From: a virus
Length of the DNA: 64,000 nucleotides
IMG/VR virus record: IMGVR_UViG_3300045999_011354
Span: 1 to 64,000 of that record
Reading direction: 5' to 3' (one strand)
This document shows, in pieces, positions 1 through 64,000 of the stretch. Position numbers and translations under genes: made by a program. The notes under the pieces are model-generated. The model was not told the DNA's origin, searched no databases, and saw only the letters and a list, made by a program, of their open reading frames with translations. The first letter of the stretch is position 1. Each line of letters begins with the position of its first letter.

Positions 1-2
1 CA

Positions 3-3000
3 AAATACGAATCTTTTGGATTAAAAACAGATAGAGCAAGAAAAACTCTTTCTAATTTTGAAGGAGTTGCTGGCAGTAATCAGCTCAAGCAAGCTCAGCA
101 ATATGAATCTGCTCTTAAGAATCAATTAAGGCTACTAAAGGATCAATTCATAGAACAACAAAGGGTTGCGAGAATTGCGCCAAGCTCTCCAGTTCTTGGT
201 GGCGTTAATTTTCCAGGCAGTCCAAAAGCTTTAACTGCTCAACGAAAAGCAGAAGAAATTGCACTGCGTCAATCCCAGCGTGGATTTCCGTCTTCTCCGA
301 TTTTAGGTACTCCGACAATGCTCGGAAGCCCAAGAGCAATTGCAGCGCAAGAAAGAACAAGAGTTGCAGCAGAAAAAGCTTTACGCGCTCAAGAAAGGGC
401 TGCAAAAATCGCTGAGAATGCAGCCAATAAAGAAGCAGAAAAAATTCTCAGGGAGTCGCAAAAGGGATTTCCATCTTCTCCGATTATGGGCGCTGCCACA
501 ATGGCAGGCAGTCCCAAGTGGATTGCTGCGCAAGAGCGCAATCGAGCCGCATCAGAAAGACGTGCTGCAACTCAGCAGAGGGCTGAGCAGCGTGCTGCGA
601 GAATTCAACAACAGGCGGCAATTGCCGCGGAACGAGCAGCTGACAAAGCACTGAAAGAAGCTCAGAAGGGTTTTCCTTCGTCTCCAATTCTTGGGAGCGC
701 GACAATTGCAGGAAGCCCAAGGTGGAAGTCGGCGCAGGAATCTGCAAGGCAGAAGCTGGAAAGCGCTGCTAGAGCCACTGAGAGAGCCGCTGATAGAGCG
801 CTCAAAGAAGCACAAAAAGGATTTCCATCTTCGCCAATCCTTGGCACTGCAACAATGGCTGGCAGTCCCAAATGGAAGGCAGCGCAAGAAAGACTTGCAA
901 GGGGTGCTGGTGGCGGCATAGCCGCAGGCAGCGGACTTGAGCAGGCTATTTTAGGCCTTCAGGAGGCTCGTGGCGCACGTCAAACGTTCCTTGGTGGTGC
1001 TTCGCCCGCGCAGGCAATTGATCAGATCGTACGTGAATTCAATAAAGGTGTCCCTGTCGCAGGGAGTGCAGCCGAAAACATTACAGACACATTTGCCAGC
1101 AGCCTGAAGAAAGGCGCATCTGGGGCGGCGGCATCGGCAAAATCTTTTGCGACTGCTGCAACCCAAGCAATCAAAGATGTGTTTGGCATCGCCAGCCCGT
1201 CTCGCTTCATGATTGAGCTGGTGCGGAATCTTGTCAGTACATATATCACAGAAATACAGAAATCCTATCCAAGAATTCAGGCGGCGACAGACAAGGCTTT
1301 CGGCGAACAAACTTTAATTAGAAATGTAAAAGAACTTCGTGCGACTAGCAAGGGGTTTGAATTTACCGAGCGTCCATCGCGCGGATTCCGTCCATTCCGT
1401 GAAGCTCAAGGCTTTGGTCGTGGTACGGAAGGTGCAACGCAAGAATTCAACAACATGATGTTGGATTTCAGAAAGCAAATAGCCGAGCTAACGACTCAGC
1501 CAGAGATCTTCAGCAATCTTCTTAAGGCGCTTCCAAATTCTCGGATTACGACTGATCTGGTTGGCGCCGCAAATCGTCGTGCGCTTGCATCAGAACTTCC
1601 GTCCTTCATGCCCACGCAAAGGATGATGGGGTCTGGTGAGCTAGAAAAAGTAATCACAAGTGCTTTTGCAGATTATTTCCGTACCTTGCGTACTCCAAAT
1701 CCTTGGGTTGGCGCTGTTGGTGATTATCGTGAATTTATTAATAAAGTTATCGCTGAAACCAAAAAACTTGATACTCAGCAAAAGCTGCTGACTGGTGCAA
1801 GAGTCGCTGGTGCTCTTCCGCCATCAAGCAGAGAAGGTCGAATTGCGGAGGCGTATCGCAGGTCCGAAGAGCGTGGCCGTGTCGTGATGGCAGAAGGTGC
1901 TTTTGGCGCTGGACAGGCCTCTCTTCCTTCGGCTGGACCTAGAAGCCTCAGCAATTCAATCAGTGATCTGCTTAACAGGATTTCTTCTGCTGTTCGCAGT
2001 TCTTTTGGTGGATTTGGCAGCGGCGGGCGCCCTCCTGGCGGCATCGGTGGCGGTGCTGCCGCTGGTGGCACTCCAAATCAAGCTGCACAGCTTCTTGGCC
2101 TTGATGCAATTGCTGATATTTCTCGCGTTTCCACCCGTGAACTTGAAGCGTTATCTGCTGCAGCCTCCGAACTTCGCGCTGTTCTTGATCCAACGATTGA
2201 AGGATTTGATCGCCTTGACAACCAACTTCGTGAAACGATTGGGCAGATTGGTCGGCAAATTGAGCGTCGCGCCCCTGAGGCAGGCTTCCTGACTCGCCAA
2301 TTTGGCCCCAGGACCGCCCGAGGGCTTAGTGAGGGATTAATTGGTGGCGCCTTCCCACTTCTGTTTGGGCAGGGCATTGGGGCTGCTGTTGGTGGTGGCG
2401 CTGGCGGCTTTGCTGGTGGATTCGCTGGTGGCGGCCTTGGCTTTGGTTTGTCATTGGTTGGTACTGCGCTGGGCGCAGCGTTTGATACCGCAGTTCAGAG
2501 CGCAACTGAACTCGGCGCCGCCCTTCAAAAACCAGTTGAAAATTTTGATAAATTAACAGAAAAATCATTTTTCTCATCTAAAGCACTTGAAAATACAATC
2601 AAAAAAACAATTGAATACGGAGATACTGCTACAGCTTCTGCTTTGATTCAAGAAGAGTCAATCAAAAAGCTTGGAGTTAACGGAGTTCAAAACTTAAAAA
2701 TACTTGGCACTGAAAGTGATCGCCTAAATAGGGCATTCGCTGAGCTTGGGCAGCAAATGCAAGCCGTTGCAGCGGGGCCGCTCTCCGCTGTAACAGGATT
2801 TTTTGCAAATATTTTCGGGCAGGCCGCCGCCGCTGGCAGGGTTCGCATTCTTCGCTCAAACTTAAATGAACAGCAGGCTGGCCAATTCAACCAAGAAATC
2901 CTAGGGCGCTTGCAGCAAAGAGGTATTCAGCGTGGATTCTTTGCGCCAAGCGCGCCTACCGAAGCGGAAATTGGAATGCTTCAGCAGCAGGGCGCCTTGC

Positions 3001-5171
3001 AGGACATTGTAGATAAATGGCAGGCGATTCAAATCAAGGGTCAAATTAAGATTGATCCAAAGCAGCGAATTGAGTCTGAAATCAATGCGCTTCAAAAACA
3101 GCTTGAAGCAATTGATATTGGTAGGTCGCTCAAGGATCAGGTAAGAAGTACGGCGAAAGAACAGCAAGATCTGGACAAGCAGCGCTTTGATCTTGTTCGC
3201 TCGTATGAAGACAGCATTGCTGGCCTTCGCAGGCAAGTTGAAGATGAAATCAGAAGCAAGCGCTTCGCAACTCTTGAAAAAGAAAACCAGCTGTTGGATG
3301 CACAGGGTCAAATTCGCATCAAGCAGCTTCAAATCGAAAATCAAGCTGCAATCGCCAAGGCTGGTGTTGGCGAGCGCCCGGAAATCGAGCAAGCAGCGAA
3401 AGAAGTTGCTCAAATTGTTGCGCAGTTCTCCGAGCAGCAGCTAAGCGCAGAGGAGGAGGCCGCAAGGATCAAGCGGGATGCCGCACTTGAGGCGCAAAAG
3501 ATTGATTCAGATGCAGCCCAGTTAAAAGTAAATATTGAGAAAGAAGTTTCTCGATTGAATATTGAGACTGCTCGCAGAGTTGCAGAAATCAACGATCAGG
3601 TAAGGCGCAGGAATGAAGAGGTCGATACTCGTCGCTTTACAATTGAGCGAGACATCGCCGCCCTTAAACTCAGGCTTTTCCAAGACGAGCTTGCGCTTGC
3701 TACAAAAAATGCTGCCCTTCCTCTTGAGGCTCGCCAGCAAGCATTTGACTTATATGAAGCTGTAGCAAAAGAGCGGTCTGATGTTGAAAAGCTGAAGGCG
3801 CCAGCGCCTCTTCGCGGAGTTGGAGCTGTCGGTGGCGGCGGAGTCTCTACCGCCGGTCTCGATAAAGCTGCATCTGATTACAGAGCTGCTGTTGAAAATT
3901 ACGTTGCAGCCCAACTAAGACTTAACGAGCTAGATGTAGTCAAGAGCGCCCAAGAGTTTTCTCTTGGCATTTTATCTCTTGCAAATAAAACAGACGCTGC
4001 GTTGACTGCTATTCAGACACGGGAGGCGGATGCAGAAATTGAAAGATTGCGCTACATAGAGTTGATTAATGCGGGGCTAACGGATACCGTTGCGCAAAAA
4101 ATCATAGAGCTTGAAACAACGAAGCAAGTTGCACTTGCTGTCTACGATACGGCGATTGCTCAGCTTGAAAATAAAATACAAGCCGGTGAGGTCACTGCCC
4201 AAGTTGACGCTCAAAACAGAGCGTATTTAGAGCAGATTAAAATCTTAAAAGATAGAAAAGACGCCATTGAAGGCAAGTTTGGAGCTTTTGATACAAGAAC
4301 GGGTAAGGGAACCGGGGCAATTGGTGGCGCAGTGCAGTCGGAGCCAGGTAAAAAGATTCAAGATTTTATTGCACAGTCAAAAGCTGAGCTAAATGATTTA
4401 GAGGCCGTCGCCGTCCGCGTCTCTCAAGGCATTGGTGACGCAATTGCAAGTTCAATGGCAAATGGTATCACCGGCTTGATTGAAGGCACGACAACAGCAA
4501 AAGAGGTATTTGCTGGGTTCTTGAAAGATGTTGGCAACATTTTGATCAAAGAAGGTACGCGCATGATTGGAATGTACGTCGCAATTGGCATCGCAAAGAT
4601 GTTTGCTGGACTATTCAGTGGTGCGGCTGGTGCAAGCAAGCCAGCTTTACCTGGATCAATGGGGCAGGCAACAAACACCGGGCTTAACACTGGCGCCGGA
4701 AACATTTCGGATATGCTTAGCGGACTCGCTGCAGATGGAGCCTATTTTGCAAATGGAGTCGCAGCTTTTGCGAAAGGCGGCATGTTTACGAATTCTGTTG
4801 TTTCTTCGCCGACTCTCTTTAAGTTTGCAGATGGTGGCGTTCAGCGCACTGGCCTGATGGGTGAGGCCGGTCCAGAGGCGATCATGCCTCTGCGCCGCTC
4901 AGCTAGTGGTCGCCTTGGAGTCGAAGCCAGCGGCCTGCGCGAGGCAATGAACTCGGGCGCTGGTGGCGGCATGGGCACTCCCTCACTCAACATGACCTTC
5001 GAGACCACCAACATTGGAGGCGTGGAGTACGTCAGCCGCGATCAACTCGAAGCCGCAATGGCCGCTACTCGCCGTGACGCCGCTCGTGACGGCGCAAAAC
5101 GTGGAATGTCGATGACGCTCGATAAGCTGCAACAAAGCCCTGGCACTCGTAGCCGAGTGGGACTCCGCTGA
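3..5171 (+). CDS. Tail tape measure protein (5' end outside window)
   Basis: The frame is open from the left edge, so the N-terminus is missing; at least 1,720 residues are present. Tape measure proteins set siphovirus tail length and pass into the cell at DNA ejection. The visible part opens with Ala/Glu-rich helical repeats carrying a GFPSSP...GSPKW unit. Next come the family-typical segment FGIASPSRFMIEL (around base 1190), a Gly/Ala-rich hydrophobic stretch (2330-2480), a long charged coiled coil (3000-3700) and a C-terminal motif GEAGPEAIMPL (around 4861) seen in lambda-like tape measures. The stop overlaps the next start (TGATG). The identity is firm; the role of the N-terminal repeats is not known. 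Confidence 0.93.
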   Translation, partial: KYESFGLKTDRARKTLSNFEGVAGSNQLKQAQQYESALKNQLRLLKDQFIEQQRVARIAPSSPVLGGVNFPGSPKALTAQRKAEEIALRQSQRGFPSSPILGTPTMLGSPRAIAAQERTRVAAEKALRAQERAAKIAENAANKEAEKILRESQKGFPSSPIMGAATMAGSPKWIAAQERNRAASERRAATQQRAEQRAARIQQQAAIAAERAADKALKEAQKGFPSSPILGSATIAGSPRWKSAQESARQKLESAARATERAADRALKEAQKGFPSSPILGTATMAGSPKWKAAQERLARGAGGGIAAGSGLEQAILGLQEARGARQTFLGGASPAQAIDQIVREFNKGVPVAGSAAENITDTFASSLKKGASGAAASAKSFATAATQAIKDVFGIASPSRFMIELVRNLVSTYITEIQKSYPRIQAATDKAFGEQTLIRNVKELRATSKGFEFTERPSRGFRPFREAQGFGRGTEGATQEFNNMMLDFRKQIAELTTQPEIFSNLLKALPNSRITTDLVGAANRRALASELPSFMPTQRMMGSGELEKVITSAFADYFRTLRTPNPWVGAVGDYREFINKVIAETKKLDTQQKLLTGARVAGALPPSSREGRIAEAYRRSEERGRVVMAEGAFGAGQASLPSAGPRSLSNSISDLLNRISSAVRSSFGGFGSGGRPPGGIGGGAAAGGTPNQAAQLLGLDAIADISRVSTRELEALSAAASELRAVLDPTIEGFDRLDNQLRETIGQIGRQIERRAPEAGFLTRQFGPRTARGLSEGLIGGAFPLLFGQGIGAAVGGGAGGFAGGFAGGGLGFGLSLVGTALGAAFDTAVQSATELGAALQKPVENFDKLTEKSFFSSKALENTIKKTIEYGDTATASALIQEESIKKLGVNGVQNLKILGTESDRLNRAFAELGQQMQAVAAGPLSAVTGFFANIFGQAAAAGRVRILRSNLNEQQAGQFNQEILGRLQQRGIQRGFFAPSAPTEAEIGMLQQQGALQDIVDKWQAIQIKGQIKIDPKQRIESEINALQKQLEAIDIGRSLKDQVRSTAKEQQDLDKQRFDLVRSYEDSIAGLRRQVEDEIRSKRFATLEKENQLLDAQGQIRIKQLQIENQAAIAKAGVGERPEIEQAAKEVAQIVAQFSEQQLSAEEEAARIKRDAALEAQKIDSDAAQLKVNIEKEVSRLNIETARRVAEINDQVRRRNEEVDTRRFTIERDIAALKLRLFQDELALATKNAALPLEARQQAFDLYEAVAKERSDVEKLKAPAPLRGVGAVGGGGVSTAGLDKAASDYRAAVENYVAAQLRLNELDVVKSAQEFSLGILSLANKTDAALTAIQTREADAEIERLRYIELINAGLTDTVAQKIIELETTKQVALAVYDTAIAQLENKIQAGEVTAQVDAQNRAYLEQIKILKDRKDAIEGKFGAFDTRTGKGTGAIGGAVQSEPGKKIQDFIAQSKAELNDLEAVAVRVSQGIGDAIASSMANGITGLIEGTTTAKEVFAGFLKDVGNILIKEGTRMIGMYVAIGIAKMFAGLFSGAAGASKPALPGSMGQATNTGLNTGAGNISDMLSGLAADGAYFANGVAAFAKGGMFTNSVVSSPTLFKFADGGVQRTGLMGEAGPEAIMPLRRSASGRLGVEASGLREAMNSGAGGGMGTPSLNMTFETTNIGGVEYVSRDQLEAAMAATRRDAARDGAKRGMSMTLDKLQQSPGTRSRVGLR
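181..881 (+). repeat. Imperfect protein-coding repeats in the tape measure gene
   Basis: Four clear copies and one weak copy of a segment encoding about GFPSSPI-G-AT-AGSPKW-AAQER are joined by Ala/Glu/Arg-rich helical linkers. The GFP triplets start at bases 282, 465, 669 and 819, so the periods are 61, 68 and 50 codons. A weaker version (SSPVLGG...GSPKA) sits near 184. The conserved Pro/Gly/Ser motif alternating with helix suggests duplicated rod modules. It is not a nucleotide microsatellite, because codons vary between copies while residues are kept. Confidence 0.85.
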
Positions 5172-5560
5172 TGACTGCACAATTTCCTAGCGTCAGACCC
5201 GCAGAGCGAAGCTTTCGTCCGGGCCAGTACCCGACAAAAAGTTACCGAGCGCTATCAGGAGCAATTGTCAAACGCGCATTTGGCAACCGAGCGTATGGAT
5301 ACGAGCTGCAGTTAAGCTTCAACAATATCACTGATTCCGTTACTGCCCAATTTGTTGATCATTACAACAATACAAGAGGTGGATTTGAAAGATTTACTCT
5401 TCCCGCTGAACTATTTGTTGGTATGGATGCAAATCTAACAAGCAAAATTCAAGCGCCTACGCAAATCAAATGGGAATACTCAGGCCCACCAGACATTAAA
5501 TCCGTGTTTAACGGAAGAAGCACGGTGACAATTACTTTAACAGGGGAGCTTGAGTACTAA
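5171..5560 (+). CDS. Minor tail protein, gpM-like position
   Basis: This 129-residue protein directly follows the tape measure gene with a TGATG stop/start overlap. It is beta-rich, with phrases such as LQLSFNNITDSVTAQFVDHY and GFERFTLP, the pattern of lambda gpM-like tail proteins that join the tape measure to the tip. No signal or membrane segment is seen. The next gene starts in the last base of its stop, so the tail-tip genes form one tightly coupled operon. Function is assigned mainly from position and composition. Confidence 0.65.
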   Translation: MTAQFPSVRPAERSFRPGQYPTKSYRALSGAIVKRAFGNRAYGYELQLSFNNITDSVTAQFVDHYNNTRGGFERFTLPAELFVGMDANLTSKIQAPTQIKWEYSGPPDIKSVFNGRSTVTITLTGELEY

Positions 5561-6021
5561 TGTCAGAAATTCGCATCGCTCAGTATTTCAAGCTCGTTAC
5601 CGCAACGCAAACACTGCGCTACCAAAATTACTTTGTTGGGCAATCGAGTAGCTATCTAAGCGAATCTTACGATTTTGCTCCATTTCGAGCAGAGGGTGCA
5701 CTTGCATCATTGAATGGTGACAATGAAAATCTGCGCATTCTTTTCCCGAACATTGAAGTTGCGTTGCGCCTTGTAGAACAAGCAAATGGAAATCGCTTAA
5801 GTGAGCTAACATTTGTTACTGCATGGCTGAATGCAAGCGAGCAAATTATAAATCCAATGACTGATTACTATATTGGAATTGGTGCAAGTTATAGCGAAAC
5901 AACAATTGAGCTTCGTTTTCGCTCTGCCGTTGACAGCGTTGGAAGTGGTTTTCCTGCTCGCACGTTAACTCGTGATCTTGTCGGGCCGCTCCCATTGAAC
6001 AGCGAGCTTTACCTGAGGTGA
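5560..6021 (+). CDS. Minor tail protein, gpL/DUF1833-like
   Basis: A 153-residue protein in the position of lambda gpL. The central part (FRAEGALASLNGDNENLRILFPN) and the following beta-rich half resemble the DUF1833-type minor tail proteins of siphoviruses. It overlaps its neighbours (TAATG upstream, GTGA downstream). Lambda gpL binds an iron-sulphur cluster through C-terminal cysteines, but no cysteine cluster is seen here. It is therefore best called a gpL-position protein. Confidence 0.6.
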   Translation: MSEIRIAQYFKLVTATQTLRYQNYFVGQSSSYLSESYDFAPFRAEGALASLNGDNENLRILFPNIEVALRLVEQANGNRLSELTFVTAWLNASEQIINPMTDYYIGIGASYSETTIELRFRSAVDSVGSGFPARTLTRDLVGPLPLNSELYLR

Positions 6022-6398
6022 ACGATCTAATCGGCCTCAAGCGAGCCTGGGGCGCCTATCCAGGCGATGGATCTGGAACGGTGGACTGCTGCCTACTGTT
6101 TGCCGAAGTTCGCCGTCGATTGGGCTATTACGATCACACCCCAGATTTTGCTTGGTACTTTGAGCATTACACCGACGAAACTTTTCCGCGTCGGATAATG
6201 GTTAAATGGCTTTTGCAAAATGGAACGCGACTGGACGGCCCTGAGCCTCATGCTGTTGTTCTGCTGCCTGGCTCAATGGGTGGCGCCATGGGTACAGTAT
6301 TGAGTGATGGCAACGTGTTGTTCATCACAGAAAAGCTAGGCGTTGTAATCGCCCCAATCCCCTCAGGCATCGGTCACTACTTTCGCTTGCACAAATGA
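6018..6398 (+). CDS. NlpC/P60-like tail peptidase (gpK-like), possibly degenerate
   Basis: This 126-residue protein starts at GTG overlapping the previous stop. The segment DGSGTVDCCLLFAEVRRRLG (residues 17-36) matches the active-site cysteine helix of C40 (NlpC/P60) cell-wall peptidases found in lambda gpK. The later strand AMGTVLSDGNVLFI aligns with the usual H-V-G-I strand, but the catalytic His position appears to hold Ala/Met. His28-type relatives elsewhere keep it, so activity is doubtful. The gene sits between gpL- and gpJ-like genes, exactly where a tail-tip peptidase is expected. Confidence 0.7.
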   Translation: MNDLIGLKRAWGAYPGDGSGTVDCCLLFAEVRRRLGYYDHTPDFAWYFEHYTDETFPRRIMVKWLLQNGTRLDGPEPHAVVLLPGSMGGAMGTVLSDGNVLFITEKLGVVIAPIPSGIGHYFRLHK

Positions 6399-9300
6399 TG
6401 CGTCGTCTGCTGCCCTATGAACATCAGCTCATCAAAGAGTTGGGCATCAGCGAAGCTGAGTATTTGGAATTTGCGCAGGCGCAATTTGATCACACTCGCC
6501 TGCCTGCGGATAAGCTTGCGACTCCGCAGAACTGGGAAACAGTTGCCATCGTCATGACGATTATTGGCGTTCTGTTTCAGGTTGGCGCAGCTTTGCTGGC
6601 TCCAAAGCCAGAGCTACCTTCACAGCAGAATCAGCGTCGTCGCAGGGATCAGGCATTTGCGCCAAGATTTGGGTTTAATTCAGCGCAAGAGCTTGCAAAG
6701 TATGGTGATCCAGTCAATCTTGTTTATTGCAATGTAGATCAAAATACAACTGGCGGGGTTCGTGTTGCAACATCGCTTGTCTGGTCTGCTGTTCAAAGTC
6801 TTGGCTCCAGCCAATTCATGCAAATGATGGCAGTTGTCGGCGCGAGCAACATTGCGCCGCAGGGAATTGCCTTTGAGCGCACGGCTTTTGGGCAAACACC
6901 AGTACGACAATTTAGCAACCATAGCTATTCGCTATATTTTCGCCAAAATGGCATTTTGCAATTCAGTGATCTTAAGCTAGGGGCAATTACAGATCCGACA
7001 CGCATAGGAGAAAATAGCAATTCTTACGTTTATCGTGCCAGCTTGGCCGGTTCACAAAGGAGTGATGGCTTTAGTCAAGCTTTTTCGCCATCGTCTTTGA
7101 CAAAGTTTGGAATAACTGCGCCGATTCCAATCAATGTAGATTACTGCGATAGGTCTTCGACTGGGCAAGAGAGGACTGCACCGTTTGGTATCGAAATTGC
7201 AGATCAATATAGAGGTGGATACTGGCCTACGAACAAACTGGACAATTCTCGTGACGTTGTACCCTTGGGGCATCGCATGGTCATTCGTTTCAGCGTTTTA
7301 CCGCCGAGAGACGGTCAGGGACAGGTTCGACAGGCCGCTGGTGAACTTCGTCGAGCCCTTATAAATAATTTTGACCTTGCCAGTACCTACAAGTTGGGTA
7401 GCGCGCACTTTCGCGTTGTTGGTCCGCTCGACGATTTAGAGCTAGAGCAAGATGGAGCAGGCATAACAATTGAATGCGTGCAAGCGGGTATTTGTCCAGA
7501 AGAAGACTACGGAACTGTTAATTTTAATCAAAATAGACAAGAAGCCATCAATGAGGTTGTACGTCTTAATGGTGAAATCGCAGAGCTAGACAGGCTACTT
7601 ACTTTAAACGAACCTATATTCAAGCCTGGCTTTGCGGATGCCGCCAATGCACAGCTAGAAGAATTGCGAGCACGAAAGCAGCAGCTTGCTGATCTAACCG
7701 ATAGGCAATGGACTGACGATGAATTGGAAGGTATCTTGGATGGCAGCATTGCCGTCGACGGACCTGTTAGGCGGGCTGCTGAAATTCTCGATGATATAAG
7801 ACAGCAGCGTAGAGATGTGCAGTACAAAGTTGACGATGGACTGGCTGAGCTGGCAGATCTAGCTCCAGGCAATGCCAGACAAAGAAAAAGAGAAGCCGTC
7901 AATGCACTCAAGGCGCAATTAGTTGACTGGAATAATAAAGTCAAAAAAGCGCAGGCGCGTTTGGATCGGCGAATGGAGCGCTATGGACTAGCAGACAAGT
8001 TATATGACTGGGATTACAACAGACAAGAACAGCGATCTGCTAAACAAGAGCGTGCATACATTATTGATAGAGAAAAAGATATTCTGAACGGGCTCTATCA
8101 GCGAGCTGCAGAATCTGGCAACTTAGACCAAGCCGCAATGGACACAAGAAATGCTGGCTGGCGAAATCAAAAAAATGAAAAAATCAGCGAGAGAGCTTAC
8201 TACCAAAGCGTTATCGACAATCCCGAAAAACAAAACGATTTCTTTAATACGAAGTGTTTAGTAAAAATTGAAGAAGCTAGCTACGAAACAATTACTTCGT
8301 GTCGTATTGTTGACTTTGCTATAAAGGCTCGCGTATTTAAGCGCATTCAAGGGCGTCAAAAGCAATACGGCGAGGTCACAATAGATAACTACAAAGACAG
8401 TGACAACGGAAATAGAATGCGTTCTGCATTTTTTTGGCTTTTATATCGACGTACCGGTGGCGAGTGGTCGCGTGTGCCGCGCATTTTTGTTGTGCGCAGA
8501 GGGCAAGATCTGGATAATTTTATTTCACTCAAATTTATTGCTGATGATAACAGAGGGAATTGGCAGTTTAAATTTGAGCCGATTGCCGATACGGCCGCAG
8601 AAATGCGCCGTCATGGCTTTGCTGATTACGCCTATCTGGAAGGTGTTGGCGCCGATCAAGAGATTATTGGCTTGGCTGGAGGGAAATTTACCTTTAAAGG
8701 AAAGCTGCGCTCGCGCGATGGCTATCTTTCTCGCGTTAATCGCAATCCATCCGAGGTAGATGAATGGGGATTGTTCTCCATGCGCTCTGACACGCAGCTA
8801 TCTTTTAGCTTTGACAATGGACCGGAATTTGAAATCAAAGCGGTAACAGAGCAAAGCATAGAACCATTTACAAATTATCCATTGCTTTACAATAATTTGA
8901 CAATGCTTGGATTTAATATTTATAGTGGTCAAGGCGTACAAGACCTGCGCTCAATGTCTGTTTTTGTTGAAAGGGGAAAACTCGTCCGCGAACTTTATAG
9001 CGATGGAACGTATAGTAGCGTTGAAAACGTTGCAACTAGCTATGCGCCAGAAGTTTTTCTAGATACAATCTTAGATAAAACTAATGGTATTGGTAAGTAT
9101 GCTCAAATCGCTGGAATTGATTTAGTTGCGCTTGCAAAAGCAAAACTTTTCTGTCAGCGCAATGGCCTGTTCTTTGATGGCGTGATTGCCGAAATCACTT
9201 CTTGGCGTCAATTCTGGGCGGAGGTGGCACCCTACAGCCTTTTGGAGTTCGGTCGAATTGGCGGCAAGGAGACTCTTGTTCCGGCCGTCCCTTGCGACGA

Positions 9301-10042
9301 TGCAGGAAATATGATTCGCACGATCCCAATCACGGCAATGTTTACAAGTGGAAATATTCTTGAGGACTCGTATAAAGAAGAGTTTGTTGATTATGGCAGC
9401 AGTGTTCAAGATCTTATTGCAACAATTATTTATCGCAGCACGGAACAAGAAGGTGTTTTCCCCCGCAATGCAAGCGTTGACGTTTCGTTGCGAGATGTAA
9501 ACGAAGCAAACGCAATTCGTCAAACATTTGACCTCTCTCAGTATGTAACGAATCGCGCTCAAGCGATTATGTATGGCAAACTACTTTGCCAACAGCGTCG
9601 TCATATCAAAAAGAATATTGAATTTCAGACCTTTCCCACGGATAGCGTGCTTAGCCCAGGTGCGTATATTTACGTTGACATCGGGCAAAGAGAATGGCAA
9701 AATATTTATAGTGGGCGAATTGAAAGCGGTGGAGCGTTAAATGTTCCGCTTACGCAAACTGTCCCAAATGGCAACTACAGTGTTCTTTTACACAAAAGCG
9801 GTCAGAGTGTAATTAGCACCAGCGCTTCAATTTCAAGTAATACTGCAAGCTCTCTTGCCGGGTACGAAGGCTGGTTGTTTGTCTTGGGAACCGCTGTCAA
9901 AGCAAAGCGCGTGTTTCGCATCGTTGAAGTTCAAATGGAGGAAGAAGGCGAAGTTAGCGTCCGGGCCACTGAGCATCCATGCGATGAAAGTGGACAAAGC
10001 TTGATTGCTGATTTCAGCGACGGACTTTTCTCGATCCGCTAA
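6395..10042 (+). CDS. Tail tip attachment / host-specificity protein (gpJ-like)
   Basis: This 1,215-residue central tip protein would contact the host receptor. A hydrophobic helix near residues 52-68 precedes a gpI/gpJ-like N-terminal region. The middle and C-terminal parts are beta-rich with repeated YSGRI/SVLLHK-type fibronectin-like phrases, as in lambda gpJ. A strongly charged, Arg/Glu/Gln-rich helical insert spans about residues 380-610 and looks like a long coiled coil inside an otherwise beta protein. It overlaps the gpK-like gene by four bases. The order gpM-gpL-gpK-gpJ supports the call. Confidence 0.82.
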   Translation: MMRRLLPYEHQLIKELGISEAEYLEFAQAQFDHTRLPADKLATPQNWETVAIVMTIIGVLFQVGAALLAPKPELPSQQNQRRRRDQAFAPRFGFNSAQELAKYGDPVNLVYCNVDQNTTGGVRVATSLVWSAVQSLGSSQFMQMMAVVGASNIAPQGIAFERTAFGQTPVRQFSNHSYSLYFRQNGILQFSDLKLGAITDPTRIGENSNSYVYRASLAGSQRSDGFSQAFSPSSLTKFGITAPIPINVDYCDRSSTGQERTAPFGIEIADQYRGGYWPTNKLDNSRDVVPLGHRMVIRFSVLPPRDGQGQVRQAAGELRRALINNFDLASTYKLGSAHFRVVGPLDDLELEQDGAGITIECVQAGICPEEDYGTVNFNQNRQEAINEVVRLNGEIAELDRLLTLNEPIFKPGFADAANAQLEELRARKQQLADLTDRQWTDDELEGILDGSIAVDGPVRRAAEILDDIRQQRRDVQYKVDDGLAELADLAPGNARQRKREAVNALKAQLVDWNNKVKKAQARLDRRMERYGLADKLYDWDYNRQEQRSAKQERAYIIDREKDILNGLYQRAAESGNLDQAAMDTRNAGWRNQKNEKISERAYYQSVIDNPEKQNDFFNTKCLVKIEEASYETITSCRIVDFAIKARVFKRIQGRQKQYGEVTIDNYKDSDNGNRMRSAFFWLLYRRTGGEWSRVPRIFVVRRGQDLDNFISLKFIADDNRGNWQFKFEPIADTAAEMRRHGFADYAYLEGVGADQEIIGLAGGKFTFKGKLRSRDGYLSRVNRNPSEVDEWGLFSMRSDTQLSFSFDNGPEFEIKAVTEQSIEPFTNYPLLYNNLTMLGFNIYSGQGVQDLRSMSVFVERGKLVRELYSDGTYSSVENVATSYAPEVFLDTILDKTNGIGKYAQIAGIDLVALAKAKLFCQRNGLFFDGVIAEITSWRQFWAEVAPYSLLEFGRIGGKETLVPAVPCDDAGNMIRTIPITAMFTSGNILEDSYKEEFVDYGSSVQDLIATIIYRSTEQEGVFPRNASVDVSLRDVNEANAIRQTFDLSQYVTNRAQAIMYGKLLCQQRRHIKKNIEFQTFPTDSVLSPGAYIYVDIGQREWQNIYSGRIESGGALNVPLTQTVPNGNYSVLLHKSGQSVISTSASISSNTASSLAGYEGWLFVLGTAVKAKRVFRIVEVQMEEEGEVSVRATEHPCDESGQSLIADFSDGLFSIR

Positions 10043-10065
10043 TCTGAGCAGAGACTCTTCTGGTC

Positions 10066-10497
10066 ATGGCTTTTTTCACTGGTCGTACTGGCTCTTTGGT
10101 ATTTGGGGGCAAGCCCGTTGCAAAGATTCGAGACTGGTCCCTTGAGACGACAGTAGAACTTCTTTCTACTAATAGCATTAACAGTACCGTAAATACTTTT
10201 ACTCCTGGTATCAAGGGTGCAACCGGTAGCGCCACTCTGATGTACTATCGCCTTGAGGGAGGTGAAAGCGTAAGTCTTACTGAATTTACGGCGCTGCTGT
10301 CTAAAATCATGAAAACTGGCGCTGCATCCGAAAGCGATCGTGTGTTTCTTGAGTTAAATGTTGGCGGAAATGCCGCCGACGACATTAGCTTTTATGCTTA
10401 CATTACTAGCGCTCAAGTTTCAGCAACAACCGGCGAACTTAGCGTTGTGCCAATTCAGTTCACAATGGACGGCGATTTTGTTGAGGTAATTGCATAA
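10066..10497 (+). CDS. Tail tube-like protein
   Basis: A 143-residue protein whose N-terminus (TGSLVFGGKPVAKIRDWSLE, then TPGIKGATGSATLMYYR) follows the typical tail-tube fold signature: a first beta hairpin, an ETT...STNS segment and a GxxGxAT strand. It could be the major tail tube protein, or a second tube-like protein at the tip, because it lies after gpJ rather than before the tape measure. The next gene begins in its stop codon and carries a second copy of the same fold, so the two likely assemble together. Confidence 0.6.
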   Translation: MAFFTGRTGSLVFGGKPVAKIRDWSLETTVELLSTNSINSTVNTFTPGIKGATGSATLMYYRLEGGESVSLTEFTALLSKIMKTGAASESDRVFLELNVGGNAADDISFYAYITSAQVSATTGELSVVPIQFTMDGDFVEVIA

Positions 10498-11372
10498 TGA
10501 CAGTTTTTCTTGGCGGCAATGGCGCTGTTCGATTGCGGCGTGGATTGCGTTCGCCGCTAATTTCTATTACCGATGAAATAAGTCCAAATGATATTAATAC
10601 AAGCCTTAATAGGCTTAGTTTTGATTCGTCGGTAGATAATTTACTTACTGGCGATAGAGTAGAAATTACTACAACAGACGCACGAGGACTCATCTGTTTT
10701 TCACCATCCTCTTGGTCTTCCGGTGCAGTTGAGAGCAGTATTTCTGCGTATGTCAATGTCAATGCGGTTGGCGGCTTAAGATTTTTCTCTTCATTTGAGC
10801 CAGCAGTAAACAATGATCGCTCTCAGGAATACACTCTTGCTAGCTTTTCCGACCCAGCGCTTGCTATTGCGTTTTCCGTAAAAGACGCCAAAGACAATTC
10901 AGTTGGGGACATTACTAGCTACACTCTGAATACAGAAAGAGAGGCAATTGATGTAACAGCGCTTAGCGACAAATTTAAACGTCAATACTCTGCTGGAATC
11001 ATTAGTGGAAGTGGTACCATTGATTGTGTTTTTAATTATACAAACGTAGGTGATAGAGAAAATTCATTGCTACTGATTCAGCTTATTCAACGAGTTGACA
11101 TTGGTAGCGAGGTAGAGCTTTTTCTTTATTTAACAGACAAAGATCTTGACATTAATTTAACAACTGTTTTTTATCGCATGGAGGCGATGATTACGCGCTC
11201 TGGCGTAACAGTCGGAACAGATGATGTCATTCGATGCACGGTTGATTTTGTTACAGTTGGCGAGATTCAGCTTTTGGTTGGCGCGCCCGCTTCTTATATT
11301 CTTACGGAAGACGATGATCGCGTTATTATAGAACAATCTCTTGATTATCTCCTTCAGGAGACTGACGATTAA
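10497..11372 (+). CDS. Tail-associated structural protein with tube-like domain
   Basis: A 291-residue beta-rich protein. Its C-terminal half (ITSYTLNTEREAIDVTAL, later YSAGIISGSGTIDC) repeats the tail-tube-like pattern of the preceding 143-residue protein, suggesting duplication of a tube domain with an added N-terminal beta domain. The start overlaps the previous stop (TAATG). Function beyond a virion role is not known. A 119-base gap follows, without a clear terminator, before the first fibre gene. Confidence 0.5.
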   Translation: MTVFLGGNGAVRLRRGLRSPLISITDEISPNDINTSLNRLSFDSSVDNLLTGDRVEITTTDARGLICFSPSSWSSGAVESSISAYVNVNAVGGLRFFSSFEPAVNNDRSQEYTLASFSDPALAIAFSVKDAKDNSVGDITSYTLNTEREAIDVTALSDKFKRQYSAGIISGSGTIDCVFNYTNVGDRENSLLLIQLIQRVDIGSEVELFLYLTDKDLDINLTTVFYRMEAMITRSGVTVGTDDVIRCTVDFVTVGEIQLLVGAPASYILTEDDDRVIIEQSLDYLLQETDD

Positions 11373-11491
11373 ATTAACGTAGTAATAAATGTTCTCACGA
11401 TAAAATATCTAGAAGTTTTCATAGCGACCTGCAAAGTTTTTTCTCGATACACTTGACCTAGACATCCCGCCGACCCTCTGCGCCTGAAGCC

Positions 11492-14400
11492 ATGGCAGAT
11501 CAGCGTATTACTCAGCTAACAGCACTGCCCAAAGCTGGGGTTTCGGCGACAGATGTGCTACCCATTGCGGATATTTCTGCAACAGAAACTAAAAAAGTTA
11601 CAGCAAAAGATCTTGTTGCCGCCGGCATTGATCTTGTAGATGCTGGTGAAATTGACCTATCAAAGCTCGATCAAAATAGTGTCACAAAGATTGGGACAGT
11701 TGCGATTGAGTCGCGTGCAATCGTAGCTGACAAACTGGCACACAACAGCAGTGTCATTCTTTCTGTTATCACGCCCGCCTCTAACAATTTTGAGGGCAGA
11801 GGATACTTCAATACGTCGACTGGCAATATTCAGTTTTTCAATGGAACCGCTTATCAGCAGGTCGTCATGCCCACGGCGGGCATTGGAGATCTGCAGATAA
11901 CAACGGGCAAGCTCGCGGACGGTGCTGTCACGACCGCAAAAGTAACGGCGCTTGGCACGGCGGCTTACGCAGATAACAGCGTCACCACCTTAAAGATCGC
12001 AGACGGTGCGATCACTGCCGTCAAGATTGCTGCGGACAGCATTACGGCGTCGCAGATTGCGCCCAGTGCGATTGGCGCATCAGAGCTAGCGGATAATGCT
12101 GTTGATACTGGATCTATTCAGGCGCTTGCTGTCACCGAAGCCAAGCTAGCGGATGGCGCTGTCACCACAAACAAGTTAGGCGACTTGGCCGTAACAAATG
12201 CCAAGATCGCTGCGTCCACAATTACGTACAGCAAGCTTAATCTTGCTGACGGTTCGGTTCCTGGCGCAAAAATTACGTCAGACTCTATTACCAACGCACA
12301 GATCGGCACTGGAGCAGTTCAAACCAGCGAACTAGGGGATTCTGCGGTTACAACAGCAAAAATTGCTGACGGCGCCGTCACTGCAGTCAAGATTGCGTCT
12401 GATTCGATTACTGCATCGCAAATTGCCGCAAACGCTGTTGGGTCTTCTGAGCTGGCAGATGATGCAGTTGACACCGGAAGCATTGTAAATCTTGCTGTTA
12501 CAGAAGGAAAGATTGCCGCCGGGGCAGTTACAAATGCAAAACTTGGAGATCTTTCTGTTACCGATGGCAAGATCGCTAATGCAACAATCACATACGCAAA
12601 GCTAAACCTTTCTGACAACTCTGTTCCGGGCGCAAAAATCACAAATGGGTCGATTACCTCGACTCAGCTCGCATCCGCTGCTGTTGAAACAGCAGAAATC
12701 GCCAATGATGCCGTCACCACGGCAAAGATTGCAGACGATGCTGTAACTGCCGCAAAGCTTGGCCCTGAAGCTGTTGATTCAAGTGCTCTTGGCGCTGGTG
12801 CAGTTACAAATGCAAAAATTGGTTCTGCTGCTGTCACTTACGACAAAATTCAGAATGTCAGCGCTACTGATCGACTGTTGGGGCGCTCCTCTGCTGGAGC
12901 TGGGTCGATTGAGGAGATCCCGCTGACCCCTGCAGGCCGCGCCCTGCTTGATGACGCCGACGCTACTGCTCAACGCGCCACGCTGGGCCTGGGCTCCCTT
13001 GCCACGCAGTCAGGCACCTTCTCTGGTACGCATAGCGGCACCACGTCTGGGACGAACACGGGTGATCAGACAATCACGCTCACAGGCGACGTAACGGGCT
13101 CGGGAACGGGCTCATTCGCTGCCAGTATCAGCACTGCTGCTGTCACAGAAACAAAGATTGCCAGCAACGCTGTTACAACAACAAAGATTGCCGATGACAA
13201 TGTTACTTCTGCAAAGCTTGCGGATAACTCTGCTGCAATCGTTGCCGCATCGGTTCCCGCTGGCTCAGGTGCATTTGTAGGTCAGCAATGGATCAATACT
13301 GCTACTGCAATCGAATACACATGGGATGGCTCTCAGTGGCTGAGGCAGGCGTCTCTTGGGACGATTTCATTTACGGATTCGACGCCGCTTACATTTGCTG
13401 TTAGCTACCCAGATGCGTACAGCGCAACAGTTACGGCAACTCTTGACATTCAGTCCGCCAATCGCATTTTTGCTGGCCCAACAACAGGATCTGACGCTGC
13501 GCCCACCTTCCGCGCAATTGTCCCCGCAGATCTACCAGATGCAACCAGTGTCGCCAAGGGAATCATTTTGCCCGGTAGTGGATTAAGTATCAGCAGCGGC
13601 ACGCTTAATCATAGCAACAGTACGACCGCTGGAACATATACAAAAGTTACCGTTGACGCGCAGGGTCATGTTTCGGCGGGTACGACTTTAATCGCTAGCG
13701 ACGTTCCTGCGCTTGATACCAGCAAAATTACGACTGGAACGTTTGCAACAGCAATGCTTGCAAATGATAGTGTAACTGCGGCCAAGCTCGCTGATTACTC
13801 AACCGCGCAAATTGGGTCATCTCTTCCAACTCCCGATTTCATTGGCCAGTTACATCTGAACCCGCTAGAGCGAACCGTCTACATGTGGGACGGCAACGTT
13901 TGGCAGCCTGTTGGTATTACCGCTGGTACCGTTATTTTTGCTGGTACGTATGACGCAAATACCAATCAAATTGCTTCTGTGACGAATGAGGGAAGCTCGC
14001 TTGGGTTGAGCGTTGGCAATCCACTACCAGCCGCAAGCACAAACAACCAAAACTACTTTGTGATTGTTAGCAACGCTGGAACTGGTACAAGTCCAGCCCC
14101 GACCGTTGGACTGCTTCCGCCGGACCTTGTGCTTTCAACTGGAACAGCTTGGGTGCGAATTGAGTCGTCTGACGCTTACATTGCACAGGTTGCGACTCAG
14201 GTTTCCTTCACGCCCGCCGGTCAAATTTCCAGCACCAACGTGCAGGCGGCAATTGAAGAAGTAAGTAGTGAATGCCGCAATGCGACAAATATCACTAGCG
14301 GAACTCTTGCTGCAACCGTTGGTGGGACCGGAATTACCACATACGTAAAAGGTGATTTAATTGCTGGCTCGGGGACGAATACTCTTGCAAAGCTGGCGGT

Positions 14401-14671
14401 TGGCACAAATGGTTACGTACTAAAAGCAAACAGCAGCACGGCTACCGGATTGCAATGGGCCGCCTACGACGCGCTTGTGACTGGTGGTGGCACGATGACG
14501 GGAAATCTCGGAATCGGGAGCGCTGCAACAATTGTTTTCGAGGGGGCGACAGATGATACATATGAAACTGTTCTTACGGTTATTGATCCGACCGCTGACA
14601 ATACAATTTCTCTTCCGAACAGTAGCGGGACAATTGCGCTGACAAGTGATCTTGATGACGGAACTTTTTGA
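11492..14671 (+). CDS. Large repetitive tail fibre protein
   Basis: A 1,059-residue fibre. After a short N-terminal domain (ITQLTALPKAGVSATDVLPI), residues about 120-460 consist of many repeats of AVTTAKIADGAV / SITASQIA / AVTNAKLGDL type, 10-14 residues each, typical of beta-helical fibre shafts. The second half mixes globular beta modules (YTWDGSQWLRQA, YMWDGNVWQPVG) and ends with GxGTMTGNLGIG and IDPTADNTISLPNSSGTIALT, shared with phage fibre C-termini. No S74 domain is seen here. It likely forms the shaft of a receptor-binding fibre along with the next gene. Confidence 0.82.
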   Translation: MADQRITQLTALPKAGVSATDVLPIADISATETKKVTAKDLVAAGIDLVDAGEIDLSKLDQNSVTKIGTVAIESRAIVADKLAHNSSVILSVITPASNNFEGRGYFNTSTGNIQFFNGTAYQQVVMPTAGIGDLQITTGKLADGAVTTAKVTALGTAAYADNSVTTLKIADGAITAVKIAADSITASQIAPSAIGASELADNAVDTGSIQALAVTEAKLADGAVTTNKLGDLAVTNAKIAASTITYSKLNLADGSVPGAKITSDSITNAQIGTGAVQTSELGDSAVTTAKIADGAVTAVKIASDSITASQIAANAVGSSELADDAVDTGSIVNLAVTEGKIAAGAVTNAKLGDLSVTDGKIANATITYAKLNLSDNSVPGAKITNGSITSTQLASAAVETAEIANDAVTTAKIADDAVTAAKLGPEAVDSSALGAGAVTNAKIGSAAVTYDKIQNVSATDRLLGRSSAGAGSIEEIPLTPAGRALLDDADATAQRATLGLGSLATQSGTFSGTHSGTTSGTNTGDQTITLTGDVTGSGTGSFAASISTAAVTETKIASNAVTTTKIADDNVTSAKLADNSAAIVAASVPAGSGAFVGQQWINTATAIEYTWDGSQWLRQASLGTISFTDSTPLTFAVSYPDAYSATVTATLDIQSANRIFAGPTTGSDAAPTFRAIVPADLPDATSVAKGIILPGSGLSISSGTLNHSNSTTAGTYTKVTVDAQGHVSAGTTLIASDVPALDTSKITTGTFATAMLANDSVTAAKLADYSTAQIGSSLPTPDFIGQLHLNPLERTVYMWDGNVWQPVGITAGTVIFAGTYDANTNQIASVTNEGSSLGLSVGNPLPAASTNNQNYFVIVSNAGTGTSPAPTVGLLPPDLVLSTGTAWVRIESSDAYIAQVATQVSFTPAGQISSTNVQAAIEEVSSECRNATNITSGTLAATVGGTGITTYVKGDLIAGSGTNTLAKLAVGTNGYVLKANSSTATGLQWAAYDALVTGGGTMTGNLGIGSAATIVFEGATDDTYETVLTVIDPTADNTISLPNSSGTIALTSDLDDGTF

Positions 14672-14725
14672 ACTTTCTTGATCATTAATATGCGGGGGTA
14701 ACTTCCGGCCTTCTGGCGTTAAGGA

Positions 14726-17257
14726 ATGTCCAACGCGAATCCCCTGCAGCTTCTTCGTAGCAATACAGCAAACAAGCGCCCCGACCCGACTGCGCTCGCC
14801 GATGGTCGCCCGGCCGTCAACACTAACGCCGTGAGCCCTGGCCTGTTCTTCAAGGACAGCGCAGGGAATCTCGTCAAGGTTGGCCCGGTCCATGTGGGTA
14901 CGACTGCTCCGAATGCCTCCCCGGCCAGCGGCGGCGCTACCGGGAACAGCTTGGGTGAGCAGTGGCTTGACACCACCGGCGGCGTTTATGTGCTGAAGAT
15001 CTGGGATGGTTCTGCGTGGCGCAGTGAAACAGGAACATTCGTGGACGCAAGTGGCGACACGATGACTGGGGCGCTCGTGATGGACAATCAACAGCAAGTG
15101 CGCTTCCGTGAAGTTACAGCAAATGGCACGAACTATATTGCACTTCAGGCGCCCGCATCTGTTGCCTCGGATAAGACAATCACGCTGCCTGACGTAAATG
15201 GTACTGTTGTTACGACTGGCGACACAGGAACTGTTACCTCAACGATGATCGCCGATGCGACAATTGTTGATGCAGATATTAGCGCTAGCGCTGAAATTGC
15301 AGTTAGCAAGCTCGCCGATGGAACCGCACGTCAACTGCTGCAGACTGACGCCGCTGGCACTGGCGTTGAATGGACAAGCAATGTTGATGTCCCAGGAACA
15401 CTAGACGTAACTGGTGCAGCAACCTTCGATAGCACCGTTGCCGTTACGGGGGCACTTACAAAAAGCGGTAGCAATGTCGTAACTGTTGGTGATACTGGTA
15501 CAGTTACATCGACGATGATCCTTGACGGAACTATCGTTAATGCTGATGTGAATGCCAGTGCCGCAATCGCGGGCACCAAGATCAGCCCGGACTTCGGCAG
15601 TCAGAACGTCACCACAACAGGCACCAGCACGTCTGCCAGCTTCATCCCCACTAGCAGCGCCGTCCCAACCAACGGGGTCTATCTACCTGCGGCAAACAGC
15701 GTAGCCATCTCGACTAATGGCACTCAGCGTCTTCTCATCGAGGATGATGGTGATATCAATATCAATAGCGGATCATTCTTTTTTGATAACGGATTCAATC
15801 GTTTAGGCGTCGGCACGGTTACACCCGCCTATGAGCTAGAAGTTACATCTACAGGTGAAGCAGACATTCAAATTGACTCTGCCAGCACTTATGACGCAGC
15901 GTTGCGTTTTGCGGAAAACGGCACCAATGCCTTTACTATTTATCACGACGCATCAGATTCTGCCCTGGTAATTTACGACAACACAAATACAACCGAACGC
16001 CTCCGCATCACATCGGACGGGAAATTAGGTCTGGGGACTAGTAGCCCTGGTTTTAAGTTAACTATTGAGGATGCTACGACACCCAGAATCCGCATCGGCG
16101 ATGGTACCCGCCATTTGAATGTTGATGGCGGCTCCGCCACTCAAAACGCAGCTATAGGAACAGATTACGCGGGATCTTTTGGTATTTACACGAATGGGGC
16201 CGCAAATACACGATTACATGTTACCTCGGCAGGTAACGTAGGGATTGGCACTACCAGCCCTGGTTCGCCTCTCACAATCGAGAGCAATGCTGGCAACCAA
16301 GTCAAAATCACATATCCATCGATTGCTTCATACTTTCTAAATGCAACATCTGGCGGTGACTTTGCAATCAATAAAGATGGCACAGAACGCGCCCGCATCG
16401 ACAGCTCCGGCAGGCTCTTAATTGGCACGTCTACTGCCAAGAGCGGCACTAGATCACAGTACTCAAAATTTACCGTTCAAGGTAACAACCAGAGCACTGG
16501 CGATGGTGCTCAAATAAATCTTGCCAATAACACAAACGCGCCTAGCCTTAACACCGGCGATACTCTTGGTCAGATTATCTTTACAGATAATGGTCCTGGT
16601 GAGTACGGCAAGATTGCCTGCCAAATGGATGGAGCTGGCGCTGGAACGAATGACTATCCAGGCAGGCTAGTGTTCTCCACTACCGCCGACGGGGCGAGTT
16701 CTCCGACGGAGCGGATGAGGATTGGGAGCAACGGTGCCATTTCACTTTCACCAAGCGGCACAACAAGAGGAGTTATTATCGGCAATGCTTTTTACGATCC
16801 TGTTAACGCAGCCGGAATACAGATTGCTAATTCAACTGGAACAGGACGTTCTCTGTCGGCAGTAAATGGTTCCGGCGCTCTGCAGGATAACTACATGAAT
16901 CTTGGTGACCCTGCCACAAGGTGGGGCACTGTCTATGCAGCTACTGGCACCATCAACACTTCTGACGCAAACTTAAAGCAGGACGTTGAAGATCTTGATA
17001 CGGCAGAGCTTAATGTGGCTAATGCTATTAAAGGATTGATCAAAAAGTTCCGCTTTGTTGATGCTGTTGCTGAAAAAGGAAGCGATGCTCGCATCCATGT
17101 TGGCGTGATTGCCCAGGAAGTTGAACAAGCGTTTGTGGACGAGGGCCTTGATCCGCGCCGCTACGGCTTGTTCTGCGAGGACACGCTGAAGGATGGCAGC
17201 AAGCGACTTGGCATCCGATACGACGAGCTACTGGCTTTTGTTGTCGCTGCTCTGTAG
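14726..17257 (+). CDS. Tail fibre/spike with C-terminal S74 intramolecular chaperone
   Basis: An 843-residue fibre that starts at ATG 8 bases after an AAGGA motif. The N-terminal half repeats elements of the preceding fibre (GDTMTGALVMDN, KTITLPDVNGTVVTTGDTG), then come bacterial fibre-type repeats ending in ERLRITSDGKLGLGTSSPG and related phrases. The last 100 residues, from SDANLKQDVEDLD through VGVIAQEVEQAFVD, match the peptidase S74 / endosialidase-type chaperone domain. That domain trimerises the fibre and then cuts itself off at the Ser of SDAN using a Ser-Lys dyad. Two in-frame TAG codons end the gene. Confidence 0.88.
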   Translation: MSNANPLQLLRSNTANKRPDPTALADGRPAVNTNAVSPGLFFKDSAGNLVKVGPVHVGTTAPNASPASGGATGNSLGEQWLDTTGGVYVLKIWDGSAWRSETGTFVDASGDTMTGALVMDNQQQVRFREVTANGTNYIALQAPASVASDKTITLPDVNGTVVTTGDTGTVTSTMIADATIVDADISASAEIAVSKLADGTARQLLQTDAAGTGVEWTSNVDVPGTLDVTGAATFDSTVAVTGALTKSGSNVVTVGDTGTVTSTMILDGTIVNADVNASAAIAGTKISPDFGSQNVTTTGTSTSASFIPTSSAVPTNGVYLPAANSVAISTNGTQRLLIEDDGDININSGSFFFDNGFNRLGVGTVTPAYELEVTSTGEADIQIDSASTYDAALRFAENGTNAFTIYHDASDSALVIYDNTNTTERLRITSDGKLGLGTSSPGFKLTIEDATTPRIRIGDGTRHLNVDGGSATQNAAIGTDYAGSFGIYTNGAANTRLHVTSAGNVGIGTTSPGSPLTIESNAGNQVKITYPSIASYFLNATSGGDFAINKDGTERARIDSSGRLLIGTSTAKSGTRSQYSKFTVQGNNQSTGDGAQINLANNTNAPSLNTGDTLGQIIFTDNGPGEYGKIACQMDGAGAGTNDYPGRLVFSTTADGASSPTERMRIGSNGAISLSPSGTTRGVIIGNAFYDPVNAAGIQIANSTGTGRSLSAVNGSGALQDNYMNLGDPATRWGTVYAATGTINTSDANLKQDVEDLDTAELNVANAIKGLIKKFRFVDAVAEKGSDARIHVGVIAQEVEQAFVDEGLDPRRYGLFCEDTLKDGSKRLGIRYDELLAFVVAAL

Positions 17258-17352
17258 TAGCCCCCTTCTATTCTCGCCCTGACTTAAATGTAGTAATGTG
17301 GTGGAGCGGCGAGTTTTCATCTCCCGCTCCTGACCACAGTTTTACAGAAACC

Positions 17353-17643
17353 ATGACCCAACAAGATTACGACAACGATCTCGTCTTTCGCACAAATGGA
17401 GAAGAGCGCTTTCGTTTCGACGGAAATGGACCATGGAAAAGTGCAACTCCTTCTCAAAAGCTTGAGATCAAAAACAAGTGGGAGCCTAACTCCATCATCT
17501 TTAATACAAAAGACGTCAATGAAATCGCTAAGTTCACCAACGAAGGCTTCTACTACAAAGGTGAATTTATTGAAGATGCCGGAGAGGTGTATCGCCTGCT
17601 GAAGGAAGTGCTGGGCCAGATGAAGAGTGAGCAAAGTCAGTAG
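17353..17643 (+). CDS. Hypothetical protein, fibre-associated
   Basis: A 96-residue acidic protein of unknown function. It contains NDLVFRTNGEERFRFDGNG and AKFTNEGFYYKGEFIEDAGE, phrases resembling fibre C-terminal modules, and ends in a helix. An upstream in-frame ATG at 17296 is possible but lies inside a strong hairpin (17298-17337), so ATG 17353 is preferred. It follows the S74 fibre, so a fibre-assembly or accessory role is possible. Confidence 0.7.
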   Translation: MTQQDYDNDLVFRTNGEERFRFDGNGPWKSATPSQKLEIKNKWEPNSIIFNTKDVNEIAKFTNEGFYYKGEFIEDAGEVYRLLKEVLGQMKSEQSQ

Positions 17644-17652
17644 TCATTCGCA

Positions 17653-17850
17653 ATGCAAACACTCGATCAACACAATCAGCAGGCGCTAAGCGCGTTTCAA
17701 TTAAGCACTCAGCCTCGCCACAACGGGATTTCCTGCCCTGAATGCCAACACGAGTTGATGGATTCCAACCCATCAGTTTGTCTTGCAAGTTGGCCGCCGC
17801 AGTACAGCGTGCATTGCCCAAGCTGCGGTTACACCGGCAGTCGCTATTGA
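17653..17850 (+). CDS. Small zinc-ribbon protein
   Basis: A 65-residue protein with two Cys pairs, CPEC (residues 28-31) and CPSC (55-58), expected to bind one zinc ion. It follows the previous gene by 9 bases. No family is recognised beyond a zinc-ribbon. Its place among structural genes is unusual for a DNA-binding protein. Confidence 0.65.
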   Translation: MQTLDQHNQQALSAFQLSTQPRHNGISCPECQHELMDSNPSVCLASWPPQYSVHCPSCGYTGSRY

Positions 17851-17971
17851 TTCAAGCCTGCTCTCACCTTGGCCGATTAAAGCTTGGCATTGCGCACAGA
17901 CGGAGACCCGATGGCACTATGCAGGAATACAAAAGTCCTGTACTATGACAGATGAAAGCTTTTTCTCTTTC

Positions 17972-18292
17972 ATGACTGACACAACTTACACCTGGCGCGT
18001 TGCAAACATGGAGCGCGAAACAGACGATGGATACGTTTTCACGGTTCATTATACCGTTGAAGGCAAAAGCGCTGATGGCGTTTATGCTGCTGGCGCATAT
18101 GGAAGTCTTGGACTTGAGCGTCCAGAAGGGGAACTCATTCCCTATTCGGAACTCAAGGAAGATGTTGTTGTCGCCTGGGTATTGCAAAAACTTGGCGATG
18201 AAAAAGTTCTCGAAATTCACGCTGCATTAACTGCTCAAATTGAAGAACAGCGTCATCCATCAAAAGCTGCAGGACTTCCTTGGAATTCCTGA
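17972..18292 (+). CDS. DUF7936-like cyanophage protein
   Basis: 106 residues from ATG 17972; an earlier in-frame ATG at 17945 would add nine. The layout, TYTWRVANMERET then VFTVHYTVEG, YGSLGL, IPYSELKEDVVVAWVLQKLG and a C-terminal AQIEEQRHP...LPW, matches a protein I remember from cyanophage tail-fibre regions (DUF7936 type). Its role is unknown; a virion decoration or fibre-tip role fits the location. Confidence 0.7.
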   Translation: MTDTTYTWRVANMERETDDGYVFTVHYTVEGKSADGVYAAGAYGSLGLERPEGELIPYSELKEDVVVAWVLQKLGDEKVLEIHAALTAQIEEQRHPSKAAGLPWNS

Positions 18293-18365
18293 TCGCTGTC
18301 TAAGCTGCAGTCGGGGTGTGCTCAGTGCGCAGCGCACCCTTTGTACGCAAAACACGTCTGTAGAA

Positions 18366-18521
18366 ATGAAAAAATCAAAAAAGCTGACAACGGCACAAAA
18401 GTATGCAGCCCTTAAGCGCCAGACAGAAAATGCTGGCATGAGCGTGCGAGAAGAAAAAGGGGAGCTAGTTGTTCGTCGTAAGTCCCAAAAGCGCAAAAGC
18501 AAGAAAAATGACTATCGTTAG
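18366..18521 (+). CDS. Small Lys-rich protein
   Basis: 51 residues, very basic, beginning MKKSKKLTTAQKYAALK and ending in RRKSQKRKSKK. Start ATG 18366 is preferred because the in-frame upstream extension is poorly protein-like and overlaps the previous gene. No family recognised. Together with the next gene it makes a pair of tiny basic proteins. Confidence 0.55.
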   Translation: MKKSKKLTTAQKYAALKRQTENAGMSVREEKGELVVRRKSQKRKSKKNDYR

Positions 18522-18546
18522 TCCTGTCACCCAATGGTAGCTAGCG

Positions 18547-18684
18547 ATGGCCGTAAAAGCAAAAACTGGCACTGCCGGTGTCAGCCATCAGTCTGGTCGC
18601 CCAAAAACAACAAGTCAGGGTTACGGTCAGCACTCACGCCCACGCCGACGTGGCAAGAAAAAACTGGTTGGGCAAGGGCGCTAA
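18547..18684 (+). CDS. Micro-protein with basic GQG tail (copy 1)
   Basis: A 45-residue, strongly basic protein that ends KTTSQGYGQHSRPRRRGKKKLVGQGR. The C-terminal pattern (SQGxG..., RPRR.GKKKLxGQG) recurs at 20822-20884 and 20950-21141 in this window. It is reminiscent of short basic peptides ending in RGQG(R/K) that I recall from cyanophage structural regions, whose function is unknown to me. The many Lys/Arg residues fit nucleic-acid binding or packaging with the virion. Confidence 0.6.
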   Translation: MAVKAKTGTAGVSHQSGRPKTTSQGYGQHSRPRRRGKKKLVGQGR

Positions 18685-18693
18685 AGTAATTCC

Positions 18694-19032
18694 ATGGCTA
18701 TCTCACCTGGTACCTACAACATCAGCCTGCAGCGCCGGGCGGACTACAGCATCACGCTGCAATTCAAAGACAGCAATGATGCTGCCATCAACCTAACCGG
18801 CTGGACCGTCGCAGCGCAGGTGTGGAATCAAGGGCGTACCACTAAATACGCTGATTTCGCCATTACCTACACCAACCGCAGCACCGGAACAGTCGCTATT
18901 GCTTTAACCGACGATCAAACTGCAACATTTCCAAATGAAGTGTACTACGACGTACTACTCACCAACCCAAGTGGGTTAAAAGAGTATTACTTAGAGGGCA
19001 CTATTTACGTTAGTGAGGGCTATACCGGATGA
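18694..19032 (+). CDS. Beta-sandwich structural protein
   Basis: 112 residues beginning MAISPGTYNISLQRRADYSITLQFKD, followed by INLTGWTVAAQVW and alternating strands up to LEGTIYVSEG. This pattern is common in short cyanophage and Synechococcus phage structural proteins resembling the N-terminal domain of baseplate proteins (BppU-like). It overlaps the next start by four bases. The assignment is by pattern and location only. Confidence 0.6.
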   Translation: MAISPGTYNISLQRRADYSITLQFKDSNDAAINLTGWTVAAQVWNQGRTTKYADFAITYTNRSTGTVAIALTDDQTATFPNEVYYDVLLTNPSGLKEYYLEGTIYVSEGYTG

Positions 19033-19355
19033 CAAGTGTAAATGTTACTTCTGTATTCAATACAGTCACAGTAGTTGAAAACGGTAGCAGCACTGTTGTG
19101 ACCGTACCTGTTGCTAGCACGGTTACCGCAATCACACAAGGTCCGCAGGGGCCTGCAGGCGCTGGTGCGTACATTCACGAACAAACAAGCGCATCGACAA
19201 CTTGGGTAATTAACCACAATCTGGGTTTTAAGCCGTCTGTCGAAGTGTTAGATAGCGGAAGTCAAGAAATTGATGGTGAAGTGTCTCATCCAAGCGTCAA
19301 CCAAACCGTTGTTATACTGAATCCAGCATCCGCAGGCTTTGCTCGCCTGACCTGA
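19029..19355 (+). CDS. Fibre-tip protein with short collagen-like turn
   Basis: A 108-residue protein: Val/Thr-rich N-terminus, a short collagen-like GPQGPAGAG segment, then TTWVINHNLGFKPSVEVLDS...VILN. The last part is a small beta domain widely found at the end of phage fibres and in phage-decorating proteins (WxxxHNLG motif). It sits in an operon with flanking structural genes and overlaps the upstream gene by four bases. Confidence 0.7.
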   Translation: MTSVNVTSVFNTVTVVENGSSTVVTVPVASTVTAITQGPQGPAGAGAYIHEQTSASTTWVINHNLGFKPSVEVLDSGSQEIDGEVSHPSVNQTVVILNPASAGFARLT

Positions 19356-19356
19356 C

Positions 19357-20148
19357 ATGGCTCGCAAGTTTTTTGCTGACATCGACCTGCAGAGCGCATC
19401 GAAGGTCGTCAATGTTCCGTCACCTAGTGCTGCTGGCGATGCAGTGCCCAAGTCTTACGTTGACTCGTTGGTTGAGGGGCTGGCATGGAAAGATAGCTGC
19501 CGTGTGGCAACACAGGCAAACCTGAACCTTTCGAGCCCTGGCTCGACAATCAACGGCATCACGATGTCGTCACAGGATCGCGTGTTGGTGCAAGCGCAGA
19601 GCACAGCATCCGAAAACGGCATCTACGTCTGGAACGGATCTGCCGTTGCCATGACACGATCGCTGGACGCCAGTACCTTTGCAGAACTGGAGCAAGCCGT
19701 TACCACCGTAGAGGAAGGCACCAGCGCTGGCGCCACCTACCGACAGGATCAAGTCAACGGCACTATTGACAGCAGCACGGTCAACTGGACGACCTTTGGC
19801 ACGTCTGCACCTGCTGCCAGTGAGACCACTGCAGGTATTGCCGAACTTGCCACACAAGCCGAGGTTGACGCTGGTGCTGATGATCTTCGTATCGTCACAC
19901 CTCTAAAGCTGGCTACATGGTCTGGCCGCATTAGGAAGTACAGCACCAATATTGGTGACGGCAGCGCCACTAGCTATACGATTACGCATAGCCTTAATAC
20001 CCGTGATGTGATCATCCGCGTGTTCCCAAACTCCGGCAACTATGACGACGTTGAAGTAGACGTGCACCGCCCTAGCACGACCACAGCGACGCTGGTGTTT
20101 GCAACTGCTCCGGCTAGCAATGCTTACCGCGTAGTGGTAATTGGCTGA
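19357..20148 (+). CDS. Tail fibre-like protein
   Basis: 263 residues starting MARKFFADIDLQSASKVVNVPSPSAAGDAVPKSYVDS, a motif seen in phage fibres and prophage tail proteins just before a module of the WKDSCRVATQAN type. It ends with a HNLG-related domain (TITHSLNTRDVIIRVFPNSG). The PSPSAAGDAV-KSYVD element often joins repeated fibre units. It overlaps the next gene by one base and probably forms a short or side fibre. Confidence 0.75.
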   Translation: MARKFFADIDLQSASKVVNVPSPSAAGDAVPKSYVDSLVEGLAWKDSCRVATQANLNLSSPGSTINGITMSSQDRVLVQAQSTASENGIYVWNGSAVAMTRSLDASTFAELEQAVTTVEEGTSAGATYRQDQVNGTIDSSTVNWTTFGTSAPAASETTAGIAELATQAEVDAGADDLRIVTPLKLATWSGRIRKYSTNIGDGSATSYTITHSLNTRDVIIRVFPNSGNYDDVEVDVHRPSTTTATLVFATAPASNAYRVVVIG

Positions 20149-20831
20149 TGAGTCGCAACTTTTTAACGCCGGTAGCTCTCCCCGCTGGGACTGCTAGCGC
20201 TGCGCCATTAACATTCCAATCGGGCACTAATCTAAGTTCGCCTTTAGGGGGCTCTTTAGAATTTGACGGCACAGTCTTTTACAGCACTCCTGCGGCCAGA
20301 GGTATAGCGCCATCTGTAATGGTGTATCGCCTTAACGCTGATCTTGCCGGTGCCAATGGTACGGCGTCACAAAGTTTGTTTGGCGTGGGAGTATCTTTGC
20401 AAGCCAATACAGTTTATGCCATGCAAATGGTATTTACATTAGCTAAAACTGCAGGGACCACTTCTCATTCAGTTGGATTTAGTTTTGATGGTGGTACAGC
20501 CACGTTTAATAACATGCACGTACACGGTACATATCAAAACCTTCAAGGCGCTCCACCTACTACAAATAATTTGGTCACTGGTACTCTTAGTTATGGCATA
20601 CATACAACCACTGCTCTAATAAATTACACAAGTGGAGTTGCCGGCGCAGTTCGCACTCAAACGGGGATATTTAATGGCACATTTAGCGTGAATGCTGCAG
20701 GCACTTTTAATCCTCAGTACAAGCTATCTGCTGCGCCAGGCGGCGCATATAGCACTCTTGCTGGATCCCATATAAGTATCTGGCCAATAGGGACTGCCGG
20801 CTCCAATACCTCAGTGGGACCGTGGACATAA
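20148..20831 (+). CDS. Hypothetical structural protein
   Basis: 227 residues, Gly/Thr/Ser/Ala-rich and without charged clusters, resembling a jelly-roll or head-domain protein of a fibre (FDGTVFYSTPAARG, VGFSFDGGTATFNNMHVHGTYQ). I do not recognise the family. Similar proteins occur as the last fibre gene in cyanobacterial siphoviruses as far as I remember. The stop is overlapped by the tiny GTG ORF at 20822. Confidence 0.6.
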   Translation: MSRNFLTPVALPAGTASAAPLTFQSGTNLSSPLGGSLEFDGTVFYSTPAARGIAPSVMVYRLNADLAGANGTASQSLFGVGVSLQANTVYAMQMVFTLAKTAGTTSHSVGFSFDGGTATFNNMHVHGTYQNLQGAPPTTNNLVTGTLSYGIHTTTALINYTSGVAGAVRTQTGIFNGTFSVNAAGTFNPQYKLSAAPGGAYSTLAGSHISIWPIGTAGSNTSVGPWT

Positions 20832-20884
20832 ATCGCAACCATCACAACAAGAAAAAATTAATCGGTCAAGGTACTAACCTATAA
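20822..20884 (+). CDS. Tiny ORF with GQG tail (copy 2)
   Basis: A 20-codon frame starting at GTG inside the end of the previous gene. The peptide ends KKKLIGQGTNL, the same tail as the 45-residue protein at 18547. It may be a remnant of a longer basic micro-protein or a real small peptide. The coding claim rests only on the motif match. Confidence 0.3.
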   Translation: MDINRNHHNKKKLIGQGTNL

Positions 20885-20949
20885 AAAGGTTGGCATTGCG
20901 CCTTGCAACGATCCATTGTAATTGAGATTAAATCGCCTTGGTCTGATCA

Positions 20950-21141
20950 ATGAGCACGATTCAACTGCGTGATGTTGCTAAGCATTTCAAGTAGCTACCG
21001 CATTAGCTAGCAGCGTGGGGCTGGCTGCAGAAGCGTGTTGATCACAAAGCTGGCTGCCCTAAGACGACTTCCCAAGGTTATGGTCAACACTTGCGACCAC
21101 GCCGTCACGGCGAAAAGAAACTGAGAGGCCAGAGTCGCTAA
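20950..21141 (+). pseudogene. Endolysin-N-terminus/GQG-tail hybrid with two in-frame TAG codons (copy 3)
   Basis: Read through, a 63-codon frame gives MSTIQLRDVAKHFK, TAG (20992), LPH, TAG (21004), LAAWGWLQKRVDHKAG, then KTTSQGYGQHLRPRR. It ends KKLRGQSR before TAA. The first part is like the LPHQDAAWRW N-terminus of the endolysin at 21976; the second repeats the micro-protein at 18547. A Gln or Glu is natural at both TAG positions, so two nonsense mutations or readthrough are possible. TAG is a normal stop in several other genes here, so simple code reassignment is unlikely. Confidence 0.5.
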
Positions 21142-21165
21142 CCTTCAAAAAAATGCCCTAGAGCC

Positions 21166-21423
21166 GTGGCAGAGGACGACCCGAACGAGTCACGAACCCC
21201 GTTTAGCTGGAAGGGCGTAGAAGAACAAGTAGCAGCCGGGCTGATCCTGATGGCAACATGCGGGATTGGGTTTATTGCATTTACGGTTCCACAGCGGCTT
21301 GATCTCATTCTTGAAAGATTGACAGCGGTTTCACAAAGAGTTGCAGTATTAGAAGAACGTGTTGATCGCGTTGAAGATAACGTTGAAGACCTAAGACTAA
21401 AGACTCGTCACATGTGGAAATAA
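21166..21423 (+). CDS. Single-TM membrane protein with coiled coil, lysis-associated
   Basis: 85 residues from GTG. A hydrophobic helix at about residues 22-43 (AGLILMATCGIGFIAFTV) is followed by a heptad-rich coiled coil (LERLTAVSQRVAVLEERVDRVEDNVED). This arrangement occurs in holin-class and other small lysis-cassette membrane proteins. It lies directly before another membrane protein and the endolysin, with TAATG coupling to the next gene. Role inferred from context. Confidence 0.6.
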   Translation: MAEDDPNESRTPFSWKGVEEQVAAGLILMATCGIGFIAFTVPQRLDLILERLTAVSQRVAVLEERVDRVEDNVEDLRLKTRHMWK

Positions 21424-21677
21424 TGCCAAGTTGGTTGCAGCGATCAATAATGACAATTTCTGCTGTTATCGCCGTAACAGCACTTGTTCAGTGGGGCGCC
21501 TGTCGTTTTTATACGCTTCCGACAGCTTGGCCTTGGTATGCGAAATATGTAGGCACAGAGCAAGGGGCGCGAATTGATATAACTCCTTTGGGTTGCAACG
21601 ATGCAGACAACAGAACGATTACAGTTTTGATGACAGTGCTAACTACTCTTATCTCGCTAAGTCGCAATGCTGAGTAA
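21423..21677 (+). CDS. Putative holin, two hydrophobic segments
   Basis: 84 residues from the ATG that overlaps the previous stop. It has hydrophobic stretches at about residues 9-27 (ISAVIAVTALVQWGA region) and near the C-terminus (ITVLMTVLTTLISL). A loop with aromatic residues and two cysteines lies between them. Size, two membrane segments and location just ahead of the endolysin suit a holin that opens the membrane at lysis time. The family is not recognised. Confidence 0.5.
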   Translation: MPSWLQRSIMTISAVIAVTALVQWGACRFYTLPTAWPWYAKYVGTEQGARIDITPLGCNDADNRTITVLMTVLTTLISLSRNAE

Positions 21678-21703
21678 GCTGAAGCGAGGTATTTTTTAAG
21701 ACA

Positions 21704-21979
21704 ATGAAAGGCCTTCTCGTACAACTCGCAAAGATTCTGCTAAAGCTCGCACTTGACAAAGCAGTTAGAGAGGCATTGCCGGTCATTTACGAAAAACTTG
21801 ATATTTCAGTACCTGTTGCAATCGTCAATGGCGCACCGCCCGCTGTTATCGAATCTGAAATCACGTATCTTGCGAAAAAATTCACAAGAGATACGGTTCC
21901 CGATAGCACGATTGAAGCACTAGCATTGCTTTACAACCCCATCAAAAACGCTGTTCGCACACAGCGCAGGCAACGATGA
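21704..21979 (+). CDS. Hypothetical protein in lysis cassette
   Basis: 91 residues with an amphipathic, Leu/Lys-rich N-terminal helix (KGLLVQLAKILLKLALDKAV) and no clear membrane segment. The stop overlaps the endolysin start (ATGA), so the two are probably translated together. Function unknown. Confidence 0.55.
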   Translation: MKGLLVQLAKILLKLALDKAVREALPVIYEKLDISVPVAIVNGAPPAVIESEITYLAKKFTRDTVPDSTIEALALLYNPIKNAVRTQRRQR

Positions 21980-23055
21980 GTGATTTTCTTAACGCCGCAC
22001 GTTTCACTGACAAGAGCAACAGACTGCCGCATCAAGACGCTGCTTGGCGATGGGCCTGGGAGCGTCTGAGCGAGGATGAGCGCAAGCAATTCTTTGAGAT
22101 GTTTCGAGCTGCGCCCGAACCTAAGGAGCCGCTCCCTGCGCCCTGGCTAGCTCCTGCGCTGCAGATCATCAAGACCTGGGAGGGTTGCCGCCTGGAGGCT
22201 TACCGATGCCCAGCGGGCGTCCCCACGATCGGGTACGGGGCTACTCGCATGATCGACGGCCCAGTGCGAATGGGCGACAAGATCACACAGGAAATGGCAG
22301 AAGAGCTGCTAGAAAATCAAGTTGTTAATTTATTCGCACCTGGACTTTTTTCACTTCTCCCAATGATGAAGAAGTGGAAGCCGAATCAACAGGCGGCACT
22401 GATAAGCTGGGCTTTCAATATAGGACTTGGTGCAGCAGAAGAATCTACACTTTGCAAACGAATCCTTGCCTCAGAAGATCCGACAAAAGTAGTCATCGAA
22501 GAACTGCCTCGCTGGAATAAAGCCGACGGCAAAGTTCTTGAAGGACTTGTTAGAAGAAGAAGGGCGGAAGTTGATCTATTCACTGGGTCAACGCAGGCGG
22601 CAATCAAAGATGAAACAACCGTCAGTCCAGTTAAAGTTACTCCCTCTAGCCCATTCGCAACTCGCCTAACAGCGCACGTACAACTTGGTGAATTTGCGCT
22701 CTGGCAAGAAGAGCGTCGTTTTGCGCATCAATATCAAGTTGATACAGCAGCAGAGCTTGCAGCGTTTCTAGAGCGTGTTCGTGTTGCTTTTGGAAATAAA
22801 GCGATCATCATCACAAGCGGTTATAGATCTCCCGCAATTAATAAATCAGTTGGCGGAGCAAGTTCGTCTGAGCATTTGTTTGATGCGCCCGGCGTTGGAG
22901 CCGTTGATTTTTACGTCAAAGACGCAGACATTAAAGCCATCGAGAATTGGTGCGATAAAAATTGGCCTTTTTCAGTTGGGTACGGAGCTGTAAAAGGATT
23001 CGTACACATCGGAACTAGAAAAGGGCGCCCTCGCGTACGCTGGGATTATAATTAA
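21976..23055 (+). CDS. Bifunctional endolysin: GH24 muramidase plus M15 peptidase
   Basis: 359 residues that cut peptidoglycan at lysis. The order is: an N-terminal helical region with LPHQDAAWRW (17-26); a lysozyme domain (about 60-205) with catalytic Glu69 in TWEGC and the GYGAT motif; a linker rich in Pro/Ser/Thr; and an M15 domain (about 230-359) with SGYRSPAIN, His300, Asp311 and His344 in FVHIG as zinc ligands. The muramidase would cleave glycan strands and the M15 domain stem peptides. No signal peptide is visible, so export through the holin is expected. Confidence 0.92.
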   Translation: MSDFLNAARFTDKSNRLPHQDAAWRWAWERLSEDERKQFFEMFRAAPEPKEPLPAPWLAPALQIIKTWEGCRLEAYRCPAGVPTIGYGATRMIDGPVRMGDKITQEMAEELLENQVVNLFAPGLFSLLPMMKKWKPNQQAALISWAFNIGLGAAEESTLCKRILASEDPTKVVIEELPRWNKADGKVLEGLVRRRRAEVDLFTGSTQAAIKDETTVSPVKVTPSSPFATRLTAHVQLGEFALWQEERRFAHQYQVDTAAELAAFLERVRVAFGNKAIIITSGYRSPAINKSVGGASSSEHLFDAPGVGAVDFYVKDADIKAIENWCDKNWPFSVGYGAVKGFVHIGTRKGRPRVRWDYN

Positions 23056-23549
23056 AGCCAAGTCCAAGTTCTTTGAGATTTAATATTTGATATTGTAGTT
23101 CTACTTACACCATAGTCAATTGCTATTTCTTTTTGTGACCTTACGTCTTTGCGTATGGCAATAACGTCTTGTTCTGTGAGCTTTGCTTGGCCATGCTTGG
23201 AGCCTCTTGAGTTTGTGCCATGACGTCTAGCGTCTTCGTAGTTTTCTTTGCAAGTATCCCATCGTAAGTTTATTAATCGGTTGTCAGCTCTGTTGCCATT
23301 AATGTGACAGGCTTGATAGTCTTTGCTTGGGCGAAATCCAGCAAAAGCTTCTAGAACCAAAGCATGACCATAAAACATTTTTTTATCACCACGTCTAGAA
23401 AGCAGATACAAAACATAGCCAATACACTTGTTCGGCTTGCTGCTTAATTCTTTGTATCTTATCAAACTAAAAACTCTTCCTTGATCCGAAACCTCATACA
23501 GCCCTTCGTAGCCGACAACAGGCTTCCATTGCTCTAAAATACTGGTCAT
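23052..23549 (-). CDS. NUMOD4/HNH homing endonuclease
   Basis: 165 residues from ATG 23549; a longer open frame exists but starts in a poorly coding stretch. The N-terminal WKPVVGYEGLYEVSDQGRV is a classic NUMOD4 motif, the centre has CHINGNRADNRLINLRWDT (HNH nuclease), and the C-terminus carries a helix-turn-helix (QKEIAIDYGVSRTTISNIKS). This is a free-standing homing endonuclease. Its end overlaps the end of the endolysin by a few bases at a convergent point between the lysis cassette and the leftward region, a typical insertion position. Confidence 0.9.
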   Translation of the reverse strand: MTSILEQWKPVVGYEGLYEVSDQGRVFSLIRYKELSSKPNKCIGYVLYLLSRRGDKKMFYGHALVLEAFAGFRPSKDYQACHINGNRADNRLINLRWDTCKENYEDARRHGTNSRGSKHGQAKLTEQDVIAIRKDVRSQKEIAIDYGVSRTTISNIKSQRTWTWL

Positions 23550-23623
23550 CAGCTCAGTCCTTGTGAGTTGGTCACGCTTCAGGGGTTGCAGCCCGCTGAA
23601 GCACACCCATGCTATCACCAAAA

Positions 23624-24514
23624 TCAGCAGGTTCTAAGCTCTTTTCTTACTTTTAGCAAAAGCGCACATCTGTTAAGCCCATTCTGTTCTATCTTCTGCA
23701 ATCTTCCACGCGACAACCCAGTCGCCTCGCATATATCCTTCCAGGGCGTTGGTGGATCTTTTGCGCGTTCAAGTACAACCATTTTTGTCATCTCATCTAA
23801 ATAGCTTTCTATCGCCGCGTACGCATCTTCAATATTTGCGCGATTTTCTGCGTCTTCAATTGTATTTGAGTTTTTCTCATCCGCAATAATTTCAATCAAA
23901 AACGAACTATCCTCTGATTCATTCGCCTTTCTGTCGAGACTTGTTAGTGCGCGTGGCGCGTTGGTTGCAATTTGTATTTCATCTGGTGTTAGATTTGAGT
24001 GCTCAGACAACTCTTCAAGTGTCGGCTCGCGTCCAAATTGCTTGCTAAATTCTTCAACTGTTTTCCTTATTTTGAATGTTGAATCATGTATTCCGATCGG
24101 GAGGCGAATTGTTAGATCAATGCACTGCATGGATCTTTGTATCGCCTGCCTGATCCACCAGTAAGCATAAGTGCTCATCGCGTATCCACGAGTCGGATCA
24201 AATTTTTCAACAGCTCGCGCTAGTCCGACATTACCTTCTTGCACGAGATCCATAAGATCAAGCGTCGTGCAACGATTTGTGTATTTTCTAGCAATATTAA
24301 CGACTAATCTTAAGTTGCACTTAATAAATTTTTCTCTCGCCCTTTTTCCGATTCTTGCAATTTTTTTCTCTTCTTCTGTGTATGTTGATTCGTCTTTGTC
24401 GCGTATCAGCATCCATGCCTGCACCTGCGTGCCAAGCATCACCTCCTGCGCTTTCGTGAGCAGGGGATAGCGTCCTATCTCATTGAGGTAGGTCTGTGTT
24501 GCATCACGTGTCAT
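23624..24514 (-). CDS. Phage-encoded RpoD-like sigma factor (group 2 type)
   Basis: 296 residues from ATG 24514. A sigma-70 region 1.2 motif (TYLNEIGRYPLLT) is followed by region 2 with DLVQEGNVGLARAVEKFDP and STYAYWWIRQAIQRSM (residues 89-129), close to the -10-binding helix of cyanobacterial primary sigma factors. Region 3 and a diverged region 4 (SRGRLQKIEQNGLNR) follow. It would direct host RNA polymerase, probably to late phage genes. The start overlaps the end of a small upstream gene by 11 bases, so translation may be coupled. Confidence 0.9.
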   Translation of the reverse strand: MTRDATQTYLNEIGRYPLLTKAQEVMLGTQVQAWMLIRDKDESTYTEEEKKIARIGKRAREKFIKCNLRLVVNIARKYTNRCTTLDLMDLVQEGNVGLARAVEKFDPTRGYAMSTYAYWWIRQAIQRSMQCIDLTIRLPIGIHDSTFKIRKTVEEFSKQFGREPTLEELSEHSNLTPDEIQIATNAPRALTSLDRKANESEDSSFLIEIIADEKNSNTIEDAENRANIEDAYAAIESYLDEMTKMVVLERAKDPPTPWKDICEATGLSRGRLQKIEQNGLNRCALLLKVRKELRTC

Positions 24515-24674
24515 CGTCGTTTGAAGTGCCCTGTGAGACTTGCAGGCAGTGCAGTTTCCATTGCGCTTGCCATTCCTGTGCATGATCCCACACCATCCCG
24601 ATTCCGTAAACACGCCATTTCCAATTGTTTTCTTTGGATGGCGCTTCGAGATAAGGCTTGTTACCGTCAGTCAT
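24504..24674 (-). CDS. Small protein coupled to the sigma factor gene
   Basis: A 56-residue frame (MTDGNKPYLEAPSKENNWKW..., ending VSQGTSNDDDT), Trp-rich and acidic at the end. Its stop lies inside the sigma factor gene. It reads a different frame from a possible N-terminal sigma extension and gives the more protein-like sequence, so it also fixes the sigma start at 24514. No family recognised. A sigma-appropriating or anti-sigma role is only a guess from the overlap. Confidence 0.55.
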   Translation of the reverse strand: MTDGNKPYLEAPSKENNWKWRVYGIGMVWDHAQEWQAQWKLHCLQVSQGTSNDDDT

Positions 24675-24689
24675 AACTACTCTTTGAAA

Positions 24690-24932
24690 ATGATGTCATC
24701 ACCAAGCTACCGTCCTGAGGATCAGTTTCAAGAGCGACTAAATTCTGAACGTCTTAAGGAATTGTTTAGCCACAGGGACTACCAAGGACTACTCGACTTC
24801 GCATTACTTCTCAATCATCAGGCGTCGTTCAACAACAGTCGAGCCGTTTGGGCGATAGGGGAGGCGATGAAAAACATGAGCGCAGAGTTCTCGCTTGATA
24901 AATATCAAAAAATGATTGACGATCTCGCCTAA
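24690..24932 (+). CDS. Hypothetical helical protein (rightward)
   Basis: 80 residues from ATG 24690, helical and acidic (FQERLNSERLKELFSHRDYQGLLDFALLLNHQASFNNSRAVWAIGE). It is one of few rightward genes in the leftward arm, divergent from the sigma-linked gene 15 bases away and convergent with dCTP deaminase. Its LLDFALLLNHQ segment resembles small helical proteins often seen in picocyanobacteria phages, but I cannot name a family. Confidence 0.6.
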   Translation: MMSSPSYRPEDQFQERLNSERLKELFSHRDYQGLLDFALLLNHQASFNNSRAVWAIGEAMKNMSAEFSLDKYQKMIDDLA

Positions 24933-25454
24933 TTACACCCAGATGCTCTGACGCACTGTTTCGCTGTTGTTATAGTTTCCCTTGACGGCGTAACTAACGA
25001 GCGGTGCGTCTGACATGCGCTGAAAAACAACTTGTCCAATCAAAAGGCCTGGATATAGAGGAATTGGATGAATTTGCCTGATGTTATGAAGCTCAAGCGT
25101 TAGGCGACTTCCGTGAAAGCCAGGGTCAATGTAAGCACTAAGCGCATGAGAATATCCTTCACGCCCACGGCTTGACTTAAGTGCAAACTGCCCAGCAATA
25201 TCTTCAGGCATGTTGAAGATCTCTTCTGTGCAGGCGAGGCAAAATTGCCCTGCTCGCAACAACCAAGGGTTTTCTTTCGTAAAGCCAGAGAGTGGTGTGG
25301 CAATGAATGAATCTGTCGCAACGGATTCAATCATGATCTGATTCCCAAGTCGCACGTCATAGCTTGCTGGGTTGAGCTGCTCTGATCTATATGGCAGCAT
25401 CATGGCCCGCTCTTTACACAGGCGCTCGATTTCGTGATCGCAGAGAATGCTCAT
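24933..25454 (-). CDS. dcd: dCTP deaminase
   Basis: 173 residues, slightly shorter than E. coli Dcd. It turns dCTP to dUTP, supplying dUMP for ThyX and lowering dCTP. Key family motifs are present: NPASYDVRLG near residue 28, the binding loop ALKSSRGR (91-98) and the catalytic segment AYIDPGFHGSRLTLELHN with Glu121. The downstream end abuts the stop of the convergent gene. It lies 3 bases after thyX in the leftward operon, matching their joint role in dTMP synthesis. Confidence 0.92.
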   Translation of the reverse strand: MSILCDHEIERLCKERAMMLPYRSEQLNPASYDVRLGNQIMIESVATDSFIATPLSGFTKENPWLLRAGQFCLACTEEIFNMPEDIAGQFALKSSRGREGYSHALSAYIDPGFHGSRLTLELHNIRQIHPIPLYPGLLIGQVVFQRMSDAPLVSYAVKGNYNNSETVRQSIWV

Positions 25455-25457
25455 CTG

Positions 25458-26192
25458 TCAGGGCGCAAGTTTTGCTTTGTGAAGGCGTGTCTCTTTGTAC
25501 CAATTTGCAATTTCTGGTGCCCAACTCTCAAAATGAGGCAGCATCATATCGCAGAGGGCTCTGATCTCATCTTGTGCATCAGCTTTGGCGCGCAGATCAA
25601 GAAAGTGCATCAATGCCCGTAGTGAAAAGCTCACCACAAAGTGCTGGCGGAAATCAAATGGAATCAGTCCCCTTGCGTGCTCCTCCGCGCGACCACTATC
25701 GACAGCAAGCTTGTAGCGAACCGCTGAGTCGATACAAATGATTCGATCAACTTTACGTTGATCTTCTGTATATTCGTAAGACTTGCCCTGACGATCGCGA
25801 TAAGTGCCAACGGGGCGCAAGTAAAAAACTTCTTCAATATCCCGCTTGCTTGTTACTGCGTCAATGATTCGCTGCCCTGTATAACGCCCGGACTGCACAT
25901 CAAAACTCAAGCCAACACGATGCGTGCGGGCTTGTTGCATAACACTATGCGGAAACCAGCCGACATTGAACGTGATCGCCGGGTGCTCCAGTGGGCCATA
26001 GTGCCCGCGCTCACCTTTTAGTAAGTGGCGCACGACAATCTCTCCCGCTTCTTTTTCTTCTGGCGAAGTTTCATGAAAGACAAACTCTTCGCTGTAGTCT
26101 TGGTGCATCGCGTACCAACACAGCGACTGAGGATTGGGCGTGCAGCTTAATACCTTGACCGTGAAGTACTCATCTTTGATGGCTTCTTTCAT
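25458..26192 (-). CDS. thyX: Flavin-dependent thymidylate synthase ThyX
   Basis: 244 residues. It makes dTMP from dUMP using FAD, NADPH and methylene-folate. The ThyX signature is present as RTHRVGLSFDVQSGRY (residues 89-104), with LEHPAITFNV ahead of it. The start overlaps the stop of a 48-residue ORF (ATGA). Many cyanophages carry this enzyme, often next to dCTP deaminase as here, to keep making dTTP when host metabolism stops. Confidence 0.95.
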   Translation of the reverse strand: MKEAIKDEYFTVKVLSCTPNPQSLCWYAMHQDYSEEFVFHETSPEEKEAGEIVVRHLLKGERGHYGPLEHPAITFNVGWFPHSVMQQARTHRVGLSFDVQSGRYTGQRIIDAVTSKRDIEEVFYLRPVGTYRDRQGKSYEYTEDQRKVDRIICIDSAVRYKLAVDSGRAEEHARGLIPFDFRQHFVVSFSLRALMHFLDLRAKADAQDEIRALCDMMLPHFESWAPEIANWYKETRLHKAKLAP

Positions 26193-26335
26193 TTGTTGCT
26201 CTCATTTATCTTTGATAGCACAAACGCCGCAAAAGCAACATGCGAAGCAGCTGATTGCTTATTTGCGGGCGCATTGGGATAAGAACCCTCCCAGTATTCG
26301 CGGAAAAGCTGTTCAAGATTGTCAAGATCAAGCAT
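26189..26335 (-). CDS. Hypothetical small protein (48 aa)
   Basis: MLDLDNLEQLFREYWEGSYP-type acidic N-terminus and HVAFAAFVLSKINESNK at the end. The ATG follows an AGGAGC Shine-Dalgarno-like motif at 6-7 bases and lies in the last codons of the upstream gene. Its stop overlaps thyX. The pattern EQLFREYW...PNAPANKQSAASHVAFAAFVL resembles helical small proteins found in cyanophage genomes. Function unknown. Confidence 0.65.
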   Translation of the reverse strand: MLDLDNLEQLFREYWEGSYPNAPANKQSAASHVAFAAFVLSKINESNK

Positions 26336-26477
26336 CGTTTTGCTCCTTGTTCATGTACTTTTCGGCCAGCCCAGTGTACAAAGCGTGCATCGGATGACGC
26401 TTGCTGCCGCGCCCATCCTTTTTGTACCAACTATCTAAGCGCTCCTGTTTCTGCTGCTCCTCAACGTGATTGATCAT
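26328..26477 (-). CDS. Hypothetical small protein (49 aa)
   Basis: From ATG 26477: MINHVEEQQKQERLDSWYKKDGRG..., ending EKYMNKEQNDA. A longer open frame upstream exists but lies within another gene in a different frame, so this shorter start is preferred. LDxWYKKDGR...HPMHALYTGL is a compact pattern I recall from cyanobacterial phage proteins of unknown function. It overlaps both neighbours. Confidence 0.6.
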   Translation of the reverse strand: MINHVEEQQKQERLDSWYKKDGRGSKRHPMHALYTGLAEKYMNKEQNDA

Positions 26478-26634
26478 TGTGTTGTGAACGATGTTTGTTG
26501 ATCCAGTGAGCAGCTTGTGCGCATCGCCACCCATAGCAGGCGGCAGCACGTACAAGAGCTCTCAGGTTGGCTCTCAGGGTTGCCTCTGAGTTCCAGACGG
26601 CATCAATGATGGCATCTGTTTCAGCGTCTGTCAT
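26461..26634 (-). CDS. Hypothetical small protein (57 aa)
   Basis: MTDAETDAIIDAVWNSEATL..., with Arg/Ala-rich helix and ending HRSQHNDQSR. It starts 14 bases inside the upstream gene's end and stops inside the following gene's first codons. Composition is helical and Ala-rich. Function unknown; retained because the frame is uninterrupted, protein-like and fits the nested operon pattern. Confidence 0.55.
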   Translation of the reverse strand: MTDAETDAIIDAVWNSEATLRANLRALVRAAACYGWRCAQAAHWINKHRSQHNDQSR

Positions 26635-26773
26635 CCGGGCTTAGCAGAACTGCCTGACCGTAATAAGGCGCCAGCCAAGATTTCATCAAAAGATCGTTGG
26701 CCTCATACTTTGAACGCGCCCAGCAAACATGATAAATGTTTAAAACTGGGAAATGAAAAAAATAGCGTCTCAT
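26621..26773 (-). CDS. Hypothetical small protein (50 aa)
   Basis: MRRYFFHFPVLNIYHVCWAR followed by SKYEANDLLMKSWLAPYYGQ and SPDDRR. The start overlaps the MazG stop (ATGA). Aromatic-rich N-terminus; no membrane segment long enough for certainty. Function unknown. It is the first of four nested tiny genes between mazG and thyX. Confidence 0.55.
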   Translation of the reverse strand: MRRYFFHFPVLNIYHVCWARSKYEANDLLMKSWLAPYYGQAVLLSPDDRR

Positions 26774-27153
26774 TGCACAAGGTCAAGCAGGTTTGGCTTT
26801 TGATAGCTCGGCCCTTTCATTACTTTTCCCGCCTCGTTTCTAATTGGTTTGCCAGAGTCATCCAGCTTGCTCATGTTGCTATCAAAAACGCGTTGCATCG
26901 CCTCGTCAAGATCCCAGCCCATATTCTCTGCTGCTTGATAGCAGACAAAAACCAAATCGCTCAACTCTTTCAATAAGTCGGCGTGAGTGGAAATATCGCT
27001 TCCCTTGAAGCCTTCAAAAGCTTCAATGACTTCAGTGTATTCTTCAATGATCAATTTAATTTGAAGATTGTACTGAAGACTTCCTCGTTGATTGTCGCTT
27101 TTGACTTCAAATGCTTTTCGCCACTGACGAGCCTGTTCTTGCAGTTGTCCCAT
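26770..27153 (-). CDS. mazG: MazG-like nucleotide pyrophosphohydrolase
   Basis: 127 residues. The all-alpha NTP-PPase signature is visible: IIEEYTE (residues 35-41, metal-binding Glu residues), KELSDLV (62-68) with Asp66, and the downstream phrase NMSKL...GKVMKGPSYQKP typical of phage MazG proteins. Such enzymes hydrolyse NTPs or ppGpp-like alarmones and are frequent in cyanophages. It lies after a strong intrinsic terminator that separates it from the cyAbrB gene, so it may need its own promoter, which I do not see clearly. Confidence 0.88.
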   Translation of the reverse strand: MGQLQEQARQWRKAFEVKSDNQRGSLQYNLQIKLIIEEYTEVIEAFEGFKGSDISTHADLLKELSDLVFVCYQAAENMGWDLDEAMQRVFDSNMSKLDDSGKPIRNEAGKVMKGPSYQKPNLLDLVQ

Positions 27154-27162
27154 GTTGATAGA

Positions 27163-27190
27163 GAAAGAAAAAGCCCTGCCGAAGCAGGGC
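27163..27190 (-). terminator. Intrinsic terminator after cyAbrB
   Basis: On the minus strand a perfect GCCCTGC / GCAGGGC stem with TTCG loop is followed by TTTTTCTTTC. It lies 20 bases after the cyAbrB stop and just upstream of the mazG start. It would end transcripts of the regulator gene or reduce readthrough into mazG. Confidence 0.85.
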
Positions 27191-27209
27191 GTGAACAGTG
27201 ATGCGTTGA

Positions 27210-27752
27210 TCAGAGATCGAGATCGTCTTCTTCGACTTCAGCAGCAGCGTCAGCGTCAGTACAAGGGGTCAGGATGATCTTGCCTTCCTCTGCGCTCACC
27301 TGAACCTTGCTGCCAGGGGCAAAGCCGGCGATGGCGCTGTGGCGAGCACCCACGACGCAGTTGCCGGTCTTGCCCACGGTGACGATGGGAGCGCGGCCCT
27401 TGCGGGAGCTGTAAGCGCGACGAGCAGAGGGAATCACGATGCCAGTAGAGGCTTCGGTGATGGCCTTGAAGAACTCGTTCTTGTGAATGCGGGTCTGGGT
27501 TTCCCCAGTCTCCGCATCAGTGATCTTGGTGTAGTAACCGGCGCCAAAGGCCAGTTCATCACCAGCAACGCCTTGATTGGCTTGTACGTAGTCAAGCAGT
27601 TCTTGGCCTACCTTACGCTCGCCGCCAACTTTGACTTTGGTGGACTTGGTGGCTTGAGCAGCTTCGGGGGCGGCGGCTTCAACAGACATTTCAGAATCAG
27701 TTTCGATGGGATCAAGGACAGCAGTATCTGCGTCCCGTTTTTTGCGTGCCAT
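27210..27752 (-). CDS. cyAbrB-like transcription regulator
   Basis: 180 residues from ATG 27752. The segment KVGQELLDYVQANQ...ELAFGAGYYTK followed by KNEFFKAITEASTG resembles the N-terminal half of cyanobacterial AbrB proteins, and GRAPIVTVGKTGNCVVGARH-AIAGFAPGSKVQV is the C-terminal SpoVT/AbrB-like beta domain. Host cyAbrB proteins are about 130 residues and act as global repressors of nitrogen and carbon genes; this one has extra acidic/Ala-rich ends. It has a promoter-like site upstream and its own terminator, so it may be a single-gene transcript. It could re-set host or phage transcription. Confidence 0.82.
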   Translation of the reverse strand: MARKKRDADTAVLDPIETDSEMSVEAAAPEAAQATKSTKVKVGGERKVGQELLDYVQANQGVAGDELAFGAGYYTKITDAETGETQTRIHKNEFFKAITEASTGIVIPSARRAYSSRKGRAPIVTVGKTGNCVVGARHSAIAGFAPGSKVQVSAEEGKIILTPCTDADAAAEVEEDDLDL

Positions 27753-27777
27753 GACGGCGTGGGTGGTTGACTTATGC

Positions 27778-27806
27778 AAGTTACCACGTTGCGCGGCTTC
27801 TTGCAA
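27778..27806 (-). promoter_or_regulatory. Candidate promoter for cyAbrB
   Basis: Minus strand: TTGCAA, 17 bases, TAACTT, about 20 bases before the cyAbrB ATG. The match to the consensus is partial (3 of 6 at each box). The location between RusA and cyAbrB, with a terminator after cyAbrB, is what makes it credible. Confidence 0.35.
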
Positions 27807-27813
27807 GAGTGCG

Positions 27814-28353
27814 TTACGGCTTGAGTGCAAGCATCATTGCCGTAGCGGCTTCTTGATCAAGGCGTGACACCTTGACGTGAACCCCAGGGCCGTCAGACGG
27901 ATCGCAAAACAGCTTCATGGAAGAAGCTGCAACGATCAAAGCGTCGTCATCATAACAGATTTTTGTCAACGCATCACCACACGCCCTGAGCAGCTTGTCT
28001 GCATCGCCCTTATTTGAATGAAACAAAGGGGCGCTGCGCTTAAGTGCGCCCTTACTGTCAAAATGAATCTTTGGGCGAGGCATGTAAAATAACAGTGACA
28101 ATACAAATAACCCTTTCGTCTCCCAATTTGCAGGGCGCATCAGTGTTGCCACGCGCCCCACGGAAGCCCTCCAGGCGTAGAGCCCCTTGGATTGCTCAGT
28201 CATGGCTACAGCAACGCGCTGACGGCCCTCTCTGTCGGTGTAGACGCGCCCAAAAGCATTCTTCGAGCCCTGTGTCTCGGGCTTGCCAGCGACAAAAAAC
28301 GAATAGGACTGAATTGAATACTGCTCAAGTGTTGTCAACAAGTTTGCCGTCAT
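27814..28353 (-). CDS. rusA: RusA-like Holliday junction resolvase
   Basis: 179 residues (ATG 28353; a TTG lies one codon earlier). The RusA pattern is clear: an FFVAGKPETQGSKNAF N-terminus, HFDSKGALKRSAPLFHSNKGD, then KGDADKLLRACGDALTKICYDDDALI containing the conserved Asp residues that bind metal. It would cut four-way junctions made during recombination-dependent replication, along with Erf and the RecB-like nuclease in the same operon. The start lies inside the end of the upstream gene. Confidence 0.9.
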   Translation of the reverse strand: MTANLLTTLEQYSIQSYSFFVAGKPETQGSKNAFGRVYTDREGRQRVAVAMTEQSKGLYAWRASVGRVATLMRPANWETKGLFVLSLLFYMPRPKIHFDSKGALKRSAPLFHSNKGDADKLLRACGDALTKICYDDDALIVAASSMKLFCDPSDGPGVHVKVSRLDQEAATAMMLALKP

Positions 28354-29062
28354 CAATCCCTTTGTCGCGCTTGTAGATTTCTATGAGCTTAGCGATCAAA
28401 ATACGTCGATTCAACCTGCTTAGCTTCACACTTAGCTTTTCCGCCAGCTCTTCTGTCTGCTTTGCTGTTGGGTTGTTGTAAAGCGAAAGAGGGCGAACTG
28501 TGCGTTTTCGCTCCCAAATCGTCAGATCCTCTGCGCAATCAAAAATGTCTTTGTATTTTTTCCCTGCGCCCACCTCCTGCAAGAGCTGTGGATATTGATT
28601 GTAAATTCTTTCGAGAATTTGCAATCTTCTGTATCTGTCTGGATTCTTTTTTCTGTATCGCTTTTGAATGTAATACTTGATGCGCATATATTCAAAGAAT
28701 TCTTGAGGGAAATCAAAACCCTCGTGTTGCTCGCCCAACCACTTTGCAAATCTCGATGCGCACTGTGACTGAGTTTTATCTTTGATTGCAGCTTTTGCGC
28801 AATTAGCAAGAAACGTTGCAAGTGTCGCTTTCTTGATTCCCAGTCCATGATGAAAGTTAAATATAAAATCTTTCACCCCGCCCATCTTTATTTCTCTGTT
28901 ATCAAACGTTCTATATCCAAGATAGAATTTATTATCAATAATCTTCCACATCGTAGTGAAAAATAATTCTCCGTCGCCCCCATTGATTACCGCGCCCAAA
29001 TGAAGACGCGCATCGGCAACAAGGCGTGCGCCGTAAAAAATATCACTGCGATCTTTTAACAT
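28325..29062 (-). CDS. Hypothetical protein, Lys/Arg-rich helical
   Basis: 245 residues with no recognised motif. The N-terminus is beta-like (IFYGARLVADARLHLGAVINGG), the rest is helical and basic (RFAKWLGEQHEGFDFPQEFFEYMRIKYYIQKRYRKKNP). Homing-endonuclease-like beta start (LAGLIDADG-type VINGGDGELF) is suggestive but the defining LAGLIDADG helix is not seen. It sits between RusA and a nucleotide kinase. I rate the LAGLIDADG idea as weak. Confidence 0.6.
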   Translation of the reverse strand: MLKDRSDIFYGARLVADARLHLGAVINGGDGELFFTTMWKIIDNKFYLGYRTFDNREIKMGGVKDFIFNFHHGLGIKKATLATFLANCAKAAIKDKTQSQCASRFAKWLGEQHEGFDFPQEFFEYMRIKYYIQKRYRKKNPDRYRRLQILERIYNQYPQLLQEVGAGKKYKDIFDCAEDLTIWERKRTVRPLSLYNNPTAKQTEELAEKLSVKLSRLNRRILIAKLIEIYKRDKGIDDGKLVDNT

Positions 29063-29066
29063 CGTG

Positions 29067-29621
29067 TTATTGAGCGATCAGCGTATTAAGCGTTGCGCGG
29101 AAATCATGAATTGTTCCACTGTTCTCAACGACTTGATCAAATCCATCCCAATCGTCAAGCCCACCTTCTGACTGATGCGACCCTGCATTGATCACAGAAG
29201 GTCGAACAATTTTCCACATTTCGCCCCCAATCTTTTTGATCATTTCTGCTTCGTTTTGAAAACGAACATCATCAACAACAATTCTGCAGTCTTTATCACG
29301 AAAGCATGAAGACACGCGGTGCATCATGCAGTCGATCCAAATGCTCCGAGAAATGCACTCGCGCCCCCACTCTGTTCCAAGAGTTTGCAGTACATGACGA
29401 GGAGTTGTATTGATTTCCTGAACGAGCTTTTCCTTTTGCCCCCAAACCAGTGACATCGCCTGTTCTCTTGTGTAGCCAAGCGAAATAAAAAATTCTGTTC
29501 CCATGCGCTTGATGGGTTCTGCAAAGCTCATTGTGCGATAGCCCTGCTGCGCCAGCACGTTCGCCGCAAGTGATTTTCCTGACTGAGCGGCGGGACTGTA
29601 AAACCCAATGAGTCTGTTCAC
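29067..29621 (-). CDS. Deoxynucleoside monophosphate kinase
   Basis: 184 residues from GTG. A P-loop near the N-terminus (AAQSGKS, residues 11-17) and the phrases RHVLQTLGTEWGR and IVVDDVRFQNEAEMI are typical of T4 gp1-type dNMP kinases found in many phages. It converts dNMPs, including products of host DNA breakdown, to dNDPs. With ThyX, dCTP deaminase and MazG it completes the nucleotide-pool set of this arm. A short intrinsic terminator lies just upstream. Confidence 0.85.
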   Translation of the reverse strand: MNRLIGFYSPAAQSGKSLAANVLAQQGYRTMSFAEPIKRMGTEFFISLGYTREQAMSLVWGQKEKLVQEINTTPRHVLQTLGTEWGRECISRSIWIDCMMHRVSSCFRDKDCRIVVDDVRFQNEAEMIKKIGGEMWKIVRPSVINAGSHQSEGGLDDWDGFDQVVENSGTIHDFRATLNTLIAQ

Positions 29622-29651
29622 TGTAATTTGCTGTCGCTATCGAATGATACA

Positions 29652-29672
29652 AGAAAACCCCCTTTCGGAGGC
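29652..29672 (-). terminator. Short intrinsic terminator before the dNMP kinase gene
   Basis: On the minus strand a CCTCC/GGGGG stem (one G-U pair) with GAAA tetraloop is followed by TTTTCTTG. The T tract is short. It lies about 30 bases upstream of the kinase start, at the end of the non-coding stretch after ssb. Confidence 0.55.
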
Positions 29673-29884
29673 TTTCAAGTCTTGGGCTTACAAGCTATTC
29701 ACCTTGACAAGGCCCAGAACCCACATGCGGGGGCGGTACCGCCTTGTTCCCTGATGAGACCCCTTGACGTTGCGTGCGCTGGTGCTTTACAGGCCTACCG
29801 CTTGGCCCGAGCAGTAGAAGCGTTGGCGCGGGGGAGGTGAATCAGTCCGGTTTCAGTGGGATCAGACCGTGCTCCGCCAAGCGA
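29673..29884. other. GC-rich structured stretch without a clear gene
   Basis: About 210 bases between ssb and the kinase gene. It contains a 12-base palindrome GGCGGTACCGCC (29732-29743) and an inverted repeat ACAAGGC (29707) / GCCTTGT (29741). No conserved leftward frame is seen. A rightward 70-codon frame from 29628 has gene-like composition in its second half (ALQAYRLARAVEALARGR), but it runs against all neighbours and has no clear start signal. It could be a small RNA, a replication-related site or an old insertion. Confidence 0.4.
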
Positions 29885-30241
29885 TCAGAACGGCATTTCG
29901 TCTTCTGCAGGGGCTTGAGAGCGAGATGGCATCTCTTGACCTTGACGCTCAGGGATCGTGAAGTCAGTTGCATCCATGTAGATAGCAACGTAGTCAGTGC
30001 CGTCTTTTTTCTTTTTGGGTGAGACGGTTTTCACGCTTCCAACAAGAGTCACCTGGCGCCCGTCTTCCATGAACTTAGTGACGGTTTCAATCTTTTTGCC
30101 GTAGAAAGTGGCGTTGACGAAGTGAGTCTGTTTTCCGTTGGTAGTTTTAGAGCGGATACTGACAACGGCAGTTTTGCCGTAGTCGCCATCTTTTACTTGA
30201 ACTTCGCCGGTCACATAACCGCTAGCAACAAGAGTGAGCAT
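29885..30241 (-). CDS. ssb: Single-stranded DNA-binding protein
   Basis: 118 residues forming an OB-fold pattern (VASGYVTGEVQVKDGDYGK, VNATFYGKKIETVTKFM, GRQVTLVGSV) and ending with the acidic tip DEMPF, like the DxxIPF tail that recruits SSB partners. It would coat ssDNA at phage forks. The stop of the upstream nuclease overlaps its start (TGATG), so the two are coupled. Confidence 0.85.
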   Translation of the reverse strand: MLTLVASGYVTGEVQVKDGDYGKTAVVSIRSKTTNGKQTHFVNATFYGKKIETVTKFMEDGRQVTLVGSVKTVSPKKKKDGTDYVAIYMDATDFTIPERQGQEMPSRSQAPAEDEMPF

Positions 30242-31002
30242 CAGAGTTCAGGCTCAATGAGCCTTGGAAATTGGGTGTTTTCGAGTGAGCAGTAAGCTTT
30301 GTAACGCTCGATAAATTCTTGCGCACAAGCTTTCAGCTCTTGCTTGTTCAGGACGTGAACGTGAGGTTCGCGCCAGTCGTAGCAAACACAGATTACACCC
30401 TGAGTTATCTCATTGTCAAGTTCGCCTCGCTTTACAGCAAGATTGTGAGCAAGCGCATATGCGGCGATCTGCACTTCAGCACTTTTGTAGTGCGACATTG
30501 ATTTTGCTTTTTTCTTGACGCCTTCTTCTTTGTAGGAGCGCACTGTTTTCCAGTCCCAGATGCTGTACTGACCGTCCCAATGCAAGCGCAAGTCGGCAGT
30601 GCCTGCATAGCCAAGATGACAGTAAAGAGCTTCTTCCATCAAAAAAGATGGAGCGCTGACTTCATTCTTGAAGTTTTCCTTTTTGATTAAATCAAGAACT
30701 GGCGACAGATGGGTGATGTATTCGTGAATGTTGTAATCCATAATTTCATCCATCGTCGCGTGATCCATTTTATGTTTTTCTGCATCTTTCATGAACGACA
30801 TTTCTACTTCAGCGTGAATGATCGTTCCCCTGCGCTGCGCCCGTTGCATAATGTCTTCCCAGTTGGGCTCCATCTGTCGCCAGATTTCAAGACCCTTTAT
30901 TTTGTTTGGATCGAACAGTTCTGATGTCCTACCCAGAACAGAGCTGACAGAAACGTATTCGTGATCGTCCTTGACGTAGAAGCCCGATTTAGGATGCGCC
31001 AT
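30241..31002 (-). CDS. PD-(D/E)XK exonuclease, RecB/Cas4-like
   Basis: 253 residues with the RecB-family nuclease order: GTIIHAEVE (residues 59-67), GTADLR with Asp137, DWKTVR with Asp150 and Lys152, and QIAAYALAH (178-186). These are the metal and catalytic residues of PD-(D/E)XK nucleases. Coupling with ssb and the presence of an Erf annealing protein in the same arm suggest an exonuclease-annealase pair like lambda Exo-Bet. No cysteine cluster (as in Cas4) is seen. Confidence 0.85.
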   Translation of the reverse strand: MAHPKSGFYVKDDHEYVSVSSVLGRTSELFDPNKIKGLEIWRQMEPNWEDIMQRAQRRGTIIHAEVEMSFMKDAEKHKMDHATMDEIMDYNIHEYITHLSPVLDLIKKENFKNEVSAPSFLMEEALYCHLGYAGTADLRLHWDGQYSIWDWKTVRSYKEEGVKKKAKSMSHYKSAEVQIAAYALAHNLAVKRGELDNEITQGVICVCYDWREPHVHVLNKQELKACAQEFIERYKAYCSLENTQFPRLIEPEL

Positions 31003-31011
31003 GTTTTCTGA

Positions 31012-31185
31012 TTAAAGAGAGGAGTTTGAGAGCAGGAAGTCAGCCGCCTGCCAATGCCCATTATCTCGCAAGTAAACGATAATTGCAAGCAGTGCGCGTT
31101 TTGATTCCGCCTCCCACTCCTCAGGCGCTCGATCGTTGATGATCGGGGAAATAGCGAGACAGAGTTCGTGCTCAAGCTTTGTCAT
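31012..31185 (-). CDS. Hypothetical small helical protein
   Basis: 57 residues from ATG 31185: MTKLEHELCLAISPIINDR, then a helix ALLAIIVYLRDNGHWQAADFLLSNSS. The helical C-terminus resembles small proteins of unknown function in cyanophages. It starts inside the end of the zinc-ribbon gene. Unknown function. Confidence 0.6.
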   Translation of the reverse strand: MTKLEHELCLAISPIINDRAPEEWEAESKRALLAIIVYLRDNGHWQAADFLLSNSSL

Positions 31186-31444
31186 GTTTCTGTAAAAGAG
31201 ATGGAAGCACTCGATCAAATACTTTTTTCCAGTTTATGATTGCTGCGTGACCTTCGTGAATTGTTCTCACTTCGCCTGGTTCTGCAAGAATTTCTGCAAG
31301 CTGCACCGTTTTGTATCTGTGTCCGCAAAACTCACACTGCCTGTATCTATAAAAATCTCCACTTGCAGTTCTGAGCGAACTTGTAACCTTTGTGATCAAT
31401 GCGTTGCATTTTGGGCAGGGCAGAGAGGCTTTGTTGAGTGGCAC
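31172..31444 (-). CDS. NrdR-like zinc-ribbon protein
   Basis: 90 residues from GTG 31444. The CPKC...TASGDFYRYRQCEFCGHRYKTV pattern (residues 10-48) matches the zinc-ribbon of the NrdR repressor of ribonucleotide reductase genes and phage Ogr-like activators, but the ATP-cone domain of NrdR is absent. It could bind DNA and regulate nucleotide-metabolism or late genes. A related protein lies at 45332. Confidence 0.65.
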   Translation of the reverse strand: MPLNKASLPCPKCNALITKVTSSLRTASGDFYRYRQCEFCGHRYKTVQLAEILAEPGEVRTIHEGHAAIINWKKVFDRVLPSLLQKHDKA

Positions 31445-31513
31445 GAGGTAGGTGAGTTGGTTGAAGTTCTAATTTGAGGGAAATTAGAAGTTGACTTGGA
31501 TTTGAGGGGGTGA

Positions 31514-31624
31514 TTAAGGGGCTGAGCTGCAGCGGATGATGTGAATCAGGATCGCAACACCACCTGAAAGCCAAACAAACCATATGGCTGCCCAATAAGG
31601 AGGCCGAGAATAATGCTTGTTCAT
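31514..31624 (-). CDS. Small membrane protein (36 aa)
   Basis: MNKHYSRPPYWAAIWFVWLSG followed by VAILIHIIRCS: one membrane-spanning helix from about residue 11 to 31 with basic N-terminus. ATG 31624; the frame is closed by TAA. Too short for most callers. Function unknown. Confidence 0.5.
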   Translation of the reverse strand: MNKHYSRPPYWAAIWFVWLSGGVAILIHIIRCSSAP

Positions 31625-31654
31625 GAAACAACGAAGTGGGTCTGACTACTGGAT

Positions 31655-31984
31655 TTAAGAGCGCAACCTGGCTAGCAGGTCTGCCGTTTTCTCAGCCAGC
31701 TTGCAGTAGCTGGTGCCCTCATCACTGGAAACGATGTGTGGGCAAATGGAGTCGGGTTGCTCAATCCAGTTGCCGAGAGCCTGTTGCAGAGCTGTGAATT
31801 CTTTCCAGGTCATGGAAAGGGACTGGTGGCCTCGGCTTAGATGAATGTCAAAACCTTCAGCATTTGTCCATTCTGTGACTTCGAGGAAATCATCACCCTT
31901 TCTATCAATGTTGTAGTTCTTGAGTTCGACAAAGCGGCATGTGCGCTGGGATTCTTTCATGGCGTTAGTGGGCTTCAAGTTCAT
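31655..31984 (-). CDS. Hypothetical protein
   Basis: 109 residues (a start at the ATG eight codons later is possible). It has a Trp/Glu-rich middle (LSMTWKEFTALQQALGNWIEQ) and mixed alpha/beta character. It overlaps the upstream gene's end by 20 bases. No family recognised. Confidence 0.6.
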   Translation of the reverse strand: MNLKPTNAMKESQRTCRFVELKNYNIDRKGDDFLEVTEWTNAEGFDIHLSRGHQSLSMTWKEFTALQQALGNWIEQPDSICPHIVSSDEGTSYCKLAEKTADLLARLRS

Positions 31985-32210
31985 CAGCGATGGCGAGAAA
32001 TTCTTGCCTTATGTCATTTGCTTTACTGAACAAAGCCCAGGCGTAGCCGTAGTCAATTGTTGGCCCTACAGAGTCTTCTGTTGGTTCTGGTTGCCAAGGC
32101 ACCACCTGATCCGCAGCAGCGCGAAGGGCGGCGGCAAGACAACCTTGTCCGGTATGGCTGGAGCGAAAGGCATCCAGCACTGCTCGTGTGACGGGTGAAA
32201 GTTCAGACAT
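31965..32210 (-). CDS. Conserved picocyanobacterial/phage small protein
   Basis: 81 residues. The pattern LSPVTRAVLDAF...CLAAALRAAADQVVPW recalls a short protein common in Synechococcus genomes and phages (as I remember it). It is helical, ending IADELEAH. Function unknown. It belongs to a run of small leftward genes with no recognised enzymes. Confidence 0.65.
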   Translation of the reverse strand: MSELSPVTRAVLDAFRSSHTGQGCLAAALRAAADQVVPWQPEPTEDSVGPTIDYGYAWALFSKANDIRQEFLAIADELEAH

Positions 32211-32310
32211 AGAAGTTGATCGGACTACTGGTGTTGCTTAAAAACAAGCACGGCTGACAAAGAATGTACTCACCAAGCTCATGATGCACAAAAAACAGTA
32301 GTGATGTTGA

Positions 32311-32673
32311 CTAATCGGGCAGGGAATCAAGAGCGCGGCGGATGGCAGATGAGTCAAAACCAAGACCGTGAGTAGAGGCATCCACTTTCAAAAGGTCCAA
32401 CGCTTGTAGCGCCTGCTCCTTCAAGCTCGGCGGCTTGGGGCGGCGGGCGGCGCGGAGATAATCCGCGTAGTGTTTGTCGTAACCAGGCAGGCTGCTGTGG
32501 AGCCACTCACAACACGCCTCCAGCTCCTGATCAGCGCCCCAGCGGGCGGCTTGGGTGCAGATGAGCTGCTCGTAGTTCGCCGGATAAGCTCCGATGCAGT
32601 CTTGCGAGCGGGTGTTCTCCAGCCACTGCTCCACCAGCTCAGGCGGCGGAGTGATCGGGTGTTCTTGACTCAT
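32311..32673 (-). CDS. ITPPPELVEQW family hypothetical protein
   Basis: 120 residues. The beginning ITPPPELVEQWLE and the middle AARWGADQELEACCEWLHSS followed by LRAARRPKPPSLKEQAL define a family I recall from Synechococcus phages and genomes. The next gene upstream (32698) has the same framework, so the two are likely paralogues. Function unknown; helical repeats suggest a protein-interaction role. Confidence 0.65.
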   Translation of the reverse strand: MSQEHPITPPPELVEQWLENTRSQDCIGAYPANYEQLICTQAARWGADQELEACCEWLHSSLPGYDKHYADYLRAARRPKPPSLKEQALQALDLLKVDASTHGLGFDSSAIRRALDSLPD

Positions 32674-32697
32674 TGTTGAACCTCGTAGTGTGTAGAT

Positions 32698-33162
32698 CTA
32701 ATTAGAAAAAGATTCAAGAGTCGAAATTCGCTCTTCAAGGCTGGCGATGAGCTTGCTGGCGATCCAAGAGGAAGCGCATGTGTCGGGCTCATGCGGCCCG
32801 TAGACATTTACGCCCATCATCTCATCAATTTGACGAGCACGATTTAACACCGCTTTGGAACAGTTATTCAAATAAGGATCGTCTGCTGGCAATACTTTTG
32901 GCTCGGGTCTAGTGCGGCGGGCGGCGAGAAGATCGTTCGCAAGATTATCCAAATTATGAACTCGTAGCCACGTTAGTAGCGCCTCCAACTCTTGATCAGC
33001 GCCGTACCTGGCGCTCCTTTCCATCAATTCCACGAATCTGTCGTACGCCATGGAAACCATTTGTAGGTAGCGACCAGCCTGTTCGGCAGTGACGTACTGT
33101 GGCTCGCAGCGCCATTGCTCTATCAACTCAAGCGAGGGAGTAATCGAATTGATGTCAGTCAT
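32698..33162 (-). CDS. Paralogue of the ITPPPELVEQW family
   Basis: 154 residues. Shared motifs are ITPSLELIEQW, ARYGADQELEALLTWL and LAARRTRPEPK, matching the 32311 protein, with an extra C-terminal region (NRARQIDEMMGVNVYGPHEPD). Tandem duplication then divergence is the simple explanation. Function unknown. It overlaps the upstream gene. Confidence 0.62.
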   Translation of the reverse strand: MTDINSITPSLELIEQWRCEPQYVTAEQAGRYLQMVSMAYDRFVELMERSARYGADQELEALLTWLRVHNLDNLANDLLAARRTRPEPKVLPADDPYLNNCSKAVLNRARQIDEMMGVNVYGPHEPDTCASSWIASKLIASLEERISTLESFSN

Positions 33163-33355
33163 CGGTTGTAAGCAGTGAAGGGCCGAGTTGCTCTAGAGCG
33201 CACAACATGCACCAAGTACCCTCATGACCAGTGATGTTGCTGCTAATCGTGTGTGGATGAGTGCCGTGCTTAGGGCAGATGACCTTCGGAGGTTGATAGA
33301 CAACTTGGGTTTGATTGGCAATTCGAAGGTCTTGAGCTTGAAATTCTTTAGTCAT
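33155..33355 (-). CDS. Small zinc-binding protein
   Basis: 66 residues with CPKHGTHPHTI and EGTWCMLCALEQLG: Cys/His pairs (CxxH and CxxC) that probably bind zinc. The pattern recurs in cyanophage proteins from memory. It overlaps both neighbours by several bases, part of a compact string of small genes. Role unknown. Confidence 0.6.
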   Translation of the reverse strand: MTKEFQAQDLRIANQTQVVYQPPKVICPKHGTHPHTISSNITGHEGTWCMLCALEQLGPSLLTTDD

Positions 33356-33557
33356 TTTCTCTGTGGTCGCTAACTGTTTTGCATTCTTTTAAGTCGATAA
33401 CGGTGACATAGCCTTCCCCGTGCTCTGTTTCCCAAGTACTCGGATGCGCCTTCGCTATAACTAGAGCGTCTTCAACCGTTTTACAGGTCTTGATTGGGTA
33501 AGAAGATACACCGCACTCGATGCAGCCAACCTGATAAACCAGAAAGCGTGCGGTCAT
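33348..33557 (-). CDS. Conserved small phage protein
   Basis: 69 residues: FLVYQVGCIECGVSSYPIKT, with a Cys pair, then TVEDALVIAKAHPS and EGYVTVIDL. The VGCIECGVS motif occurs in small phage proteins of cyanobacteria as I recall. Start overlaps the stop of the SPFH-like gene. Function unknown. Confidence 0.6.
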   Translation of the reverse strand: MTARFLVYQVGCIECGVSSYPIKTCKTVEDALVIAKAHPSTWETEHGEGYVTVIDLKECKTVSDHREND

Positions 33558-33949
33558 TTTTCAATACCAAGTGTCGGGACAGGAAGACCGCCTTCGGTTG
33601 GAACGTAGATTGTGCGATTTCCTTTTTCGCTACCTTCTTGCAAACCTACAATATAAAGATATTGCAAATATCGCGGATTATCTTTCAGTGAATCCCCAAT
33701 AATGCGATTAGCTTCTGCAACGCCTTTAGCGCGTTCAATTTCAGCATCTGCCTCAAGCGAGGCTGCATCTTTTTTCGCCTTTGCTTCAAGTACTCTTACC
33801 TGACGAGTGCTTTCTGCCTCCATCAATGAGGCCTTGCCAGCAAGGGTGCGGTTGTAAACACCTAATTGCGGAATGCCCCAAAGAAGAAGGGCAAGCACTG
33901 CAACGACTGGGGTGGCAAGAATAAATACAACGAGTGCGTCTTGTTTCAT
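33554..33949 (-). CDS. Truncated SPFH/prohibitin-like membrane protein
   Basis: 131 residues: a membrane helix at about residues 7-25, a charged Ala/Glu-rich coiled coil (39-85) and a C-terminal piece EANRIIGDSLKDNPRYLQYL then RTIYVPTEGG. The last part matches the end of prohibitin/stomatin proteins (SPFH family), which form rings in membranes; the globular SPFH domain itself is missing, so it may be a mini-scaffold. The helix-first order suggests membrane anchoring with a cytoplasmic coil. Confidence 0.65.
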   Translation of the reverse strand: MKQDALVVFILATPVVAVLALLLWGIPQLGVYNRTLAGKASLMEAESTRQVRVLEAKAKKDAASLEADAEIERAKGVAEANRIIGDSLKDNPRYLQYLYIVGLQEGSEKGNRTIYVPTEGGLPVPTLGIEK

Positions 33950-33986
33950 GATAATTGATTAGATTGACTGTTGCTTTGATTGATTG

Positions 33987-34181
33987 TTATTTCCAGCGCT
34001 CTTGTGTCGCTGGCTTTTCTTTTGCGTAGAACGCAAGAATTTCTTTGTAATTCTGCTCTACCCATTCACGAACTGCTCTGTTGGCAATTCCAGAAATACT
34101 CATGTCAGTCGCCTGAGACAACTGAACAATTTTGTCAAATACTGCCTGCGGGACAGTGAAAGTAATGCGATGAGCTGTCAT
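33987..34181 (-). CDS. Ribbon-helix-helix (CopG-like) DNA-binding protein
   Basis: 64 residues from ATG 34181: MTAHRITFTVPQAVFDKIVQLSQATDMSISGIANRAVREWVEQNY. The beta strand plus two helices match the CopG/Arc-type RHH fold, which binds DNA as dimers. It is likely a local repressor. A longer open frame upstream overlaps the Erf gene and looks unnatural. The operator is not known. Confidence 0.75.
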   Translation of the reverse strand: MTAHRITFTVPQAVFDKIVQLSQATDMSISGIANRAVREWVEQNYKEILAFYAKEKPATQERWK

Positions 34182-34185
34182 TTGA

Positions 34186-34947
34186 TCAGTCGTCTCCGAA
34201 TGCGTCTTCAGCAGCTTTTGCAAGATCATCAATCGACTTGCTATTGATCTTGTCGCTGACGGGCTCAGGAATGATCTGTGCGCCCTTGCTGTTCTTGCCT
34301 TGATTGAACATCTTGATATGATCCTTGCCCACCGCTTTCAGTAGCGCCGTCGCTTTGTTTTCAGGGATTTCGGCGAGACTCAACGATTCAGTGATCGTGA
34401 GCACGGTTTTGATCCCGTATTGCGTGATGCCCAGATCCATCAGCTTGGTTTCAAGCTTTTCGTTGACAGAGGTGGGCGCAAAGGCAGCGCTGGCAGGAAG
34501 GCCGCCCGGTGTCTCATCGACGGGCTTGCGAGCTGCAGGAGCTGACTTGGGCGCAGAGGTGCCAGCATCGCTTCCCAGGACGGCATCCAGGGCGTCGTGC
34601 TCGACGATCTCCATGGCCGTCACCCAGAGGTAGCGACGGAGGTAGGTCTGCACAGCGCCCAAGTTTTGAATCTCGTGCGCCCCCTTGAGAGCGGCACTGG
34701 ACATGGGGCTAGAGATCTCGATGCAGTCGTCAGGGTTGCTGCAGTCGGTGACGGTCAGCGTGGCTTCTTCTTTGCCGTAGCTGACAACACCTGACAGCTC
34801 GAGAGACAAAAAGATTTCTTGAACAGTAGGAAGGAAGTCCCCAAGTTCAAAGTAATTGTACCCAGCGAATTTGTTTTTACCGCTTTTTGAAAGCTTTTTG
34901 CCCTGAAGCGCGATACGCGCCTGCATGAGTTTCTGATGAACGGACAT
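34186..34947 (-). CDS. erf: Erf-family ssDNA annealing protein
   Basis: 253 residues from ATG 34947. The N-terminal half MSVHQKLMQARIALQGKKL...KFAGYNYFELGDFLPTVQEI plus GAVQTYLRRYLWVTAMEIVEHD identify the ERF superfamily of recombinases, which anneal homologous single strands. An upstream in-frame ATG at 34992 lies inside the promoter, so 34947 is preferred and gives a 19-base leader. It probably works with the RecB-like nuclease, SSB and RusA. Confidence 0.88.
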   Translation of the reverse strand: MSVHQKLMQARIALQGKKLSKSGKNKFAGYNYFELGDFLPTVQEIFLSLELSGVVSYGKEEATLTVTDCSNPDDCIEISSPMSSAALKGAHEIQNLGAVQTYLRRYLWVTAMEIVEHDALDAVLGSDAGTSAPKSAPAARKPVDETPGGLPASAAFAPTSVNEKLETKLMDLGITQYGIKTVLTITESLSLAEIPENKATALLKAVGKDHIKMFNQGKNSKGAQIIPEPVSDKINSKSIDDLAKAAEDAFGDD

Positions 34948-34972
34948 GCCGCCTTGTGTGTTGAACAGATGC

Positions 34973-35002
34973 AAGGTAGCATCAGATTGCATGAGCTGTC
35001 AA
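34973..35002 (-). promoter_or_regulatory. Leftward promoter ahead of erf
   Basis: Minus strand: perfect TTGACA, 18 bases, then TACCTT preceded by TGC (extended -10). Expected +1 near 34966, 19 bases before the erf ATG at 34947. It opens a leftward transcription unit at a divergent junction with the small gene at 35020. Confidence 0.55.
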
Positions 35003-35019
35003 CCCCCTTTAGCTGCAAA

Positions 35020-35313
35020 ATGCCGACACGCGCCTCCACCTCCCTCAATCGCATCCTGCGAGTGACGGTGAATTTGCTTTTTGAGAAGGGCGAAAGCGTA
35101 CAGGCAATTGCAAATTTGATGCAGGGATTTGTTGATAGAAGAATGATTCAAGAATGGTATGAAAAGTATTGCGAGATCAACGGAATTAGTACGGAAGAGA
35201 ATTCATCTCACAAACATCTGACAAGAAAGATTCCTGTTGCGCCTATTGATTTTGAAAAAGTAACGCTTGATGAGTTTGAGAAAAGAAAAGAATCGAACTG
35301 GGATGACTTTTAG
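35020..35313 (+). CDS. Hypothetical helical protein, divergent from erf
   Basis: 97 residues from ATG 35020: basic start, helical FEKGESVQAIANLMQGFVDRRMIQEWYEKYCEING. The helical pattern with a possible HTH (VQAIANLMQGFVDRRMIQEW) might bind DNA. Rightward in an otherwise leftward block. Function unknown. Confidence 0.55.
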   Translation: MPTRASTSLNRILRVTVNLLFEKGESVQAIANLMQGFVDRRMIQEWYEKYCEINGISTEENSSHKHLTRKIPVAPIDFEKVTLDEFEKRKESNWDDF

Positions 35314-35315
35314 TT

Positions 35316-35633
35316 TTACACAGGTTTCTGTTCCGATAATTTTTTATAGTGCTTTTTCGCTGTCTCTTTTGCAAGCTCAAGCGTGCTTTCAACTGACGCA
35401 GGCTGTCTTGGGTGCGTATTCAACCATTGAAATGGCTGTGTTTTTTTAGCTTCTTCCCAGTCTGTGACTTTGATCACAGCAATCCCTCGCGTTGTCATCA
35501 CCGCCCAGCCGTAGTGATGTGAAGTGTCATGTGCTTCCAAAAAAGCTTCGACGTATCCTGGCGCATTTAATTCGTCACGCAGCGTGAAGATTGATACCCA
35601 GTTCGGCGCCGGTGAGATCTTTGCGTTTGTCAT
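35316..35633 (-). CDS. Hypothetical protein
   Basis: 105 residues, mixed alpha/beta, with LRDELNAPGYVEAFLEAHDT and GWAVMTTRGIAVIKVTDWEEAKK. It lies head-to-head in overlap (59 bases) with the end of the 505-residue gene. No family recognised. Confidence 0.55.
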   Translation of the reverse strand: MTNAKISPAPNWVSIFTLRDELNAPGYVEAFLEAHDTSHHYGWAVMTTRGIAVIKVTDWEEAKKTQPFQWLNTHPRQPASVESTLELAKETAKKHYKKLSEQKPV

Positions 35634-37092
35634 AGCTATAAATAATTGAAGGCGCTAGAGCTTTTGCGATCATATCATTTAATTTGTTTTGAATCTTTGT
35701 TTTAATCTCCTCGTTACACACCGCTACAGCTTGGTCAAGTTTTGCGCACAGGCAGTTCACGTCTTTTCTGTAGTAGAGATGCACTCCAAACATGTACACT
35801 ATTCTTTCGTTTTCTTTGACGCAAAAAATTGCATAATTTTCTTGCTTGATTCTGCTGTGATAATAGAATGCACAGTTGTGCATTATTTGCGCGTGCCTGT
35901 AAAGTTCTTCTGTTCCACTTGCGTAGCAAATTGAATAACGATCATCAATAAAATTATCTTGCAACTTTTTGCAAAATAGCATTGATGAATTGTTTTCTTT
36001 GAAGTAAAAATGAGTAAATGAATTCTTTCTTCGCTTTGGGGTTAGCTCAATTAGTGCATCATGTAACTCTCTGATTGAGTTGTATTGAATTTGCGAAAAA
36101 TCAAATCCTTCATTCGCATTAAGTCTGTGCATCATTGAAAATGTATCATTGAGAATCATATTACTATAAAGCGCTGAAATGATTGCATCAATAGATAAGC
36201 GATCAAAAACTTTCATTTGCTTCGCTTTCAAATACTTTGCCCCGTACTCGTAATAAAGACCGTCCGAAAATATACGCTCTTGCCCAAAACGATCTAAATG
36301 CGCTTGCGACATTTTTTCAAGAAATTCTTGCGCATGATCTAGTGAGCGATTAATTCTTATGTACTTTGCAATTCGCAGCAATCCTTGCGCCATCAGTGGA
36401 TTTTTCTTAATCGCACTGAATAGAACGCGCCTGCTCTTCTTTCCGTTTGTGCGCAAAATTGTTTTTACGGGATCGTCAAGCAGGAATTCACCAACAGAAA
36501 TTTTACGCAGTGTTTCATCTGTAAATTCACGAGTGCCTGGGTAGCAGAGCTGCGTCATCAAAGAGAACGGGTCGTTACTCAGATAACGAGTCGAGATCCC
36601 ATGACGCTTCAGAAAGCTGCGCAGAAAAGCAAGTAGGCGACGCTCCTGAGCCAAGTAGAGCCCACGATCAGGGTCTTTGTGCATGGGTTTTTTGCGATTA
36701 CCCTCTTGCGCCCTGCAAAGCATTGCCAACTTGCTACGCATGTGATTTGGAGACGAAGTGCGAACTCCGACTTGGCGCCCAGCCAAGTTGTAAAAAATAA
36801 ATCTTTTTTCACCAGATTTTAACGTTCTGATCTTGAGTTGATATTTGAAGTGATCATTAAAAACTGACCCACCCTCGTAGTCTTTCGATCTGTAGCGCGA
36901 CGAAAAAGTAATTGAATTTTCATGTTCAAATGCAAAAAACGTATAACTTGAAGACGACATTTTTCCTTTTTCTGTCGCTTTCATGCCCTTGCGAAAAGAT
37001 GCGATCTTCTTGCAGGAGATGTAGTTTTTCTTTTTCTGAGCAGGAATTTGATCAAGCATTGTCTGTTCTGCGTTGAGAGAGTGAGTGCGCAT
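35575..37092 (-). CDS. Large hypothetical protein, PcfJ-like C-terminus
   Basis: 505 residues. The N-terminal half is basic. The last third has RHAQIMHNCAFYYHSRIKQEN...YAIFCVKENERIVYMFGVHL, which resembles the PcfJ-type pattern (H/C...N-CVxxY, then I.slR...g..~E). The match is loose and from memory. PcfJ proteins occur in plasmids and phages, and their role is not well known. Located next to the DnaB helicase and the zinc-finger protein, it may take part in replication. Confidence 0.6.
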   Translation of the reverse strand: MRTHSLNAEQTMLDQIPAQKKKNYISCKKIASFRKGMKATEKGKMSSSSYTFFAFEHENSITFSSRYRSKDYEGGSVFNDHFKYQLKIRTLKSGEKRFIFYNLAGRQVGVRTSSPNHMRSKLAMLCRAQEGNRKKPMHKDPDRGLYLAQERRLLAFLRSFLKRHGISTRYLSNDPFSLMTQLCYPGTREFTDETLRKISVGEFLLDDPVKTILRTNGKKSRRVLFSAIKKNPLMAQGLLRIAKYIRINRSLDHAQEFLEKMSQAHLDRFGQERIFSDGLYYEYGAKYLKAKQMKVFDRLSIDAIISALYSNMILNDTFSMMHRLNANEGFDFSQIQYNSIRELHDALIELTPKRRKNSFTHFYFKENNSSMLFCKKLQDNFIDDRYSICYASGTEELYRHAQIMHNCAFYYHSRIKQENYAIFCVKENERIVYMFGVHLYYRKDVNCLCAKLDQAVAVCNEEIKTKIQNKLNDMIAKALAPSIIYSYDKRKDLTGAELGINLHAA

Positions 37093-37116
37093 TCCGCAAA
37101 GTCTTGCGCACTATTG

Positions 37117-37710
37117 CTATTTTGTCAATACTTGGGCGCATCCTAGACAGACCTCTTCAAAGCTAGAAATCTCAGCAAGCGCATCGACTGCTGTTTTTTC
37201 TGCCTCAAAAATCGCATTCACGTGCGAGAGATAGTCAACGACATATCTTTTGTTTGCCGAGGCGTAAGCTAAAAGCTGTTCTGCTTGGGACTTGCATTTC
37301 TGAGCAATCAGCTTAAGATCTAACAGTTCATCGACTCTATACGCTTGCAAATTATCATTCAACTCGATAAATTTAATGGAAAGATCAATCGACTTTTTTC
37401 TTTGCAGGAATTCTTTCATGATGCGCACGCACTGAGCTCTGTACGCACGCTTGTCTTCATATTTCAAGAAGCGATAATTAAAATCATCGACAAGCGCAAA
37501 GCAGTGAGAGCTTCCCGCAAATCCAGACAGTGTTGAGCACAATGCAAATGTTTCTGCATTGACTTTTATTTTGTCGCCGACACGTAAATGCTGAGGGGGC
37601 GCAAAAGAATCTCCATCGTAGCAAAGTATAAATTCATCGTTCCACCTGCATTTGTCATCCGTGTTTCTATGACAGATTGGGCAGGGCGTGTTGCGAGAGG
37701 AATGATTCAC
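37117..37710 (-). CDS. N-terminal zinc-finger protein next to DnaB
   Basis: 197 residues. The start has CPICHRNTDDKCRWNDEFILCYDG, a CxxC...C...C zinc-ribbon like the one at the N-terminus of phage primases, followed by FAPPQHLRVGDKIKVNAETF and a helical region with several Lys and Gln. No TOPRIM or polymerase motif is seen. It overlaps the helicase gene by four bases. It might be a primase accessory or a helicase loader. Confidence 0.6.
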   Translation of the reverse strand: MNHSSRNTPCPICHRNTDDKCRWNDEFILCYDGDSFAPPQHLRVGDKIKVNAETFALCSTLSGFAGSSHCFALVDDFNYRFLKYEDKRAYRAQCVRIMKEFLQRKKSIDLSIKFIELNDNLQAYRVDELLDLKLIAQKCKSQAEQLLAYASANKRYVVDYLSHVNAIFEAEKTAVDALAEISSFEEVCLGCAQVLTK

Positions 37711-39161
37711 TCTGCACGCTCCGTCATTGCATAAAATTCTTTGGCGAAGGAGATCTCACATGTTCCCGTCGCACCTTTTCTATTTTTGACAACGGCATAC
37801 TCATAACGCATTGTGTCTTCGTTTTTGTCGTAATACCAAGGCCAGTAATTCATGATCACCATGTCGGCATCTTCTTCGATGCGCCCTGATTCACGAAGAT
37901 CAGAAAGCATTGGTTTTTTGTCATTTCTCGATTCAACACCTCTGTTCAATTGGCAAACGGCAAGAATATCAACACCTGTTTGCAGTGCAACAGTTTTTAG
38001 TTTTCGTGTTGCTGCGCCGATTGCAAGTGCTCGTGTTTCAGCTTTTGTTGAATCAGAATCAAGATCCATCAATGTTAGGTAGTCAATGATCACAAGTGAA
38101 AGATCTTTATTTTTGCGCTTTTCTGTTTTGATTTTTGTTGCAACTTGAGTTGGCGACACGTTGTATGTATTTGTAAAGATAAAGTTCTCTGCAATGCGTT
38201 CGATTGGAATTGATCGAATCCGCTCCTCTTGCTCCTCATCTTTAATTTGCCTGATGATGTGCCCATAGCTAAGAGGTGTGCCACCTTTTTCTAAGCACAT
38301 TAAATAATCAAGACATGACAACATGCGCTGACAGACTTCTTTGTCAGACATTTCAAGCGTGTAAAAAAGCACCTTGGAACCCTTTGTGGCGACATCGAGA
38401 GCCAAGTTCATGGCCCAGGTCGATTTGCCGCTGCCTGGGCGTCCTGCAACAACGATCAGGCGTCCGTCCGTCCCAAGTGTGGGATGGTTCAGGCCACCGC
38501 CAAGAGCACTGTTCAGGAAGCCAAAACGGGTGCGTAGGACACGATTTTCCTGCTTCGGACCAAGCAGCATTTCCTTGGCAGCGATGAAGGGATGAACCTC
38601 ATCTTTTTGTGTTTCTACGCCCTCAATAAGCTGCGCGGCATTTAGCACATAAGAAAGCGCGACCTGAGATTCTTGTATGTTGCAGCTTCTTTCTACAATA
38701 TCTAGCGAATTTTTTAAGTAGTCTTTAACGAGAGAGCGGGCGTGATGAAAATGCCAAATAGGGATAATTTTATTTTTCCAGACATCAAGATCTTTTTCTA
38801 CAGGGCGTGAAACAATCTCATCAATGTAATTGTCAATTGTTGCTGCATCGCATTCGACTATTTTTCTAAGGCGAGTCGAAACAGTAATTTCATTCGTCGG
38901 CGCGTCCTGGAAAGTTAGTAGTTCTTCTTGCAAGCAATCGAACATGCTTTTGTTAAGTGCGTCAGAAAATATCTCGCGCCCTTTAGGAAGATCCATGAAT
39001 TTATCAATCCAATCCTGTTCGCCGAACCCAAAACAAAGATGGTTGTAGGCGGCGGCAAGAAAATGTTTTTCTATTTCAACTGAGTCCTGCTGAGTTTCAA
39101 AGTCTTCGATGCCGAGTGTTGTCACGTTGTTCTGAGTGCGAGAGTTTGCAGATTGTAGCAC
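37707..39161 (-). CDS. dnaB: Replicative DNA helicase, DnaB family
   Basis: 484 residues from GTG 39161. The RecA-like domain has Walker A GRPGSGKST (residues 240-248), catalytic Glu270 in YTLEMS, Walker B VIIDYL (Asp360), QLNR (404-407) and the arginine-finger region DLRESGRIEEDAD (421-433). The N-terminal helical part (30-200) matches DnaB's primase-contact domain in length. It unwinds the fork; primase is not obvious in the window and may be the host's DnaG. Confidence 0.93.
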   Translation of the reverse strand: MLQSANSRTQNNVTTLGIEDFETQQDSVEIEKHFLAAAYNHLCFGFGEQDWIDKFMDLPKGREIFSDALNKSMFDCLQEELLTFQDAPTNEITVSTRLRKIVECDAATIDNYIDEIVSRPVEKDLDVWKNKIIPIWHFHHARSLVKDYLKNSLDIVERSCNIQESQVALSYVLNAAQLIEGVETQKDEVHPFIAAKEMLLGPKQENRVLRTRFGFLNSALGGGLNHPTLGTDGRLIVVAGRPGSGKSTWAMNLALDVATKGSKVLFYTLEMSDKEVCQRMLSCLDYLMCLEKGGTPLSYGHIIRQIKDEEQEERIRSIPIERIAENFIFTNTYNVSPTQVATKIKTEKRKNKDLSLVIIDYLTLMDLDSDSTKAETRALAIGAATRKLKTVALQTGVDILAVCQLNRGVESRNDKKPMLSDLRESGRIEEDADMVIMNYWPWYYDKNEDTMRYEYAVVKNRKGATGTCEISFAKEFYAMTERAE

Positions 39162-39166
39162 GTATT

Positions 39167-40033
39167 TCAGAATTGCAAGTCGCTTGCTGCGTCTTCTTCA
39201 AAAATTGTTGTGACAGCTTGCGTGCTGGGTCTGTTGTTGATTTGCCATGCAGGAGTTTTTTGTTTTCCAAAGCGCTCCCAGTTTTCGTAAGTAATCGAAC
39301 TCCATTTTTTCTCGCCCATTTGTGATTTCTCGATAGCAGTTTGCAATTGTTTTTTTACATGCTGCATACCACCGCTTTTATCTTGCAAGATTTTTCTTAG
39401 CTGCAAAATTAAGCCTGCGAAAGCTCGTTGCGTCTTTGCCCCTGCCTTGTGCTCGTTGAAGAAGCTGCAGATCAGCTCTGAGAGGGGTCTGAGATCGTCA
39501 GGAACGCTGCTCTGAGTCGCCTTGACTCTCTTCGTACCCGAAGCGGGTGAAGGCGTGTGTGTGGCGGGTGTGGGCGGAGCAGGGATCTGTCGGGGGGATA
39601 CAGGGGGGTTTTCTTCTAATTGGTCTTCTGGATTTATTGGTCTTCTTAATACGACTGGTTTCCCGTAGGACGGGTTTCCAGTCGCCTGGTTTTCCGTAAG
39701 ACGGGTTTCCAGTCGCACGGTGGGTCGATCCCGGAAGGCCAGCTCTCGGCTGATGACCTTCCCTGTTTTTTCACATCGCACAACTTTATCTTCCAAATAT
39801 CCAAATTCACGCAACTCTGCAAGAGCTGCTGTGACTGCATCTCTTCCTTCTGTGCCATGACTCATGATCCAAGCCTTATTAAACTTGAAGCCACTGTTAT
39901 GACTTAGGCATCCCGCAAGAATTCCTTTTGCACGCCAACTTAATCTTGAATCTCTAATCGCTTCATTAAGTATCATTGTAAATTTTGCCGACTCCGCTTT
40001 GCTTTCAAAAACGTTGTCGTTGTCAGATAGCAT
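39167..40033 (-). CDS. Replication initiator/helicase-loader-like protein
   Basis: 288 residues from ATG 40033. The first 100 residues (RDSRLSWRAKGILAGCLSHNSGFKF, then DAVTAALAELREFGYLEDK) form a winged-helix like the N-terminal DNA-binding part of phage replication proteins (lambda O, DnaD-like). A Pro/Thr-rich linker follows, then a C-terminal helical domain. It lies directly upstream of dnaB, five bases apart, the usual place for an initiator that loads the helicase. Confidence 0.7.
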   Translation of the reverse strand: MLSDNDNVFESKAESAKFTMILNEAIRDSRLSWRAKGILAGCLSHNSGFKFNKAWIMSHGTEGRDAVTAALAELREFGYLEDKVVRCEKTGKVISRELAFRDRPTVRLETRLTENQATGNPSYGKPVVLRRPINPEDQLEENPPVSPRQIPAPPTPATHTPSPASGTKRVKATQSSVPDDLRPLSELICSFFNEHKAGAKTQRAFAGLILQLRKILQDKSGGMQHVKKQLQTAIEKSQMGEKKWSSITYENWERFGKQKTPAWQINNRPSTQAVTTIFEEDAASDLQF

Positions 40034-40205
40034 TTTCAACCTCCTCAATAATTTGCAGTGCAGCAAGTGCAGCTTGAATTTGCTGTTTTTCTAGTATGTC
40101 GTATTTGTTTCTATCATTTTTGTCTGCTGCGCGCAATTTGCTGATTGCAAGCTGTGAAATCAAAGCCTGAAGCTCCATTGTTTTTTGCGCCTGTCGTAAA
40201 TTCAT
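40023..40205 (-). CDS. Hypothetical small helical protein
   Basis: 60 residues from ATG 40205, 14 bases after the upstream stop: MNLRQAQKTMELQALISQLAI... and LEKQQIQAALAALQIIEEVENAI. Strongly helical, coiled-coil-like. Starts further upstream would overlap the neighbour and are less likely. Function unknown. Confidence 0.6.
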   Translation of the reverse strand: MNLRQAQKTMELQALISQLAISKLRAADKNDRNKYDILEKQQIQAALAALQIIEEVENAI

Positions 40206-40218
40206 TACGGGCGCAAGT

Positions 40219-40551
40219 TCAGATAGCTGAATTGAAATCCCAATCGGGTCCAAACTTTTCTCGCACAATTTCTCCGATTGCGATTGTGAGATCGTCGTCA
40301 GTTTTTCTGAGAAACTTTTTGAACTCGTCATGAAGCTCAAACTCCTGTTTGTCTAGCAAATCAAGTTGTCTGTGAAATTCACTCATCGCCGGTGAATCTT
40401 CTAGGTAATCAGTTGCTTTAATGTAAAGCGCTGATCTTTTTTGCGTTAGTTCTTGGACACGCTTTTTGTGTTCATCCCGTCGCGTGACAATGCTGTTTCT
40501 GAGATGCACTGCACGCGCTAGGGACTTTACAAGTGCCTCTGTCATGTGCAT
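40219..40551 (-). CDS. Hypothetical coiled-coil protein
   Basis: 110 residues. Helical and highly charged (RDEHKKRVQELTQKRSALYIK, LDKQEFELHDEFKKFLRKTDDDL). It may start at the first or third codon (MHMTEA). An inverted repeat with TGTAC cores (40552-40587) lies directly upstream. Function unknown. Confidence 0.6.
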   Translation of the reverse strand: MHMTEALVKSLARAVHLRNSIVTRRDEHKKRVQELTQKRSALYIKATDYLEDSPAMSEFHRQLDLLDKQEFELHDEFKKFLRKTDDDLTIAIGEIVREKFGPDWDFNSAI

Positions 40552-40587
40552 TTTGTACTTAAGGTGTACTTGTGCCAGTAGTACAAA
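40552..40587. promoter_or_regulatory. Inverted/direct TGTACTT repeats, possible operator
   Basis: TTTGTACT (40552-40559) and AGTACAAA (40580-40587) form a perfect inverted repeat, and TGTACTT occurs twice as direct copies at 40554 and 40565. It sits at the start codon of the leftward gene 40219-40551 and before the stop of 40591-40944. The symmetry suits a dimeric repressor such as the RHH protein encoded at 33987, but that link is only a guess. Confidence 0.4.
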
Positions 40588-40590
40588 GCG

Positions 40591-40944
40591 TCATGCCTTC
40601 ACCAGTTTCTTGCTTTTTTGCTTCGCCTCTGTACTTTCTTTTTCTGCGTGCAGCGCTAAATGCTTCTCTAAAGCGTTCATGTGCGGACATTTGCTTCCAA
40701 CTGCATGACGCTTAAAAAAATCACGCAATTCTGAAAGAACTCCAAATTCATATTCCGCTTGTTCTGGCCCCCATTGCCCAAATGTGCGATCGAGAACAAA
40801 TAATTCATACCATTCGTTATCGTCAAGATAGCGACGCTTGGCTGCCCACATCAAATCTTTATGACGTAGTTTGTTTTGCCGACGCTGTTCTTTTTCTTGA
40901 CGCGCGCGTTCCTGAGCTTCCCTGCGAGAAAGAAAAGTTGCCAT
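40591..40944 (-). CDS. Hypothetical basic protein
   Basis: 117 residues, very rich in Arg/Glu/Lys (SRREAQERARQEKEQRRQNKL), then YELFVLDRTFGQWGPEQAEYEFGVLSEL and a C-terminal Cys/His/Lys region. No motif recognised. Its size and charge suit a nucleic-acid-binding protein. Confidence 0.55.
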   Translation of the reverse strand: MATFLSRREAQERARQEKEQRRQNKLRHKDLMWAAKRRYLDDNEWYELFVLDRTFGQWGPEQAEYEFGVLSELRDFFKRHAVGSKCPHMNALEKHLALHAEKESTEAKQKSKKLVKA

Positions 40945-40952
40945 TTTTCTGA

Positions 40953-41210
40953 TCAGATGAGTTTGAGTTGTTTGCGATTTGCTTCTTTTGTTATCAATTG
41001 AATTGATGTAGAAGCGAGATGAATTTGAGGAAACACCCAGTAGTCATACCTTTGTCCGCCCCAAGTTTTACATTTGAAATGCGGAAGAAAAGAATCACAA
41101 ATTACTTCTTCAACAATTTCAAACTCCTCCTCCCCATGGAAGCGAGCATATACAACGTCTCCGGGCTTGAAGCGAAGTCTGTTGCGTCTGAACATGGCTG
41201 GGTTTTGCAT
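40953..41210 (-). CDS. Small KOW/Tudor-like beta protein
   Basis: 85 residues from ATG 41210, which has an AAGGAG motif four bases ahead. RFKPGDVVYARFHGEEEFEIVEEVICDSFLP is a small beta-barrel pattern like SH3/Tudor/KOW domains, suggesting binding to protein or RNA. A TTGACA box (41245-41250, minus strand) lies upstream with TACTCT 17 bases later, but its +1 would be too close to the ATG, so I do not trust it. Confidence 0.55.
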   Translation of the reverse strand: MQNPAMFRRNRLRFKPGDVVYARFHGEEEFEIVEEVICDSFLPHFKCKTWGGQRYDYWVFPQIHLASTSIQLITKEANRKQLKLI

Positions 41211-41281
41211 GGAACTCCTTAAGAGTAAGGTATTGAGCTTCACCTGTCAATACAAGTCAGCGGATCAACGTCATTTGCGAT

Positions 41282-41551
41282 TTACTCAGCTTCGTTTTCG
41301 CTTGCAATGATTCTTTCCTTCTGCGTCAGTGTTCTAAAAAAGCGAATGTTTAATTGCCATAGCGCATTGCTGATTTTGTCCATGCTCGGAAAAAGCTCTT
41401 TTCTGTATTCAGCAGTGATGGCTAAAAAGTTATCGTCAAGCAAATAAATTAAGCGCTCAGCGAGTTGTGCTGATTTTGCAAGAGATTGTTTCAGCTCGCG
41501 CATGGCTTGATGCACGAGCATTTTTTCTTCGTCGCTGGCGGGGAATTTCAA
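41282..41551 (-). CDS. Hypothetical helical protein (TTG start)
   Basis: 89 residues from TTG 41551: KFPASDEEKMLVHQAMRELKQSL, then SAQLAERLIYLLDDNFLAITAEYRKELFP. The TTG start lies in the stop of a small gene (TTGA overlap). It is a helical, probably dimeric protein of unknown function. Confidence 0.55.
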   Translation of the reverse strand: MKFPASDEEKMLVHQAMRELKQSLAKSAQLAERLIYLLDDNFLAITAEYRKELFPSMDKISNALWQLNIRFFRTLTQKERIIASENEAE

Positions 41552-41721
41552 AGTGGCTGCAGTGCTTTTTGTTTGTAGACCCTGATTTCTAGCGCACTCG
41601 GATAAAGCTTCTCCACCGCCCTGATCGCTTCTGAGATGGTTCGTTGCATGAGACGGCCAGAAATGATTTGCTCATCGCCCGTCTCGTTGAGCAGAATCAC
41701 GCAGAAGAAGAAGGAAGACAC
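41548..41721 (-). CDS. Hypothetical small protein (57 aa, GTG start)
   Basis: Frame from GTG 41721: VSSFFFCVILLNETGDEQII..., RTISEAIRAVEKLYPSAL. It ends with TGA overlapping the TTG start of the next gene. The first residues are hydrophobic; the rest looks like a small soluble fold (SGRLMQRTISEAIRAVEKLYP). Its start sits at the divergent point with the rightward genes. Function unknown. Confidence 0.5.
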   Translation of the reverse strand: MSSFFFCVILLNETGDEQIISGRLMQRTISEAIRAVEKLYPSALEIRVYKQKALQPL

Positions 41722-41785
41722 GACATGAAGCCCCTAAAGCTTGCGACGATCCTAACGTACAATCTTGCGTGAAAGCAAGAAATTT

Positions 41786-42355
41786 GTGTCTAAGGCTACG
41801 AAGTCAGCATTCAAGCATGGGATTTTGCTTCGCCCTCAGGGGCATTCATTTCAGCGAGAGAAAATAAAAAACTGTGTTTCGATTCAATGGAGGCAAAAAG
41901 CTTTGTATGTTATGCGTCGTAGATTTTACTTTCAAGTCTTGAAGGCGCACGTGAAACTTAAATATCGTTGGTGGAATTATTACTATATAACTCGTGTTGG
42001 GGCGCCAACAGAAAAAGAGTTTCTATGTCAAGAGACTTTTTATGTCGCACGCATGTCCAAAAAAGAAGACGCTGAAAAGTTTCGCAGCTATTGGTATTGG
42101 TGCAGAAGAAGATCATTTGAGATACTTGAGTGGTTGTGGAATTTGCAAGCAGAAGATTACTGCTGGAAGTTGCATCAATATCTGAAAGGCTTTATTGTGA
42201 CCAAGCGCCCAATCATGAGTGAAGTCGAAAGGTATGACACAAAAAGTAGCGAAGAGATTTTGTGCGAAATACTCAGAACGCGGCGAGCTTTTAATAACGG
42301 CGAGTCAGGTGAAAAAGAGATTGCATCTATGCAGAGAAGCATTATCGAACAATAA
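41786..42355 (+). CDS. Hypothetical basic/aromatic protein
   Basis: 189 residues from GTG 41786 (TTG 41765 also possible). It is rich in Trp, Tyr and Arg (LKYRWWNYYYITRVG, KFRSYWYWCRRRSFEILEWLWN). No motif recognised. It opens the rightward early region at a divergent junction with the leftward arm. The TACAAT at 41759-41764 could be a -10 box but lacks a good -35. Confidence 0.55.
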   Translation: MSKATKSAFKHGILLRPQGHSFQREKIKNCVSIQWRQKALYVMRRRFYFQVLKAHVKLKYRWWNYYYITRVGAPTEKEFLCQETFYVARMSKKEDAEKFRSYWYWCRRRSFEILEWLWNLQAEDYCWKLHQYLKGFIVTKRPIMSEVERYDTKSSEEILCEILRTRRAFNNGESGEKEIASMQRSIIEQ

Positions 42356-42779
42356 AAGCTATACAACAAGATTCAAAGATATTTACGAGTCGCTTGAAGA
42401 AATTGAAAACAATGCGATGAAAAAATTTGAGATTGCAGGGTTATTTACTGACAGATACTTTCAACTTCAGATGCGTGGGTGGGGCGGAGTTTATGCAAGT
42501 TATGATCAGAGCGCTTTGCCTGAGGGCGCATTTCTTCCTTTTGTGCGCACGAGATTCAATTCGCAGACCCCGATAGACGAGGGCTGCATCTGGATTGGGA
42601 GCTTTGGTGAATTTCCAAGAATTTATGTTGCAAACAATGTTGCCAAATGGGTGTCGCCTTATTCAAAGTCTGGATACGTCATAACAGAAGTTTTCCTGCC
42701 TTACGCAGAGGCCAAGAAAATTCTTCCAAGGCTTTCAAACAAAAGAATTTACCCGGATCTTGATGTGACCGTGCTTTAA
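42309..42779 (+). CDS. Hypothetical protein, start uncertain
   Basis: 156 residues from GTG 42309; GTG 42219 or ATG 42417 are other possible starts. The early part (LHLCREALSNNKSYTTRFKDIYESLEEIENN) looks protein-like but lies in the other frame over the upstream gene's last 47 bases, so a frameshift joining the two is also possible. The rest (YASYDQSALPEGAFLPFVRTRF, CIWIGSFGEFPRIYVANNVAKW) is beta-rich. Function unknown. Confidence 0.45.
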   Translation: MKKRLHLCREALSNNKSYTTRFKDIYESLEEIENNAMKKFEIAGLFTDRYFQLQMRGWGGVYASYDQSALPEGAFLPFVRTRFNSQTPIDEGCIWIGSFGEFPRIYVANNVAKWVSPYSKSGYVITEVFLPYAEAKKILPRLSNKRIYPDLDVTVL

Positions 42780-42784
42780 TGGGG

Positions 42785-42811
42785 TGAGCCAGCGAGTTCC
42801 CGCTCCTGGCT
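42785..42811 (+). other. Hairpin before the HNH gene
   Basis: GAGCCAG and CTGGCTC form a 7-bp stem with loop CGAGTTCCCGCTC, between the stop at 42779 and the HNH start at 42841. There is no T tract, so it is not a standard terminator. Its centre shares GCGAGTT and CCCGCTCCTG with the hairpin at 17298-17337. Confidence 0.4.
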
Positions 42812-42840
42812 CGTGACCATCCCAACTTGCATTTGGAACG

Positions 42841-43701
42841 ATGCCCAAAAGAATACCACTTTCCATTGGTCAAAAATTTGGCGAATGGATTGTGATTGGT
42901 GACGAGTTTAAGAAAAGTTCATTAAACAGCGTATTTCATGTTCCCGTCAAATGTTCATGCGGAAATGAATCACTCATCTCAAAGGCTGCGTTAAAAAACA
43001 AAACGTCAACATGTTGCAAAGAATGCAGTTCCAAAAAACGCAGGCGTATTAATATTTTTCCTGGTAAAAAATTTGGTAGTTGGACTGTTGTTTGCGAGTT
43101 AGAAGCAGATACCCGCTCCGGCAAGCCGGTCAGGCGGGTGCTCGCTCGTTGTTCTTGTGGTATAGAAAAAAATCTTGAACTGGTTGGATTGGTTCATGGC
43201 AAGTCTGTTTGCTGTTTGGATTGCTCAAATAAATTAAAAACAGATCATGGAATGTCAAAATCGAGGGAGTATCAGGCGTGGAGGCATATGCTTAACAGAT
43301 GTTTTGATCCGACAAATGCACGTTATGCGTATTATGGAGCCAGAGGTGTAACTGTTTGTGATAGATGGAATCCAGATAGAGGGGGGTCATTTCAAAATTT
43401 TTACCTTGACCTTGGCCCTCGTCCTTCTGCCGATCATCAACTTGACAAAGAAATTTTTCATAAAGACAACATGATTTACGGTCCTGGTCTTTGTGGCTGG
43501 GCAACTAGGAGAGAAAATATAATGAGAAGAAGAAATACAATTTATATTAAATTTTACGATAAAAGTACAACTCTTGCTGATCTCGCCAAAGAATACAAGC
43601 TGGACTACCATTTTCTTTATTACAAGATCGTTCTTTGCGGAAATAGCGCAGAGGAAGTTATTTCTAGTTTATCGACAAATCATCGCAAACGTACAAGTTA
43701 G
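42841..43701 (+). CDS. HNH endonuclease-like protein with two zinc-ribbons
   Basis: 286 residues. Two CxC/CxxC ribbon segments in the N-terminal half (VKCSCGNE...CCKECSS, LARCSCGIE...CCLDCSN) precede a degenerate HNH/AP2-like region. That region has AWRHMLNRCFDPTNARYAYYGARGV, then GPRPSADHQLDKE and GLCGWATRRENI, as in free-standing phage homing endonucleases. The HNH His and Asn positions are not all clear. It lies in front of the first early promoter and is probably mobile DNA. Confidence 0.8.
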   Translation: MPKRIPLSIGQKFGEWIVIGDEFKKSSLNSVFHVPVKCSCGNESLISKAALKNKTSTCCKECSSKKRRRINIFPGKKFGSWTVVCELEADTRSGKPVRRVLARCSCGIEKNLELVGLVHGKSVCCLDCSNKLKTDHGMSKSREYQAWRHMLNRCFDPTNARYAYYGARGVTVCDRWNPDRGGSFQNFYLDLGPRPSADHQLDKEIFHKDNMIYGPGLCGWATRRENIMRRRNTIYIKFYDKSTTLADLAKEYKLDYHFLYYKIVLCGNSAEEVISSLSTNHRKRTS

Positions 43702-43705
43702 ATGC

Positions 43706-43734
43706 TTGACACCTTTTCTGTAAAATGCTATACT
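43706..43734 (+). promoter_or_regulatory. Early promoter P1
   Basis: TTGACA, 17-base spacer, TATACT, with AAATGC before the -10 region. Expected +1 near 43741; first gene ATG 43761. No strong hairpin at +1, unlike most later copies. Upstream GATGC fits the ATGCTTGACA form shared by all the early promoters. Confidence 0.75.
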
Positions 43735-43760
43735 ACCCTTGTCCTGTAAAACAAACAGAA

Positions 43761-44219
43761 ATGCAAATCCTCACGAGACAACAAGCCGTTAAGCGCAACT
43801 TGCGCAATTTAACACTGTGCGAGTGGATGTGTTATGAAGCAGAGAATGTTGTTAAACATAATAGCACGGACGTTTCTGTGTGGGATAGAAAACTGGTAAA
43901 TCGTTCACGACCTGGTGATGTTCGTCTTTGGTGGATTCACGAGTTTGGGTCTCAATTTCTACCAATGTATTGCAAACTTTATGAAAAAGAAAGAATGGAG
44001 GAAGGGGAATATGAGCTTACCGCAGTAGAGGTCAATTTAATGCGAATGTTCAAGCACGATAGACTTGGCGAGATTCAACGCAAAATTATCCTTGGAAGTT
44101 CTAAGTTTTTCTTTATCATAAAGGGTGATGGAGATTTTGATTACTGTGTAATACCGATCACCTTTGAGGAGGTCGTCGATTTGGTTTTCAATGGAAAAGC
44201 TAATCAATTTCTGAACTAA
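43761..44219 (+). CDS. Hypothetical early protein
   Basis: 152 residues from ATG 43761; an upstream in-frame ATG overlaps promoter P1 and is rejected. Mixed alpha/beta with LCEWMCYEAENVVKHN and FFFIIKGDGDFDYCVIPITFEEVVDL. No family recognised. It is the first gene of the P1 transcript. Confidence 0.65.
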   Translation: MQILTRQQAVKRNLRNLTLCEWMCYEAENVVKHNSTDVSVWDRKLVNRSRPGDVRLWWIHEFGSQFLPMYCKLYEKERMEEGEYELTAVEVNLMRMFKHDRLGEIQRKIILGSSKFFFIIKGDGDFDYCVIPITFEEVVDLVFNGKANQFLN

Positions 44220-44221
44220 TT

Positions 44222-44533
44222 ATGAAACTGCAGTCTGAATTGTATTTGCACGAGCTTAATGCTTTGATGCAGGGTTTATTTATGCAAATGGAGGATTGCG
44301 TCAAAGCACTAAAAAAAGAAAAAAGAAGGGCGCAGATTTCTGCATTTTTTGCGCCGTGGGTTAGTCGAGAGATTTACTCAGCACTTGCCTTCAAGGCTGA
44401 TGTAATCATGAAACACGTCGAGCTTCTTTCTGAGCTGCGAGAGAAAATTCTTGAAGCAGAGGGATTTGACGACGACATGCGTGCTGTCACATACAAAGAG
44501 ATTTGTGATAAAGCTCAAGAAATAAATACTTGA
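44222..44533 (+). CDS. Hypothetical helical early protein
   Basis: 103 residues, strongly helical (LYLHELNALMQGLFMQMEDCVKAL, KHVELLSELREKILEAEG). Two bases after the previous gene. Its stop runs into the -35 of promoter P2. Function unknown. Confidence 0.65.
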   Translation: MKLQSELYLHELNALMQGLFMQMEDCVKALKKEKRRAQISAFFAPWVSREIYSALAFKADVIMKHVELLSELREKILEAEGFDDDMRAVTYKEICDKAQEINT

Positions 44534-44588
44534 CAAGTAACGAGTAACGCGCTACAATACAAAGACCGCTCAACACAGAGTGGTCTTT
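44530..44588 (+). promoter_or_regulatory. Early promoter P2 plus 5' stem-loop
   Basis: TTGACA (44530-44535), 17-base spacer with GTAACGAGTAACG, TACAAT (44553-44558). A hairpin spans 44561-44588: 11 bp AAAGACCGCTC/GAGTGGTCTTT with one G-U and loop AACACA, followed by a T/C-rich tract. The stem begins at the expected +1 within a few bases. The T-rich run could also make it an attenuator. Next gene ATG 44607. Confidence 0.75.
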
Positions 44589-44606
44589 TTCTTTTTCAGT
44601 GGATTC

Positions 44607-44921
44607 ATGAAACTCAGACACATGCAAGACATTCAGCATTTATTGCTGTTTGTTGAGAATCACGATGGGCGCACGTTTAATCAGCTTTTGAAAGATTTGT
44701 GCGTGATTTATGCAGAATCTCAAGAGGGCGATTTTGATTACATGCCCAGCGCTGTTTCTCGCGCAACTACTTTCATTCATCTCTGGTACCCGTTGTTTTG
44801 GGCCAAATACTCAGAAGACAAGCATTTCGTTTTTGAGAAAAAGAATGAGATTATTTCATTTGTTGCCGTCGAGCTTGCTCAGTCTGCGCTCAATGAATTC
44901 AAGCTGGGTAATGTTTACTGA
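44607..44921 (+). CDS. Hypothetical early protein
   Basis: 104 residues from ATG 44607; earlier in-frame ATG 44580 falls in the hairpin. Helical with MQDIQHLLLFVENHDGRTFNQLL and aromatic LWYPLFWAKYSE. CTTTTTCAG precedes the start; no SD. Function unknown. Confidence 0.62.
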   Translation: MKLRHMQDIQHLLLFVENHDGRTFNQLLKDLCVIYAESQEGDFDYMPSAVSRATTFIHLWYPLFWAKYSEDKHFVFEKKNEIISFVAVELAQSALNEFKLGNVY

Positions 44922-44930
44922 GAATCAATC

Positions 44931-45335
44931 ATGGAAATGAACCCAACTCTAATTGCGCTCGCTGAAGTTGTTTTATACACCAATTCCGACGAATATGGTG
45001 ATCCACTTGACGAGAATTATTTAATCGCAAACTTTGAAGAAGAATCGCTCAAAAAGCTCTACACCGAGTATCAGCAGTTTATTTCAATCGTTGAAGAAAA
45101 GATCACTGCAGCAATTGGAGACAAGTGGAATTGCATTGATGATTTTTATGATGTTCAACAGCCCGCATTAAATCAAACTGAATATGACTATGTGCTAACT
45201 CGTAACAGACATGGCGCGGGATTTTGGGATGGTGATTGGAGTTCTGAGGTTTCACAAATTCTTACTGACGCCGCACAGTCTCAGCCTGAATTTACTGCTC
45301 TCATTGATGATGATGGGAAGATTTATTTAGCATGA
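44931..45335 (+). CDS. Hypothetical acidic protein
   Basis: 134 residues, acidic. The C-terminal region VLTRNRHGAGFWDGDWSSEVSQILTDAAQ is similar to a small phage protein family often listed as unknown. It could be an antirestriction-like or host-takeover mimic, a guess from its acidity and place. Overlaps the next gene by four bases. Confidence 0.6.
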   Translation: MEMNPTLIALAEVVLYTNSDEYGDPLDENYLIANFEEESLKKLYTEYQQFISIVEEKITAAIGDKWNCIDDFYDVQQPALNQTEYDYVLTRNRHGAGFWDGDWSSEVSQILTDAAQSQPEFTALIDDDGKIYLA

Positions 45336-45625
45336 AACAAGATGAAGTTTCTTTTTTGGGCATACCTTGCCCGCAGTGTGGCAGTACGAAAAGAAGGGTT
45401 GTTGAGTCGCGACCGCAAATTAATTTTGTTGCTCGCAGATGCGTGTGTCAAACTTGCTCGCATCGTTTTACAACGCATGAAAAACTAAAAGACCAAGATG
45501 TTCTGAGCCCTGACTTTTTATTTGCTGTGCTAAGAAGAATTTCTGCAGTTGAAAATGCAATTTCTACTTTGCGCCGATCCATTGAGACAGGGCTTCAGAA
45601 TTACAAATTTGATGACGACAAATAA
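45332..45625 (+). CDS. Ogr/NrdR-type zinc-ribbon protein
   Basis: 97 residues. CPQC...VESRPQINFVARRCVCQTCSHRFTTHE is a NrdR/Ogr-like zinc ribbon (C14, C17, C37, C42 region), related to the leftward protein at 31172. The rest is a helical tail. It might be a transcription activator, as Ogr is in P2, but is in the early region here. It ends just before promoter P3. Confidence 0.65.
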   Translation: MKQDEVSFLGIPCPQCGSTKRRVVESRPQINFVARRCVCQTCSHRFTTHEKLKDQDVLSPDFLFAVLRRISAVENAISTLRRSIETGLQNYKFDDDK

Positions 45626-45629
45626 ATGC

Positions 45630-45684
45630 TTGACAATGCGTCGAGCATGTAGTACGATGTAATCGTACAGCGCAAGAGCTGTAC
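45630..45684 (+). promoter_or_regulatory. Early promoter P3 plus 5' stem-loop and palindrome
   Basis: TTGACA (45630-45635), 17-base spacer, TACGAT (45653-45658). A 7-bp stem GTACAGC/GCTGTAC (45665-45671, 45678-45684) begins exactly at the expected +1. In addition GTACGAT GTA ATCGTAC (45652-45668) is a perfect palindrome over the -10, a possible operator. The -10 is weaker than in P6-P8. Confidence 0.7.
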
Positions 45685-45704
45685 TCTCTTTATCTTTCAG
45701 AAAC

Positions 45705-45908
45705 ATGACTCCAGATGATCATTTTATTTTTGCAGAAACCATGCGTCATTACGGTGGGTCTTTTTGCAAAAAGCTTGCAGATGCTTACTGCGCCGCTGAT
45801 CTTACAAACAAAGCAAAGATTTTGAATGCTTGGCCGGAACTTTACGAACAGTACGGCCCCGGTTCTCGATTTGCACAAGCTCGCATTGCTGAACTTCAAA
45901 ATGTCTGA
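45705..45908 (+). CDS. Hypothetical small protein
   Basis: 67 residues: HFIFAETMRHYGGSFCKKLADAYCAADLTNKAKI, ending QYGPGSRFAQARIAEL. A similar phrase (ETMRHYGGxFCxxLAxA) occurs in small Caudovirales proteins of unknown function as I recall. Starts after CTTTCAGAAAC; no SD. Overlaps the next start. Confidence 0.62.
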   Translation: MTPDDHFIFAETMRHYGGSFCKKLADAYCAADLTNKAKILNAWPELYEQYGPGSRFAQARIAELQNV

Positions 45909-46449
45909 TTTTATTTACGATCCTCGCCCGCTTGATCCACCAGATTACTACGATAAAGAAATGTCAAACACTGCTACTTGGATTGTTCAGCGCACTAAAG
46001 TTCGTTACAGCCAAGAAGAAAAAATCTTCAAGAAAAATGTTTCTCAAGAGCGAGGCGAAGGTGGCATGAAAGATGTTTTGCAGGTGATCGCACAAATTCA
46101 TGGGGGCGATTCCCCTGATGAATGTGAAATCTTTATTGATGCGACGCAGATTGTTTCAAAATCTGACGCTGCTCAACCTGTTTATTATCAGGTCAATTTT
46201 AGTCATGCGCACGATGTTCATTGGGTTCTGAAAGAAAAGACCGGCGCAACAGAAGAAGATACTGATCCAGAAGAATTGTTTGCACTCGCCGAATACATGA
46301 TTAACGAGGGCAGGGAGTTTTCTGTTGAGTTCGGAACTGTTGATCCAACACCGCAGTATCTTTATGACAATTCTGGTGGGGAAGCCCCTGTCACAATGCG
46401 AGAGATTTGGGATTCAGCTTTCAAACAAAAGCAAGAGTTGACAAAATGA
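45901..46449 (+). CDS. Hypothetical protein
   Basis: 182 residues from ATG 45901. Alpha/beta, acidic, with VLQVIAQIHGGDSPDECEIFID, QPVYYQVNFSHAHDVHWVLKEK and a C-terminal LYDNSGGEAPV. No catalytic motif recognised. The next start lies inside its last codons. Confidence 0.6.
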   Translation: MSDFIYDPRPLDPPDYYDKEMSNTATWIVQRTKVRYSQEEKIFKKNVSQERGEGGMKDVLQVIAQIHGGDSPDECEIFIDATQIVSKSDAAQPVYYQVNFSHAHDVHWVLKEKTGATEEDTDPEELFALAEYMINEGREFSVEFGTVDPTPQYLYDNSGGEAPVTMREIWDSAFKQKQELTK

Positions 46450-46769
46450 ACGCAATTACTTTTGAGCAACTGCTGGACAATTACTGCTCATGGAAAAATA
46501 GTGAGCGTGATGCGTCAAAGCTCGATCCTCTAGAATTGCTGTATTCATATTTATTTGAATCGGAATTCTTGATGGCAGCAATTCATTTGTTTCGCCTATG
46601 CCTGCAAGAGGAGGATTACGGAAAAGCGACCCCATTCGCTGACATGCAATCAAATTTCTTAAAATTTCTAACAGTTGAAGATCTTCTTGTTACTTGTGAG
46701 ATTGTTTCTCAACACAAAACTAAAGAATGCGAAATGCTCATTGAACAATTAAGAAATGAGTCTAAGTAA
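46446..46769 (+). CDS. Hypothetical helical protein
   Basis: 107 residues from ATG 46446. Helical (EQLLDNYCSWKN, LELLYSYLFESEFLMAAIHLFRLCLQEEDYG). Overlaps the previous and next genes by a few bases. Function unknown. Confidence 0.6.
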   Translation: MNAITFEQLLDNYCSWKNSERDASKLDPLELLYSYLFESEFLMAAIHLFRLCLQEEDYGKATPFADMQSNFLKFLTVEDLLVTCEIVSQHKTKECEMLIEQLRNESK

Positions 46770-46935
46770 AAAAGAAAAACTTGCGTTACTCAGCGCAATT
46801 TCTTTCATGCACAATTTTGGGGAGAACTTTGTTCCTCTTGTAAAAGACGGCGACAAAGAAGAAAATCAACGTGCTTGGAAAGAAGCTAAAGTGATCTACA
46901 AAGATTTGCACGCTCGCATCAAGAAAACATTATGA
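46756..46935 (+). CDS. Hypothetical small protein (59 aa)
   Basis: MSLSKKEKLALLSAISFMHNFG..., with KDGDKEENQRAWKEAKVIYKD and basic end RIKKTL. Overlaps both neighbours (ATGAAA of the next gene starts in its last codon). Too short for many gene callers. Function unknown. Confidence 0.6.
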   Translation: MSLSKKEKLALLSAISFMHNFGENFVPLVKDGDKEENQRAWKEAKVIYKDLHARIKKTL

Positions 46936-47555
46936 AAGTTCTTGTCGCCTGTGAATTTTCAGGAAGAGTGCGTGAAGCATTTGCAAAGCGAGGGCATTAT
47001 GCCGTTTCTTGCGATCTTCTCGAAACAGAACTTCCTACAACAGAAAATAGCAAACACTATCAAGGAGATGTACTAGAAATTCTTTCAGAGAACTGGGATC
47101 TTATTGTTGCTCACCCGCCATGTACTTATTTGGCGCAATCAGGCGTTCAGTGGCTGAAGAAAGTTCCTGGGCGATGGGATCAAATGCTTAACGCGATTGA
47201 TTTCTTTAATTTGTTTCTCGCGCACCCATGCCCAAGGATTTGCATTGAAAACCCAATCATGCACTCACATGCAAAACAGCGATTGATTAATCCAAATTAC
47301 TCACAAAAGATTCAACCGTATTTCTTTGGACACCCAGAGCGCAAGCAAACTTGTTTTTGGTTGAAGAATCTTCCCAAGCTTAAGGTGACAAATAATGTTG
47401 AAGAGCAGATTTTATTTCTGCATCCCTCGGAAACTGATCGGGTTCATTATGAACCGCCCGGCCCGGAAAGACAAAAAAATCGCAGCAGAACTTATTTGGG
47501 GGTGGCTGAGGCGATGGGTGAACAGTGGGGTGCTTTACTGCCGCTGAGCCTTTGA
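46932..47555 (+). CDS. Solitary DNA cytosine methyltransferase-like protein
   Basis: 207 residues. KVLVACEFSGRVREAFAKRGH resembles motif I of C5-cytosine methyltransferases, the SAM-binding loop. VAHPPCTYLAQSG (residues 59-71) is the PPC motif IV with catalytic Cys64. Target-recognition domains are short. No partner restriction enzyme is visible nearby, so it likely protects phage DNA from host restriction or regulates. Similar mini-methylases are common in phages. Confidence 0.78.
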   Translation: MKVLVACEFSGRVREAFAKRGHYAVSCDLLETELPTTENSKHYQGDVLEILSENWDLIVAHPPCTYLAQSGVQWLKKVPGRWDQMLNAIDFFNLFLAHPCPRICIENPIMHSHAKQRLINPNYSQKIQPYFFGHPERKQTCFWLKNLPKLKVTNNVEEQILFLHPSETDRVHYEPPGPERQKNRSRTYLGVAEAMGEQWGALLPLSL

Positions 47556-47581
47556 TTCCTGCGCCCGTAGCGGGATCATTT

Positions 47582-47611
47582 CCCCTCGGACGATTCATCC
47601 CACCCGAGGGG
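47582..47611 (+). other. GC-rich hairpin after the methyltransferase gene
   Basis: CCCCTCGG and CCGAGGGG form an 8-bp stem around a 13-base loop. There is no T tract. The rest of 47556-47674 contains no gene that I can see. Confidence 0.45.
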
Positions 47612-47674
47612 ATTTCTGAGGCTCACAAAGGATTCTGAGCGGGCTGAGAGACTATTCATTTTCTGCATAGTTTG

Positions 47675-47935
47675 ATGAGTTCAAAGAGTTTTTCATTGCG
47701 CACAGCAGACATTCTTGCGTCGCAGTATTTAACACAAAAGAAACATGCGAGAACAAGATATGTTTTGACGCAAGGAAATTTTGTTGCCTGCAGTCATTGT
47801 TGTCATATTTTTAGAGAAAGATTTGCATTACTTGCGCCCTGGATTATTAAAACAGACTGCGTGAATCAAAATGATAGATTTTTGAAGTGCGATGTTTGTG
47901 AAAGTAAAATTTTCACTAAAAACGTAGCTAGATAA
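47675..47935 (+). CDS. Small zinc-ribbon protein
   Basis: 86 residues from ATG 47675 (TTG 47672 is possible). Cys pairs CSHC and CDVC, about 34 residues apart, with His in between (CSHCCHIFRERFALLAPWI, then CDVCESKIF). Probably binds zinc and DNA. The stop lies before promoter P4. Confidence 0.6.
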   Translation: MSSKSFSLRTADILASQYLTQKKHARTRYVLTQGNFVACSHCCHIFRERFALLAPWIIKTDCVNQNDRFLKCDVCESKIFTKNVAR

Positions 47936-47939
47936 ATGC

Positions 47940-48002
47940 TTGACACGTAACGTCATACGTGCTATAATCTAGTCATACAGCAAAAGCAAAGTCTCTTGCT
48001 GT
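47940..48002 (+). promoter_or_regulatory. Early promoter P4 plus 5' stem-loop
   Basis: TTGACA (47940-47945), 17-base spacer containing GTAACGTCATACG, TATAAT (47963-47968) with extended TGC. A stem ACAGCAA/TTGCTGT spans 47977-48002, starting two bases after the expected +1 at 47975. Next gene ATG 48026 after TTTCAGAAC. Confidence 0.75.
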
Positions 48003-48025
48003 TGTCAATTTATTTATTTCAGAAC

Positions 48026-48304
48026 ATGTCAAAGTTTCGTGACTGGCAGAACTCTCGCAAAGAGGTTTCTATTGAAGAATTCAAAAAGATTGATTTTGAT
48101 GCTGTAGAGCTTTTTCAGCTTGAGCAGTCTCCGCCCGAAAAGATTTTTGTTTATCGTGGCGGGCATTGGATTATGCAAAACAATGACGGCGCAGGAAGTT
48201 ATTTCTGGTTGTTTATTGAGCGTGATGAGTATTGTGATCTCGATTTAGAAGTTTCAGAGATGCGCTTGTATCTTTGGGCGATTGATGAAAACTGCGAACT
48301 CTGA
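48026..48304 (+). CDS. Hypothetical protein
   Basis: 92 residues from ATG 48026: FRDWQNSRKEVSIEEFKKID, later EKIFVYRGGHWIMQNNDGAGS. A mixed alpha/beta fold. Starts after a TTTCAG leader. Function unknown. Confidence 0.62.
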   Translation: MSKFRDWQNSRKEVSIEEFKKIDFDAVELFQLEQSPPEKIFVYRGGHWIMQNNDGAGSYFWLFIERDEYCDLDLEVSEMRLYLWAIDENCEL

Positions 48305-48315
48305 TTTTTATTGCA

Positions 48316-48606
48316 ATGCTTAACAACGACAAACTTGCTTTCTTTCGTAGAGAGCTTACTTGCAAGCAAATCATTCTTGACTACGCCTTGCAAATTAACA
48401 AACGGCGCATCGAAAACATTGACAATTCAGTGATTGATTTGCCGTTGGAGGAGGATGCTATGGATCTGCACATGTATTTGTTTGGGAATGTCCCCGCAAA
48501 TACATTTCGTGAATATGTTAATTATGTTCACGAAAAAACTCAGCGACCAAATTGGCTGGCCGGGCTGCCCGGCGTTACTTATCAAGATGTTCAGATAAAT
48601 GCTTGA
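48316..48606 (+). CDS. Hypothetical helical protein
   Basis: 96 residues: MLNNDKLAFFRRELTCKQIILDYALQIN..., helical, then FGNVPANTFREYVNYVHEKTQRPNWL. The stop overlaps promoter P5's -35 region. Function unknown. Confidence 0.6.
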   Translation: MLNNDKLAFFRRELTCKQIILDYALQINKRRIENIDNSVIDLPLEEDAMDLHMYLFGNVPANTFREYVNYVHEKTQRPNWLAGLPGVTYQDVQINA

Positions 48607-48683
48607 CAAATAAGCCATTATCTGCTACAATAGCAACATGCGAGACGAAAAAAGAGATTAAAGATCTCAATTTTTTCTCGCAT
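48603..48683 (+). promoter_or_regulatory. Early promoter P5 plus 5' stem-loop
   Basis: TTGACA (48603-48608), 17-base spacer, TACAAT (48626-48631), extended TGC. ATGCGAGA (48638-48645) and TCTCGCAT (48676-48683) close a long imperfect hairpin, with inner AAAAAA/TTTTTT and GAGAT/ATCTC pairs. The stem starts exactly at the expected +1 (48638). Gene ATG at 48710. Confidence 0.78.
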
Positions 48684-48709
48684 TTCTGTTTCATTTCTTT
48701 TTCAAAAAC

Positions 48710-48895
48710 ATGACAAAAAAAGAAGCGATTGCAATTTTCAAGGATGAATGGAATTACTTTATTAAATTCCAGTCTCCAAACTATGCTGACGACATTTGCG
48801 CAAAGCGTCAAGCATTTGTGCAATTCATAGATCAGTTGCATCGTGATGGCGAGATTACTGATCGTCAGGCAAATTCCTGGGATAATCCATTTTGA
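48710..48895 (+). CDS. Hypothetical small protein
   Basis: 61 residues: KKEAIAIFKDEWNYFIKFQSPN..., DDICAKRQAFVQFIDQLHRDGEITDRQANSW. A pattern of this sort (REAFxxYIDxLxxDGxIxxxQxxxWxNPF) is common to many small phage proteins, function unknown to me. Short leader without SD. Confidence 0.65.
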   Translation: MTKKEAIAIFKDEWNYFIKFQSPNYADDICAKRQAFVQFIDQLHRDGEITDRQANSWDNPF

Positions 48896-48930
48896 TTTTT
48901 TAATTCAACACATACTTACATTTCAGAATC

Positions 48931-49188
48931 ATGCACGATCTTTTCAAAAGCAACCCAGTTGAATATGCCTGCGAATTAATTGACGAAGGGCGTACAAATT
49001 ACAATGAACTATTGATGGCTTGTCTTAAATGGATGAGTCATGATCAAATTCGCGACATGTTACATGATAATGAATTAGATCCTGATTCTTGTGATGCGTT
49101 CGATGAGGGTTATTGTACAGAAGAGATAAGCAATGAAGAAAAGTATGCGTGTGAGATGTACAACGATCGCTATGCTTATTACGATTGA
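48931..49188 (+). CDS. Hypothetical acidic protein
   Basis: 85 residues, acidic, with YACELIDEGRTNYNELLMACLKWMSHDQIRDMLHDNELDP. The CELIDEG...LLMACLKYMSHDDVRDML phrase is like small proteins found in other cyanophages. Ends YAYYD. Function unknown. Confidence 0.62.
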   Translation: MHDLFKSNPVEYACELIDEGRTNYNELLMACLKWMSHDQIRDMLHDNELDPDSCDAFDEGYCTEEISNEEKYACEMYNDRYAYYD

Positions 49189-49190
49189 TT

Positions 49191-49388
49191 ATGAATGCAC
49201 AACAAATTCGCGATTTAGTTGATTCAGGCAAGATTGTTTATTGCGACTCTGAATCATATATTGTAATCAAAGATTCTATAGGACAGTATTTAATTAAATG
49301 TTTGGACAATCATTATTACATTGGACTAACGCATCGAGATAATGTAACACTGAACGGAACTCATTTCTTTGTAAAAGACGACAAATAA
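49191..49388 (+). CDS. Hypothetical small protein
   Basis: 65 residues from ATG 49191, three bases after the upstream stop. Beta-rich (IVYCDSESYIVIKDSIGQYLIKC, YYIGLTHRDN). Tail ends KDDK, which overlaps the AAATGC upstream element of promoter P6. Function unknown. Confidence 0.6.
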   Translation: MNAQQIRDLVDSGKIVYCDSESYIVIKDSIGQYLIKCLDNHYYIGLTHRDNVTLNGTHFFVKDDK

Positions 49389-49392
49389 ATGC

Positions 49393-49462
49393 TTGACACG
49401 TAGCATGTAACGTGCTATAATACACACATGCGACGAGAGAAGTAATCATTCTTTCGTCGCAT
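49393..49462 (+). promoter_or_regulatory. Early promoter P6 plus 5' stem-loop
   Basis: TTGACA (49393-49398), 17-base spacer, TATAAT (49416-49421), extended TGC. ATGCGACGA (49428-49436) pairs with TCGTCGCAT (49454-49462); the stem continues to 14 bp with loop GTAATCA. It begins exactly at the expected +1. The next gene starts at 49490 after TTCTCAGGAAATCTC. Confidence 0.8.
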
Positions 49463-49489
49463 TTGTTTCTTTCATTCTCAGGAAATCTC

Positions 49490-49777
49490 ATGTCCAGCAA
49501 AAATTTAGATCCGATTCTTGTTATTTCTGACACGAACGGTATTTACATCCCTCAGATGTATTGCAATCACATTGATGAAAAGATTGCTGAAGAAATGCAC
49601 ATCTCTTTTGAGGATGTGAAAATTTGTCAATCCGGCCCAGATCATGAATGGTACTGGGAGTCTTGGGACATTATTTGTCAGAACGCTGAATGGATTTCTG
49701 ACGGCGTTAAGTGGTATTTGCATCAAGACGGCGACTTGTGGGAAGTGCCCGAAGGCTTTTCATTTGATGAGGATTGA
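49490..49777 (+). CDS. Hypothetical protein
   Basis: 95 residues from ATG 49490 (an in-frame ATG-like start further up lies in the hairpin). Beta-rich, acidic: PILVISDTNGIYIPQMYCNHIDE, VKICQSGPDHEWYWESWDII, YLHQDGDLWEVPEGF. Reminiscent of small phage proteins of unknown function. Close to the next gene. Confidence 0.62.
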   Translation: MSSKNLDPILVISDTNGIYIPQMYCNHIDEKIAEEMHISFEDVKICQSGPDHEWYWESWDIICQNAEWISDGVKWYLHQDGDLWEVPEGFSFDED

Positions 49778-49780
49778 TTC

Positions 49781-50020
49781 ATGAACATCAAACAGATTTA
49801 CGAATTTAAACTTTTTGATCGTCGCAGCGAACAACTTGTCATTGTTCATTTTCGTCGCATTGATGATTATTTTCTCATTGAGAAAAGAACGCAAGACGGG
49901 AAAGTTATCGACTCGGAAAAAATTGAAGAGCAATTTGCAAAAATTGTTCTTGAGCAAGCGTTGATTTCTTTGCCCAAGTCTGACTTGGAAATCACAAAAT
50001 TCTCTGAGGTTAAATCATGA
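49781..50020 (+). CDS. Hypothetical protein
   Basis: 79 residues: NIKQIYEFKLFDRRSEQLVIVHFRRIDDYFLIEKRTQDGK. Beta hairpin type at the N-terminus, helix later. Overlaps the next gene by four bases. Function unknown. Confidence 0.6.
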   Translation: MNIKQIYEFKLFDRRSEQLVIVHFRRIDDYFLIEKRTQDGKVIDSEKIEEQFAKIVLEQALISLPKSDLEITKFSEVKS

Positions 50021-50523
50021 CAGCACAGCCTAGCTATTTTTGCATTGCAAATCTTGGTGACAGTGATCCTTTTTTGTACGGGGGCGCATTTGTTTGCATT
50101 GATCGCCGAGGGATTTATGATCCCATACTTTTGATTTATGATGAAGATTTTCGTGGACGTGGTGAAGTTGCATTAGAACGCTGTCACAAGATTCTGTCGG
50201 ACTCGGGCGATTTCCTGGGTGTCGGGACAAATAGATTTCACCCTAAATACAAAGAATGGTTTAGCGATGATCTGGAGACTGTCACTAATTTTACTGGATG
50301 GGAGTTTGATGAATTTGTAAATTTACTGACATCGCAAGATGCTGTTAAATGCGCAAGTGCCTATTTGACGCTTATTAGTTACTACGGTGTTCGTGAATTT
50401 GATCACGATCCATTTATTTACGAAACAGAAGAAGATGCTGCAAAGTTTTGCGAAAAAATGCTTGCACAGATAGAGGAATCAAAACTCTGGCATGACGGTT
50501 ATTTTGCAAAAGACGATAAATAA
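50017..50523 (+). CDS. Hypothetical protein
   Basis: 168 residues, acidic alpha/beta (YFCIANLGDSDPFLYGGAFVCIDRRG, YDEDFRGRGEVALERCHKI). Ends AKDDK; the stop lies inside the promoter P7 upstream element. No family recognised. Confidence 0.6.
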   Translation: MTAQPSYFCIANLGDSDPFLYGGAFVCIDRRGIYDPILLIYDEDFRGRGEVALERCHKILSDSGDFLGVGTNRFHPKYKEWFSDDLETVTNFTGWEFDEFVNLLTSQDAVKCASAYLTLISYYGVREFDHDPFIYETEEDAAKFCEKMLAQIEESKLWHDGYFAKDDK

Positions 50524-50527
50524 ATGC

Positions 50528-50597
50528 TTGACACGTAGTGCGTTACATGCTATAATGTAGTCATACGGGCGAGAGAGTAATTCTTTTTCGCCTGTAT
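50528..50597 (+). promoter_or_regulatory. Early promoter P7 plus 5' stem-loop
   Basis: TTGACA (50528-50533), 17-base spacer, TATAAT (50551-50556), TGC before it. ATACGGGCGA (50563-50572) and TCGCCTGTAT (50588-50597) pair over 10 bp with one G-U; inner pairs extend it to about 15 bp. It begins exactly at the expected +1. Gene ATG 50623. Confidence 0.8.
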
Positions 50598-50622
50598 TTG
50601 TTTTTCTCATCAAAAAAATCTC

Positions 50623-51054
50623 ATGCTAAAAACTGTTTTCTTTGCAGGAGAAAAATTCTCTTGCACGCTTGAAATTTCAATCAAAGAGAAAAAGTCTTTC
50701 AAGGCTCTGAGCATTGTTGGCACTTATTTCACGGGTAAAAAACTTCTCAAATCAGAGAAGAATTTGCTTGGCTGGGGGCAGATTCATGATGAAGTCAAGG
50801 AAATTATTCCCACGCGACTTTATGAAATTTGGAAGCGTTGGCACCTGAATGACATGCGTGCTGGAACATTTGTGCAAGAAGAAATCTTGCGACAAGCAAA
50901 AGCTTCAGGCGTTGAGTTTGATAATTTCTACATCGACGCATGTGAGTATTTGCAGCGCTTTGATGCGTTAGTCGATGAAGGATATAAATATGGAAGCAAG
51001 TGGCTGAAAGAAGAATTGCCTCAGGAAGTTATTGATTACGTTTGCGCTCTTTGA
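50623..51054 (+). CDS. Hypothetical protein
   Basis: 143 residues: VFFAGEKFSCTLEISIKEKKSF, then a helical C-terminal half (RLYEIWKRWHLNDMRAGTFVQEEILRQAKA). The middle contains YFTGKKLLKSEKNLLGWGQIHDEV, reminiscent of a widespread phage protein of unknown function. Preceded by TTCTCATC leader without SD. Confidence 0.62.
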   Translation: MLKTVFFAGEKFSCTLEISIKEKKSFKALSIVGTYFTGKKLLKSEKNLLGWGQIHDEVKEIIPTRLYEIWKRWHLNDMRAGTFVQEEILRQAKASGVEFDNFYIDACEYLQRFDALVDEGYKYGSKWLKEELPQEVIDYVCAL

Positions 51055-51083
51055 TTTCATTTGCTCACTCGCTTAATTTCAAA

Positions 51084-51371
51084 ATGACTGAACTTTGTAA
51101 ATCCGCGCCATTTGAGTGCTACCTCTACATTTACGAATGCAGTTCAGGGGAAGAGTTTTTCAAAGAAATCAAGGATGATGACATTCTTGATTTAGAAACT
51201 CAAGTGATTCACTGGGTGAAAGATTATTTCGATGGCGAGGTGGAAGTTGATCTCCCTTTAATTCATGGATTAGAGGGAGAGTATTTTGCAAGTATTAAAA
51301 CTGATTTTAATCCGCCCGGCTCAGTTATTTCCTGGGAATCTGCAGGATTTTACATCAAACACATTGATTGA
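51084..51371 (+). CDS. Hypothetical acidic protein
   Basis: 95 residues from ATG 51084; an earlier in-frame start would overlap the previous gene. Alpha/beta, acidic: CYLYIYECSSGEEFFKEIKDDDILDLETQVIHWVKDYF. Function unknown. Confidence 0.6.
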   Translation: MTELCKSAPFECYLYIYECSSGEEFFKEIKDDDILDLETQVIHWVKDYFDGEVEVDLPLIHGLEGEYFASIKTDFNPPGSVISWESAGFYIKHID

Positions 51372-51374
51372 ATC

Positions 51375-51575
51375 ATGAAAGACTTGTTTTCTGATCACAA
51401 AGAGTTCATTCACGCAGTACTTGTTATTACTGCGGGCACAGCGATTGGATTTATTGGTGCTAGATTTATTAACGAAAAGCTGAGCGATCACGCTTTTCAT
51501 AATTGTCCCGCTGAGCGTCTTGTTTTTATGCGAGACGCATTTGTTGGGGGTAAGTACATTTGCTTGAAAAAATGA
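51375..51575 (+). CDS. Small membrane protein
   Basis: 66 residues. One membrane helix at about residues 12-32 (HAVLVITAGTAIGFIGARFI), basic after it, and a short C-terminal tail with Cys. The stop overlaps the next start (ATGA). Membrane-located early protein, unknown role. Confidence 0.6.
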   Translation: MKDLFSDHKEFIHAVLVITAGTAIGFIGARFINEKLSDHAFHNCPAERLVFMRDAFVGGKYICLKK

Positions 51576-51871
51576 CTGACAGCTTAAACAAATTTGTTGA
51601 CGACGAGGTAATTCGTATTGTCAAAACATCAACAACTTACAAGCACATTTGTAAATCAAGGGATCATGATCAATTTATGGATGTAACTATTAAGCAGTGG
51701 GATTCTGTCACAGGTAACATTTTATGTTATCTGAAAAGCAAATACAGAAAGCAGTTTGTTTTCACGCAGGCTAAGTTATTTGTAATTGCGAAACTCGCAG
51801 CAGTTGAGTTACTGAAGCGAGAAGATAAATTCAAAGATACGACAGATAAATGCTTGACAAGTAACGTGTAA
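51572..51871 (+). CDS. Hypothetical protein
   Basis: 99 residues from ATG 51572. Basic middle (YKHICKSRDHDQFMDVTIKQWDS...YLKSKYRKQFVFTQAKLF) and helical end. The final codons (KCLTSNV) are read from the -35 area of promoter P8, so the real stop may be fortuitous. Unknown function. Confidence 0.58.
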   Translation: MTDSLNKFVDDEVIRIVKTSTTYKHICKSRDHDQFMDVTIKQWDSVTGNILCYLKSKYRKQFVFTQAKLFVIAKLAAVELLKREDKFKDTTDKCLTSNV

Positions 51872-51925
51872 CCTGCTATAATAGCAACATGCGAGAGACG
51901 AGAAGTAGCTTTCTTTCTCTCGCAT
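51854..51925 (+). promoter_or_regulatory. Early promoter P8 plus 5' stem-loop
   Basis: TTGACA (51854-51859), 17-base spacer containing GTAACGTGTAACC, TATAAT (51877-51882), TGC before it. ATGCGAGAGA (51889-51898) and TCTCTCGCAT (51916-51925) form a perfect 10-bp stem that begins exactly at the expected +1. Gene ATG 51958. Confidence 0.8.
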
Positions 51926-51957
51926 TTATTTCTTGTTCATTTCTTTTTCACGGACAA

Positions 51958-52167
51958 ATGCAAATTTCCAGCGGCGACAAAATTAATTACGAAATGATTC
52001 GTGAAACACTCGGAACAGTTGTTTATGATGGCTGTTACGAATATGTTGTGAGTGACTATTCGTTTAAATACAACACAATGGAATTATGGTGCAAGACTCG
52101 TCAAATGTTTATTAAGGTTACACCTAAAACATTTGATTCGATGATGTGCATTTCTGGCGCAATCTGA
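51958..52167 (+). CDS. Hypothetical small protein
   Basis: 69 residues from ATG 51958; the upstream in-frame ATG is the first base of the hairpin and gives a Phe/Ser-rich unnatural N-terminus. YEMIRETLGTVVYDGCYEYVVSDYSFKYN. Alpha/beta. Function unknown. Confidence 0.6.
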   Translation: MQISSGDKINYEMIRETLGTVVYDGCYEYVVSDYSFKYNTMELWCKTRQMFIKVTPKTFDSMMCISGAI

Positions 52168-52212
52168 TTGCTCACTCGCATTTTTGTTCATTCTTTTTTC
52201 TTTTTCAGTCAA

Positions 52213-52593
52213 ATGCAAATCACAGAACAGCAACAAATCGTGTGGGAAGATTTCTCACGAGGTTTTCACGGCGGCAGGATTGATTCTGAAGAGATCTGCA
52301 CATTTGATGAAGACGGAGAAAGGCAATTTATTTCTTTTTCTGTTCGTGAATACACAAGTGATCACGAAGATTTCTTTGGGGTTTGCTGTCCGATGTGGGA
52401 GATTTATTTGTGGATCAGAGAGGTTAGAAGCATTGAGGGCGAACAAGAATACGAGACAGAAGTTCAATACATGACAGGAAATGATTTCTGTCGTGCAGAA
52501 TACGCACAAGAGTTTTGTGAATACATTTTGTATTCGATTAAAAAGCACGGGAATCTTTCTCGTCTGCCCGTTTCTGAACGTGTAGAAGATTGA
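52213..52593 (+). CDS. Hypothetical acidic protein
   Basis: 126 residues from ATG 52213 after a TTTTTCAG leader. Alpha/beta, acidic (EEICTFDEDGERQFISFSVREYTSDHEDFFG, VQYMTGNDFCRAEYAQEF). No family recognised. Confidence 0.6.
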   Translation: MQITEQQQIVWEDFSRGFHGGRIDSEEICTFDEDGERQFISFSVREYTSDHEDFFGVCCPMWEIYLWIREVRSIEGEQEYETEVQYMTGNDFCRAEYAQEFCEYILYSIKKHGNLSRLPVSERVED

Positions 52594-52662
52594 ATTTACT
52601 TTTAATCACTTCGCCAATTCATTTTCAATTCTCACTAGAAAATTCATTCGCTTAATTCAATC

Positions 52663-52863
52663 ATGAGCATTCTTTCTTCAACGACAATTCGCACTGCGCT
52701 TGTTGATTATCGCGCAGAATTGATTCGTATGCAAATTAAATTTCCGAGCAGTTTCAACAATGAAGAGCATGACAAACTGATTAAATCTATTGATGATGCA
52801 CTTTATGAAATTGAGGGAAATGTTCAACATGTTATGATTTCTGCGCACTCATGCAAAAACTAA
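52663..52863 (+). CDS. Hypothetical helical protein
   Basis: 66 residues, helical: TIRTALVDYRAELIRMQIKFPSSFNNEEHDKLIKSIDDALYEIEG. Overlaps the next gene by 13 bases, or one base if that gene starts at 52863. Function unknown. Confidence 0.6.
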   Translation: MSILSSTTIRTALVDYRAELIRMQIKFPSSFNNEEHDKLIKSIDDALYEIEGNVQHVMISAHSCKN

Positions 52864-53045
52864 TGCGCAGTTACGAAACAATTAAATACAGAAAGTTTCG
52901 TGTTTTATTTGAAGATACAAAAGCTAGAGGATTTATTGGGTGGACAGTTATTAGCGAATGTAAAACAAAACAAGATGCGATTGATTATTTCAAAAAGTAT
53001 TTTACGACGAAGGAAGTGATTTCTGTCAGCGAGATCCTTGATTGA
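52851..53045 (+). CDS. Hypothetical small protein
   Basis: 64 residues (ATG 52851, or ATG 52863 by TAATG coupling). Contains KYRKFRVLFEDTKARGFIGWTVISECKTKQDAIDYF, a small alpha/beta pattern. Followed by a strong terminator. Function unknown. Confidence 0.6.
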   Translation: MQKLMRSYETIKYRKFRVLFEDTKARGFIGWTVISECKTKQDAIDYFKKYFTTKEVISVSEILD

Positions 53046-53084
53046 TGCGCCCTTGGGCTGATCTCTGCGTCCGAAAGATTCATG

Positions 53085-53119
53085 AGCCCCCTCCAGAATC
53101 GTCTGGAAGGGGCTTTTTA
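53085..53119 (+). terminator. Strong rightward intrinsic terminator
   Basis: A 12-bp stem AGCCCC(C)TCCAGA / TCTGGA(A)GGGGCT with one C/A mismatch, loop AATCG area, followed by TTTTTATTT. It ends the P8 transcript group, about 40 bases after the stop at 53045. Confidence 0.85.
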
Positions 53120-53213
53120 TTTGCTTCAGGGGGGATTCATGCCAGCGCCCGATTCTCGCGCCCTGCAAGGGCGATTTCTCGGGGCGATTTCTGAGCGCAT
53201 GTAGATTTCTGTG

Positions 53214-53699
53214 ATGGCAAAAATCTCTGCAACAGATCATTTCACGTCTGCTGAAGTTAAAAGAAGACTCAGCGAAGCAAAACGTTATTTGCAAAGATAC
53301 AAAACACAGAGACTTTTATTTCTCGCCCCCGAAGATCACTTATCGCTCCCGTGCATTTCTTTGCAAGACTATGATTGTTTGAATGAATATAATTTTGTTA
53401 ACACGCAAGATTTATCTGAAGAGTTGATCAAGCAATGCGTGAAAGATAATCGTAAAATGTTTGTTGATGAAAGCATGTTCAGGATTTATAACTTGCATGA
53501 ATACGTTGATGAGTATTTAGATGCGTTGAGAAGATTGTTTTGTGTTACGTCGTTTTGTTTGTTAGATAGAAAAAAGCAGATGATGATGAAAGTTATTATT
53601 TGCTTGGGGAGTTTACATCATGCGCCGAGACTCTTTTATAAAGATGCAAAGAATAGATTTTACTATGATAAATTAGCTGCGTACAATGATTTATTTTGA
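53214..53699 (+). CDS. Hypothetical protein
   Basis: 161 residues from ATG 53214 (GTG one codon earlier). Helical, basic (TSAEVKRRLSEAKRYLQRYKTQRLLFLAPEDHL). The C-terminal half has hydrophobic patches (RRLFCVTSFCLL). It lies between a terminator and promoter P9, so its own promoter is not obvious. Function unknown. Confidence 0.58.
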   Translation: MAKISATDHFTSAEVKRRLSEAKRYLQRYKTQRLLFLAPEDHLSLPCISLQDYDCLNEYNFVNTQDLSEELIKQCVKDNRKMFVDESMFRIYNLHEYVDEYLDALRRLFCVTSFCLLDRKKQMMMKVIICLGSLHHAPRLFYKDAKNRFYYDKLAAYNDLF

Positions 53700-53718
53700 A
53701 ATTCGCATTGATTGATGC

Positions 53719-53778
53719 TTGACATGTAATGTGATGCGTGTTATAATAGCATTGTGAGCGAAAGAGAAAAACTTTCGT
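53719..53778 (+). promoter_or_regulatory. Early promoter P9 plus 5' stem-loop
   Basis: TTGACA (53719-53724), 17-base spacer, TATAAT (53742-53747). A GCGAAAG/CTTTCGT stem (53758-53764, 53772-53778) starts within about four bases of the expected +1 (53754). Gene ATG 53808 follows the T-rich leader. Confidence 0.72.
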
Positions 53779-53807
53779 TTGCGCTTGTTTTTTATTTACA
53801 ACAGAAA

Positions 53808-53993
53808 ATGTTTGTTTGTTTTCAAGTCGTTCATCACAACGACGGAAAGATTCCTTCACGCACTGCTTATGTTCAATTCAGCAAATTGATTGAAGCAATT
53901 AGCTTTTGTAAACAAATGAATGAGAAAAATTATGATGATAATTTGAGCAACGAAAAGATTGCTGTTACTTATCACTTTGAGTACGTCGCATGA
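53808..53993 (+). CDS. Hypothetical small protein
   Basis: 61 residues from ATG 53808 (a GTG in the hairpin is rejected): FVCFQVVHHNDGKIPSRTAYVQFSKLIEAISFCKQMNEKN. Alpha/beta. The next ATG overlaps its end (GCATGA). Function unknown. Confidence 0.6.
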   Translation: MFVCFQVVHHNDGKIPSRTAYVQFSKLIEAISFCKQMNEKNYDDNLSNEKIAVTYHFEYVA

Positions 53994-54151
53994 CTTATTT
54001 TATTAACAGACAAGCTGGTCGTTATCACGAAACGATTGATGAATTTGAAACGAGAGAAGAAGCTGGGAAAATGAAAAACGAGTATCAGTTTAGTGAGCAT
54101 GGAAGAGCTTATTTCTATGTCTCAAAAGTTGCACGTCCTAACTATCGTTAA
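53990..54151 (+). CDS. Small conserved phage/cyanobacterial protein
   Basis: 53 residues: TYFINRQAGRYHETIDEFETREEAGKMKNEYQF..., ending SKVARPNYR. The framework (xxVDEFxTRxEAxxMxxEYxxS...YYVSxRPxxxW) resembles a short protein common in cyanobacteria and their phages. Missed by ordinary gene-length cut-offs. Function unknown. Confidence 0.65.
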   Translation: MTYFINRQAGRYHETIDEFETREEAGKMKNEYQFSEHGRAYFYVSKVARPNYR

Positions 54152-54157
54152 TTTATC

Positions 54158-54373
54158 ATGAAAATTATTTGCACGCGACAAAATGAGAATGGCTCGTTTG
54201 ATAATGTTGGCACAAACAATCAATTCTTGACTTCTCATTATAAGACGCTTCGGGGTTTTATTCGTTACGGCATTCCTGAAACTTATCGCAATAAAAAACT
54301 GAGGATCGAGCTCTATCACGATCACAATTTTTACGTTGCGCCCGCTTACAAAACTGTTTATCACATCGCTTGA
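54158..54373 (+). CDS. Hypothetical protein
   Basis: 71 residues: basic, aromatic (FLTSHYKTLRGFIRYGIPETYRNKKLRIELYHDHNFY). It may bind nucleic acid. Ends 6 bases before the next gene. Function unknown. Confidence 0.58.
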   Translation: MKIICTRQNENGSFDNVGTNNQFLTSHYKTLRGFIRYGIPETYRNKKLRIELYHDHNFYVAPAYKTVYHIA

Positions 54374-54379
54374 TTTCTC

Positions 54380-54565
54380 ATGAACAACATTGTTTCTGCA
54401 TTTGCAAAAGCTTGTGCTTGCACATCAATTTTTATCGGTGCGCCGTTAATTGCTGCATCAACAGTTGAATTTACAACATCTCAAATAAATAGAGATTTAG
54501 AATACAGGGCATGTTTAGTAACTGCAAAATTAGATAATGCGAGTACAGATAGATGTATTCGTTAG
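54380..54565 (+). CDS. Small secreted or membrane protein
   Basis: 61 residues. The N-terminal 28 residues (FAKACACTSIFIGAPLIAAS) form a hydrophobic signal-like segment, with small residues near a possible cleavage at about 26. The rest is polar with Cys. It is the last gene before a strong terminator. Function unknown. Confidence 0.55.
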   Translation: MNNIVSAFAKACACTSIFIGAPLIAASTVEFTTSQINRDLEYRACLVTAKLDNASTDRCIR

Positions 54566-54595
54566 TTTCAAAGTAAAGTAATTTATTACGACTCG

Positions 54596-54626
54596 CCCTT
54601 GCTGTTAATCACAGCAGGGGTTTTTT
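54596..54626 (+). terminator. Rightward intrinsic terminator
   Basis: A 10-bp stem CCCTTGCTGT / ACAGCAGGGG (one G-U), loop TAATC, followed by TTTTTTATT. It ends the early cluster. The 224 bases from 54627 to 54850 hold a Phe/Cys-rich open frame (54642-54827) that I do not trust as a gene, and no other signal. Confidence 0.85.
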
Positions 54627-54850
54627 ATTGTCTGCTAATAGTTGAGCGCAGTTTATTTATTTGTGCTACGCACGATTTGCAATGATGCGCCGATCAACGA
54701 GATTTATTTCACGCGCCCGTGCTATTTCTTTGTTTTTTTATTTATGTGTGAGCGAGCCTGCGAGCGTGCAAATGCGAGTCATTACGACGAGCATTTGATT
54801 ATTGCTGTTCTCAATGCTATTATTTAGTCGCCCGCATATTTCTGCTGTTC

Positions 54851-55486
54851 ATGTCTGATTTACTTGACACAGATAATTTTGATCAAGATGACGAATCTCT
54901 AAACAGTAATCACGAACGTGAACAGTTCGCGTTTAATGACGCAGATGCAATTTTGAATTCTCGCGTCTTAGCAAATAAAAGTTATATGAAATGTTCAGGA
55001 GGTGCTACTTCTGAAACAGAAAGAGAGTTTGAGATTTTTAAGTTTTATTTGAGCTGTGGGTCGGGAAGATCAACAACATACATTGCAAATACATTTAACT
55101 TACAAGATAACAAAGTGCTAGCAATTAGCAAAAAGAATTATTGGGCAGAACGTGCAAGTGATTACGACATAGATATGTTGCAGCAAAAGCTTAAATTAGA
55201 ACAAGATTCACGGGCGATTGAACATAAAAAGCGTTTAGAAGCTTATAGATTACAGCAAGAATTTTTGGGCAGAAACTTATCTGCTAACGCTGCAAAATTA
55301 GCTGCGTTATCTCAACGTACATTAGATGAATACTTAGAAAATGATCGCAGCATAGATATTCGTGATATTCCGTCGATACTTAACAGCGCCGCAAAAATTG
55401 CTGAAGTGGGCAAGAATTTACAAAGCGGCGCATTAGGTGTTGAACAGTTACTTGTTGCATTAGAGGAAGCTGATTTTGATGAGTAG
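54851..55486 (+). CDS. Terminase small subunit-like protein
   Basis: 211 residues. The middle segment EREFEIFKFYLSCGSGRSTTYIANTFNLQDNK followed by SKKNYWAERASDYDID matches the helix-turn-helix and W-x-E-R-A-x-x-Y-D pattern of phage small terminases, which recognise the packaging site. A long charged coiled coil follows (LKLEQDSRAIEHKKRLEAYRLQQ). The large subunit lies 3.7 kb downstream, past the repeat array and GC-rich island, an unusual separation. It starts an AT-rich late or replication unit. Confidence 0.68.
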   Translation: MSDLLDTDNFDQDDESLNSNHEREQFAFNDADAILNSRVLANKSYMKCSGGATSETEREFEIFKFYLSCGSGRSTTYIANTFNLQDNKVLAISKKNYWAERASDYDIDMLQQKLKLEQDSRAIEHKKRLEAYRLQQEFLGRNLSANAAKLAALSQRTLDEYLENDRSIDIRDIPSILNSAAKIAEVGKNLQSGALGVEQLLVALEEADFDE

Positions 55487-55599
55487 CAAATTTATTTATT
55501 CGCCGCTGTGAAAAATTCCTGGGCGGCTTGCCCTTGGTCGCCCTCTTCCTAATAGATAATAGAAGGAGTTGATTTTGGCCCTGTCAGGGATTGACTTCC

Positions 55600-55628
55600 T
55601 TGACCCGTTTCTTAAAGTCGGTTATATT
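55600..55628 (+). promoter_or_regulatory. Promoter for the RepL-like gene
   Basis: TTGACC (55600-55605), 17-base spacer, TATATT (55623-55628). Expected +1 near 55635, which places the start at ATG 55651 rather than 55633. A second TTGACT lies 9 bases upstream. An inverted repeat CCCTGTCAGGG sits just before. Confidence 0.6.
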
Positions 55629-55650
55629 TGAGATGCCCAGATCCATTGGT

Positions 55651-56052
55651 ATGACTAGAGTTGAAAATGAAAACCGTTCTCACATGCCTGACCCGGAGGG
55701 ATTTCATTCGTTCGCCATGTTTCATATGTTGGAGGCGAGAAATTATTTTTCATACATAAAAGAAAGAAAATTGCAACCTAGAGATTTTACAGTTTTATTT
55801 TCATTGATGTCATTGTGTGATGCAAAAACAGGAAAGATTCGTTTTACAGCTAAAGTATTATCAGAGGAAATTGGCTTTAATCCCACTGCATTTTCTGCAA
55901 GCTTGAAAAGATTAAAAACTAATTTTGTTATCGCCAGTATTTGCGAATCAAGTGGCGACAAGTATTATTTAATCAATCCGTATTTATTTTCTGTTGGGCG
56001 CAAGCAAAAATGGGGACATCTTGTAAAAACATTCACCGACGCCTTTAATTAA
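55651..56052 (+). CDS. RepL-like winged-helix replication/regulatory protein
   Basis: 133 residues from ATG 55651 (upstream in-frame starts fall in or before the promoter). The order is: a helical part, KLQPRDFTVLFSLMSLCDAKTGKIRFTAKVLSEE (winged-helix entry), then FNPTAFSASLKRLKTNFVIAS (recognition helix). After that comes DKYYLINPYLFSVGRKQKW (wing and conserved YxINPxLFxxG). This last element is characteristic of the RepL/replication-initiator type in plasmids and some phages. The gene stands beside an iteron-like array, supporting a role in replication. Confidence 0.65.
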   Translation: MTRVENENRSHMPDPEGFHSFAMFHMLEARNYFSYIKERKLQPRDFTVLFSLMSLCDAKTGKIRFTAKVLSEEIGFNPTAFSASLKRLKTNFVIASICESSGDKYYLINPYLFSVGRKQKWGHLVKTFTDAFN

Positions 56053-56053
56053 A

Positions 56054-56335
56054 ATGTATAGGAAATTTATTCCCGCCGATAGAAGTTTTGATAGTGATAG
56101 AATTTTTCTTTATCGCGAATTTGATGAAGAAGGGCGAGAGTATCCAGTTTACTTTTATTTCAAGAAAGTAGATAATTATTTATTTGATGAGAGACGTGAA
56201 ATACTTTGGACCAAGGAAAAGATCATTCAACATTCATTAAGTAAATTGCATTCAGATTCATTCATGCAAGAACAAAAAGACATTCAAGATAAAGAGTATT
56301 TTGATAAATACTTTGAGACGCATTCATTTGATTAA
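56054..56335 (+). CDS. Hypothetical protein, next to repeat array
   Basis: 93 residues, charged and aromatic (KFIPADRSFDSDRIFLYREFDEEGREYPVYFYFKKVDNYLF). Two bases after the RepL-like gene, so co-transcribed. Similar to the small early proteins at 49781. Function unknown. Confidence 0.58.
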   Translation: MYRKFIPADRSFDSDRIFLYREFDEEGREYPVYFYFKKVDNYLFDERREILWTKEKIIQHSLSKLHSDSFMQEQKDIQDKEYFDKYFETHSFD

Positions 56336-56419
56336 ACGCATTCATTTATTCATTCACGCATACATTTATTCATCGCAGAAATAAATGCAATGCTTGTTGC
56401 GTTGCATTTATGTGCAATT

Positions 56420-56895
56420 AGATTTATTTGCTACATTTATTTATTCGCATGTTTATTTATTAACTATTGCAATTTATTTATTAACTGAAAAAGATTTATT
56501 ATTTGCAATTATTTATTATTTGCAATTATTTGTTAATAGTATTTATTTGTAATGTCCAGGTATTTGTTAATTACAGTTATTTGTTAAATGCAATTATTTA
56601 TTTGCAATCGCTATTTGTTAATTAGCAAATGCTGTTTATTTGTAATAGATAGTATTTGTTAAATGTAACTATTATTTTGTAAATGCTAGTTATTTGTAAT
56701 TACAGCTATTTGTTAAATGCAATTATTTGTCAACGATTGCTAAATGTTAAATAACAAATGCTAGCTATTTGTATTCTCTAGGTATTTGTAAACTATAAAG
56801 TTAATTAGCAAATGCTGTTTGTTTGCAATAGATAGTATTTGCAAAGTAATAGTATTATTTGCTACTTGTTAAGTATTTGTATTTGCATTGAATCG
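56420..56895 (+). repeat. AT-rich iteron-like repeat array
   Basis: About 18-20 copies of TATTTG(T/C)(T/A)A spaced mostly 15-30 bases apart, with variants ATTTGTTAA, ATTTGTAA and ATTTGCAA. Two longer direct repeats are inside: a 41-base unit (56618-56658 and 56801-56841, offset 183) and a 29-base unit (56571-56599 and 56700-56728, offset 129). Some copies are inverted (ACAAAT...ATTTGT). The flanking 56336-56420 has TTTATT repeats. AT-rich direct repeats beside a RepL-like gene fit a replication origin; partition or packaging sites are other options. No open frame crosses it convincingly. Confidence 0.75.
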
Positions 56896-56973
56896 TTACT
56901 TTATACTTTATGTTTTGTTGAATGTAACTTAGTTGCAAACTAAGATCACGCAAGCGTTGTATAAAATAAACTG

Positions 56974-57318
56974 ATGACAGAATCTGCGGATTCCCTCGCT
57001 CGGCTACTTGCAAAGTCCCGCACCCATGCCTTACCTTTAGGAAGTGCTCAGCCCGGGCAAGGCGATCCGGCCGCGAGCGAACCTCGACAACCTGCTCCCC
57101 CCCGCAGCGCCCACAAGCGCCGCACCCGTCCAACAACCTCAAATCACAGCCCCATGCGCCCAGTTCTCTTGACCGTTCTCGTCGGTGCCCTTGCCGGCTC
57201 AGCTTGTGCACTAACGATCGTTTGGTGTTCAGCCATCAACCGAGCCCTTGCCCTTGACCTTTGCCGTCAGGAAGCCAAGGCCGCACACCTAAGCGCAGAC
57301 CATTGCTACCAACGCTGA
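56974..57318 (+). CDS. GC-rich-island membrane protein
   Basis: 114 residues (a shorter form from ATG 57154 keeps only the membrane part). It is Pro/Arg-rich at first (EPRQPAPPRSAHKRRTRPTT), then a membrane helix at about residues 62-82 (PVLLTVLVGALAGSACALTIVW) and a soluble tail with three cysteines. Codon use is GC-rich, unlike the flanking AT-rich DNA, which suggests recent gain from a GC-rich cyanobacterium. Function unknown. Confidence 0.5.
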   Translation: MTESADSLARLLAKSRTHALPLGSAQPGQGDPAASEPRQPAPPRSAHKRRTRPTTSNHSPMRPVLLTVLVGALAGSACALTIVWCSAINRALALDLCRQEAKAAHLSADHCYQR

Positions 57319-57328
57319 TCCCTTCTCA

Positions 57329-57366
57329 GAGCCCGCCAAGGGCTCCCTGAAGGGTTCCGACCCTTC
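57329..57366 (+). other. Two tandem GC hairpins between island genes
   Basis: GAGCCC/GGGCTC (57329-57345) and GAAGGGT/ACCCTTC with TCCG loop (57349-57366) lie back to back. No T tract follows. They could stabilise the message or reduce readthrough between the two island genes. Confidence 0.5.
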
Positions 57367-57392
57367 CCCCTACAACCACAGATCACAGACTC

Positions 57393-58010
57393 ATGACCAC
57401 CAACACCCGCACCAAGACCGCAGCATCAGGCGACGGCCCCAGCCGTAAAGAGATCCGCAACGCCGCCGAACTGCTGATGGCAGCGCTTCAGGCAAGCGCA
57501 GCGCTAAACACCGGGACTGCACGCCGCACCGCGCAAGCCCGCGCTGAAGAACTGGCGCAGCCCCTGACAGATCGCGACCGCGCGGCACTTGAGCAGCTTG
57601 GCTGGACAGGCTCCCGCCTCTCATCTCCCAGACCGACAGAACCCAAACCCACCGCAAAGGTCAAAGCCGGCCCAGTGATCAACCCCGCCACCTATGGCGA
57701 CCTCTCACCCGAACGCCAAGCATCCTCCCAGTTTTGGGCTGGACTCTGCTCAGTGCTGGCCCGCAGCAACGGCCGTATCTGGCTCCCGGAAGCCGCAGCA
57801 GTAGCCGCCCATCTCGGAGTGGAGATCACCTCACCCGCTCAGCTTGCCGCCCGCCTCTCAGCCCTCACCGGCCTGCCAGTCTCACGCCCTACCACAGAAG
57901 CCGGCTGGTTGATCTGTGACATCCAAGAGCCCATGTCAGCCGCTGATCTATGGGCCCAGCTTTGGAACACTCACGCGGCAGCCTATGGCGTAGCCATCGC
58001 AGCCCGGTAG
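57393..58010 (+). CDS. GC-rich hypothetical protein
   Basis: 205 residues, Ala/Pro/Arg-rich. Helical N-terminus (AAELLMAALQASAALN), a Pro-rich linker, then LSPERQASSQFWAGLCSVLARSNGRIWLPEAAAVAAHLGVE with a possible helix-turn-helix-like LPEAAAVAAHLGVEITSPAQLAARL. Base and codon use differ strongly from the flanking genes. No family recognised. It might be a host-derived regulator. A GGGTCGG/CCGACCC hairpin (58026-58047) follows without a T tract. Confidence 0.62.
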   Translation: MTTNTRTKTAASGDGPSRKEIRNAAELLMAALQASAALNTGTARRTAQARAEELAQPLTDRDRAALEQLGWTGSRLSSPRPTEPKPTAKVKAGPVINPATYGDLSPERQASSQFWAGLCSVLARSNGRIWLPEAAAVAAHLGVEITSPAQLAARLSALTGLPVSRPTTEAGWLICDIQEPMSAADLWAQLWNTHAAAYGVAIAAR

Positions 58011-58172
58011 GCCCGGCAACCGGTAGGGTCGGTCACCACGCCGACCCACACCCGGGGTAGCCTCTCGCGCCAGGGGGGCTTACTTTACCCGTCACCCCAA
58101 ATTTTTTTTCCCTATTCCAGGACGGCTTTTTAAAAATACAGCAACAACTCACTATTTACAAAGCATTAACAC

Positions 58173-58201
58173 TTGACAAATCGCGCACAACGCGCTAAAT
58201 T
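58173..58201 (+). promoter_or_regulatory. Promoter P10 before late/head cluster
   Basis: TTGACA (58173-58178), 17-base spacer AATCGCGCACAACGCGC, TAAATT (58196-58201). It has the same ACTTGACA upstream form and CGC-rich spacer ending as the early promoters but a weaker -10, and no hairpin at +1. Next gene ATG 58223. Confidence 0.65.
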
Positions 58202-58222
58202 TGCTTCGTTGTCACGCATGTC

Positions 58223-58423
58223 ATGTCACAAAACGATCGTATCGAGCAGCTAGAGCAAAAAGTGCAAGAATTGCAAGAAAAATTGAGCGAACAATTAGAC
58301 GCAATCAATATGCTGCTACGCGATATTAAAGATTTACAACAATTCAAACGCTTTGTTGAATTATCGAGCGCATCACGCAAATCACAATACGATGCCGTCA
58401 ATGCAACACGTGAAATGACATGA
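58223..58423 (+). CDS. Small coiled-coil protein
   Basis: 66 residues with a clear heptad coiled coil (IEQLEQKVQELQEKLSEQLDAINMLLRDIKDL). It would form dimers or trimers. Overlaps the next start by four bases. Function unknown; similar tiny coiled-coil proteins occur near phage terminase genes. Confidence 0.62.
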   Translation: MSQNDRIEQLEQKVQELQEKLSEQLDAINMLLRDIKDLQQFKRFVELSSASRKSQYDAVNATREMT

Positions 58424-58698
58424 AAAATACACTAGATCGACAAGCTTTCATTGAATTATTACGTATTTATCTACGCCCTCAAGACTTCAAACGCTTTGCA
58501 ATAGCTAGCAATTTGAATGAAAAATCACGTTTTTTGTTTCGCATGACTCAAAAATTGAATAAATTTGAATATGTTTTGATTACTTGTCAAAATCAACAAT
58601 CTTTTGTTAATTTTATCCCTGATGATGTTGCTAAAAAATCGTTTTCCGAACTACGCGATAGCGACTTTATCCCTGATGTTTTATTCTTCGCTGAGTAG
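58420..58698 (+). CDS. Hypothetical protein
   Basis: 92 residues: FIELLRIYLRPQDFKRFAIASNLNEKSRFLFRMTQKLNKFE, then VLITCQNQQSFVNFIPDDVAKK. Helical then mixed. Overlaps the coiled-coil gene (ATGA). Function unknown. Confidence 0.6.
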   Translation: MKNTLDRQAFIELLRIYLRPQDFKRFAIASNLNEKSRFLFRMTQKLNKFEYVLITCQNQQSFVNFIPDDVAKKSFSELRDSDFIPDVLFFAE

Positions 58699-58736
58699 CT
58701 CTCGAATAGACTTTTCCTAGTCGCCCGCTAGCTCTC

Positions 58737-58889
58737 GTGTCACGCAACGTCCCCGTTGACAAAGCTCTCTACGCTCGCGTAAAAGCTGCTGCAAAACGTA
58801 AATTCAAAGTTTATCCTAGCGCATACGCAAATGCTTGGTTAGTGCGTGAATATAAAAAGCGGGGTGGGCGTTATCGTGTAGAAAAGTGA
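58737..58889 (+). CDS. Small basic conserved phage protein (50 aa)
   Basis: From GTG 58737: SRNVPVDKALYARVKAAAKRKF, then VYPSAYANAWLVREYKKRGG. The phrase (K)xFKVxPSAYANxWLVxEYKKRGGxY is shared with small phage and bacterial proteins often found beside DUF5872 and terminase genes. Too short for the usual gene callers. Lies 10 bases before the next gene. Confidence 0.7.
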   Translation: MSRNVPVDKALYARVKAAAKRKFKVYPSAYANAWLVREYKKRGGRYRVEK

Positions 58890-58898
58890 GTCGTCGTC

Positions 58899-59153
58899 AT
58901 GCCTAGAAAAGCCAAGTCGGGGCTCACTCGCTGGTTCGATGAAGAGTGGGTGGACGTGAAGACGGGCAAACCCTGTGGGCGCTCGAAGGGCGAGAAGCGT
59001 GAGAGCTATCCAGCTTGCCGCCCATCCAAAAGAGTTTCTGCTGACACGCCGAAGACCTCTAAGGAGATGACCTCTGCAGAAAAGCGTCGCTTCAAGCGTG
59101 AAAAAACAAGCTTGAAGAAGATAAGCTATCAACACCGTCGCAAGAAGAAATAA
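58899..59153 (+). CDS. DUF5872-like basic protein
   Basis: 84 residues. WFDEEWVDVKTGKPCGRSKGEKRESYPACRPSKRV is the family's hallmark (WxDxxWVDVKTGKPCGR...YPxCRP), with two cysteines. It is highly basic at the end (RRKKK). Such proteins are seen in phages and other viruses, often near packaging genes. Function unknown. Confidence 0.8.
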   Translation: MPRKAKSGLTRWFDEEWVDVKTGKPCGRSKGEKRESYPACRPSKRVSADTPKTSKEMTSAEKRRFKREKTSLKKISYQHRRKKK

Positions 59154-59221
59154 TGCAACGAAGCGATCAGCGAAGCTGTATTGCGTAATGCTGTAGAGTA
59201 AAAACAAGTCGAGAAGTTCTC

Positions 59222-60619
59222 ATGCCCGCGAAAGCGCGTAGTAGTCGTTATGCAGATCGAGCTGCGCTGCAGTCGCTTGGGCTGTTTGAAGACACTTCAA
59301 AGCTGCGTGCAATTGCACGACGTGGCAACAATACATTCGATCACTCCGCCTGTGAGATCAAGATAATCTCCGACCTGCTTCCGCATCAAAAAGATTTCGT
59401 CACAGACTTTGATCATCGCATGGTGGCGTTATGCGGGGGATTTGGTAGCGGCAAAAGCTTTGCAGCAGTAACGAAATCAATACTTTTATGCTTTCGCAGT
59501 CCAGGTTTTACGCATCTATTCCTTGAGCCCACAATCCCACTTTTACGCGACGTCGCAATTCCTGCATGGCAAAGTGTACTTGATAGATATGGGATTCCGC
59601 ATGAGTTTCGCACGAGTCCACTACCCGTCTTCACGTTAAAACTGTCAAGGGGCGACACCCCTATTCTTTTGCGTTCATTTGAAAATTACAACAGAATTAT
59701 TGGTGTCAATGCCGCAAGTATGGTTGTTGACGAAATTGATACAGTTTCGACACACACAGCAGAGGCGGCAATTGTAAAACTTCAAGGGCGCGTTCGCGTA
59801 GGGAAATGCCCTCAACTTGGCTTTGCATCTACGCCCGAGGGTCACAAAGCTCTCTACAACATGTTCGTGCGAGAAGCATCAGATGAAAAAGCGCTATATA
59901 AAGCAAAAACAGCAGACAACCCATATCTTGATCCAGGCTTTATTGAAAACCTGAGAGCTACTTATCCCGCCAATCTGATTGAAGCTTATTTGAACGGCGA
60001 ATTTGTTAATCTCGCACAAGCAACTGTCTTTCACGAGTTTGATCGTCAAAAGCACTGCACAAGTGTATTTTATCCAGAAGCAAACGAACTTATTGTTTTC
60101 GGCGCCGACTTCAACGTGGGCAAGAGTCAATCTTGCTACGCCGTTGTTCGCCCATCGCCCACGGGGCAGGCGGTTCATATCTTTGATGAGCACACCTGCC
60201 GCACAACATTTGATTTGATCGAGCACGTCAAACGCAAATTCCCCAGGCAGCTTGCAAATGGCATGGTGACTTGCTACCCGGACGCCAGCGGCAGTCATGC
60301 CAGCACAAGCGCAACGGAAAGTGATCACGACATTCTTCGGGGCGCCGGCATCAAAGTTGTTGCAGAACGCCGCAACCCACCAGTCGCAGAAACGATCTCA
60401 CACGCAAACATGTATATCCATTCTGGAAATGTTCTTGTTAATCCGACAACATGTCCAGAAACGCTACAAAGTCTTGAAAATTGGGGCTACGATGAAAATT
60501 ACCGTCCTCAAAAAGGCGGTAAACACGATCTTTCTCACGCTGGTGACGCCTTGCGCTATTTGGTTTGGCAAACAATGCCACGTGCAACAGCTCACTTCTC
60601 TCGCCCGCGTTGGCGTTGA
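59222..60619 (+). CDS. terL: Terminase large subunit
   Basis: 465 residues. The packaging motor has an ATPase with Walker A GGFGSGKS (residues 72-79), Walker B MVVDEID (167-173) and coupling motif ASTPEG (202-207). The nuclease domain follows with Asp296 in FGADFN, Asp354 in YPDASG and a C-terminal GDALRYL Asp. It pumps DNA into the prohead and cuts the concatemer. Starts at ATG 59222, about 70 bases after the DUF5872 gene. Confidence 0.95.
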   Translation: MPAKARSSRYADRAALQSLGLFEDTSKLRAIARRGNNTFDHSACEIKIISDLLPHQKDFVTDFDHRMVALCGGFGSGKSFAAVTKSILLCFRSPGFTHLFLEPTIPLLRDVAIPAWQSVLDRYGIPHEFRTSPLPVFTLKLSRGDTPILLRSFENYNRIIGVNAASMVVDEIDTVSTHTAEAAIVKLQGRVRVGKCPQLGFASTPEGHKALYNMFVREASDEKALYKAKTADNPYLDPGFIENLRATYPANLIEAYLNGEFVNLAQATVFHEFDRQKHCTSVFYPEANELIVFGADFNVGKSQSCYAVVRPSPTGQAVHIFDEHTCRTTFDLIEHVKRKFPRQLANGMVTCYPDASGSHASTSATESDHDILRGAGIKVVAERRNPPVAETISHANMYIHSGNVLVNPTTCPETLQSLENWGYDENYRPQKGGKHDLSHAGDALRYLVWQTMPRATAHFSRPRWR

Positions 60620-60660
60620 GCTTTTAAGAGCTACACTGCATGAAAAGACTCTAAAGAGCG

Positions 60661-62388
60661 GTGACGATCATTCCCAACTCGCTGGTCCCAACAGCCGATA
60701 ACTTGATCGCCGAGCCTTTTGAGCGGCGTTTTCCTGAATATGAGGAAGCATTTGAAGAAGTATCCGGCGTAGATGCGTACTCGATTGAGCAAGCAGAACA
60801 GTTTTCGCGTCTTGCCCCTATTCGTTTTTGCACGCTTCCTGAGTTCTATCTCTTTGAGGCATCTGATGAGTATCTACCTCAGGATTACCTAGAAGAGCAA
60901 AAGAGCTATGAAGTGCGCAAAACACGCGCACAGAGCAGCTTTCAGAACTATTACTCACACCTGAGAGACCTTGTTGTTGGTACGGCGCTTCGCAAGGGTG
61001 TGTCTATCCCTGAAGTCGTGCCCTCAGAGTGGAGCAATTTCTTTGATGACGTTGATCTTGAGGGGCATTCGCTCGCATCTTTTACAAAAGAAATCTTTAC
61101 AGATGCCCTTGACGGGGGCGTTTCTGCAATTTGGGTTGAATATCCAAAGCTGCCCGAGGGGTTGAGCGCCGCTGAGGAGCGTCGTATCAACCCACGCCCG
61201 TATTTCGTGCTGATGCGCATGGATCAGGTGCTTGAGTGTCGCTATGACGTGTTCAATGCACAGATCGGGGCGCAGAATATTTTTGGGGCATTTCCTACTT
61301 ACTTGCGCGTTAAGACTGAAGTGCGTCGTCAAAGCGAAGAAAACGAGTTTTTTGAAGAAGTTATCCCTGCAGTGCGCGTTTATGACATCGTAAATCTTGC
61401 AAATAACGATGTTTCAGAGCTTTCCGATGAAATTGAGCCCGCTGTTGACAGTCAGCGCGTGCGTTGCCGTCTTTATACAAAGCGCAATACTCCGGGAACC
61501 ATAGATAAATATGTTCTTGAGGAAACCACTTATCTTTCAATTCCCTTCATTCCATTCGTCCCTGTGCTTGGAGGCAAAAAAGAGGCATTTTTCCGCGCCC
61601 GCCCACTTCTTTTTGACATCGCACGTCTTAATTTGCATCATTGGAGTGTGTCTGCTGATCTTGCAGAAACAATTCACTTGACTTCCTCGCCGATCCTTAC
61701 AGGCACAGGCGTGCGTCCTGATGATGAAATTAAAGCTGGTGCTGGTCGTGCCTTGTTTTCACAAAATCCCGATGCGAAATTTAGTTTGATGAGCGCCTCG
61801 ATGGAGGGCGCATCGGTGACGCTTGAGAACCTGCGTCGCGTTGAGAGCGCCATGGAGCGCCTTGCCGCCGTCGCCATGACTACCAGCAAGACCCAGGCCG
61901 AATCGGGCTTTGCGAAGCTGCTGGACCGCTCTCAGAGCGATTCTCAGCTCGCCGTGCTTGTCCAGGGGCTTGAAGATGCACTGAATCGTGCACTGCTTTA
62001 TGCGTCCGCCTATCGTTCAATTCCTGAAGTGCGCGTGACAATTAGCAAAAACTTTATTCCCGTCAAACTGCACTCTCAGCAGGTGATGGCGTTGAGTTCT
62101 TTGTTTAAAGATAGCAACGCAATCACGATTGAAATGTTCTTGCGTATGCTTGAGGCGGGCGAAATGTTTGAAGGGCTGCCTGATTTTAGTGTTAAGAATC
62201 TGTTGAGCGACATGAAACTTGATGGAACTGAGACTGCTCAGCAGCTTGGCGTAGGCACAGGCGGCAGGCAGATTGCAAATCGTGGGCAGATCCCTGTGGA
62301 TAACACGACGAGCATGAGCGAAGGCCGTGACCTTGAATCCATTGAGGCTTCTCTTGAGATGAACGAAGCCAATAGTGCTACTATTTAG
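60661..62388 (+). CDS. Portal protein, DUF4055 type
   Basis: 575 residues from GTG. SSFQNYYSHLRDLVVGTALRK, then DVDLEGHSLASFTKEIFTDALDGGVSAIWVEYPKL, RPYFVLMRMDQVLECRYDV and a helical C-terminal half (LENLRRVESAMERLAAVAMTTSKTQAESGFAKLL) are typical of DUF4055 portals. It forms the ring through which DNA enters and leaves. It sits directly after terL, as in most siphoviruses. Confidence 0.85.
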   Translation: MTIIPNSLVPTADNLIAEPFERRFPEYEEAFEEVSGVDAYSIEQAEQFSRLAPIRFCTLPEFYLFEASDEYLPQDYLEEQKSYEVRKTRAQSSFQNYYSHLRDLVVGTALRKGVSIPEVVPSEWSNFFDDVDLEGHSLASFTKEIFTDALDGGVSAIWVEYPKLPEGLSAAEERRINPRPYFVLMRMDQVLECRYDVFNAQIGAQNIFGAFPTYLRVKTEVRRQSEENEFFEEVIPAVRVYDIVNLANNDVSELSDEIEPAVDSQRVRCRLYTKRNTPGTIDKYVLEETTYLSIPFIPFVPVLGGKKEAFFRARPLLFDIARLNLHHWSVSADLAETIHLTSSPILTGTGVRPDDEIKAGAGRALFSQNPDAKFSLMSASMEGASVTLENLRRVESAMERLAAVAMTTSKTQAESGFAKLLDRSQSDSQLAVLVQGLEDALNRALLYASAYRSIPEVRVTISKNFIPVKLHSQQVMALSSLFKDSNAITIEMFLRMLEAGEMFEGLPDFSVKNLLSDMKLDGTETAQQLGVGTGGRQIANRGQIPVDNTTSMSEGRDLESIEASLEMNEANSATI

Positions 62389-62409
62389 TGAGTCAACCGA
62401 CGACTTTAC

Positions 62410-63252
62410 GTGACCGAGCACACCCCAGAAACTCTTGAAGACGCTCTTGCGTTGATTCAGGCGCTTCAGAAGAAGGCTGGCGAACTGGAAAACGAAAGCA
62501 CAAAGCTTAAGGCAACAAAAGAAGGGCTGCTGAAAGATCTAAAGAAAAAGAAAACGATTGACAGCTTTTTGAAAGTTGCCGGTATTGAGTTGAGCGACGA
62601 CCTTGATGAAGAAGCGATTGCGGATCGCATTGCAGGGTTGGCCAAAAAGACCGATAGCGGCGCTCAGGACGGGCAGCAGCAGTCTCAGGGCAAGCCTCAG
62701 GGGCAGACACCTTCTGACGCAATGGACGAAGCCCTGAAGGCTCAGTTCGCCTCTCTTCGCAAAGAGCTAACTGATCTTCGCAAGGTGAATGAATCACTTG
62801 AGCAAGAGCGTAATCAAGAGCGTGAGAAGCGCCGCGAAAATAAGCTTGAGCGCTTTGTGACCGATGAGCTTGCAAAAGTTGAATGCCGTCGCCCGTCGCA
62901 TCTTTACAAGCTCCTGAAAGAAAAGTTTCGTCTTTTAGACGACGAGAATACCGTTGTATATGGATCCGAGGAGGATCCAACATCTCTTCGTGACGCCGTT
63001 TCTCGTCTTCGTGAAGACGAAGAATTTGCTGTTTACTTTGCAGGTAGCGGCGCAACCGGGTCGGGCATGACGACAAATCGCTCTGCCACGCCTTCTTATT
63101 CAAACAATCCTTTCAGCAAGGATTCTTCGAACGCAACTAAAGCAGCAGAGATTCTGCAGAAAGACCCTGATAAAGCAAAACGCTTGATCTCGGAAGCGCG
63201 TCTTGCCGGTAAGCTTGATCCTGTGTTGGGACGCGCTCTTCAGGGCATGTAA
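62410..63252 (+). CDS. Capsid scaffold-like protein
   Basis: 280 residues from GTG. Strongly helical, acidic and Gln-rich: coiled coil (LIQALQKKAGELENESTKLKATK), a Gln-rich linker, a second coil (LRKELTDLRKVNESLEQERNQ), then a short C-terminal helical piece (AAEILQKDPDKAKRLISEARLAGKLDP). This matches scaffolding proteins that guide capsid assembly. The major capsid gene should be next, beyond the right edge, but an HNH gene intervenes. Confidence 0.75.
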   Translation: MTEHTPETLEDALALIQALQKKAGELENESTKLKATKEGLLKDLKKKKTIDSFLKVAGIELSDDLDEEAIADRIAGLAKKTDSGAQDGQQQSQGKPQGQTPSDAMDEALKAQFASLRKELTDLRKVNESLEQERNQEREKRRENKLERFVTDELAKVECRRPSHLYKLLKEKFRLLDDENTVVYGSEEDPTSLRDAVSRLREDEEFAVYFAGSGATGSGMTTNRSATPSYSNNPFSKDSSNATKAAEILQKDPDKAKRLISEARLAGKLDPVLGRALQGM

Positions 63253-63274
63253 CCTGCGGGTGGTTGACGAATAG

Positions 63275-63298
63275 AGGCCCCTTCGGGGGTCTTTTTTA
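63275..63298 (+). terminator. Rightward intrinsic terminator
   Basis: AGGCCCC / GGGGTCT stem (one G-U) with TTCG tetraloop, followed by TTTTTT. It lies 22 bases after the scaffold gene and before the partial HNH gene, so head genes beyond may have their own promoter; a TATAGT near 63303-63308 might be part of one. Confidence 0.85.
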
Positions 63299-63332
63299 TT
63301 GCTATAGTGTGGAGTGCGCCCCGGACTTAATT

Positions 63333-64000
63333 GTGGCAAAAATTCCCTCCAATCCAACTAGGCAGGTCGTTTTCAAAGGGGTTAAGTATGATTTTTGGTA
63401 TGGTGGAATGATGCCTGAGGTTGAGAAGAAATACGGTATCTTGAGTCCAATTATGCCAATTGGTCATTATGAATACGGTAAGAGTAAGCGGTTTTTCTTT
63501 TTATGGCAATGCGATTGTGGAAAAATTAAAAGCTATCCAGTAAAAGAAGTTCTTTGTGGAAAGGCCAAATCCTGTGGATGCCTTTCGTATAATCTCAACC
63601 CATCTGGCTGGACGAAATCCAGAAATCCACCAATGAGTAGCTGGAAAACGCTTTACAATAGATATAAGCAAAGCGCGACCCATAGAGAGCTTGATTTCAG
63701 TATATCATTGGAATTTTTTATTTCCACTGCTTCTTGCAGTTGCTCTTTTTGCGGTGATGGTTTAAGGGTTTTCAACAAGTGGAGCGAACCATCTGCCAGA
63801 GCAAAGGCTAAGCACATTACAACTGAAGAAATGAAAAAGTACGAAATACTCGCATCTGGCATTGATCGAATTGATAGCTCAGTTGGATACACTGAAAAAA
63901 ACTGCCAGCCATGCTGCAAAAACTGCAACAGGGCCAAGATGGATCTTTCTGAACAAGAGTTTTTGTGCTTAGTGAAAAAAATATACCTGAAAAGAATTAA
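63333..64000 (+). CDS. HNH endonuclease (3' end outside window)
   Basis: At least 222 residues from GTG 63333, running off the right edge without a stop. Two N-terminal zinc-like cysteine segments (CDCGKIK...KSCGCLS) precede CSFCG and the HNH core SGIDRIDSSVGYTEKNCQPCCKNCNRAKMDLSE. It resembles free-standing HNH proteins of phages. Inserted between scaffold and the expected capsid gene, it is probably a homing endonuclease. Confidence 0.85.
   Translation, partial: MAKIPSNPTRQVVFKGVKYDFWYGGMMPEVEKKYGILSPIMPIGHYEYGKSKRFFFLWQCDCGKIKSYPVKEVLCGKAKSCGCLSYNLNPSGWTKSRNPPMSSWKTLYNRYKQSATHRELDFSISLEFFISTASCSCSFCGDGLRVFNKWSEPSARAKAKHITTEEMKKYEILASGIDRIDSSVGYTEKNCQPCCKNCNRAKMDLSEQEFLCLVKKIYLKRI

Follow-up and report, generated by a model that had tools for sequence, protein, structure and literature searches.

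Background

Why does a phage carry a gene for a relative of the cyanobacterial regulator cyAbrB, and can it express this gene on its own? The question is raised by abrB, a gene for a 180-residue protein in a stretch of 64,000 nucleotides (here called the window) from an IMG/VR virus record of 65.3 kb, of which it is the greater part. To our knowledge, cyAbrB has been reported in all known cyanobacterial genomes. It is in part essential. One defining feature of cyAbrB is that its C-terminus carries a DNA-binding domain of the AbrB superfamily (PMC4284466). Host cyAbrBs have been described as abundant proteins of small size that bind DNA in part non-specifically or with low specificity (PMC9241938; PMC11368403). 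Host cyAbrB2 was recently proposed to occupy AT-rich DNA as a nucleoid protein similar to H-NS, and the regions it binds are reported to exclude SigA and SigE (PMC11368403). In the papers searched (most subscription journals and all preprints lay outside the coverage) a phage cyAbrB was not described.

In this study, we show that the encoded protein is homologous to cyAbrB and shares its domain layout, and that the gene has a conserved promoter and terminator, a conserved position among its neighbours, a history of purifying selection and a cyanophage-like setting.

Results

The virus and its likely host

Late genes of the window include those for terminase, portal, tail fibres and endolysin. 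A minus-strand block at 23-41 kb encodes DnaB, Erf, SSB, dNMP kinase, RusA, MazG, ThyX, dCTP deaminase and a sigma-70 factor. Within this block abrB (27210..27752, minus strand; ATG at 27752, TGA stop at 27210-27212) lies downstream of a RusA-type Holliday junction endonuclease gene (27814..28356, minus strand; PF05866, E 1.8e-8) and upstream of a gene for a MazG-like nucleotide pyrophosphohydrolase (26770..27153, minus strand), assigned by PF01503/PF03819 and synteny. The same block is closed by a phage group-2-type sigma-70 factor (23624..24613, minus strand; PF04542, E 1.7e-19), which shares 45-46% identity with the group-2 sigma factors of the cyanosiphoviruses S-CBS1 and S-CBS3. The best matches of the portal are cyanophages, and among 14 control genomes the cyAbrB family is present only in Synechococcus elongatus. 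Because of this sigma factor, the portal matches and the restriction of cyAbrB to one of the controls, a cyanobacterial host is likely, and the sequences point to one that is probably Synechococcus/Cyanobium-like.

The early region of the phage has a GC content of 37-41%, while most of the remaining window lies at 44-52%. This AT-rich region holds seven near-identical predicted strong promoters (43706-53747, plus strand) with TTGACA, a 17-nt spacer and TGYTAYAMT; in several cases a stem-loop comes immediately after the promoter, where the transcript is predicted to begin.

Homology to cyAbrB

Similarity to cyAbrB in a profile search had been set beforehand as the test of the gene's identity, and hhalign returned it at about 96% probability (E about 2e-9). 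The profile of the phage family matched a cyAbrB1-type protein (95.8%, E 7e-9) and the picocyanobacterial cyAbrB profile (96.3%, E 1.8e-9), each time over both halves. With an alignment of 115-123 columns, both cyAbrB parts named by the initial annotation are indeed present. Host cyAbrB genes were recovered from cyanobacterial genomes by a whole-genome search with the phage profile, at E values down to 1.9e-10; a pattern scan with the same profile found no host genome locus. A second genome scan used an approximate picocyanobacterial cyAbrB as bait, and the sequences analysed all came from the returned loci.

Residues 45-104 align with host cyAbrB and constitute the cyAbrB-specific N-terminal domain. 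The C-terminal half aligns with the host profile, and alignment and model suggest that it is the AbrB-superfamily DNA-binding domain. Weak matches to PF14250 were found for 23 of 24 phage family members. The window protein alone scores 18.2 bits, under the curated cut-off of 25 bits, for which reason we call it cyAbrB-like: by sequence it is a divergent relative, not a full cyAbrB by Pfam score. The PHROG match was insignificant (E 0.03), and neither single-sequence searches of PDB, NCBIfam and plasmids nor a profile search against PDB sequences gave a useful match. Identity to picocyanobacterial cyAbrB is just about 25%. In trees the phage family forms a single clade on a long branch, outside the picocyanobacterial and the host-like viral cyAbrBs; because of this long branch, its placement against any given host clade is not fixed.

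Layout of the protein and comparison with host cyAbrB

The conserved basic start MARKK is followed by a low-complexity tail that is predicted to be disordered (residues 1-44, 27621..27752; pLDDT below 50 for residues 6-35). Then come the cyAbrB N-terminal domain with helix-helix-strand-strand-helix order (residues 45-104, 27441..27620), a basic linker with an AbrB-type beta-beta-alpha-beta-beta domain, the putative DNA-binding part (residues 105-163, 27264..27440), and an acidic tail (residues 164-180, 27213..27263), all on the minus strand. In the family alignment this tail has a linker of variable length and a near-invariant D/E-D-L-D-L end. R112, R117, R120, R137 and H138 are invariant across the phage family.

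AlphaFold predicts the N-domain with confidence (pLDDT about 84-89), the C-domain with moderate confidence (66-77) and the ends as disordered. The order of helices and strands in the N-domain is identical in a model of host cyAbrB. AbrB structures ranked first in a fold search of the PDB, where the best match, 1yfb (AbrB N-domain), was not significant (E 0.5). In a viral library the top matches were the S39-C11 AbrB (E 4.7e-7) and the 52-mer of P-TIM68, and the host model retrieved the same two.

Phage and host proteins (cyAbrB1 and cyAbrB2, the Sll0359/Sll0822 family, PF14250) share the order of an N-terminal domain and a C-terminal AbrB-type domain, the GYYT, GR and GN motifs and an acidic C-terminal end; a short basic start is common to the phage family (MARKK) and cyAbrB1-type proteins (MSKKKK). 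The phage family differs by an additional N-terminal extension of 45-50 residues, by the near-invariant tip, by a linker to the DNA-binding domain that is more basic, and by the loss of the host segment PGDEFEI, which is missing in all phage members and replaced by PGSKVQV and variants. Its members are also larger than the usual host protein, as first annotated (176-185 residues against mostly about 120-145). Their pI is 4.7-5.1, whereas that of the compared hosts (cyAbrB1, cyAbrB2 and picocyanobacterial types) is mostly 6-10; the phage protein is acidic overall, the Synechocystis cyAbrB1 and cyAbrB2 are basic. The net charge within the family is +4 to +5 for the linker, +1 to +3 for the C-domain and -7 to -9 for the acidic tail. 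The extra acidic ends that had been proposed are thus found at the C-terminus; the N-terminal tail is just mildly acidic (0 to -4) with a basic start, and host proteins also end in a short acidic stretch. The C-terminal domain is, in the trees, strongly diverged from every host protein. Replacement of host cyAbrB, or competition with it, was proposed at first and is a hypothesis; such divergence would fit new targets at least as well as a simple substitution for the host protein.

Relatives, gene order and selection

There are 45 relatives in IMG/VR, 56-98% identical to the window protein. They have the MARKK start in common (MASKK in one), as well as the N-domain, the basic linker, the C-domain and the D/E-D-L-D-L tip on variable linkers. 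The ATG and the MARKK start are kept in nearly all complete relatives, in agreement with the annotated 180-residue frame. Ratios of dN/dS against relatives are 0.09-0.34, and the coding sequences indicate that the abrB family is under purifying selection.

The order RusA-abrB-MazG is common to the relatives, with RusA always upstream of abrB. It belongs to a longer, near-fixed order (PDDEXK-SSB-dNMP kinase-orf245-RusA-abrB-MazG), apart from the insertion of a protease-like gene. This small, protease/lipoprotein-like gene (phrog_11227; 33554-33949 in the window) is mobile and lies directly behind the abrB terminator in L019, L021-L023, L025, L027 and L028. Since it is inserted straight behind the terminator in several relatives, promoter, gene and terminator behave as a module.

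Promoter, terminator and transcription unit

The promoter-like element (27778..27806, minus strand) consists of TTGCAA (27806-27801), a 17-nt spacer and an extended -10, TGG TAACTT (27786-27778). It was absent from the list of a generic sigma-70 scan, yet it is conserved: a strict TTGCAA-N13-15-TGnTAnnnT lies directly upstream of the abrB ATG in 43 of the 44 relatives with upstream sequence, and the exception, L029, differs by one base in the TG. The strict element was found nowhere else in 366 kb of DNA of the relatives, nor elsewhere in the window. Dereplication left 18 sequences, all of which keep TTGCAA and the -10 positions TA and T unchanged; their spacer varies freely in sequence but shows no indels.

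The intrinsic terminator (27163..27190, minus strand) is composed of the hairpin GCCCTGC-TTCG-GCAGGGC (27190-27173) and the T-run TTTTTCTTTC. Its description as a strong TTCG terminator held: it was found by the scan, folds at z = -3.3 and is kept in 41/41 sequences. In all of these a GC hairpin followed by a T-tract begins 20-25 nt past the stop, with compensatory paired changes (e.g. T-A to C-G). The terminator ends about 20 nt short of the MazG start (27153-27173), within the MazG leader; the MazG-ThyX-DCD-sigma block would therefore need read-through, antitermination or an unseen promoter. No terminator was found between RusA and abrB. The claim of a stand-alone transcription unit thus stands as far as the conserved promoter and the covarying terminator are concerned. 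Since no stop signal separates RusA from abrB, and the leader of MazG contains the abrB terminator, a separate abrB transcript is what the sequence suggests, and read-through from RusA is possible.

Other viral cyAbrBs

Phage-encoded cyAbrB recurs across several phage lineages, and the window gene is no lone case. With a host cyAbrB query, host-like cyAbrB was found in at least 158 viral contigs. It adjoins terminase and/or portal, recognised by sequence motif, in 53 of 80 fetched contigs; PHROGs confirmed both in L246 and terminase in L283. Other host-like viral genes have RecT, psbD, endolysin or dCTP deaminase in their vicinity. Contigs L239-L296 provide compact host-like versions of 105-115 residues between large terminase and portal in cyanophage contigs (e.g. 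L246:2998-3327), and in L258 and L259 psbD and host-like cyAbrB are about 0.6 kb or less apart. These proteins are phage-encoded cyAbrBs like the window protein. They differ from it in length (most 105-145 residues), in mostly having no long acidic tail, in their 56-79% identity to picocyanobacterial cyAbrB and in their location, which is the structural module or the vicinity of RecT or psbD.

A further type was found in the uncultured phage MedDCM-OCT-S39-C11 and 10 related contigs (11 in total). It resembles the window protein in its full cyAbrB layout, its GQEL(L/V)DYV start and the structural match given above, and differs in its 118 residues, the absence of an acidic tail, a position adjoining structural genes in an autographivirus and about 30% identity. 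The cyAbrB N-domain alone is encoded by P-TIM68 (L153:1504-1662, AIR93619.1), whose 52-residue protein lies 0.7 A from the host N-domain model at 52% identity; in B23 gp246 (L154:1465-1893) the N-domain is fused to an unrelated C-terminus. Both cyanomyophage N-domain proteins are candidate cyAbrB poisons. On the host side, each genome of the freshwater picocyanobacteria (Vulcanococcus, Cyanobium, Synechococcus; L128-L142) has 4-8 cyAbrB matches, whereas most other cyanobacteria in which cyAbrB is matched have about two.

Discussion

We think it rather probable that the family is a divergent phage lineage of cyAbrB, a DNA-binding transcription regulator of the nucleoid-associated type with its own promoter and hairpin, active in the replication phase. 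This reading draws on the profile homology, the AbrB-type topology with disordered tails, the invariant arginine and histidine residues, the positive linker and C-domain, the position in a replication and nucleotide block beside a group-2 sigma factor, and the AT-rich early region. Against it count the moderate pLDDT of the C-domain (66-77), the non-significant PDB matches, the acidic overall charge, the loss of PGDEFEI and a host that is itself inferred. From these data we infer DNA binding, dimerisation, timing, targets and a role of the tail. The gene would be expressed in the replication phase or mid-infection from its own conserved promoter, with transcription ended by its own hairpin. 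The protein most likely binds DNA as a dimer, using the AbrB-type domain of its C-terminal half together with the basic linker; this DNA-binding half seems retuned relative to host cyAbrB. It most likely regulates phage and/or host promoters while the phage sigma factor shifts transcription, and the acidic tip at its C-terminus probably serves for protein contact or autoinhibition.

Two other explanations appear possible, if doubtful, to a similar degree. As a counter-silencer or dominant-negative protein, the phage product would form mixed complexes with host cyAbrB through the N-domain and so lift the silencing of AT-rich phage DNA. Other phage proteins lift H-NS or MvaT silencing by such means. 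Poisoning of host cyAbrB through the shared N-domain is, as a hypothesis, the most interesting rival. Cyanophages carry cyAbrB repeatedly, P-TIM68 keeps the N-domain alone, which could work by protein contact only, and AT-rich DNA is coated by host cyAbrB2 (PMC11368403). However, any role of the N-domain in dimerisation is putative, the charged DNA-binding half, needless for a pure poison, is retained, and identity to picocyanobacterial cyAbrB is only about 25%.

The second explanation, which we hold equally doubtful, is a repressor that acts site-specifically on a small number of phage promoters and also controls its own, with conserved TTGCA repeats (in the -35 and just past the -10) as operator. 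Two copies of TTGCA lie 27 bp apart within the conserved element upstream of abrB, this element is found at abrB only, and its TTGCAA is invariant in the 18 dereplicated sequences. The promoter alone, however, accounts for most of this conservation, the palindromes CTTGCAAG and ACTTGCANAAGT show no enrichment elsewhere in the window, and host cyAbrBs are reported low-specificity binders (PMC9241938).

A replication accessory protein, with the acidic tip acting like the tail of a single-strand binding protein, is improbable. The gene does lie between RusA and MazG, near the SSB, Erf and DnaB genes, and the conserved acidic-hydrophobic tip sits on a variable linker. But the phage has an SSB gene of its own (29885-30241) with a canonical tail ending in DEMPF, and the predicted fold is AbrB-like, not an OB fold. 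An SSB-like role proper was set aside, as this tailed SSB gene is separate and the abrB product gave no SSB domain match. Very improbable is an antitoxin or SymE-like toxin of the AbrB/MazE superfamily: the SymE model is matched by 24/24 members (best E 1.2e-4) and MazE by 9, but the SymE match covers 22 residues only (142-163 of the window protein; 19.7 bits against a cut-off of 29, PF08845), the N-terminal half is specific to cyAbrB, and the genes around abrB encode replication enzymes, with no toxin gene seen nearby.

Beyond the preferred reading of abrB as a DNA-binding regulator, we put forward tentatively that cyanophages acquired cyAbrB on repeated occasions, either complete or reduced to the N-domain, as a general way to commandeer or relieve silencing based on cyAbrB. 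The window family would be the most specialised case, its DNA-binding half rebuilt and a contact tail added. Because many related viruses carry other cyAbrB copies, interference with the host cyAbrB system may be a common viral tactic. The tailed, the compact and the N-domain-only phage versions offer material for testing cyAbrB as a defence against foreign DNA, and the answers of phages to it.

A review of phage-encoded xenogeneic silencers covers EPV1, mycobacteriophages and CGP3, and mentions neither cyanobacteria nor AbrB (PMC7074111). The phage cyAbrBs extend to cyanobacteria a set of phage-encoded silencer homologs that is known for hosts with H-NS and Lsr2. Like H-NS of EPV1, Lsr2 of mycobacteriophages and CgpS of CGP3, they are relatives of a host nucleoid protein carried by a virus, whereas the folds of those homologs are unrelated to that of cyAbrB.
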